IMG/VR virus record: IMGVR_UViG_3300006752_000200
Span: 1-25,451 of that record
Strand: one strand, 5' to 3'
DNA length: 25,451 nucleotides
DNA from: a virus
The first letter of the stretch is position 1; every line of letters begins with the position of its first letter. This document shows, piece by piece, positions 1 to 25,451 of this stretch. The notes below the pieces were generated by a model. It saw only the letters and a program-made list of their open reading frames with translations. It was not told the origin of the DNA and did no database searches. A program made the position numbers and the translations under genes.

Positions 1-75
1 AATAATAGAGTCGTGATTGAGAAATATAACCTTACAGTGTCATTTATAAGCAAGAATGAGGTTCAGATTGGCTAA
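1..75 (+). CDS. C-terminal end of an upstream gene (partial)
   Basis: Frame 1 is open from the window edge to TAA at 73-75 and encodes about 24 residues (ending SKNEVQIG). It would overlap the next gene by a few bases, as is common elsewhere in this genome. The fragment is too short to show function, and a chance open frame of this length is possible. Confidence 0.35.
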   Translation, partial: NNRVVIEKYNLTVSFISKNEVQIG

Positions 76-508
76 AAAAGGATTTACATGCGGGGCTTTT
101 GATCTACTACACGCGGGTCATATATTAATGCTGCAAGAGGCGCGATCATATTGTGACTTCCTTGTTGTAGGGCTTCATTCTGACCCAACCCTAGACCGGC
201 CCTTTAAGAATAAGCCTATCCAATCATTGGAGGAAAGGCGTATACAGCTTGAAGCTGTAAAGTATGTCGATCTTATTATAATCTATGATACTGAGAGTGC
301 GCTGTTGGACTTGCTCTGCGAGATTAAGCCCGATGTTAGGATCATCGGTGCGGATTACCTTAACCGCCGATTTACGGGTGACTTTTTAGGTATTGAGATA
401 AAATTTAATAACAGGGATCACACTTTCTCCTCATCAGAGTTAAGAAAGAGAATCCAACACGCTGAAAACGCAATGACAGAAAAGAAGATTTCCGATGAAC
501 AAGATTGA
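68..508 (+). CDS. HxGH-type nucleotidyltransferase (cytidylyltransferase-like)
   Basis: The protein belongs to the small cytidylyltransferase-like (HIGH superfamily) fold, which transfers an NMP from a nucleotide triphosphate to a phosphorylated substrate. The N-terminus carries GFTCGAFDLLHAGH with the nucleotide-binding HxGH motif at about residues 15-18, and the C-terminus has FSSSELRKRI, the expected second nucleotide-binding motif (S/TSSxLR type). About 146 residues is typical of glycerol-3-phosphate cytidylyltransferase-like proteins. I prefer the TTG at 68, preceded by GAGG at 58-61 with 6-base spacing and giving MAKKGFTCG. The ATG at 56 (4 residues longer) has no ribosome site. The gene overlaps thyX by 14 bp, so the two are probably cotranscribed. 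The substrate cannot be read from sequence; a role in nucleotide or cofactor supply, or in surface or DNA modification, is possible. Confidence 0.8.
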   Translation: MAKKGFTCGAFDLLHAGHILMLQEARSYCDFLVVGLHSDPTLDRPFKNKPIQSLEERRIQLEAVKYVDLIIIYDTESALLDLLCEIKPDVRIIGADYLNRRFTGDFLGIEIKFNNRDHTFSSSELRKRIQHAENAMTEKKISDEQD

Positions 509-1175
509 TTTAAATGATGGGGGATTTGTCTCACTCGTTGACACTATGGGTAGTGACATCTCAGTGGTCAACTCTGCGCGAGTATCATACGATAGCCGTA
601 CGGATTGTATTCGCGAAGGCAAAGATGACCGCTTAATGAAATATCTATGGGATCATCAACACACGTCTCCCTTTAGACACGCGACTCTTCAGTTCCACAT
701 TAAAGCTCCGATTTTCGTATTAAGGCAATGGATGAAGCACCAAGTTGGGTGTGCTTGGAATGAACGAAGCGGTCGTTATGTTAAATTTAAGACTGATTGG
801 TGGTCACCCGACCATCTATCCCAAGAGAACGATCAAAAACAGGGCGCAGGATGCCCCCTGAACGACTTTTTAAACATCAAGGCTATAGAGACATTACAAA
901 AGGGTTATGCCGACGCATACAAGGCATATAATGATCTTTTAGAAATGGGCGTAGCTAAAGAAGAAGCGAGAGCGGTTTTACCTGTAGGCATGTTCTCTGA
1001 ATGTTATTGGACGGCCTCTCTGCAGGCGGTACTTCATTTTCTTACTTTGAGGCTTGACGAGCACACACAAAATACTACAAGATCATACGCACGTGCGGTG
1101 TATGAGCTCATACAGCGCCATGAGCAATACGAGTGCGTGCTTGATATTTTTGCCGATGGACTTTCCGAAAACTAG
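495..1175 (+). CDS. thyX: FAD-dependent thymidylate synthase ThyX
   Basis: ThyX makes dTMP from dUMP using methylene-tetrahydrofolate, NADPH and FAD, supplying thymidine for phage DNA. The 226-residue length fits the family. Recognisable blocks are HTSPFRHATLQFHIKAPIF at about 56-74, the signature RQWMKHQVGCAWNERSGRY at 77-95, and LRLDEHTQNTTR near the C-terminus in place of the usual LRxxxxAQxEIR block. The signature deviates from canonical RHRx7S: it reads KHQ and has eight residues before the serine at 92. I believe related variants occur in phage ThyX proteins. The gene starts inside the end of the preceding nucleotidyltransferase gene and is followed by a class II ribonucleotide reductase, a coherent DNA-precursor module. 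Confidence 0.92.
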   Translation: MNKIDLNDGGFVSLVDTMGSDISVVNSARVSYDSRTDCIREGKDDRLMKYLWDHQHTSPFRHATLQFHIKAPIFVLRQWMKHQVGCAWNERSGRYVKFKTDWWSPDHLSQENDQKQGAGCPLNDFLNIKAIETLQKGYADAYKAYNDLLEMGVAKEEARAVLPVGMFSECYWTASLQAVLHFLTLRLDEHTQNTTRSYARAVYELIQRHEQYECVLDIFADGLSEN

Positions 1176-1188
1176 GCTTGAATGTAAC
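1160..1188 (+). promoter_or_regulatory. Recurrent element B, copy 1
   Basis: ACTTTCCGAAAACTA followed by GGCTTGAATGTAAC, spanning the thyX stop codon and lying 29 bp before the reductase start. It shares its core AAAACTA and the following TTGAA with about eleven other places in the window. A promoter or operator is inferred from position and repetition only; no good -10 follows at 17 bp. Confidence 0.55.
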
Positions 1189-1216
1189 ACGCACTCATTA
1201 AATTAATGGGTTTAAT

Positions 1217-3175
1217 ATGTTACAGAGAAAAGTGTTTTCACTTCCTGAAGAGTTTGTGTCTTCATACTCCAACAAGAATGTGCCTTGGGGTCCTCTGGGT
1301 TATTTCGTGTATAAGCGAACTTACGCGCGCAAGGTTTTAGGGACTGATCGTACTGAAGAGTGGTTTGAGACTGTTCGTCGTGTCGTAGAAGGAACTTATG
1401 CGTTACAGCGCTCTCATTGCGCCACGATGAACTTACATTGGGATAACGACAAGGCGATCAAATCTGCTCAGATCATGTACGATAAGATCTTTAACATGAA
1501 GTTCTTACCTCCTGGACGTGGCCTTTGGGCTATGGGAACAGAAATGATCTGGGAAAAGGGATCAGCTGCGCTCAACAACTGCGCTTTTATTAGCACAGAT
1601 AACATTGAGCAAGACCCTACAGCTCCCTTTACCTTCCTTATGGATATGTCAATGCTTGGCGTAGGCGTAGGCAGTGACACTCTAGGTAAAAACAAGCTAA
1701 CTGTGCTTGATCCACAAATTGATGAGACTCCATTTGTCGTTCCTGATACTAGAGAAGGATGGGTCTCACTAATCCGAATGGTGATTGGCGCGTACTTTGG
1801 CAGAAACGCGCTAAATTCAGTCATTGATTATTCAGAGGTGCGCCCTTTTGGTGCTGAGATTGTTGGCTTTGGAGGTGTAGCGAGTGGCCCTGAGCCATTG
1901 GCTACTCTCGTCGATAACATTAAGACTGTGCTTTCATCGCGAATTGGATCACTCCTTACGGGAAGTGATATCGTGGACATACACAATTACATCGGCAAGT
2001 GTGTTGTTGCAGGAAATGTTCGTCGTACTGCAGAGATCATGTTTGGTGAGCCCGACGATATAGAGTTCCTTGATTTAAAGACAGACATGGATGCATTAAA
2101 TGATCGTCGTTGGGCTTCTAACAACAGCGTATTCGCTTATGTTGGGATGCCTTATGACGACATTATTGAGCGTGTTGCCTTAAACGGTGAACCAGGGTTC
2201 ATCTACTTAGAGAACGCTAAGCGATTTGGCCGTTTAATCGACGGGCCTAAAGAGAGTGATACGCGGGTTAAAGGGACTAACCCTTGCGGAGAGCAATTCT
2301 TAGAGTCCTTTGAGCTTTGTAACCTTGTCGAGACTTTTCCTGCGGCGCATGACTCACTAGAAGAATACTTAGAGACGCTTAAATACGCTTATTTGTACGG
2401 CAAGAGCGTGACGCTACTCCCAACCCATGATCAGCGCACAAACGCTGTTATGTTGCGAAACAGACGTATTGGCGTAGGGATGAGCGGTATTGTTCAAGCC
2501 ATATCAAAATTTGGACGTGAGCGCTTCTTGTTTTTTGCTAACGAGGGGTATCGCGCCATTCAGGGGCTTGATAATAAATATAGCGAATGGCTGTGCATTA
2601 ACCGATCGGTTAAGACAACGACTGTAAAGCCTAGCGGCACTGTTTCGCTCTTAGCGGGCGCTACTCCGGGTATACACTACGACCATTCAGAATATTACAT
2701 AAGGAACGTGCGTCTATCTACGGAGTCAAAGCTTGTTGATCCTTGTATTGATGCGGGTTATTTGATCGAGCCTTGCAAATATCAACCGAGTACTCTGGTT
2801 GTGTCTTTCCCTGTGAAGAGTCAAAACTTTGAGAAATCTAAGAACGACGTTACCGTGATTGATCAGCTATCTCTGATACGCGACTTGCAGACATATTGGT
2901 CGGATAACAGCGTGTCATCTACGGTTACTTTCACAAAAGACGAGGTATCCTCTTTATCTGAGGCGTTGCGAATGTACGAGGAGTATCTGAAGAGTGTCTC
3001 TTTCTTACCTATTAGCGATCATGGCTATGAACAAGCGCCATATATTGAGATTACTAAGGATAAATACGAGGAGCTTATCGCAAGCGTCTCGCCATTAGAT
3101 GTGCGAGATGGTCATGAAATTGTTGAGCGTTTCTGTGATGGTGACCGATGCGAGATACCAATTAAAGGCAATTAA
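1217..3175 (+). CDS. nrdJ: Class II (adenosylcobalamin-dependent) ribonucleotide reductase, monomeric type
   Basis: The enzyme reduces ribonucleotides to deoxyribonucleotides through a cobalamin-generated thiyl radical. The ten-stranded barrel landmarks are all present: NNCAF with the first redox cysteine C122, NPCGEQ at 355-360 with the thiyl C357 and catalytic E359, the partner cysteine C368 eleven residues later in FELCNL (same spacing as C408/C419 of Lactobacillus leichmannii RTPR), and VKPSGTVSLLAG at about 470-481. The C-terminal tail ends with CDGDRC (C640 and C645), the CxxxxC shuttle expected for re-reduction. At 652 residues it is shorter than the 739-residue RTPR. It depends on oxygen-independent B12 chemistry, so the host must supply or import cobalamin. 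It follows thyX after a 41-bp gap containing element B. Confidence 0.93.
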   Translation: MLQRKVFSLPEEFVSSYSNKNVPWGPLGYFVYKRTYARKVLGTDRTEEWFETVRRVVEGTYALQRSHCATMNLHWDNDKAIKSAQIMYDKIFNMKFLPPGRGLWAMGTEMIWEKGSAALNNCAFISTDNIEQDPTAPFTFLMDMSMLGVGVGSDTLGKNKLTVLDPQIDETPFVVPDTREGWVSLIRMVIGAYFGRNALNSVIDYSEVRPFGAEIVGFGGVASGPEPLATLVDNIKTVLSSRIGSLLTGSDIVDIHNYIGKCVVAGNVRRTAEIMFGEPDDIEFLDLKTDMDALNDRRWASNNSVFAYVGMPYDDIIERVALNGEPGFIYLENAKRFGRLIDGPKESDTRVKGTNPCGEQFLESFELCNLVETFPAAHDSLEEYLETLKYAYLYGKSVTLLPTHDQRTNAVMLRNRRIGVGMSGIVQAISKFGRERFLFFANEGYRAIQGLDNKYSEWLCINRSVKTTTVKPSGTVSLLAGATPGIHYDHSEYYIRNVRLSTESKLVDPCIDAGYLIEPCKYQPSTLVVSFPVKSQNFEKSKNDVTVIDQLSLIRDLQTYWSDNSVSSTVTFTKDEVSSLSEALRMYEEYLKSVSFLPISDHGYEQAPYIEITKDKYEELIASVSPLDVRDGHEIVERFCDGDRCEIPIKGN

Positions 3176-3181
3176 ATAAAT

Positions 3182-3210
3182 TTGCTAAGAAGTTGGCTAT
3201 ATTGTACTAT
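3182..3210 (+). promoter_or_regulatory. Sigma70-like promoter, TTGCTAAGA family
   Basis: TTGCTA at 3182-3187, a 17-bp spacer, and TACTAT at 3205-3210. The AAGA downstream of the -35 is shared with the other family members. It serves the gene starting at 3295 and the expected transcript begins near 3217. Confidence 0.7.
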
Positions 3211-3216
3211 ACTTAC

Positions 3217-3255
3217 ATATTCAACGTGACTTAAATAAAACTCACCTTGAATATG
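3217..3255 (+). promoter_or_regulatory. 5'-leader hairpin overlapping element B
   Basis: CATATTCAA (3217-3225) and TTGAATATG (3247-3255) are perfect 9-bp complements. Inside them GTGA (3227-3230) and TCAC (3242-3245) can extend the stem past a single mismatch. The hairpin would sit at the extreme 5' end of the transcript from the 3182-3210 promoter. The interval also contains an element B copy (ACTTAAATAAAACT then CTTGAATATG). Confidence 0.55.
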
Positions 3256-3294
3256 CAACGTACAACCTCTTTTACTCATAGGAGTGATAATAAG

Positions 3295-3693
3295 ATGTCT
3301 GAAAAATCAGATTCCGGTCAAATCCAATTCCCTACCATACATTTATTGGTGTCTTGGACAGATAATCCTGTAGACGATGACTCTTGGGATACTTCGCACA
3401 CTCTGCCGTCTCAGGGATTTACCGACGAGAATGCCATTACGTTTGCCGACGATATGGGCGTGGATAAGTGTTGCGCGCTATGGCTCTACGAGGGTCCTCC
3501 GTATGTCGTAGGTGTTCATGAGCGTATTCTGTTCAATCCCTTCGTCTCTCAGTATGTGCGTAGAGTTCGCGACGCTAAGGTTATCCCCGACGGGCCTTGT
3601 GAGATGCAGAAGATGGAGTTGCTTTCTGAGGCTTTCGCTCGCGGTGGTATGACTGCGTACAATGACCAGCGAGATATATTGAAAAACGGATAG
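3295..3693 (+). CDS. Hypothetical protein (132 aa)
   Basis: No family was recognised. The product is acidic in its first half (residues VDDDSWDT near 27) and ends with a more basic, helix-prone segment that includes EMQKMELLSEAFARGG. No signal peptide or membrane segment is visible. I chose the ATG at 3295 because GGAG lies at 3281-3284; the open frame reaches back to a TTG at 3247 but that lies inside the leader hairpin. The gene has its own TTGCTAAGA promoter and is followed by another, so it is probably a single-gene transcript. Its cysteines (two adjacent, DKCCALW) do not form a metal-binding pattern. Confidence 0.75.
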   Translation: MSEKSDSGQIQFPTIHLLVSWTDNPVDDDSWDTSHTLPSQGFTDENAITFADDMGVDKCCALWLYEGPPYVVGVHERILFNPFVSQYVRRVRDAKVIPDGPCEMQKMELLSEAFARGGMTAYNDQRDILKNG

Positions 3694-3730
3694 TGTACGA
3701 CACAGATTCGACCTGTTCATCACAATATAT

Positions 3731-3759
3731 TTGCTAAGAAATTAGATAACCTGTAATAT
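3731..3759 (+). promoter_or_regulatory. Sigma70-like promoter, TTGCTAAGA family
   Basis: TTGCTA at 3731-3736, a 17-bp spacer, and TAATAT at 3754-3759, in the 133-bp gap before the gene at 3827. Confidence 0.68.
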
Positions 3760-3771
3760 ATAATCATCTCT

Positions 3772-3795
3772 TGCGCATATATATATATATGCGCA
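3772..3795. repeat. Perfect 24-bp palindrome in a leader
   Basis: The interval reads TGCGCA, then alternating AT, then TGCGCA, and is perfectly self-complementary over 24 bp. It lies just downstream of the 3731-3759 promoter and would fold as a hairpin near the 5' end of the transcript, 31 bases before the ATG at 3827. Confidence 0.7.
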
Positions 3796-3826
3796 CTCTT
3801 TACCCTATGCTTAAAGGTAAGCAACG

Positions 3827-4684
3827 ATGTATAAAGAAACTAGCGATTTAAATCCTCTCAAATTGCATGCAGAGCGTATGCACAGTCACATTAAGAGCTT
3901 CACTCAAGAAGGCGACAAACTCCACAAGATTGTGGGGCATGACTACTTTGAGATCTATACAACCTTGAATTCGGTCATTCAGGTTGACGCGTCTAACGTG
4001 TATGACGAGCCACCGCGTAACGAGCCTAACCTTCTTAACGTTGCGGAATACTTCTCTAACTTGCAGATGGTCAAACCCGATTACTTCGACAGCAAGGTAT
4101 TCTTCAATGGCAAAGGTCTTACGATCCGATATACCGCTAACGGCTATTTTGGAGAGCCCACTATTGGCAAGATCAACGTTGTACGCTTTGGCGCAGACCG
4201 CATCGAGTTTCACATCAACATGGATAATCACGATGTTGGAGGCACAGGGCTTCGTAATACCAATGTCGAGGGCAACAATGTTCGCATTAAATGGGATTAC
4301 GGCAGTCCTATATATAGTGACCTCGCGTCTGATTATGTACAGTATTCAATCAATCCTAATGAGTGTTGGCAAGAACATGAGGGCGTAACAAGCGCCGGAC
4401 ACCTCGTTGAGCTGATCCGAGATATGTTTGTTCGCTACGTGACTCTCAGACGCTACCAACACGAACTTAGGGTGCTCAATACAGAGACACCATGTCGCTA
4501 CATCACGGTTAATTGGGACCTTGACGAAGACGATCACTCAGATCTTGTAGAGAACGCTGTTAATCTTCCATCTGTCGTTAAGCTACTTGACGATGAGAAC
4601 TACGTAACCGATGCAGACGAAATCGTCGACCGCCTCTCAGAAGAATATGGCTACTGTATCTACGGCCTTTCCGCATTTATATAG
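3827..4684 (+). CDS. Hypothetical protein (285 aa), first gene of a small operon
   Basis: I do not recognise the family. The start is supported by AAAGG at 3813-3817, 9 bases before the ATG. The protein is soluble in appearance, acidic overall and rich in Asn, Asp and Tyr. The middle has beta-prone segments (KVFFNGKGLTIRYTANGYFG, then RIEFHINMDNHD), and the C-terminus is strongly acidic (DLDEDDHSDLVENAV). No membrane segment, metal motif or nucleotide-binding loop is seen. It is followed at 4695 and 5004 by two short genes with good ribosome sites and tiny gaps, so the three are likely cotranscribed from the promoter at 3731-3759. Confidence 0.8.
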   Translation: MYKETSDLNPLKLHAERMHSHIKSFTQEGDKLHKIVGHDYFEIYTTLNSVIQVDASNVYDEPPRNEPNLLNVAEYFSNLQMVKPDYFDSKVFFNGKGLTIRYTANGYFGEPTIGKINVVRFGADRIEFHINMDNHDVGGTGLRNTNVEGNNVRIKWDYGSPIYSDLASDYVQYSINPNECWQEHEGVTSAGHLVELIRDMFVRYVTLRRYQHELRVLNTETPCRYITVNWDLDEDDHSDLVENAVNLPSVVKLLDDENYVTDADEIVDRLSEEYGYCIYGLSAFI

Positions 4685-4694
4685 GACTATTGAC

Positions 4695-4994
4695 ATGACT
4701 AAGATATTTTCGCGCGCTGAAGAAATCGCTAACCGCTACCACAGGGCCACTATTGGCCACATCTCTGACTATTGTGGCCGATCTGGAGTTAAGGGAAAAG
4801 CCTTACGCATCACTGTTCCTCGCATTGACAGCTCAAGGTTTAAGCATAAGAGCTTACAGCACCCGCTGCTCACGGAGCTACGAGAATGTTATCCTCGCGA
4901 TCAGCTTCATCACGGCTGTCTTCGCGTAAAGATCGACGACGAGAGCTTGACCTACTTATCCTATAAGACCTTTATTCTACACCTTTCCTCTTAG
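4695..4994 (+). CDS. Hypothetical protein (99 aa)
   Basis: Unknown family. The ATG at 4695 follows AGGA at 4683-4686 and lies 10 bp after the previous stop; an upstream in-frame ATG at 4611 is embedded in the preceding gene and has no such site. The product is basic and rich in His, Arg and Ser (SRFKHKSLQHPLLTELRE), with a cysteine-containing segment DYCGRSGVKGKALR that is compatible with nucleic-acid binding but does not prove it. It is the second gene of the 3827-5249 group. Confidence 0.72.
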   Translation: MTKIFSRAEEIANRYHRATIGHISDYCGRSGVKGKALRITVPRIDSSRFKHKSLQHPLLTELRECYPRDQLHHGCLRVKIDDESLTYLSYKTFILHLSS

Positions 4995-5003
4995 GAGATA
5001 CCC

Positions 5004-5249
5004 ATGGATCACGAGTTTAACCTTCCCGCACACCACATTGAGCTGTTAACGCTCATTAAAACTCACGGAAAAGCGCCGGAGCTCTTTGAAATCCCTTATG
5101 GGAACAATGCTTTCGACCTTCTGATAGCGCTACGAGAAAATCTTAAGCGACATGGCTGGCCCCGCCCCGCGAGAGATCGCGCGATAGACCTATGCATGAC
5201 AGGCGACTACGAGAATCTTAAGATGTTCGTAAAAGCTTGCCTCGACTAG
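5004..5249 (+). CDS. Hypothetical small protein (81 aa)
   Basis: Unknown family, probably all-helical: it has amphipathic segments around HHIELLTLIKTHGKAPELF and FDLLIALRENLKRHGWPRP and no membrane segment. The ribosome site TTAGGAGA is 6-7 bases before the ATG and lies in a small inverted repeat (TCCT-CTT-AGGA, 4986-4996). The gene begins 9 bp after the preceding stop and ends at the next element B copy. Confidence 0.75.
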   Translation: MDHEFNLPAHHIELLTLIKTHGKAPELFEIPYGNNAFDLLIALRENLKRHGWPRPARDRAIDLCMTGDYENLKMFVKACLD

Positions 5250-5281
5250 ACTTATATAAAACTACCTCTGAACCCGTATGG
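5250..5281 (+). promoter_or_regulatory. Recurrent element B, copy 3 (TATATAAAACTA subtype)
   Basis: ACTTATATAAAACTACC followed by TCTGAACCCGTATGG fills almost the whole gap between the genes ending at 5249 and starting at 5289. A closely similar copy is at 7741-7773. The TATATA could act as a -10, but no -35 is evident 17 bp upstream. Confidence 0.55.
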
Positions 5282-5288
5282 AGTCACC

Positions 5289-6278
5289 ATGAACATTCCG
5301 ATTAGGTTATTCTCTCTCACGACTACTCAGCCTTATGTACACTTTAGGCTCGCTAAGAGCACCCTGTCCGTATCAGATGGAGATATTGTCTTTAGCGAAC
5401 TAACAGGGAGTAGCTATCCCGACTTTCAGATCACTATAACGGCCACTGATTATAAAGATATTAAAAAGAAGATCCACGATCTGTCACTAACTGAGATGTT
5501 TCTAAGAAATATTGATGACGATGAGATGACCCTTGTTAGCGGCGCTCACTTTTTCACGATTGGAATCACTAAGGCAGTCTCTGAATGGGGTGTCGCCTTG
5601 CCTGGACTACGTAGCCTTAAATCTGGGATCAACTTTATAGGCATACAACAGGCGAAAGAGTGTGCGGGCTATATGAGTAATGACCCTCACAGAGAGATGC
5701 TGTGTGGCGTTAAGGTTGGCAACGGGTTCATGTACGCCACCAATGGGTACTCCTTGTTTAAAACGCCAATCTCTTTGGATCATGAGCTTTCATTCTTTCT
5801 TAATTCTCGGCAAGTAAAATGCCTATCTCGGATGTCCCGCGCTCTGTTCCTAGACTTAGATGGTCACTGCTACATCTCTGATTTCAAGACTACGATCATC
5901 ATAGACAAGAACAGCAACGACGTATTAGCCTTCCCAGAGGTAGATCATATCATCAATCAACATAGCGAGGACAAAGAGCATAAGATTGGGAAGACTATAC
6001 GCGGGATATTGACTAAGGCAGCTAAAAGCAACGTAAGGGTTCATTTAGAGCTCAAAGACCAGCAATACACGATTACTGTTGATGACGAGAAGGTGTTCCG
6101 CTTTAAATCTAACCATTCAGAGTCCTTCTCCTTTAAGACAGACATGAAATACATCTCAACAGATCACGCTGAGCGAATCACTCACGTTTGTCCACTGACA
6201 AGCAAGGGAGAACTAGGCCAAACTTCACTGTTTAGATTGACTAACGACAGAACCATTGTCGTCGCTACTTACCGATAA
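5289..6278 (+). CDS. DNA polymerase sliding-clamp-like protein (DnaN/beta-clamp family, divergent)
   Basis: Several blocks resemble the bacterial beta clamp, which encircles DNA and tethers the polymerase. SNDPHREMLCGVKVGNGFMY followed by ATNGYSLF (about 130-157) matches the family pattern in which a D..R..L.GV stretch precedes an ATDGHRL stretch. AFPEVDHII at 214-222 resembles the FPDYRRVIP loop. The C-terminus ends in LFRLTNDRTIVVATYR, similar in position to the family's last strand. At 329 residues it is a little shorter than the usual 360-370. The N-terminal third is not recognisable. The gene has its own element B and is followed by a new promoter. I am moderately sure of the fold; a non-processivity role is possible. 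Confidence 0.6.
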   Translation: MNIPIRLFSLTTTQPYVHFRLAKSTLSVSDGDIVFSELTGSSYPDFQITITATDYKDIKKKIHDLSLTEMFLRNIDDDEMTLVSGAHFFTIGITKAVSEWGVALPGLRSLKSGINFIGIQQAKECAGYMSNDPHREMLCGVKVGNGFMYATNGYSLFKTPISLDHELSFFLNSRQVKCLSRMSRALFLDLDGHCYISDFKTTIIIDKNSNDVLAFPEVDHIINQHSEDKEHKIGKTIRGILTKAAKSNVRVHLELKDQQYTITVDDEKVFRFKSNHSESFSFKTDMKYISTDHAERITHVCPLTSKGELGQTSLFRLTNDRTIVVATYR

Positions 6279-6285
6279 TATATAT

Positions 6286-6314
6286 TTGCTAAGAAAACGG
6301 CTTTTTGTTATTAT
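6286..6314 (+). promoter_or_regulatory. Sigma70-like promoter, TTGCTAAGA family
   Basis: TTGCTA at 6286-6291, a 17-bp spacer, and TATTAT at 6309-6314, immediately after the clamp-like gene. Confidence 0.72.
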
Positions 6315-6336
6315 ATGTGTATTGAATGTATGACGA

Positions 6337-6393
6337 TGTGATCACAAATCGCCTCGTCTTCACTCCCCATACTCCCCCTATTCTCAAAGGAGA
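6337..6393 (+). promoter_or_regulatory. Structured 5' leader
   Basis: The leader carries TGTGATCACA (6337-6346), then C-tracts near 6364 and 6374, then TCTC-AAAG-GAGA (6382-6393), which places the Shine-Dalgarno in a short hairpin 7 bases before the ATG at 6401. The same order is seen in the leaders at 9076, 10224, 14516 and 17640. Confidence 0.5.
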
Positions 6394-6400
6394 TCGTACT

Positions 6401-6886
6401 ATGTGTACACGAGATATTTATCCGCTCTATTCTTTCGTTAACGTTCAAGATGTTAGCTTCGCACAAGGAATTCATGTTGTGATTGGCTATTCACCACGCA
6501 GATCTCAACCGGACACCGTAGATCTCATTCTTTGGAACACAGACGAAAGCGACATGCAAAGCCCGCTCGTCATCTGCACAAGTCATGTCACTCGCGCGCC
6601 TGTTGGCACTAGCGTTACTATTCGCCACTCACGCTTTCAAAGTGAGTGTGACATTAACTCGTTCAATCACGAATTACAGAAGAACGTTGAAGGGCGCACT
6701 GTGACTTACAACGGAGAGGAGCTTACTGTAAGACACGCGACCCTTATTGGGTTTGTTCCTTATGTTGATAAAAACGGGAACATCGTGACCTCTTCGGATC
6801 ATTGGAAACAGATTCATCGTGTCGTGTTCACCAACTTCTACACGGGATATATGGACTTCCGAGATCTCACTAACGCACCCTTTTAA
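6401..6886 (+). CDS. Hypothetical protein (161 aa)
   Basis: No family recognised. The ATG at 6401 follows AAAGGAG at 6386-6392; the longer frame from 6326 would begin inside the leader and is unlikely. The sequence is predicted beta-rich, alternating hydrophobic and polar residues (HVVIGYSPRRS, VDLILWNTDE, RVVFTNFYTGYMDF), and has no membrane segment or metal motif. It opens a group of three genes ending at 7588 (gaps of 40 bp and a TAATG overlap), transcribed from the promoter at 6286-6314. Confidence 0.76.
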   Translation: MCTRDIYPLYSFVNVQDVSFAQGIHVVIGYSPRRSQPDTVDLILWNTDESDMQSPLVICTSHVTRAPVGTSVTIRHSRFQSECDINSFNHELQKNVEGRTVTYNGEELTVRHATLIGFVPYVDKNGNIVTSSDHWKQIHRVVFTNFYTGYMDFRDLTNAPF

Positions 6887-6926
6887 GACCAAACCCCCAT
6901 ACACTCCACACCTTATAGGATTAATC

Positions 6927-7268
6927 ATGTTTGACCTCATCATGGAAGCCGATTTACAAAACGGCGAAAAGATATCAACTCCCGACATTACATCTAACAA
7001 GCCAAAAGTAGTCCGCGTCACTTACAAGCAGATTCCAATTCGCGTTAAGATCTCTAAGAATGGCGCTATTGGATGTCGTGACACCAATGAATGTTTCCTT
7101 AAGGCATTCTTCCCTAGACACTTTGATGATTACCTCTCAAACCAAGACGCGCTTCGACCTGTTGTATCAGAGCTACGCATACGCATGGAGCTACGTTCAT
7201 TCTTAATGGACAGCGCCCTTGCTAATCCACAAGAGATCATCGCGTACTTACGTGAAGAGGACAAATAA
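6927..7268 (+). CDS. Hypothetical protein (113 aa)
   Basis: Unknown family. The ATG at 6927 has AGGA at 6917-6920; the open frame extends back to 6819 but that part overlaps the previous gene in another frame. The protein has a basic beta-like N-terminal half (KPKVVRVTYKQIPIRVKISK) and a helical C-terminal half (VVSELRIRMELRSFLMDSAL). Its stop overlaps the start of the zinc-ribbon gene as TAATG, indicating translational coupling. Confidence 0.74.
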   Translation: MFDLIMEADLQNGEKISTPDITSNKPKVVRVTYKQIPIRVKISKNGAIGCRDTNECFLKAFFPRHFDDYLSNQDALRPVVSELRIRMELRSFLMDSALANPQEIIAYLREEDK

Positions 7269-7588
7269 TGGCTCGTCATTTACTTTATTGCGGAACTTGT
7301 GACCTACCTTTTATAACTGAGTATGCGGGTTCATCATCATGCCTCCCTTGTTGGAAAACTGATCAGGACTATGACTTATCTAAGGCAGACAAAGCGCACA
7401 TCATGTTGCAAGAGAGACTGAAGCAAGAGCTTGACCGACCTGCTCCGCGAAGAGAGCGCACTAGCAGCGCCAAAGGCTTGACCAAAAAGAACATCAAGCG
7501 CCTTATTAGGCTATGCCACCCTGATAAGCACGATAACAGCACCTTAAGTACAGAGATGACTAAGATTCTCAATGATATGCGCGAATAG
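7268..7588 (+). CDS. Zinc-ribbon protein with a truncated J-domain-like C-terminus
   Basis: The N-terminus has a CxxC-13-CxxC arrangement (C8, C11, C25, C28) that should bind zinc. The C-terminus KKNIKRLIRLCHPDKHDNS contains the HPD tripeptide at 84-86 in a helix-HPD-helix setting like the J-domain of DnaJ cochaperones, which stimulates Hsp70 ATPase. Only half a J-domain is present. I recall small phage proteins with the same C-terminal pattern annotated as DnaJ-like. Interaction with host DnaK is therefore possible but inferred. The gene is translationally coupled to the one before it and closes the 6401-7588 operon. Confidence 0.72.
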   Translation: MARHLLYCGTCDLPFITEYAGSSSCLPCWKTDQDYDLSKADKAHIMLQERLKQELDRPAPRRERTSSAKGLTKKNIKRLIRLCHPDKHDNSTLSTEMTKILNDMRE

Positions 7589-7754
7589 CCCTTATTAGTG
7601 CCTTTAATACCCCTCTTTTAGACCCTTTAGTACCCCCTGAAGGCCACCACGTGATAATCGCGGGTATACTTAAAAAGTCTCTGAAAACTCAGCAATAGCC
7701 CAAATAAGGCACAAACTTGACTCGCTTTCTAGCTTAATGGAGTTATATAAAACT
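7589..7754 (+). promoter_or_regulatory. Intergenic region with C-tract repeats and element B
   Basis: It begins with two similar pyrimidine-rich units (CCCTTATTAGTGCC near 7588 and CCCTTTAGTACCCCC near 7622). Element B (7741-7773: AGTTATATAAAACTATG then TCTGAACCTGTA) lies at the right end and runs into the next gene. TTGACT at 7717-7722 is a possible -35 but the nearest TATATA is 21 bp away. Confidence 0.45.
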
Positions 7755-8474
7755 ATGTCTGAACCTGTAATAGAAACGCCCAATTTAGACCAATTATTCG
7801 ACGAGATTCTCTCTATTTCTGCCTTCGAAGAGGCCCATATTGCCCTTTATGGAGGGCTATCTATACGCGAGGCAGACGACTCAATTCTTAGCCCATATGA
7901 AGGAGATCTCATAGAACTACGAGGCAGATCTTCCTACCAATTCCTCCCAGAGAGTAAGACATGGCACATCAAAATAGAGGCTCCTTTGGTAGACAATCTA
8001 CCGGAGGTTGAGGAGGCCCCCGCCCCCATTCCTTCGCGGATTAAGCGCTCCCCCTCCCCCCACGACAGAGGGCTAATGTACCACAACAAGATAGCGCTAA
8101 TGACCATCGCGCTTCAAGCAACAAGCGCCTACCATAACACTAGAGAGATGTACGTAGCGTTGAGCAAAAGCAGGCTAAATCGCGCCCCCGACTCCCCCCT
8201 TATTAAGAAGTGCATAGTAAAGAACCACTACTCCCCCCTACTGTGTGTATATATGGCTCTTAGACCACAGACAGGCAGTGATTGTACACTGACTAAAGTG
8301 ATGGCACTGTCTTTCATGAAGCTATTAAAAAACGATCTCTTAGGGTCACACCTGTCCGATGTCCAAGAAATCGTCACAAAACGGGGGCAGAACCTATCAT
8401 ATAGACGGATATTTAAAAGACCTGCGAGTTATTTTGCAGATGGTTCGCCTGTTGAGGCTACCTCTGAGGCATAG
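7755..8474 (+). CDS. Hypothetical protein (239 aa)
   Basis: No family recognised. The N-terminal about 75 residues are acidic, a proline-rich linker follows (EEAPAPIPSRIKRSPSPHD), and the C-terminal half is basic and helical (KIALMTIALQATSAYHNTRE, then VMALSFMKLLKNDLLGSHL). This looks like two domains joined by a linker. Two starts are possible: ATG 7737 with no ribosome site, and ATG 7755 with GGAG at 7739-7742 (12-base spacing), which I prefer. Both lie in or beside an element B copy, so if that element is a promoter the message would be almost leaderless. Confidence 0.7.
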   Translation: MSEPVIETPNLDQLFDEILSISAFEEAHIALYGGLSIREADDSILSPYEGDLIELRGRSSYQFLPESKTWHIKIEAPLVDNLPEVEEAPAPIPSRIKRSPSPHDRGLMYHNKIALMTIALQATSAYHNTREMYVALSKSRLNRAPDSPLIKKCIVKNHYSPLLCVYMALRPQTGSDCTLTKVMALSFMKLLKNDLLGSHLSDVQEIVTKRGQNLSYRRIFKRPASYFADGSPVEATSEA

Positions 8475-8881
8475 ATTTGTATTTACCCCCTAGAAAACGG
8501 ACACTAGAACCTATCATAAGAGGTATTTATAATGGTCACAGCTTTTGTAGCCCAATGATTACAGGGGTTTACGCGACCTAGAGGCTCACAAGAGAAAGTT
8601 ATGGAGTCTGGAGTCTAAGGAAAAGTTTGTATTTACCCCCTATAGAAAGCACACCCGCAGAGAAAGTTTGTATCTCACGGGGGGGAAAAGCACACCTAGA
8701 GAGTGGTATATTAGGCGTGGATTTGTGGTTATCGTCTACCTGATGAGCCTCAAGGAAAAGTTCTAAGAGGTAAACGGGCTTGGTTCTTATGAGTGAGGGC
8801 GTTGACTGAGTGAAGTGATCTTCAATCAAAGGTTAAGCATGTCAAATGAGGTAATTCAGCGCCTGAAATGAGTGAGCGCAG
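8475..8881 (+). repeat. Non-coding stretch with GTTTGTAT repeats
   Basis: Three related units occur. ATTTGTATTTACCCCCTAG starts at 8475. GTTTGTATTTACCCCCTA starts at 8625 and is followed by AGAAAGCACACC. GTTTGTATCTCAC starts at 8666 and is followed by a run of G and then AAAAGCACACC. Short AGAAAGTT and GGAAAAGTT motifs recur, as in the other non-coding regions. An 11-codon frame at 8839-8871 starts with the same bases (ATGTCAAATGAG) as the gene at 9141 and may be a duplicated start remnant. No convincing gene is present. Confidence 0.5.
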
Positions 8882-8986
8882 ACTTTCCTAAAACTACCCT
8901 TGAACCTGTATGCGGATAAGTGGATATAGCTCACAATTTAGGTGTTTGAAAAGCCTCGCATACGGGTTTTCATACTGATATGCGAG
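8882..8986 (+). promoter_or_regulatory. Element B followed by competing hairpins
   Basis: Element B is at 8882-8915 (ACTTTCCTAAAACTACC then CTTGAACCTGTATGCGG). Downstream CTCGCATA (8955-8962) pairs perfectly with TATGCGAG (8979-8986). GTATGCG (8908-8914) can instead pair with CGCATAC (8957-8963), so the two stems exclude one another. Confidence 0.45.
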
Positions 8987-9036
8987 CGTTATATAAAGGG
9001 CAAAAAAACAAATTCGCGAGGAAATGCAAAGAACTA

Positions 9037-9065
9037 TTGAAACCTGTAACGAGATATGATATACT
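9037..9065 (+). promoter_or_regulatory. Sigma70-like promoter before the accessory operon
   Basis: TTGAAA at 9037-9042, a 17-bp spacer, and TATACT at 9060-9065. The -35 side (GAACTATTGAAACCTGTAAC) also resembles the right half of element B. Confidence 0.7.
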
Positions 9066-9070
9066 ATGTA

Positions 9071-9135
9071 TGTGATGTGAACCGACGACGACCCGTTGGT
9101 GCGCCCCTCACAACCCCCGAAATCTCAAAGGAGAT
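9071..9135 (+). promoter_or_regulatory. Structured 5' leader
   Basis: TGTGA at 9076-9080 can pair with TCACA at 9108-9112, enclosing a second stem (CCGACG with CGTTGG, one G-U pair). CCCCC follows, then ATCTC-AAAG-GAGAT (9122-9135), which puts the Shine-Dalgarno into a 5-bp hairpin 5 bases before the ATG at 9141. Confidence 0.55.
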
Positions 9136-9140
9136 ACTGA

Positions 9141-9764
9141 ATGTCAAATGAGTACAATGACACCCCAACTTTCTCGGACCGTGTGCGACGGTTCCCGAAC
9201 AAAACTTTGCGCGAGGCGATCTTCGAGGTACGCATCGAGAAGCTTAACGAGTTGCTTGCTGAGCTGATCGCTGATGGAGAGAAACCCTCAGAAGCCAAAC
9301 AATACTGCGCGAAGAAGCTTAAGGGTATTCCTAATATCACAACGAGCGTACCGAATAAGAGAAACCCCGCACGACGAGGAATCCGTTCCCCTAGAGAGCT
9401 TACTGAGATCCTCGATCTTAAGGTCATGCAATGCGAGGTAGACCGCCCCCGATCACCCGCAGGCTTTATATTTACAGTGTCGTATCTTGGATCTATGCGT
9501 AACTATCATATAAGTCATTCGATACTTGGCAAACTCAATCACCTTGATGAGCGGCCTGCATTCATGGACGCATCTGCTGAGAGCAAACGCTCTGTAGAGC
9601 GTCAAATGACTCCCCGAAAGTACACGCACCACACAGAGGATCAACGTCGTATTAAAACGGACGGAACTACGGGCTCTCGCATGAGGTTTGAACGCAACCT
9701 CCATACTAGGGTTGACGTGTTCTCTAATGAGCATTCACCCTTACGCAATAGAGACGACGACTAA
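9141..9764 (+). CDS. Hypothetical basic protein (207 aa)
   Basis: Not recognised. The product is strongly charged. The first 80 residues are a probable helical region (TLREAIFEVRIEKLNELLAE, then LIADGEKPSEAKQYCAKKL), and the C-terminal third is rich in Arg, His, Thr and Asp and looks disordered (RKYTHHTEDQRRIKTDGTTG). The high positive charge is compatible with binding DNA or RNA. A strong promoter, a folded leader and AAAGGAG support high expression. It is followed after 2 bp by a GTG-start gene and belongs to the 9141-10161 operon. Confidence 0.75.
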   Translation: MSNEYNDTPTFSDRVRRFPNKTLREAIFEVRIEKLNELLAELIADGEKPSEAKQYCAKKLKGIPNITTSVPNKRNPARRGIRSPRELTEILDLKVMQCEVDRPRSPAGFIFTVSYLGSMRNYHISHSILGKLNHLDERPAFMDASAESKRSVERQMTPRKYTHHTEDQRRIKTDGTTGSRMRFERNLHTRVDVFSNEHSPLRNRDDD

Positions 9765-9766
9765 AC

Positions 9767-10045
9767 GTGAGAGCGGTAATTCAATGCCTCCCCCTTGAGG
9801 GGCGTGATGTTATCCCTAGACTGCTTGGTGATTTCGCTGTGACTCATCAGCCTTCTTGGGCGAACAACCACATCTTGGTCGCTACTACCCCAGAGGACAA
9901 GCTTCTGATGTACGTAGCAAAACGCAACCTTAGCCTTAGCGCGCCATCTCAGGCGCTATTCAAGCTCCGATCTTCGCGAGGCGATCTTACCCTAGCGGTA
10001 ACCCACACTGTCACAATGGTGACACTGCATATTCATAAGGACTAA
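9767..10045 (+). CDS. Hypothetical protein (92 aa, GTG start)
   Basis: Unknown family. The frame starts at GTG 9767, two bases after the previous stop; the only upstream purine-rich sequence is GAGACGACGA, so the start is less secure than its neighbours'. The protein alternates short beta-like hydrophobic runs (WANNHILVATTPEDKLLMYV, GDLTLAVTHTVTMVTLHIHK) with a Ser-rich middle. It has no membrane helix and no metal motif. Its gene ends 5 bp before a very small membrane-protein gene. Confidence 0.62.
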   Translation: MRAVIQCLPLEGRDVIPRLLGDFAVTHQPSWANNHILVATTPEDKLLMYVAKRNLSLSAPSQALFKLRSSRGDLTLAVTHTVTMVTLHIHKD

Positions 10046-10050
10046 ACGTC

Positions 10051-10161
10051 ATGGACATCCTAACAGACCTCATCTTGCTCCCTCTAGTGCTTGCGCTTGC
10101 TGTGATTGAGTCATTCCCCCTCTTGACTGTAGCGGGTATCGTCGTGTATTACGGAGTGTAA
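10051..10161 (+). CDS. Very small membrane protein (36 aa)
   Basis: ATG at 10051 to TAA at 10159-10161 encodes 36 residues that are almost wholly hydrophobic (LTDLILLPLVLALAVIESF, then PLLTVAGIVVYYGV). This gives one long or two short membrane segments. AAGGA at 10037-10041 lies 9 bases before the ATG and the gene follows the previous stop by 5 bp, ending just before a new promoter. The length and composition resemble phage micro-proteins that act at the inner membrane, such as small holins or exclusion peptides, but nothing decides between them. Confidence 0.62.
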   Translation: MDILTDLILLPLVLALAVIESFPLLTVAGIVVYYGV

Positions 10162-10189
10162 ATAAACTCATTACAGATTCAAAATAAAC

Positions 10190-10218
10190 TTGCTAAGATA
10201 AATAGATCCTGCTATTAT
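10190..10218 (+). promoter_or_regulatory. Sigma70-like promoter, TTGCTAAGA family
   Basis: TTGCTA at 10190-10195, a 17-bp spacer, and TATTAT at 10213-10218. Confidence 0.74.
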
Positions 10219-10223
10219 GTATA

Positions 10224-10290
10224 TGTGAACCGCACCGACACACTGTCATAAGCGCTTCATTCACAACCCCCTGATTGACTAAGGAGTCAA
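10224..10290 (+). promoter_or_regulatory. Structured 5' leader with Shine-Dalgarno hairpin
   Basis: TGTGAA (10224-10229) is complementary to TTCACA (10260-10265). CCCCC follows at 10267-10271. TTGACT-AAGG-AGTCAA (10275-10290) then holds the Shine-Dalgarno in a 6-bp hairpin just before the ATG at 10295. It is the clearest member of the leader family. Confidence 0.6.
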
Positions 10291-10294
10291 CATT

Positions 10295-11149
10295 ATGTCT
10301 ACAAAGACAACTACTGCCGAAGAAACTATTGCCCCGATTGCGACAGCAACGCCTACAAACGAAGGCGCGTTCAGCATCGCTGACTTGGCCGCGCCTGTAT
10401 TCTCTGAGGAGCTTGCTAACGAGAGCCTGTGTATCGACAACGAGGCTGATGTTCCGGCACTGCCCCCTGTGCTCGCACAGCTCCCGAATGTAAAACATGG
10501 AGCATTTGATGCGCTGAATGGCAACCCAACGTTTACTGCGCTCAAGAAGCTCTGTGCGGTGGCAACCAACAAGAACGAACCGCAGACGATTGTGACTTCG
10601 ATTGGCAAGATTGATTTCAATCGTGGCGCTTCTCGCTCTGATCTTTCGTGGAGCCTTACCGACTTCCGCACTAAGAAGAACCCGACACAGGCTCGGCTTA
10701 AGAACATTGAGATCCTCAAAGCGGTTGCTGTGCCGGGCCTCTCGATCAAGCAGCTGAAGGACTCATCATCCCGCAATCTCGTCAAGGGTCAAGGACAACT
10801 CATGAGTCACATCACGACGCTCGCGCTTCTTCGGAGCACATCATCGTGGCACTCATTTACAACCGTCGAGCAGGCTCACTACTTTAATCGGGCGCACACC
10901 AACGCTGATGCGGTGATCTGCTACCCATTTGGAACTTCGCTTGAAGGTGTTTGTCTCGCTACAGCGATGACGATCGCAGGCGGCTCCAATCTCTTCACAG
11001 TGTCAATCTACAATGGGTTCGCTACCGCGCTTGATCTTGGGCTGATCACGCTCCCCGAAGGCATCCTCGCTGAAGACGCTCCGCAACCCTCAGTGTGGAA
11101 GATCCCTGTCGTCAAGAACCCATTCGCAACGCTGACTATGGAGGCGTAG
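10295..11149 (+). CDS. Hypothetical protein (284 aa), paralogue of the 14575-15255 product
   Basis: No known family. The N-terminal 20 residues are Thr/Ala-rich and probably disordered, followed by FSIADLA at 26-32, PPVLAQLPNVKHGAFDALNG at 57-76, a basic middle, a helical stretch QLMSHITTLALLRSTSSWHS (168-187) and a Gly/Ala-rich C-terminal part. FSLADLA, LAPVFANPRHAYDIIKGN and QLVSLCTIARLVACFATYL occur in the same order in the product of 14575-15255, which suggests a duplicated and diverged gene. A strong promoter and structured leader predict abundant expression. The codon pattern is GC-richer than that of the genes before 9000. Roles in DNA binding, or in host takeover early in infection, are guesses. 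Confidence 0.78.
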   Translation: MSTKTTTAEETIAPIATATPTNEGAFSIADLAAPVFSEELANESLCIDNEADVPALPPVLAQLPNVKHGAFDALNGNPTFTALKKLCAVATNKNEPQTIVTSIGKIDFNRGASRSDLSWSLTDFRTKKNPTQARLKNIEILKAVAVPGLSIKQLKDSSSRNLVKGQGQLMSHITTLALLRSTSSWHSFTTVEQAHYFNRAHTNADAVICYPFGTSLEGVCLATAMTIAGGSNLFTVSIYNGFATALDLGLITLPEGILAEDAPQPSVWKIPVVKNPFATLTMEA

Positions 11150-11154
11150 GGTTT

Positions 11155-11553
11155 ATGACTGCAACGAGAAAATACGAGCCTATCCTGATGTATGGGCGGT
11201 TCTTAAGCATCCTCGATACTGCGGAGCTGTTTACGTTTGCTTGTAGCAGTTGCCACTCACAAAGGGTTAACAACCCTAGTGGCAAAATCTACCCCAACTG
11301 TAGCAAGTGTCGGGTACATAATCTTCGCGCAGGCTTACCCCCTCTGAAGAGTATGTTCGATGAATATGGACGCCCCAACTCGCTCAACGAGCAATTCACG
11401 ATGGACTTCGTGATGCGGGTCGTGACCCACCGCTTTGAGCAGATCTGCGCGTCCTATACGGATGATGATATACAAGACGCTCTCGCCACCGCACTAGGGC
11501 GCTTCGTGTCCGAAAATAGCCTCCCCCGACCTACACCAACGGTGAATGTTTAA
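11155..11553 (+). CDS. Hypothetical zinc-ribbon protein (132 aa)
   Basis: CxxC pairs at C30/C33 and C49/C52 (FACSSCHSQRV, then NCSKCRVH) with His 34 and His 55 nearby form a probable zinc ribbon in the first half. The second half is acidic and helical (YTDDDIQDALATALGRFVSE). Zinc ribbons of this size are often nucleic-acid or protein adaptors; no specific family is recognised. The ATG at 11155 has GGAGG at 11140-11144 and AGGG closer in, and starts 5 bp after the 10295 gene ends. The frame extends back to 11095 inside that gene, which I do not accept. The end overlaps the lipoprotein gene by 8 bp. Confidence 0.72.
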   Translation: MTATRKYEPILMYGRFLSILDTAELFTFACSSCHSQRVNNPSGKIYPNCSKCRVHNLRAGLPPLKSMFDEYGRPNSLNEQFTMDFVMRVVTHRFEQICASYTDDDIQDALATALGRFVSENSLPRPTPTVNV

Positions 11554-11929
11554 GATCCTCCCTATGGTGGTTATCACTCTCCTACTAGGATGCACCGCCC
11601 CCTATGACCAAGAGTGTTGTCTGCGCCTGAGAGGGCTCACACAGTTTCAACGTTCTTATGCGATCAGGACAAATAAACTGGTTAAGTTTAAACGGGTCAA
11701 CCCTAGAGAGATTCGACATTTCTGCAGAGCGACCCCGCCTCTTCAGGTATGCGCTGTAGTAGAACTCGCTGAGCATTATGCACCGGACGGCCTACCACGC
11801 CCTCTAGGTACGTTGTCCAACGGGTTCTACAACAAAGTATGGAGTTTACGATGTGGCTACAAGACGTTAAGGGCTAAGACGCCATATACGCTTAAGTGCC
11901 CATCGGTTCAGCCTATCATAGTGGATTGA
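11546..11929 (+). CDS. Putative lipoprotein (127 aa)
   Basis: The N-terminus MFKILPMVVITLLLGC is a compact type II signal peptide with a lipobox (LLGC) at residues 13-16, so the mature chain should begin at the lipidated C16 and face the periplasm. The remaining 111 residues are basic and contain six further cysteines (including CC at 24-25), so disulfides are likely in the periplasm. Phage lipoproteins include outer-membrane spanins and superinfection-exclusion proteins. This one is longer than most o-spanins and is far from the i-spanin-like gene at 16814, so exclusion or envelope modification is an equally good guess. It is the last gene of the 10295-11929 operon. Confidence 0.68.
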   Translation: MFKILPMVVITLLLGCTAPYDQECCLRLRGLTQFQRSYAIRTNKLVKFKRVNPREIRHFCRATPPLQVCAVVELAEHYAPDGLPRPLGTLSNGFYNKVWSLRCGYKTLRAKTPYTLKCPSVQPIIVD

Positions 11930-11934
11930 CGAGA

Positions 11935-11961
11935 CGCGCAGAGTTTGGCAAGCTTTGCGCG
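11935..11961 (+). terminator. Strong GC-rich hairpin after the lipoprotein gene
   Basis: CGCGCAGAG (11935-11943) pairs with CTTTGCGCG (11953-11961) with one G-U pair, and the loop can zip further. It begins 5 bp after the stop at 11929 and is followed by GTTTGTT, a weak T-tract. An intrinsic terminator is likely, though not textbook. Confidence 0.55.
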
Positions 11962-12023
11962 GTTTGTTCGGCCGAGACATATGACAGCATAAGCAAAGCA
12001 AGCCACCGCGCGGAAAGGCTAAC

Positions 12024-12044
12024 CACTAAGAGTAGTGATTTTTT
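12024..12044 (+). terminator. Short hairpin with T6 tract
   Basis: CACTA-AGAG-TAGTG (12024-12037) followed by A and six T (12039-12044). The 5-bp stem is short, but the U-tract is good. It may back up the hairpin at 11935. Confidence 0.5.
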
Positions 12045-12137
12045 GTGAGCGGAGCATCAAGCAAAAGTTAAGCTAAAGCGCGCGGGAAAGTGACTGTAAA
12101 AGGTACAAGAGAAAGTTTAAACTTGATTTGACCAAAA

Positions 12138-12192
12138 GGAGGTTAAGCAAAAGTTCTTGTTAAAAGGTCACAAGGAGGTTAAGTAAAAGTTC
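12138..12192 (+). repeat. Direct repeat pair GGAGGTTAAGYAAAAGTTC
   Basis: Two copies of GGAGGTTAAG(C/T)AAAAGTTC start at 12138 and 12174, 36 bp apart. No open frame follows either one. Shorter GCAAAAGTTAAGC and AGAGAAAGTTTAA variants lie just upstream. Confidence 0.65.
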
Positions 12193-12219
12193 GAAAATCA
12201 AGTTAATGCGGAGCTATCC

Positions 12220-12329
12220 GCAAGTGATGCAAGACGTTGACGCAAGTACCGCAAGACGTTTGTGCAAGTGATACAAGACGTTGACGCAAGTGATGCAAGT
12301 CATGCTGTCGAGTCATGCAAGTCATGCTG
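12220..12329 (+). repeat. Five 22-bp tandem iterons
   Basis: Units at 12220-12241, 12242-12263, 12264-12285, 12286-12307 and 12308-12329. The first three share GCAAG, then NNNCAAGACGTT; the last two end in CAAGTCATGCTG. Unit length is exactly constant. Iterons of about 20 bp, one per two helical turns, are typical replication-initiator or repressor sites. They lie directly upstream of the promoter at 12364-12411. Confidence 0.8.
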
Positions 12330-12363
12330 ATTCGCCACTCTGGTGCGTTACACATTCAACCAT

Positions 12364-12411
12364 ACTTTTCTAAAACTTTTACTTGACACGTCGCTCTCCG
12401 TGATATATAAC
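12364..12411 (+). promoter_or_regulatory. Strong sigma70 promoter fused to element B
   Basis: ACTTTTCTAAAACTTTTAC (12364-12382) precedes a consensus TTGACA at 12383-12388, a 17-bp spacer and TATAAC at 12406-12411. The upstream half matches the promoter at 14463-14510, including GTTACACATTCAA before it. Confidence 0.78.
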
Positions 12412-12435
12412 GTTATTATGTTATTGTGTTACTGT

Positions 12436-12490
12436 TGATTCGCTGTTGAATCATCAAACATTTGCCCCCTGAAACGTTGGAGATACAACG
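12436..12490 (+). promoter_or_regulatory. Structured 5' leader
   Basis: TGATTC-GCTGTT-GAATCA (12436-12453) forms a 6-bp hairpin. A CCCCC tract follows near 12465. CGTTG-GAGATA-CAACG (12475-12490) then encloses the Shine-Dalgarno two bases before the ATG at 12493. Confidence 0.5.
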
Positions 12491-12492
12491 CT

Positions 12493-13275
12493 ATGTTTAC
12501 GCCTTCATTTACGCCTCAAATGTCTGCTATCGCTAAATCAACTGAATACCTGTTGACGCGCCCTAACAATCCGTTTTATGCAAACACTGTTTTCTCTCTG
12601 TTCAACCACCTTCAAAACGATGATAACGCGCGTACACCCTACGAAATCTACACCGCGCTACACACTCATATGATGCGTCTCTGCGGTACCTCATACACTG
12701 AAACTCCTGATCTTAACGCCTCTATCCTCTGCACTGCTCTGATCGAACTCTTACATACTCATGAATTTTCCGACCTCGACAAACGACACGTGAACCGCCT
12801 CTCTGATAATGCCACCTTGCTTGACCTTGTGTTTTATCATGACTTCGTGATGATTGAACACTCACCACACTTTAATGAATTTATGCATTGTGTACGCTAT
12901 GTCAATAAACATATCCCGATCTCAAAACGTATAAATGATATTAATGCAATTATGAACACGCTCTCATATGCTGACTACGTTGACATCTCTTTTACTGATC
13001 ACCGCGTTATTGCTTACTACATGAACGCATATGCTAACCGATATAAATTATCTCTCGCAACCTTCATTGACGCTCTGTTCACTTTCTACTCTGCATCTAA
13101 CTTCGCGTCCAATGCATCCCATGTTATCGCGTTTAATGACATGACTGCATACAATGACTTTGTGGATCTGTACCGATTCGTCACACATCACGATATCGAA
13201 ATTAACGACAACACCATACCCTTTGTTATTGACTCGTTCACCGCGTTAACATGCGCTCAAATGTCTTCGACCTGA
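12493..13275 (+). CDS. Hypothetical protein (260 aa)
   Basis: Unknown family. It is rich in His, Phe, Tyr, Asn and Asp and poor in Gly and Lys, with helix-prone segments throughout (YANTVFSLFNHLQNDDN, ILCTALIELLHTHEFSDLD, YYMNAYANRYKLSLATFID). No signal peptide, membrane helix or catalytic motif was seen. The consensus promoter, folded leader and GGAG before the ATG make it a convincing and probably highly expressed gene. The coding strand has far more C than G, unlike the genes before 9000. It sits alone between two non-coding blocks, so a role tied to the iteron array, such as an initiator or regulator, is possible but only positional. Confidence 0.78.
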   Translation: MFTPSFTPQMSAIAKSTEYLLTRPNNPFYANTVFSLFNHLQNDDNARTPYEIYTALHTHMMRLCGTSYTETPDLNASILCTALIELLHTHEFSDLDKRHVNRLSDNATLLDLVFYHDFVMIEHSPHFNEFMHCVRYVNKHIPISKRINDINAIMNTLSYADYVDISFTDHRVIAYYMNAYANRYKLSLATFIDALFTFYSASNFASNASHVIAFNDMTAYNDFVDLYRFVTHHDIEINDNTIPFVIDSFTALTCAQMSST

Positions 13276-14140
13276 CACGCCTTGAATCGCCTGTGATTGA
13301 TTAAACGCGCCCCCACTATGTCCTGATACCTAAATCAAACATACGCGTCTTACAATTCAATCTACGTATTGATACTCCCCCCGCGTCACCGCTCACATTT
13401 ATATAAACCCGCGCCCCTCACCGCCCCAACCTAAACGCGCATACCTTCCCCCTAGAGCCACCGCCCTAGAGCCGCCCCTCATAAGACAAGTAAGTCAAGT
13501 ACCGCGCAAAAGTATATCAAGACGAATGAATGCAGAGGACTAAGTAAGATGCATTGCTTAAGTTAATAAAGAAGCTGTCGTCAATTCAACAAGTAAAGTA
13601 TTCCAAGAAGCAAAGAGAATTCATGTAAGTCATCTGGAGCTGCGTTGATTTTTATCAAGCCATGTCCGCGCGACCACCTAGCCCTGTGAACGAAGACGAA
13701 AAGAGCTGTGACCATTCATAAAGAGCTCGCGCAAAAGTAATAAAGAGCTTATCGAAAGAGCCGCAAGAGCTATCATACAGGTCGCTGAGTAAAGTAATCC
13801 CCCTGAGACGAATAAGTAAACTATAAAAGTATTGTAAGTAAAGTACTGTGATCAAGATCATTAAGAGAAGTGATACGAGGTTAATAAGTAATTATCGTGC
13901 GGAGAAGTGTCTATGGCTATTGTCACGGAAGTTGAGGAAAAGTTTTAAGCAAAAGTAACTCACGCGAGTGACGTACTACTGATGCTTCCCCACTGCGCCC
14001 CTAGTTACTTGCTTCACTTAGGCAGTGCTACAAAAAGAAGGCTTTACTAATACTGCGGTGTTAAAGAGAAAGTTTCGGAACGGCTTTTCCTAAGAGAAAG
14101 TTACGCGCGCTTCGCGCTTGCGAGGCTACACGCACCCCTG
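13276..14140. other. Non-coding region with a switch from C-rich to purine-rich sequence
   Basis: The plus strand is C-rich up to about 13480 (with CCCTAGAGCC twice near 13450-13475) and then becomes purine-rich to about 14110. The purine-rich part carries repeated AAAGAGCT, AAGTAAAGTA, GCAAAAGT and AGAGAAAGTT motifs. There is no convincing gene. An 11-codon frame at 13913-13948 has GGAG in front but is too short to call. GCGCG-CTT-CGCGC near 14106 is a small hairpin. Confidence 0.5.
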
Positions 14141-14170
14141 CCTACACGCACCTACACGCGCCTACACCCG
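14141..14170 (+). repeat. Three 10-bp tandem repeats
   Basis: CCTACACGCA, CCTACACGCG and CCTACACCCG in direct succession; a related GGCTACACGCA precedes them. Confidence 0.7.
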
Positions 14171-14176
14171 CCCATA

Positions 14177-14227
14177 TGCATCTGCAACTCACTTGCATCT
14201 GCAACTCACTTGCATCTGCTGTTCACT
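14177..14227 (+). repeat. Three 17-bp tandem repeats
   Basis: TGCATCTGCAACTCACT at 14177-14193 and 14194-14210 is exact; the third unit at 14211-14227 differs in three bases. TGCATCTGCA contains a partial palindrome. Confidence 0.8.
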
Positions 14228-14245
14228 TGAACCGAACGATGAACC

Positions 14246-14321
14246 TTGTACAAACCTCCAACCTTGTACAACGTTGTACAACCTTTTCAACCCTGTACAA
14301 CCACGCCCCGACCTTGTACAA
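14246..14321. repeat. Left cluster of TTGTACAA palindromes
   Basis: TTGTACAA at 14246, 14264, 14274 and 14314, and CTGTACAA at 14293. Start-to-start distances are 18, 10, 19 and 21 bp, close to one or two helical turns. The same octamer clusters at 15721-15801 and I saw it nowhere else in the window. It looks like a protein-binding array next to the parS-like site at 14344. Confidence 0.78.
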
Positions 14322-14343
14322 CGTCCACCGGCGGACACCGTTA

Positions 14344-14359
14344 TGTTTCACGTGAAACG
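14344..14359. other. parS: parS-like ParB-binding site, left copy
   Basis: TGTTTCACGTGAAACG contains a perfect 14-bp palindrome and matches the chromosomal parS consensus TGTTTCACGTGAAACA at 15 of 16 positions. An identical copy lies at 15676-15691. No parA or parB gene is visible in the window, so a host ParB or a phage gene elsewhere would have to bind it. An A5-T8-A-T8 tract follows at 14383-14404. Confidence 0.75.
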
Positions 14360-14462
14360 TTCCACGACCCTGTGACGCGTTCAAAAATTTTTTTTATTTT
14401 TTTTCGCGCCCAAAACCTCAACGAAATCATACACTTACGCCCGACGTTACACATTCAATGTG

Positions 14463-14510
14463 ACTTTTCTAAAACTTTCTCTTGACACCACCGCGCCCCC
14501 CGTATATATT
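14463..14510 (+). promoter_or_regulatory. Strong sigma70 promoter fused to element B
   Basis: ACTTTTCTAAAACTTTCTC (14463-14481) precedes TTGACA at 14482-14487, a 17-bp spacer and TATATT at 14505-14510. It is nearly identical upstream to the promoter at 12364-12411. Confidence 0.78.
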
Positions 14511-14515
14511 GATAT

Positions 14516-14566
14516 TGTGATCGTCGCTGTGACGCTTCACACCACACCCCTTGACTCCAACGGGAG
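14516..14566 (+). promoter_or_regulatory. Structured 5' leader
   Basis: TGTGA (14516-14520, and again 14528-14532) can pair with TCACA (14537-14541). A C-tract follows, then CTCC-AACG-GGAG (14555-14566), with the Shine-Dalgarno in the right arm, 8 bases before the ATG at 14575. Confidence 0.52.
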
Positions 14567-14574
14567 ACACCGAT

Positions 14575-15255
14575 ATGACCTTTTCACTCGCTGACCTTGC
14601 CAACGCGATCCCTACCAAATCAACCACACGCGCTACCAAAACGCCCCACGTGATCAATGTCGAAATTGACCTTGAAACCCTCGCTGATTCACCCCTCATC
14701 GCTTGCCCCAACCTCGCTCCTGTCTTCGCTAACCCGCGTCATGCCTACGACATCATCAAGGGTAACGATGCACCGCTCACAATCACCCCTAACGTCTCGC
14801 TCGCAATCGCACCTAAACACGCGACCTTGACCCTCACCTCCACCTCCAACACATCACCAAAACTTGACGACATCGTGATGCCACGTGTTCTCACGAACCT
14901 TGCTCAATGCAACGTCTCATCACGTCGCCACCCACGCCACCAAATGAACCAACTCGTGTCGTTGTGTACCATCGCGCGCCTCGTTGCCTGTTTCGCTACA
15001 TACCTTCGACCGCGTGACGTGACGATCTCACGAACACAGGGTAACGATGTCCTGTACGCGCACACTGCACATTCTCCGACTGCTCTCGCTCATGCTGTTG
15101 CCTGTGTTGTGTGCGCGTCCTGTGATGATCACACCGCATACACGCACGCCTTCAACGCTGTTCACAACGCCTTGACGCGCACCACCGACACCGACGCGCT
15201 TCCTCATGACTACCCCGCGACCCTCGTCAACGCGCTTGCTACGCTCTGCCCCTGA
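14575..15255 (+). CDS. Hypothetical protein (226 aa), paralogue of the 10295-11149 product, between two parS-like sites
   Basis: Not recognised. FSLADLA (3-9), LAPVFANPRHAYDIIKGN (47-64) and QLVSLCTIARLVACFATYL (126-144) recur in the same order in the larger product of 10295-11149. The protein is rich in Ala, Thr, His and Cys, basic in the middle (SSRRHPRHQ) and contains hydrophobic alpha-helical stretches without a clear membrane span. The ATG at 14575 follows GGGAG; the frame extends to TTG 14551 inside the leader hairpin, which I reject. Coding-strand C greatly exceeds G (28 versus 11 in 15181-15240). It is the only gene between the two parS-like sites and palindrome clusters, so it is the first candidate for a protein that binds them. 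Confidence 0.75.
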   Translation: MTFSLADLANAIPTKSTTRATKTPHVINVEIDLETLADSPLIACPNLAPVFANPRHAYDIIKGNDAPLTITPNVSLAIAPKHATLTLTSTSNTSPKLDDIVMPRVLTNLAQCNVSSRRHPRHQMNQLVSLCTIARLVACFATYLRPRDVTISRTQGNDVLYAHTAHSPTALAHAVACVVCASCDDHTAYTHAFNAVHNALTRTTDTDALPHDYPATLVNALATLCP

Positions 15256-15660
15256 TCCTCACCTCGCGCTGATCTGATCCCCCGTGCGCTCCGTGTCCAC
15301 ACCACGAACCGCACAACACACACGCGCTCATGCGCGTGTTCTCGTTTGCACCCCCACCACCTGGAGCAACGTTGCGCCTTGATCCGCCCCCCCGCGACCG
15401 CGCACTACCCATGCCTCGCGTGTGATGCTTGAATCTTGACCGCCCCCGCTGTGACTCGACCCCGCTCACCTCTGCGCTGCTCATCACTCACGCGTCTCAC
15501 AATGCCTCTTAAACGCTTCGTATCGTCTCACCTATACGCTGACACACCTTGACCCTCTAACGTTGCCTGTGATCGATCCTCGCAATGATCACGCCTCACT
15601 CACCACCGCCTCCCGACCACGCCCCGCCTTCCTAGTTGGTATCGTTACTACCTCGCGACC
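15256..15660. other. C-rich non-coding region with a terminator-like hairpin
   Basis: ACACGCGC-TCAT-GCGCGTGT (15320-15339) is a perfect 8-bp stem 64 bp after the stop at 15255. The following TTCTCGTTT is only weakly T-rich, so termination is possible. GCAACGTTGC near 15367 is a 10-bp palindrome. Nothing else was found. Confidence 0.45.
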
Positions 15661-15675
15661 ATGACGCGCTCCCTA

Positions 15676-15691
15676 TGTTTCACGTGAAACG
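15676..15691. other. parS: parS-like ParB-binding site, right copy
   Basis: The same 16-mer as at 14344-14359, TGTTTCACGTGAAACG, within a longer identical stretch TATGTTTCACGTGAAACGT. The copies are 1332 bp apart in the same orientation. Here the TTGTACAA cluster follows the site, whereas at the left copy it precedes it. Confidence 0.75.
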
Positions 15692-15720
15692 TCTGCGCCT
15701 CGCGTTGACCCCGTGCAACC

Positions 15721-15809
15721 TTGTACAACCGACCCGACCTTGACCCGCGCCCAACGTTGTACAACGCTGTACAACGTCGCGCTGTGTTCAACGTTGTACA
15801 ACGTTGAAC
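15721..15809. repeat. Right cluster of TTGTACAA palindromes with a 24-bp perfect palindrome
   Basis: TTGTACAA at 15721, 15757 and 15794, and CTGTACAA at 15767. The last lies at the centre of a perfect 24-bp palindrome at 15786-15809, whose half is GTTCAACGTTGT. The 15757-to-15767 distance is 10 bp, as between two sites of the left cluster. Confidence 0.78.
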
Positions 15810-15838
15810 GCGCCTGAGCGTTCTGTTTAACCGAACGA

Positions 15839-15907
15839 CCGAAAAACCGAAAAAAATCATTTTTTCCCGTTTTTCCGAAAAAAAAAATTTTCGCGAAATT
15901 TGCGAAA
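15839..15907. other. A/T tracts with a long imperfect inverted repeat
   Basis: An imperfect 18-bp inverted repeat spans 15839-15877 (left arm begins CCGAAAAACC, right arm ends GTTTTTCCG). A run of ten A, TTTTCGCGAAA and further A-tracts follow. It could be a bidirectional terminator or an easily melted or bent element of an origin. Confidence 0.5.
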
Positions 15908-15982
15908 AAAACCCGACTTCTCGGCCGTCCGAAACGTGACACCCTTTACGACAGAATGAAAAATGAAAGTGTCGGACAAAAA

Positions 15983-16011
15983 AGTTTTAGAAAACTACGG
16001 TAGAACCGAAC
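15983..16011 (+). promoter_or_regulatory. Recurrent element B (AGTTTTAGAAAACT subtype)
   Basis: AGTTTTAGAAAACTACGG followed by TAGAACCGAAC. The first 14 bases are palindromic except for the central AG. The same subtype precedes the terminase gene (18764) and the minor head gene (22209). Confidence 0.58.
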
Positions 16012-16059
16012 TAGAATGATGATGATACCAAGAATAACCTTTGCAAAACTGAGGTTTAT

Positions 16060-16087
16060 TTGCTAAACTAGCTATTGATAGTAATCT
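16060..16087 (+). promoter_or_regulatory. Sigma70-like promoter, TTGCTA family
   Basis: TTGCTA at 16060-16065, a 16-bp spacer and TAATCT at 16082-16087. TTGCAA at 16041-16046 with TAAACT at 16064-16069 (17-bp spacer) is an overlapping alternative. Confidence 0.55.
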
Positions 16088-16134
16088 ACGGAAATTAAAA
16101 ATTCGGTGATCATTAAAAAGATAGGGCAAGAGAC

Positions 16135-16428
16135 ATGGCAAGAATCTACTATTTAAAGACAAAGACAGAAGACAGTGATGGAGACATAACGGGTGATATG
16201 TGGGGTCACTCTAAGATGCAATTAATCGCGTTTGCAGAAGACTTACTAAGAGAAGGACTCGCTAAGAGCTGTAAGGTTTACGAGATGACCTTTAACCATG
16301 AGGGTTCACCGCGACACTTGTTGGTGAGTGTTCTGAACAAGGACATAAAGCCTGAATCTGTAATGATATGGAAGTCTTCATCTGACTGCTACGAGGCTTT
16401 GATTCAGAGAGAAAATAACAATGATTGA
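16135..16428 (+). CDS. Hypothetical protein (97 aa)
   Basis: Unknown family. A compact alpha/beta sequence: a basic start (ARIYYLKTKTED), a helix (MQLIAFAEDLLREGLAKSC), a strand-like KVYEMTFNHEGSPRHLLVSV, and a polar C-terminus. There is no membrane segment. The ATG lies after AGGGCAAGAGAC. The gene overlaps rusA by 8 bp (ATG of rusA within its last codons), so the two are cotranscribed and this protein may act in the same DNA-processing step. Confidence 0.74.
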   Translation: MARIYYLKTKTEDSDGDITGDMWGHSKMQLIAFAEDLLREGLAKSCKVYEMTFNHEGSPRHLLVSVLNKDIKPESVMIWKSSSDCYEALIQRENNND

Positions 16429-16915
16429 CCTAAGATTTTTCGCACTGGGCGCACCGAGAGGAAAACAGCGTCCACGCATGGCGCGCAGAGGCCGAAGAAC
16501 GATCACGTACACACCTACTGAGACTTTAGAATATGAGCGTAAGATACGAGAGGCTTTTCTGTTATCCGCGATACACGATCAGCTCCCGTTGATCGGGCCG
16601 CTTTGGGTGGATCTGGTAGCAATCTTCCCGCGTACTAAGGCTTTATCCTTCTGTTATAAGAACGGTACATACAAGCACAGCACCTCACGCATATTACACG
16701 CGGTTAAACCCGACGAAGACAACATACGCAAATGTGTCCTAGATGGGATTGGAGACTACATAGAGGGTGGCGATTCAAGGGTTGTCGGAGGCACAACACT
16801 CAAGGTCTACTGTTCAATCGACGAGAGCCCTGGAACGCTCGTCCGTATCCGGCAATTCAAGGATCTTTCTGAGATCAACGCCATTTATGATTGGGGCTGG
16901 GCGTCCAATCGGTAA
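16421..16915 (+). CDS. rusA: RusA-family Holliday junction resolvase
   Basis: RusA is a small dimeric endonuclease that cuts four-way DNA junctions, used by phages to clear branched DNA before packaging. The family pattern is visible: a basic N-terminus (APRGKQRPRMARRGRRT), KPDEDNIRKCVLDGI at 96-110 holding the metal-binding aspartates D98 and D100 and the conserved N101 and K104, and D108 with GGDSRVV (115-121), where D118 takes the place of the third acidic ligand. The length of 164 residues is a little longer than the about 120 of E. coli RusA because of a C-terminal extension. The last 102 bp overlap the oppositely directed spanin-like gene. Confidence 0.9.
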   Translation: MIDLRFFALGAPRGKQRPRMARRGRRTITYTPTETLEYERKIREAFLLSAIHDQLPLIGPLWVDLVAIFPRTKALSFCYKNGTYKHSTSRILHAVKPDEDNIRKCVLDGIGDYIEGGDSRVVGGTTLKVYCSIDESPGTLVRIRQFKDLSEINAIYDWGWASNR

Positions 16916-17203
16916 CGTGTTGATTTCTTTTTTCATCATACGGGATGAGCCATTTAAATGCTTTAACGTCTTAAGTACACGGGCTCTCATCTTCTCATTA
17001 GCGATGCGCGCCTGTATCTGTTTATCTTTAAGGGCTTGAACAAGATCCTGTTGCTGTAATGACTGCGCTCTCAGCATCGTAAGATCTTTATTCAATCTAT
17101 TAATCGCCTGTTTCTTTGCGGCTATGGTGTGATTACTGTGCATGAGATAACAACTAAGGCTAAGCAGTAATATAAACGTGCTGAATACAATAAGACGGCT
17201 CAT
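16814..17203 (-). CDS. Inner-membrane spanin-like protein (Rz-like, 129 aa)
   Basis: The N-terminus RLIVFSTFILLLSLSCYLM is a signal anchor, followed by a long charged region (about 28-85) with heptad-like spacing predicted to form a periplasmic coiled coil (KQAINRLNKDLTMLRAQSLQ) and a proline-rich end. This is the plan of an i-spanin, which links inner and outer membranes to complete lysis. AGGGAG precedes its start, which overlaps the upstream stop as TAATG. No o-spanin gene embedded within or after it was found, though the lipoprotein at 11546 could serve. It is convergent with rusA, sharing 102 bp of coding DNA. Sequence identity to a named Rz is not evident. Confidence 0.68.
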   Translation of the reverse strand: MSRLIVFSTFILLLSLSCYLMHSNHTIAAKKQAINRLNKDLTMLRAQSLQQQDLVQALKDKQIQARIANEKMRARVLKTLKHLNGSSRMMKKEINTLPIGRPAPIINGVDLRKILELPDTDERSRALVD

Positions 17204-17517
17204 TATTGACTCCCTGTAAAGAGCCTTGTGTTTAGGGCTCTAATATCAGTGCGGGTTTCCTCCATACGCTTGTCGATCCTGTCAAGGGTCACTGTGATCG
17301 ACCCTAGCGTTACGGCATTCGCGGTGGTTGTTTTACTGAGCGCTTTGATATCTTCGGCTGCGGAATCAACTGCGTTTTGTGTGTTATCTAGGCGTGCCTT
17401 TAAGACCGCGACATCATTACTAATGGTATTGATCCACAACAACGCGGGTGCTAAGCCTGCGGCGCATAATTTCCAAATAAGATCTGTTTTTACACCTGAA
17501 GGGACAGGATTTTCCAT
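17203..17517 (-). CDS. Membrane-anchored coiled-coil lysis protein, holin-like (104 aa)
   Basis: One hydrophobic segment (LIWKLCAAGLAPALLWINTI, about 13-32) is followed by a probable coiled coil (VAVLKARLDNTQNAVDSAAE) and a charged tail. Small single-span proteins next to an Rz-like gene are often holins or holin partners, so export of the transglycosylase at 17890, or control of lysis, is plausible. The start at 17517 is chosen for the AGGAG 7 bases upstream; a longer frame to 17580 lacks a ribosome site and covers the promoter. The minus-strand promoter at 17553-17580 would drive both lysis genes, in opposition to the rest of the genome. Confidence 0.6.
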   Translation of the reverse strand: MENPVPSGVKTDLIWKLCAAGLAPALLWINTISNDVAVLKARLDNTQNAVDSAAEDIKALSKTTTANAVTLGSITVTLDRIDKRMEETRTDIRALNTRLFTGSQ

Positions 17518-17552
17518 GAAGACACTCCTAAGCGTTGGCATTATTTCCGCTA

Positions 17553-17580
17553 ATTTTAGCACATTAAATGTATTGTGCAA
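17553..17580 (-). promoter_or_regulatory. Minus-strand sigma70-like promoter for the lysis pair
   Basis: On the minus strand TTGCAC (17580-17575), a 16-bp spacer and TAAAAT (17558-17553). GCACA and TGTGC on either side of the spacer form an inverted repeat. It is divergent from the plus-strand promoter at 17596, 15 bp away. Confidence 0.6.
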
Positions 17581-17595
17581 ACCTCGCGATAATAT

Positions 17596-17624
17596 TTGCT
17601 AAGATTATCGGTATAACGTATGAT
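17596..17624 (+). promoter_or_regulatory. Sigma70-like promoter, TTGCTAAGA family
   Basis: TTGCTA at 17596-17601, a 17-bp spacer and TATGAT at 17619-17624. Confidence 0.74.
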
Positions 17625-17639
17625 AAATACGTTAAATGA

Positions 17640-17670
17640 TGTGATTATCACACCCCCCGACGAAATGGAG
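17640..17670 (+). promoter_or_regulatory. Structured 5' leader (short form)
   Basis: TGTGA-TTA-TCACA (17640-17652) is followed directly by CCCCCC (17653-17658) and GGAG (17667-17670) before the ATG at 17676. This is the most compact version of the leader seen at 6337, 9076, 10224 and 14516. Confidence 0.55.
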
Positions 17671-17675
17671 ACACA

Positions 17676-17906
17676 ATGTCTGATGAATCCCGACCATCGT
17701 CCTGTAAGAAGACGATTTATTTCCCAAGCGCGATGCTTGAAGAAATCATGCAAGAATGTACACGCCTAGAGCGGAGCTTCTCTTGGGTAATGCAGAGAGC
17801 ATGGCGCTTTTCCAAGCAATCAATCCAAGACATGCCCGGATTAAATGATATAGAAGGCATAGAAGAACCGCCCACTGAGGAAAAAATTAATGCTGACGCT
17901 CGCTAA
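17676..17906 (+). CDS. Small ribbon-helix-helix-like protein (76 aa)
   Basis: KKTIYFPSAMLEEIMQECTR followed by LERSFSWVMQRAWRFSKQSI fits a ribbon-helix-helix fold: a short strand, a helix with LEEI, and a second helix starting at SFSW. It closely resembles in pattern a small-protein family I recall from Myxococcota and Bdellovibrionota (TIGR04563), but that assignment is from memory. Ribbon-helix-helix proteins bind DNA as dimers, so this may be a regulator. GGAG precedes the ATG by 5 bases and the gene overlaps the transglycosylase gene by 17 bp. An acidic tail (EGIEEPPTEEK) follows the domain. Confidence 0.7.
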   Translation: MSDESRPSSCKKTIYFPSAMLEEIMQECTRLERSFSWVMQRAWRFSKQSIQDMPGLNDIEGIEEPPTEEKINADAR

Positions 17907-18432
17907 GCTTTGTACTTTTGTGGCGTTACAGACTTTTTCTGCCCACACTCCGACGTATACGCCTTTGAGTTCTATGTCCATCTCTTACCAAAATAAGTGG
18001 AAGAGAAAATACATGAAGCCCAAGATCGACGAATGCAAGAAACTGCTTATGCTAGCAAAAGATCTACCAGGGCTACATGTAGACAAGAAGCTAAGACTAA
18101 AGCGTCATGAATATCTTTGGGTTCTCGCGACGGCTGTCGTCGAAAGCGCATTAGACGATAATGTCGTATCTTCGCGCAAGGCGAGGAGCTCTATGCAGAC
18201 ATACCGCAAGTATTCGCCATGTGTGCGATGTGATTTACGGGTAGCGGGTATTTACCACGCTGTACGTTATCTAAGAGAGCATGGCGCGTGTTCAGCAGCG
18301 GCCAAATATAACGCTGGGCCTAGAGGTTCTTGTATGGGTGTTGGCAGTGGCTATGCTGTAAAAGTGCTTAATGTGTATGAGCGCATATGCGAAGAAGACG
18401 GCACAAAATGCCCGATTGATTGGGGTTGCTAA
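17890..18432 (+). CDS. Lytic transglycosylase-like peptidoglycan hydrolase (endolysin candidate)
   Basis: The first 24 residues (MLTLAKLCTFVALQTFSAHT onward) look like a signal peptide or signal-arrest sequence. The domain that follows has the soluble lytic transglycosylase order: WVLATAVVESALDD with catalytic E85, RKARSSMQ at 97-104 in place of the usual GLMQ, a helix around AGIYHAVRYLREHG, and AAAKYNAGP at about 136-144. Such enzymes cleave MurNAc-GlcNAc bonds to release anhydro-muropeptides. At 180 residues it is short for a virion protein and suits an endolysin; an entry enzyme is the alternative. Four cysteines (C111, C114, C134, C148) suggest disulfides in the periplasm. GAGG precedes the start. 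Confidence 0.8.
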   Translation: MLTLAKLCTFVALQTFSAHTPTYTPLSSMSISYQNKWKRKYMKPKIDECKKLLMLAKDLPGLHVDKKLRLKRHEYLWVLATAVVESALDDNVVSSRKARSSMQTYRKYSPCVRCDLRVAGIYHAVRYLREHGACSAAAKYNAGPRGSCMGVGSGYAVKVLNVYERICEEDGTKCPIDWGC

Positions 18433-18762
18433 ATGAAGATTGATGATTACCAAGATTTTACTGAGACTACGGCTATTTACCCGAAGGACACCGCGCTCGC
18501 TTACCTCGCTCTAGGGCTTGCCTCTGAAACGGGTGAGGTTTGCGATAAGCTTAAGAAGCATATTCGCGACTCAACAGAAGATGAGCTATCACGATCACAA
18601 GCAATAGAGTTGGCTAAAGAGCTAGGCGATGTTCTTTGGTATGTGGCTAGAATCGCTCAAGAATTAGACATGTCTTTATCGCAGGTCATCTTAATGAACT
18701 ACAACAAGCTAACTAGCCGTAAGGCTAATAACACTATAAAGGGTAGCGGAGATAACCGCTAA
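18433..18762 (+). CDS. MazG-like nucleoside triphosphate pyrophosphohydrolase
   Basis: MazG-fold enzymes hydrolyse (d)NTPs, or ppGpp-like alarmones, to monophosphates, and phages use them to influence nucleotide pools or host stress signalling. SETGEVCDKLKK holds the first metal-binding ExxE (E32 and E35) and KELGDVLWYVARIAQEL holds the second ExxD (E63 and D66). The total of 109 residues fits a single-domain, four-helix MazG. The ATG abuts the preceding stop (TAAATG), so translation is coupled to the transglycosylase. Element B lies just after its stop. Confidence 0.9.
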   Translation: MKIDDYQDFTETTAIYPKDTALAYLALGLASETGEVCDKLKKHIRDSTEDELSRSQAIELAKELGDVLWYVARIAQELDMSLSQVILMNYNKLTSRKANNTIKGSGDNR

Positions 18763-18763
18763 A

Positions 18764-18795
18764 AGTTTTAGAAAACTAGGGTAGAACTTGATATG
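18764..18795 (+). promoter_or_regulatory. Recurrent element B at the terminase start
   Basis: AGTTTTAGAAAACTAGGG followed by TAGAACTTGATATG. It begins 2 bp after the mazG-like stop and its end overlaps the terminase ATG. AGGG inside the element may be the ribosome site. Confidence 0.6.
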
Positions 18796-20460
18796 GAAAC
18801 AAAACGAATAATTTCAAGAAAAGACATGCTCGAGCTTGCAGACAAGGCTTTTAAATTTTGTCTCGTCGCAAGCGGTGTAGAGCTTTACCCTTATCAAAAA
18901 GAGTTTGGCTTACGGATCTGTCAATCTGTTCTACTTGAGGATGCTGATGAGATCACCGCGTTGTTCTCTCGCCAGAGCGGTAAGACTGAAACTGTATCAT
19001 GTGTTGTACCAAGCCTATGCGTATTACTCCCTACGTTAGCGCAAGATCCCGCTCTTTCGGAAGACTCTCGCATCTCTAAATTTAAAGGCGGCTTTTGGTG
19101 TGGCATCTTTGCGCCTAATTACGAGTTAGCGGGTATTATGCACTCTCGCATGGCGGCTCGTCTCGCGAGTTCTGCGATGCAAGAGGTATTGCAAGATCCT
19201 GATATTGACATACAGCTCAACTCAGGGCGCAAGATCCTCCAACTTCCGAATGGTAGCCGTGTTGATTCTAATAGCGCGGGACCACATACCGCCATAGAGG
19301 GTAAAACTTACCACTTACTGATATGTGAAGAGACACAAGACATAGCAGACTATAAGATACGCAAGAGTATTCACCCTATGGGCGCGGCTACTTCTGCAAC
19401 AATCATTAAGATTGGAACTCCCGCGCCTAGAGTATGTGACTTCTACGAGGCTTGTGAACGTAACCGAACACGTAGCCTAGAGGCGGGCCAAAACTCGCTT
19501 AAGACTCACTTTGAGTATGACTATACTGTAGCGCAACAATATAACCCGCGTTATGAGCAATACATTGTTAAAGAGATCCAACGTCTTGGCTACGAGAGTG
19601 ATGACTTTCGTATGTCCTATAGACTGCATTGGATATTAGAGCGTGGTTTATTTATTACTCCTGAACTACTTAAAGAGTGCGGAGTTAGCACTCGCGAAAC
19701 TCTCCGCTCTGAGAGTGGCGATTCGACGTTCGCGCTATCAGCGGGATTATCGAATGTAGATAGATCGACTGATAATCTAATAGCGTCAATTGATATTGGT
19801 CGACACAGCGACTCTACGGTGGTGACTGTCGCTAAGGTTTGGTGGGAGAATCCGTCTAAGCAGGCGGGTGAACAGCGATTTCATACACATATTCTTAATT
19901 GGCTAGAGCTTCAAGGCGACGACCATGAGAGGCAATACCCACAGATCTTACAGTTTTTATCGAACTATAATTTAGGATCTATTGTTGTTGACGCTACGGG
20001 TAGAGGTGATCCAATTTACGACCGCATTAACGCAGACTTGGAAGACATCGAGGTATGGCCGTTTATCTTTACTCAGAAATCAAAGCATGAGGGTTATACT
20101 GTTCTATATCAGGAGATTTTTGCCAAGCGGATCACATACCCTTCATCTCCAGGAGCACAAAAGAGCTCAAAATGGAGAAAGTTTGTAAGACAAACCACGA
20201 CATTGGAGAAAAATTGGAAGGGCAAATATATGTCTGTAGAGGCCCCTTCTCAAAAGGGCAAGGGAGCAAAGGCTCTTGATAAGCCTCACGATGATTACCC
20301 TGATAGCCTAATGATGTTATGTTGGCTGATACACCGAAAGAGTTGGAGCATAGACTATGGAGAATCCCTCACACGAAAATCAGACATGCTCTACGACCGA
20401 GCAAGAGACAGACGATCGGGACTTACATCAAACGCCCGTTCTAGCCGGAATAGATGGTGA
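18793..20460 (+). CDS. terL: Terminase large subunit
   Basis: TerL is the ATP-driven motor and nuclease that packages phage DNA through the portal. The ATPase half has LYPYQKEFG (an adenine-motif-like region, 31-39), Walker A SRQSGKTE (59-66), Walker B YHLLICEET (173-181) and the coupling motif IKIGTPAP. The nuclease half has ASIDIGRHSDSTVV, SIVVDATGRGDPIYDRI and KPHDDYPDSLMMLCWL, supplying RNaseH-like acidic residues. The length of 555 residues is normal. In Walker B the usual DE is replaced by EE after a cysteine (ICEE). The start at 18793 follows AGGG in element B. The last 104 bp overlap the next gene. No small terminase subunit gene is recognisable upstream. Confidence 0.93.
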   Translation: METKRIISRKDMLELADKAFKFCLVASGVELYPYQKEFGLRICQSVLLEDADEITALFSRQSGKTETVSCVVPSLCVLLPTLAQDPALSEDSRISKFKGGFWCGIFAPNYELAGIMHSRMAARLASSAMQEVLQDPDIDIQLNSGRKILQLPNGSRVDSNSAGPHTAIEGKTYHLLICEETQDIADYKIRKSIHPMGAATSATIIKIGTPAPRVCDFYEACERNRTRSLEAGQNSLKTHFEYDYTVAQQYNPRYEQYIVKEIQRLGYESDDFRMSYRLHWILERGLFITPELLKECGVSTRETLRSESGDSTFALSAGLSNVDRSTDNLIASIDIGRHSDSTVVTVAKVWWENPSKQAGEQRFHTHILNWLELQGDDHERQYPQILQFLSNYNLGSIVVDATGRGDPIYDRINADLEDIEVWPFIFTQKSKHEGYTVLYQEIFAKRITYPSSPGAQKSSKWRKFVRQTTTLEKNWKGKYMSVEAPSQKGKGAKALDKPHDDYPDSLMMLCWLIHRKSWSIDYGESLTRKSDMLYDRARDRRSGLTSNARSSRNRW

Positions 20461-20659
20461 TGTAGAGTTATCTATTGATGTCATCGCGCATGAGGCGGGT
20501 ATTGATCCTAAGTTGGTACGTAGATATTTATATCGCGGAGTGTTAGGTTCAACTAAGGCATCAGATGTCCGAGATTGGCTTAATCATCATCAACCTAATC
20601 TTGTTTGTCGCGGCTCTCGGATTGACAGAGGTCGCGTCTTTAATAAATGGAGAAACTAA
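20357..20659 (+). CDS. Small protein with a probable helix-turn-helix (100 aa)
   Basis: The C-terminal part (ELSIDVIAHEAGIDPKLVRR, then YLYRGVLGSTKASDVRDWLN) resembles a MerR/excisionase-like winged helix: a first helix, a turn with GIDP and a recognition helix. The N-terminal 35 residues are acidic and polar and probably disordered. GGAG at 20345-20348 lies 8 bases before the ATG even though this is inside terL, so the 104-bp overlap is likely real. The stop is followed immediately by the portal ATG. Its place between TerL and portal makes a displaced small terminase subunit possible, but a transcription regulator is equally so. Confidence 0.68.
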   Translation: MENPSHENQTCSTTEQETDDRDLHQTPVLAGIDGDVELSIDVIAHEAGIDPKLVRRYLYRGVLGSTKASDVRDWLNHHQPNLVCRGSRIDRGRVFNKWRN

Positions 20660-22216
20660 ATGGCAGTTATTGACAGCACCCCCTTTGGTAAGGCCGACTC
20701 CTTAACCCATCAGATGTTATTGGGTTTTCGCGAGAAGCACGCCTATCGTCTTAAGAGATATGACGAATACACAAAATTTTATCGAGGAGCGCATTGGGCT
20801 CGGACAAGATCACCTGATGATCACTTTGTGACTATGAATTATTGTAGCCGTATTGTAGACATTCACGCTGATTTCTTAATGAAGGATGGGTTTAGTGTTG
20901 TCATTCCCGACGACCCTGAATCTCCGGAGTTTGAGCCTGAGACTTTAAACTTCTTGAGCAAGGCGTTGGATCGCGTATGGCATTTAAACGAGAAGAATGA
21001 TCTTGCTCTCAATATGGGGCAAATGGCAGGCGTCACCGGCGATTGTTTTGTCCGTGTATCCCTTAAAGAAGATGATATTTATGGGGATTACCCTTGTTTA
21101 GAGGTTATACCGAGTGCGTATGTATTCCCTACTTTTCATGGACCACATGGGCCTGCGCAGAGTAAGCTGCATAGCGTCTTAATTTCTTACCCCAAATACT
21201 CTGAGGCGATTAACTTCAAGGAAATCGCGGGTTTAGACAGGGCTAACCGTAAATTTGGCGAACCTGATCAGGCTGTAGAGTATCATGTTGAGCGTTGGTA
21301 TGACGACCGCGTGATTTATTATCACGACGACGGCAAAGAGGAGATACGACCGAACCCTCTAGGGCGTATACCTTTAGTGCATATCCCTAATTATCCTATT
21401 GCTGGAGAATACTATGGGCGCTCAGACCTCGCGTTTATTCTACCTCTCCAGAGAGAGCTTAATGAGAAGGCTACGGATGTATCTGATGTGATTAACTATC
21501 ACGGGTCACCTGTTACGATTGTTAAGGGAATCAAGGTATCGCATTTGGAGCGTGGCGCTAATCGAACTTGGAGTATTCCTGATCATGCGTCTATTGAGAA
21601 TCTTGCGCTTAATGGCGAGCTTGACGCATCTATGCAATACTTAGAGCGTGTACGTAAGGCTATGTTTGAGATTGCGGGAATACCTGAACAGGTTTTATCT
21701 CCGACGCATCAATATCAAAGTGCAGTGGCGGGTTCACTCGCTTACAATAGCATGATTAATCTACGCAAGAGCAAGATCACATCTTTCCGCAAGGGCATCC
21801 GCGAGATTAACAGCTTAATCGTGCGAATGCTTATGATCACTGAGCCTGAGTTTGCTGATAAGGCGCGTCAACACCCATTGAGGCACTTATATAACACTGA
21901 TGTTGTGTTTGGAGAGCCTTTACCCCGTAATGAGAGTATTGAGCTTGACCGCGCTGAGAGGCGTCTTCGACTTGGGTTAACCTCACGTCGCTATGAGATG
22001 GAGAAGATGGGCATATCTCGCGCTGAGATGGAGAAGATTACTCAAGAGGTTCAGGCAGATAGAGAGTCCATGTTAATGTTTGAGGAACACGCGGGCGCGA
22101 TGCTTTATAGCTCAGCGGGTGGCGGTAATCCTAACCCTACGTCTGCTAACTCTGATATAACGGGCGAGAAGAAATCTGAAAGGTTCCCTGAGAGTAAAGC
22201 GGGACAAGAGTTTTAG
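20660..22216 (+). CDS. Portal protein (SPP1-type)
   Basis: The portal forms the dodecameric ring at the capsid vertex through which DNA enters and leaves. The order of features agrees with SPP1/HK97-like portals: an N-terminal segment RYDEYTKFYRGAHWARTRSP (about 34-53), TMNYCSRIVDIHADFLMKDG, an acidic wing, GDCFVRVSLKEDD, RIPLVHIPNYPI, and the central stem region beginning PLQRELNEKATDVSDVINYH, followed by SPTHQYQSAVAGSLAY and a C-terminal helical tail. The length of 518 residues is normal. The ATG abuts the previous stop and GGAG lies 9 bases upstream. The gene ends within the element B that precedes the minor head gene. Confidence 0.9.
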   Translation: MAVIDSTPFGKADSLTHQMLLGFREKHAYRLKRYDEYTKFYRGAHWARTRSPDDHFVTMNYCSRIVDIHADFLMKDGFSVVIPDDPESPEFEPETLNFLSKALDRVWHLNEKNDLALNMGQMAGVTGDCFVRVSLKEDDIYGDYPCLEVIPSAYVFPTFHGPHGPAQSKLHSVLISYPKYSEAINFKEIAGLDRANRKFGEPDQAVEYHVERWYDDRVIYYHDDGKEEIRPNPLGRIPLVHIPNYPIAGEYYGRSDLAFILPLQRELNEKATDVSDVINYHGSPVTIVKGIKVSHLERGANRTWSIPDHASIENLALNGELDASMQYLERVRKAMFEIAGIPEQVLSPTHQYQSAVAGSLAYNSMINLRKSKITSFRKGIREINSLIVRMLMITEPEFADKARQHPLRHLYNTDVVFGEPLPRNESIELDRAERRLRLGLTSRRYEMEKMGISRAEMEKITQEVQADRESMLMFEEHAGAMLYSSAGGGNPNPTSANSDITGEKKSERFPESKAGQEF

Positions 22217-22240
22217 AAAACTATAGGGGAACTTGTAATG
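22209..22240 (+). promoter_or_regulatory. Recurrent element B at the minor head gene start
   Basis: AGTTTTAGAAAACTATAGGG followed by GAACTTGTAATG. It overlaps the portal stop and provides AGGGGA as the ribosome site for the ATG at 22238. The run CTATAGGGGA also resembles the initiation part of single-subunit phage RNA polymerase promoters. Confidence 0.6.
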
Positions 22241-23092
22241 ACGCAACCATTACCACGCGCGGCCAAAGGCACAGGATTGATCATAGAGAGTGATCAGCTT
22301 TCTTATACATCTGTTCAGGGTCGTTCTGAATATCTCTCTGTAGCTAGGGGTTATTTAGACCTACCAAGAATAGAGAATCCAGAGATTGCTATTAATAAGC
22401 AAATGTCGGGCGCGATGCGTAGGCGCATGCGGATGGACGTGCTGTCTCCTATTATCAAGGACTTAGCTGTTTCATCTGCTTATAGATCATTATCGTTTTC
22501 GCTTACTGCTGAGATGAACTTATTTCGGGAACAACTCTCGGACGCAATATCTAGGCAACTTCGCAGGGACTATGCTCTTTTAAGGCGTCAAGGCTTTAAC
22601 ATTGATGTGAGCAAGGAGGCTCACGCGCTTAGGCTATCCTCATCATTATCTCGCGTTAAATCAGAGATGGAGTTTGTTGGATCTCGCGCGAGCAATCTAT
22701 ATAACAAGACGTTTACGAACGTGTCTAAGCAGCTTAACTTAGCTGAACCTAACACGGGCGTAATCGCGAGGCATATAACGCCTAATACATATGAACGGGT
22801 AAACCACCCATCCCTCTCTAGGGGTCTTGCTTCTTTAGAGAGGACATCACTGCAGAGGGCTCGCATGTCTGCTCAGGCTAATCTTTATGTTGAGGCAGGC
22901 GTAGAATTCGTCTATTGGAGGCTATCCTCTTCACACAAGGATTACGGCGGTTCTGAGGTGTGTGAGGTTCTTGCATCATCTACAGGAAACATTGCCTCTA
23001 GGACTCGTAATGAGCAAGGCATTTATTCTTTGCGAGAGGCTCCACAGGCTCCGCATCCTAATTGCATGTGTAGCTTGGTCGCTACAAAATAA
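22238..23092 (+). CDS. Minor head protein (SPP1 gp7 / Mu F-like)
   Basis: The C-terminal 70 residues hold the family signature: FVYWRLSSSHKDYGGSEVCE, then HPNCMCSLVATK at the very end, in which a Cys pair and DxxxxxVC/HPNC pattern are typical of head morphogenesis proteins of this group. The preceding 200 residues are helical and basic with many Arg, Ser and Leu. These proteins bind the portal and take part in head assembly or DNA ejection. At 284 residues it is close to SPP1 gp7 (about 300). It directly follows the portal gene, the usual order. The start follows AGGGGA at 7 bases. Confidence 0.82.
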   Translation: MTQPLPRAAKGTGLIIESDQLSYTSVQGRSEYLSVARGYLDLPRIENPEIAINKQMSGAMRRRMRMDVLSPIIKDLAVSSAYRSLSFSLTAEMNLFREQLSDAISRQLRRDYALLRRQGFNIDVSKEAHALRLSSSLSRVKSEMEFVGSRASNLYNKTFTNVSKQLNLAEPNTGVIARHITPNTYERVNHPSLSRGLASLERTSLQRARMSAQANLYVEAGVEFVYWRLSSSHKDYGGSEVCEVLASSTGNIASRTRNEQGIYSLREAPQAPHPNCMCSLVATK

Positions 23093-23094
23093 AT

Positions 23095-23123
23095 TTGATA
23101 AGTTATCAGAAATGCTGTATTAT
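23095..23123 (+). promoter_or_regulatory. Sigma70-like promoter, TTGCTA family (TTGATA variant)
   Basis: TTGATA at 23095-23100, a 17-bp spacer and TATTAT at 23118-23123. The -35 overlaps TGATAAGTTATCA (23097-23109), a palindrome except for its centre and a plausible operator. Confidence 0.68.
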
Positions 23124-23275
23124 ATGTATATCCGATAAATATACATAATCTATTTTCTCTGTATTTGTCTGATAACTCGTCTTAATAAGGTCTTATTAAC
23201 AGCAGACTTTCCGAAAACTATGCTTGAACCTGTCTACAGGTTTATCGAGAAAATCTTTGACTTTGTGAGAGTCAA
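23124..23275 (+). promoter_or_regulatory. Dyad-rich leader of the scaffold/capsid operon
   Basis: In order: ATGTATAT/ATATACAT hairpin (23124-23146); CTGATAACT (23169-23177), complementary to AGTTATCAG at 23101-23109; TTAATAAG/CTTATTAA (23182-23199); element B (23206-23237); AACCTG-TCTA-CAGGTT (23227-23242); TTGACT/AGTCAA (23257-23275). This concentration of dyads precedes the most highly expressed structural genes. Confidence 0.58.
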
Positions 23276-23320
23276 CCATATTATGATGAATAGTCCCATC
23301 TTAAACTAAGGAGATTGATT

Positions 23321-23545
23321 ATGTCACGCGGACCATCACTTAACGCACAGAATGCGCCTGCCGTAGCGCCCACAGAGGGCCTTAACACAGAGGTAGGCGG
23401 TAATCGCGGAACTGTCGTATCAATGACAGCGCCAAACGTTCCTCGCACCCGTACCCAAGCTCAAGTACCTGGTGGTGCTCAGCTTATCCAAAATGGTGCA
23501 GATGGAATGGAGCGCGCAATGCCGCGCGCAAGCCAAATCCGTTAA
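23321..23545 (+). CDS. Hypothetical small protein (74 aa), likely disordered
   Basis: Not recognised. It is low in hydrophobic residues and rich in Ala, Pro, Gly, Asn, Arg and Thr (RGPSLNAQNAPAVAPTEGLN, then TEVGGNRGTVVSMTAPNVPR), which suggests an extended or disordered chain. The ATG at 23321 has AAGGAG 7-8 bases before it; the in-frame TTG at 23315 is too close to that site. It is the first gene of the scaffold/capsid operon and may be a head accessory or scaffold helper; this is positional only. Confidence 0.7.
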   Translation: MSRGPSLNAQNAPAVAPTEGLNTEVGGNRGTVVSMTAPNVPRTRTQAQVPGGAQLIQNGADGMERAMPRASQIR

Positions 23546-23581
23546 TTATTAATTCGCATCACCACCCTGTAAGGACATAGA

Positions 23582-24316
23582 ATGACTGATACGCTAAAAG
23601 ATACAGAGCAAACACTGAATGAAGCTGCAGCTGAGCAATCTCCTGTAGATGAAAATGGAACAGATACAATTACCCGCCAAGACTTAATATCTGCTGTAGA
23701 AAAAGCGCGACAACAAGAAAAAGATAAGCTGTACTCAAGACTTGAGGATCTCGATTCTTCTAGGGATCAGCTTAACACTAAACTTGAAGAGTCCGCGGAT
23801 ATGCTACGCTCTCTTATGCAAGAGAGAGATGATGCTAAGAAGCAACTAGAAGAAAAAGCGCTCGAAGAATTGTCTGCCGAAGAAAAAGTCGCTATTCGAC
23901 TTAAGGCACTCGAGGAAAAAGAAGCTTCACTTCAAGCTCAGCTTGAGCAAGTTGCAACCGAGGCGGCTAAGAGGGTTCGCGACTCAGAGCTAAAACTCTA
24001 TCGCGCTAATAGACTCGCAGAGTCGGGTCTTACACTAACCGAACTCGTCTCAGGCTTATCAGAGCAGGAGATCGACGAGAGTATTGTTAAGGCAAAGGAG
24101 CGAGAGGATGTAATCTTCGCTAAGGCACGCGAACGTGTTAAAGCGGAATTCTCTCAGAACTTACCTAAGCCTTCTGTCCCTGCATCAGTTACGCAGGACG
24201 CAACAGCACTTAATGTCGTTGATCCTCGCAAAAAGTATGAGCTTGCTAATCTTTCCACTCAAGATTTCAATAAACTCAAGGCAGAGCTTCTCGAAAGAGC
24301 TCGCGCCAATTCCTAA
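23582..24316 (+). CDS. Capsid scaffolding protein
   Basis: Scaffolding proteins guide assembly of the procapsid and leave before maturation. The product has an acidic N-terminus, a long predicted coiled coil from about 30 to 160 rich in Glu, Lys, Leu and Ala (DKLYSRLEDLDSSRDQLNTK, KALEEKEASLQAQLEQVATE), and a shorter C-terminal part with a basic helical end (DFNKLKAELLERARANS) that could bind the capsid protein. At 244 residues and directly upstream of the major capsid gene, it fits the role by composition and order rather than by sequence match. AAGGA precedes the ATG. Confidence 0.8.
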   Translation: MTDTLKDTEQTLNEAAAEQSPVDENGTDTITRQDLISAVEKARQQEKDKLYSRLEDLDSSRDQLNTKLEESADMLRSLMQERDDAKKQLEEKALEELSAEEKVAIRLKALEEKEASLQAQLEQVATEAAKRVRDSELKLYRANRLAESGLTLTELVSGLSEQEIDESIVKAKEREDVIFAKARERVKAEFSQNLPKPSVPASVTQDATALNVVDPRKKYELANLSTQDFNKLKAELLERARANS

Positions 24317-24328
24317 TAGGAGTACATC

Positions 24329-25405
24329 ATGGCTGTATCTGGCTTTTCAGCATCCGGTGCTAATTATACAACTTCCGCTATCCAAACAACTGCGAACGAG
24401 ATTCACCCGTTCTTAGACGTATACTCACTACAGGCTTTGCATGAAGCACGTGGTGTAATGATGTACGAGAACTTCGCTACACGTCGTCTCGACCTCAGCG
24501 CTGGACCCGGACAAACGATTAAATTCATCACTTATGCCGACATTGAGCGTCAAGGTGAACTTACAGAAGGCACAAGCCTCGCGACTAAGAGTATTTCATC
24601 AAGCATGAAATCAATTAGCGTGACTGAATGGGGTAACGCAATCGCCATCTCTGAGAAGGCGCTTCAGCTTTCTTTTGATGAGCTCATGACTGAGAGCGCA
24701 ATCCTCTTAGGTCGTGACTATGCAGTCACTCGCGATCTTGAGCTTCGCGACAAACTCGTAACAGGGTTCACTAACGTCATTTATGGCGGTGATGCTACCA
24801 CTCAGGCTACTGTTGATAATACTGACACCTTTGGCGTTGAAGAGGTCATGAACGGTGTTCTTGAACTTCAAAGCAAGAACGTACCTAAGTTCAATAACGA
24901 CTACTACGTCTGCTTTGTTCACCCACGCCAAGCATCATTCTTGCGGAGGGATAGCCAATGGCAGAACGCTAACCATTATAAGAATGATGCTCGCGCGCTG
25001 TTTAAGGGTGAGATCGGACGCTTTGAGGACGTAATCTTCATCTCTACTACTCATCAGGGTAATGGAGCTGCGGCATCACTCCCTGACGATACCGTAGCGA
25101 ACGCGGACGCAATCATAGCGGCTAAGGTTCTTCAGCAATCAGCTCCCGGATATGAGCTTATTCTTGATGGATCAGCTGTTAACGGTGTTGGCGCAGGCGT
25201 TGCAGGCGGTGGAGCTGCAGGCATCAACCTTTTCCGCGCTACCATGTTTGGTGATCAGGCTTATGCACTTGCAGACGCACTTCCCGCTGAGATGCGCGAC
25301 AATGGCGTAGAAGACTTTGGACGTAAGCACTCTCTCGCTTGGTACGCTATTTACGGCTGTGGAGTTTTGAACTCTGATCACGGCGTACACATCATTACTG
25401 CATAA
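24329..25405 (+). CDS. Major capsid protein (N4-gp56-like)
   Basis: The major capsid protein forms the icosahedral shell. Segments resemble the N4-gp56 family, which has an HK97-like fold: GQTIKFITYADIERQGELTE, SVTEWGNAIAISEKALQLSF, a middle region with YYVCFVHPRQASFLRRDSQW, and HYKNDARALFKGEIGRFEDV, followed by IFISTTHQG, all in the family order. The length of 358 residues is ordinary. The N-terminal 25 residues are Ser/Thr-rich and could be an arm; no cleavage site is evident. The ribosome site is AGGAG. The gene lies 12 bp after the scaffold gene and its C-terminus ends in a Gly/Ala-rich loop region and a folded tail. Confidence 0.88.
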   Translation: MAVSGFSASGANYTTSAIQTTANEIHPFLDVYSLQALHEARGVMMYENFATRRLDLSAGPGQTIKFITYADIERQGELTEGTSLATKSISSSMKSISVTEWGNAIAISEKALQLSFDELMTESAILLGRDYAVTRDLELRDKLVTGFTNVIYGGDATTQATVDNTDTFGVEEVMNGVLELQSKNVPKFNNDYYVCFVHPRQASFLRRDSQWQNANHYKNDARALFKGEIGRFEDVIFISTTHQGNGAAASLPDDTVANADAIIAAKVLQQSAPGYELILDGSAVNGVGAGVAGGGAAGINLFRATMFGDQAYALADALPAEMRDNGVEDFGRKHSLAWYAIYGCGVLNSDHGVHIITA

Positions 25406-25419
25406 GTTAGGACATAATC

Positions 25420-25451
25420 ATGACCGAAGAAAATAAAGCTCAGCGTCGTAG
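25420..25451 (+). CDS. Start of the next gene (partial)
   Basis: ATG at 25420, 14 bp after the capsid gene, preceded by AGGA at 25409-25412. The visible codons give MTEENKAQRR before the window ends. By position it should be a head completion or decoration gene, but the sequence is too short to tell. Confidence 0.55.
   Translation, partial: MTEENKAQRR

Follow-up and report, generated by a model that had tools for sequence, protein, structure and literature searches.

CdbA of Myxococcus xanthus (MXAN_4361; structures 6sbw and 6sbx) is an essential ribbon-helix-helix nucleoid-associated protein in which DNA binding and c-di-GMP binding are mutually exclusive (PMC7156744). The protein is abundant, bends DNA, occupies more than 500 sites and binds a fragment of its own promoter in vitro (PMC7156744). 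The substitutions K8A/S10A and R27A/R30A each abolish binding of both DNA and c-di-GMP, and K8, S10, R27 and R30 are invariant (100%) among the homologues compared there (PMC7156744). According to its authors, no ribbon-helix-helix protein before CdbA had been shown to bind a ligand with this domain, and they identified no homologues outside the Myxococcales (PMC7156744).

Loss of CdbA disrupts the nucleoid and leads to cell death (PMC7156744, PMC10313047). In M. xanthus without CdbA, CdbS rises, wrecks the nucleoid and kills the cell; an antiphage role for this pathway was weighed and set aside by the authors, who left its purpose open (PMC10313047). CdbB (MXAN_4362), a paralogue of CdbA that binds c-di-GMP in vitro (PMC7156744), is encoded in a chromosomal operon with cdbA and is dispensable. 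No description of a phage-borne CdbA was found in excerpts of the literature on CdbA and on phages and c-di-GMP, and a literature search found no paper that names TIGR04563.

The CdbA-like gene and its residues

The window (the whole 25,451-nucleotide stretch of DNA analysed) encodes a terminase large subunit (TerL), a portal and a major head protein, which identify it as a phage contig. The small ORF that the first-pass annotation had singled out is present at its assigned position (Table 1). It encodes 76 aa, with an ATG at 17676, a stop codon at 17904–17906 and GGAG upstream of the start. The first-pass annotation had assigned it to TIGR04563 as a ribbon-helix-helix protein. That assignment stands, with a score of 71.2–71.4 bits (E 4e-20) against the curated cut-off of 65 bits; what it overlooked is the main point, the identity of TIGR04563 with CdbA. 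The ORF is the sole TIGR04563 match in a six-frame search of the window and ranks among the low scorers in the family.

M. xanthus CdbA itself passes the TIGR04563 cut-off (112.5 bits for a 60-residue CdbA segment). In a single-sequence phmmer search, CdbA is the single strong PDB match of the window protein (1.5e-15; next 0.26). A family profile was built from alignment A4, which comprises 34 members (seven viral, 27 encoded at cellular loci). Searched against the complete set of PDB sequences, this profile has CdbA (6sbw/6sbx, E 1.5e-33) as its sole strong match, followed by PutA at E 0.8. On these sequence comparisons, TIGR04563 is the CdbA family.

Matches to other families are weak. Pfam RHH_5 scores 13.6 bits with the window protein (cut-off 26), and no PHROGs match is present at E 0.1. 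Among the 34 family members, 15 weakly match phrog_25976 (best 2.5e-4) and 23 weakly match the BrnA antitoxin (best 5.9e-4); the window protein matches neither. Two candidate relatives (L004 and L005) were dropped, as their similarity to the query was confined to its charged tail and lay within a larger protein. Some rows of alignments A1 and A3 begin a few residues upstream of the probable start, which leaves the core unaffected.

The AlphaFold2 model of the window protein contains helices at 18–31 and 35–51, with a mean pLDDT of 76.3 and 26 of 76 residues at 90 or above. The modelled helices agree with the ribbon-helix-helix layout (strand, helix 16–28, helix 32–48), and the strand is unassigned in this single-chain model. 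In a Foldseek search with this model, CdbA (6sbx, 6sbw) occupies ranks 1 to 3 (E 6e-4 to 4e-3), ahead of VapB, CopG, AmrZ and Arc, all with E >0.5. Arc of phage P22 and the CopG repressors are small regulators of mobile elements. They share the fold of the phage protein at 10–23% identity in structure matches, and we know of no reported c-di-GMP role for them.

The phage protein and M. xanthus CdbA belong to the same family across the whole ribbon-helix-helix domain. In the phmmer alignment, which has no gaps here, each CdbA residue number corresponds to the number three higher in the window protein (K8 is K11, S10 is T13, Y12 is Y15, R27 is R30, D29 is E32, R30 is R33, S31 is S34, W34 is W37 and N54 is N57). 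The strand K8-S10-Y12 of CdbA corresponds to K11-T13-Y15 in the window, and the R27/R30 loop to R30/R33. Strictly, three of the four needed residues (K8, R27 and R30) are identical, and S10 is conservatively changed to T13. Y12, S31, W34 and a short charged C-terminal tail are also common to both proteins. Unlike M. xanthus CdbA, the phage protein has T for S10, E for D29 and M53 for the tetramer residue F50, and does not keep the pocket residue K6 (S9 by ungapped extension). Among the tetramer contacts F50/V53/V56 and W34/I42/I47, the window keeps W37 and I50 and carries M for F50, L for V53, I for V56 and F for I42. Q38 is R in the window protein.

Relatives in viral contigs and in Myxococcota

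A profile scan of IMG/VR yielded 38 candidate stretches, from which 26 viral contigs were confirmed, including the related phage contig G002. No family match was found in the 50,697 phage records of INPHARED or the 72,556 records of PLSDB. The CdbA family therefore looks like a recurrent and so far undescribed part of uncultured, probably myxobacterial phages. With the window included, 27 records were examined for viral hallmarks. Terminase_6N is found at E 0.001 or better in ten of them (five over cut-off) and also in 6 of 14 cellular controls; a tail-sheath domain is found in six of the 21 records tested (three over cut-off) and in 3 of 14 controls. At least one of the two hallmarks is present in 14 of 27 records. 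The other 13 are viral by IMG/VR label alone, with DNA polymerase and clamp genes in addition for G022.

Residues were compared across 28 viral proteins (the window, G002, G003 and 25 IMG/VR loci, with the G002 locus counted once), in which the members of the pairs L105/L106, L107/L109 and L110/L112 are identical over the aligned segment. All 28 retain K8, Y12, R27 and W34. R30 is kept in 27 and is K in one, and S31 is kept in 26. Position 10 is S in 24 and T in four, and position 29 is D in 25 and E in three. N54, which the window protein has, is retained in just 11 of the 28 (six not covered). F50 is found in none of the 28, and this position is also variable in cellular family members. This conservation supports a working CdbA and is by itself no proof of c-di-GMP binding, because the same residues hold DNA. 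The phage CdbAs form a natural variant set for separating DNA contacts from c-di-GMP contacts.

Homologues occupy the same place in two related phage contigs, G002 and G003, whose TerL proteins are 78–89% identical to that of the window. In G002 the order is conserved as RusA, two small divergent genes (one Rz-like), the CdbA-like gene, transglycosylase, MazG, TerL, portal and head. G003 also keeps the gene order, with just one of the two divergent genes matched. Between the window and G002, a single contig pair, the core (residues 10–45) has dN 0.06 and dS 1.75, a dN/dS of approximately 0.04; across 58 codons, synonymous changes have reached saturation, with a pN of 0.20. For this pair, the substitution estimates show purifying selection on the core of the gene. 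The ORF is more than a chance reading frame, because homologues occupy the corresponding position in G002 and G003 and because dN is 0.06 against a dS of 1.75. The gene is small and clearly host-derived, which would also suit a host gene carried along passively and playing no part in infection. Such carriage is scarcely credible given purifying selection and the constant position in contigs with this level of TerL identity. Among more distant relatives (TerL 45–63%), the family is found in none of six records (G004–G009), some of which are short fragments.

In the tree, which contains 64 distinct rows of 69, a 99/99 split divides the CdbA side from a second chromosomal paralogue, and all seven viral proteins included lie with CdbA. 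Six of the seven are nested with cellular VMQRAW/VVQRAW proteins, and the viral proteins do not form one clade. The tree has few columns and long branches, that of G003 above all. The second TIGR04563-like chromosomal group of Myxococcota (KKKMTLYF type, L081–L100) shares the domain with the phage protein but forms a separate branch (99/99) with 19 of its 20 chosen copies. These 20 copies score 62–82 bits with TIGR04563, and one of them (L097, in G104) is the only family match of its genome and not a second copy. A prophage origin for the lower-scoring chromosomal copies was rejected, as inspection by eye of the ORFs at five loci (L081, L086, L088, L089 and L093) showed chromosomal-looking neighbours.

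The first-pass annotation had tied the family to Myxococcota and Bdellovibrionota and had taken it as a hint at the host. The Myxococcota link of the family is well supported. A scan of 84,980 species genomes with two narrow peptide patterns gave 72 candidate stretches and 11 confirmed relatives, all titled Myxococcales, Myxococcaceae, Deltaproteobacteria or delta proteobacterium; this narrow scan gave no match in Bdellovibrionota. In at least seven of the 11 loci, read by eye with two proteins tested by Pfam, an alpha/beta hydrolase follows the chromosomal gene. The TIGR04563 HMM was run on 188 sampled genomes of Myxococcota (the phylum of Myxococcaceae bacterium GW715_bin.15); 76 of them score above cut-off and the other 112 have no match, and none of 14 controls reaches the cut-off.

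The host of this phage is still inferred. The phage GC content is approximately 45%, below all 41 measured cellular loci (0.50–0.74). Spacers had been put forward in the first-pass annotation as a way to the host, and none convincing was found by blastn of window 5452–25451 (20,000 of 25,451 bases) against 377 Myxococcota genomes with the best two candidates per genome. The test is weak because only two candidates were scored per genome, and its list is lax (E up to 10). Its best-ranked row (4.3e-6) falls within the MazG coding sequence and is not claimed as a spacer; the rows at 15665–15699 reflect parS-like sites in the genomes. Searched against the same number of Myxococcota genomes, TerL had a single weak match (9.7e-4, 86 aa) among the rows listed for the best three candidates per genome, and this match was not taken as a relative. 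In named phages, TerL and the head protein find their best matches in BRock-like Streptomyces phages and a Bacteroides phage, which at 32–35% are too distant to assign a host. The host is likely to be a myxobacterium, and a host within the Myxococcota is highly probable. The phage CdbA may serve as a host marker for unassigned viral contigs.

Lysis-region setting and predicted role

The phage gene sits in a lysis region, unlike cdbA of M. xanthus, and the function of its protein is predicted only. The last 17 nt of the CdbA-like gene are shared with the transglycosylase gene. The transglycosylase assignment rests on homologues, two of five of which match Pfam SLT (best 1.6e-4), and on a weak profile match to EtgA (0.0069); the window protein itself has no match in Pfam or PHROGs.

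Table 1. The CdbA-like gene, its neighbours and its upstream region in the window.
Feature	Coordinates	Strand	Basis
RusA-like resolvase	16421..16915	+	PHROGs/Pfam searches
Second small divergent gene	16814..17203	-	Very weak Rz-like matches, 0.02-0.03
Rz-like spanin candidate	17203..17580	-	phrog_214, 6.8e-4; divergent from CdbA-like gene
Divergent intergenic region, candidate promoter and operator	17581..17675		Upstream of CdbA-like gene
Sigma-70-like candidate promoter TTGCTA-17-TATGAT	17596..17624	+	9/12 positions
Dyad TAACGTAT-n5-ATACGTTA	17614..17634		Perfect arms
Dyad TGTGAT-T-ATCACA, candidate operator	17640..17652		Between promoter and start codon
CdbA-like gene	17676..17906	+	ORF list, TIGR04563, PDB match, AlphaFold2, Foldseek, residue alignment
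Probable SLT-type lytic transglycosylase (endolysin)	17890..18432	+	Homologues' Pfam SLT, EtgA profile match
MazG-like pyrophosphohydrolase	18433..18762	+	PHROGs/Pfam searches
Terminase large subunit	18793..20460	+	TerL match

The intergenic region is alignable with G002, where it lies within one long blastn match, and weakly with G003. The candidate promoter is weak by itself, since a scan of 2 kb found two such sites against 3.7 expected, no better than shuffles; by eye, the promoter layout in G002 is alike. When the 95-bp region was shuffled 2000 times with dinucleotides preserved, 34 shuffles contained perfect arms of at least 8 bp with a spacer of up to 10. Autoregulation is common among small ribbon-helix-helix proteins. 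By analogy with these, and with the binding of CdbA to its own promoter fragment, we infer that the CdbA-like gene is autoregulated. No operator common to phage and cellular genes was seen by eye in the upstream regions, and the cellular promoters vary between groups.

The motif AAGTTTTAGAAAACTANGGTAGAA occurs without mismatch just ahead of terL (18763) and at 15982, and with 2–6 mismatches at 12355, 14454, 22208 and other positions. It is absent ahead of the CdbA-like gene. G002 contains 13 copies with 2–6 mismatches. This motif is possibly a phage-specific promoter class.

Several features would fit a CopG/Arc-like local repressor of the lysis operon: the gene overlaps that of the transglycosylase, the Rz-like gene is divergent from it, and the alignable intergenic region contains dyads and lacks AAGTTTTAGAAAACTANGGTAGAA, the motif ahead of terL. 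Such a repressor would time the transglycosylase and the divergent spanin, and any c-di-GMP binding would be vestigial. As the whole function of the protein this is rather unlikely. The same protein with the same residues is kept elsewhere, in tRNA arrays and among replication genes, and no lysis gene was recognised next to cdbA among the ORFs inspected by eye in those contigs.

The context of cdbA varies by virus, from the lysis region in the window to a tRNA array in several large contigs and replication genes in G022. Arrays of 25–35 tRNA genes enclose the homologue in 5 of 25 loci scanned (L107, L109, L111, L116 and L121), in viral contigs of 55–200 kb. In these loci the homologue lies around position 6001, on the strand opposite to the tRNAs and between tRNA-Gln(ttg) and tRNA-Thr, directly after tRNA-Gln(ttg) each time. 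L107 and L109 have the same protein segment and flanking tRNAs. Since different phages carry the same protein in varied contexts, a function in trans is likelier than control of one neighbour. A shared function in trans, on the nucleoid or on phage DNA, is the more likely reading, and in the phage of the window the lysis operon is probably also under the control of the CdbA-like protein.

Two further observations concern these large contigs. An EF-Tu-like ORF, recognised by eye from its translation, lies beside the tRNA array of a 194-kb viral contig (L111, 1–1116). A 209-kb viral contig encodes a tRNA with anticodon CTA (L102, 1296–1371; tRNA-Pyl per ARAGORN), with possible TAG suppression.

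The preferred reading, which draws on comparison of sequences and has a somewhat better than even chance of being right, is of a phage-borne CdbA that was taken from a Myxococcota host and is kept by selection. The protein would form a CdbA-type tetramer and bind DNA with moderate specificity through the K11-T13-Y15 strand and the R30/R33 loop, and binding of c-di-GMP would make it release DNA. With less assurance, it might act in trans during infection, as a nucleoid-associated protein that replaces host CdbA or competes with it while the chromosome is disturbed. It might also bind the dyads at 17614–17652 and in this way control its own operon with the overlapping transglycosylase. A phage CdbA of this kind suggests that such viruses tap into host chromosome control.

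Competition with host CdbA could instead be hostile. A host-takeover factor would poison host CdbA, either by joining it in mixed tetramers or by competing with it for sites, and the nucleoid would fall apart. The strand, loop and W34 are closely similar to those of host CdbA, and the reported consequence of CdbA loss is a disrupted nucleoid and death (PMC7156744, PMC10313047). Conservation of the tetramer residues, however, is only partial (F50 to M, Q38 to R), no change looks inactivating, and a poisoning role is improbable.

A phage CdbA acting in trans might also bear on the CdbA-CsdK-CdbS death pathway. If infection strips or titrates CdbA, the pathway would be a guard of nucleoid integrity, and the phage CdbA would keep it silent. 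It is a speculative and unlikely proposal that Myxococcota phages carry CdbA against this pathway, silencing it until lysis, with possible gating of lysis by c-di-GMP in the phage of the window. Such gating could arise because c-di-GMP would release the phage CdbA from the promoter of the transglycosylase operon. A phage-borne CdbA makes the purpose of the CdbA/CdbS death pathway directly testable.

Other features of the window

Two identical 19-bp copies of TATGTTTCACGTGAAACGT (14342–14360 and 15674–15692) flank the ORF at 14551–15255. Both copies contain a perfect 14-bp core of the parS consensus, the site of chromosomal ParB. At up to three mismatches, two parS-like sites are found in the window against 0.13 expected, and one of 100 shuffles had two. 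This core, with similar flanks, is also present in three Myxococcota loci. Another cdbA-bearing contig (G001) contains one GTTCCACGTGAAAC. Sites at up to three mismatches are absent from G002, from 20,000 of the 20,989 bases of G003 and from the examined parts of five other TerL relatives. No ORF of the window was recognised as a ParB gene, and the phage may recruit the ParB of its host.

Clusters of the iteron TTGTACAA at 14242–14321 and 15717–15801, seven exact copies in all, adjoin the parS-like sites. G002 has four copies around the same ORF. Local GC skew is strong in this region, which looks like a replication origin. At 56–3175, genes for a cytidylyltransferase-like protein, ThyX and a B12-dependent ribonucleotide reductase lie in a row.
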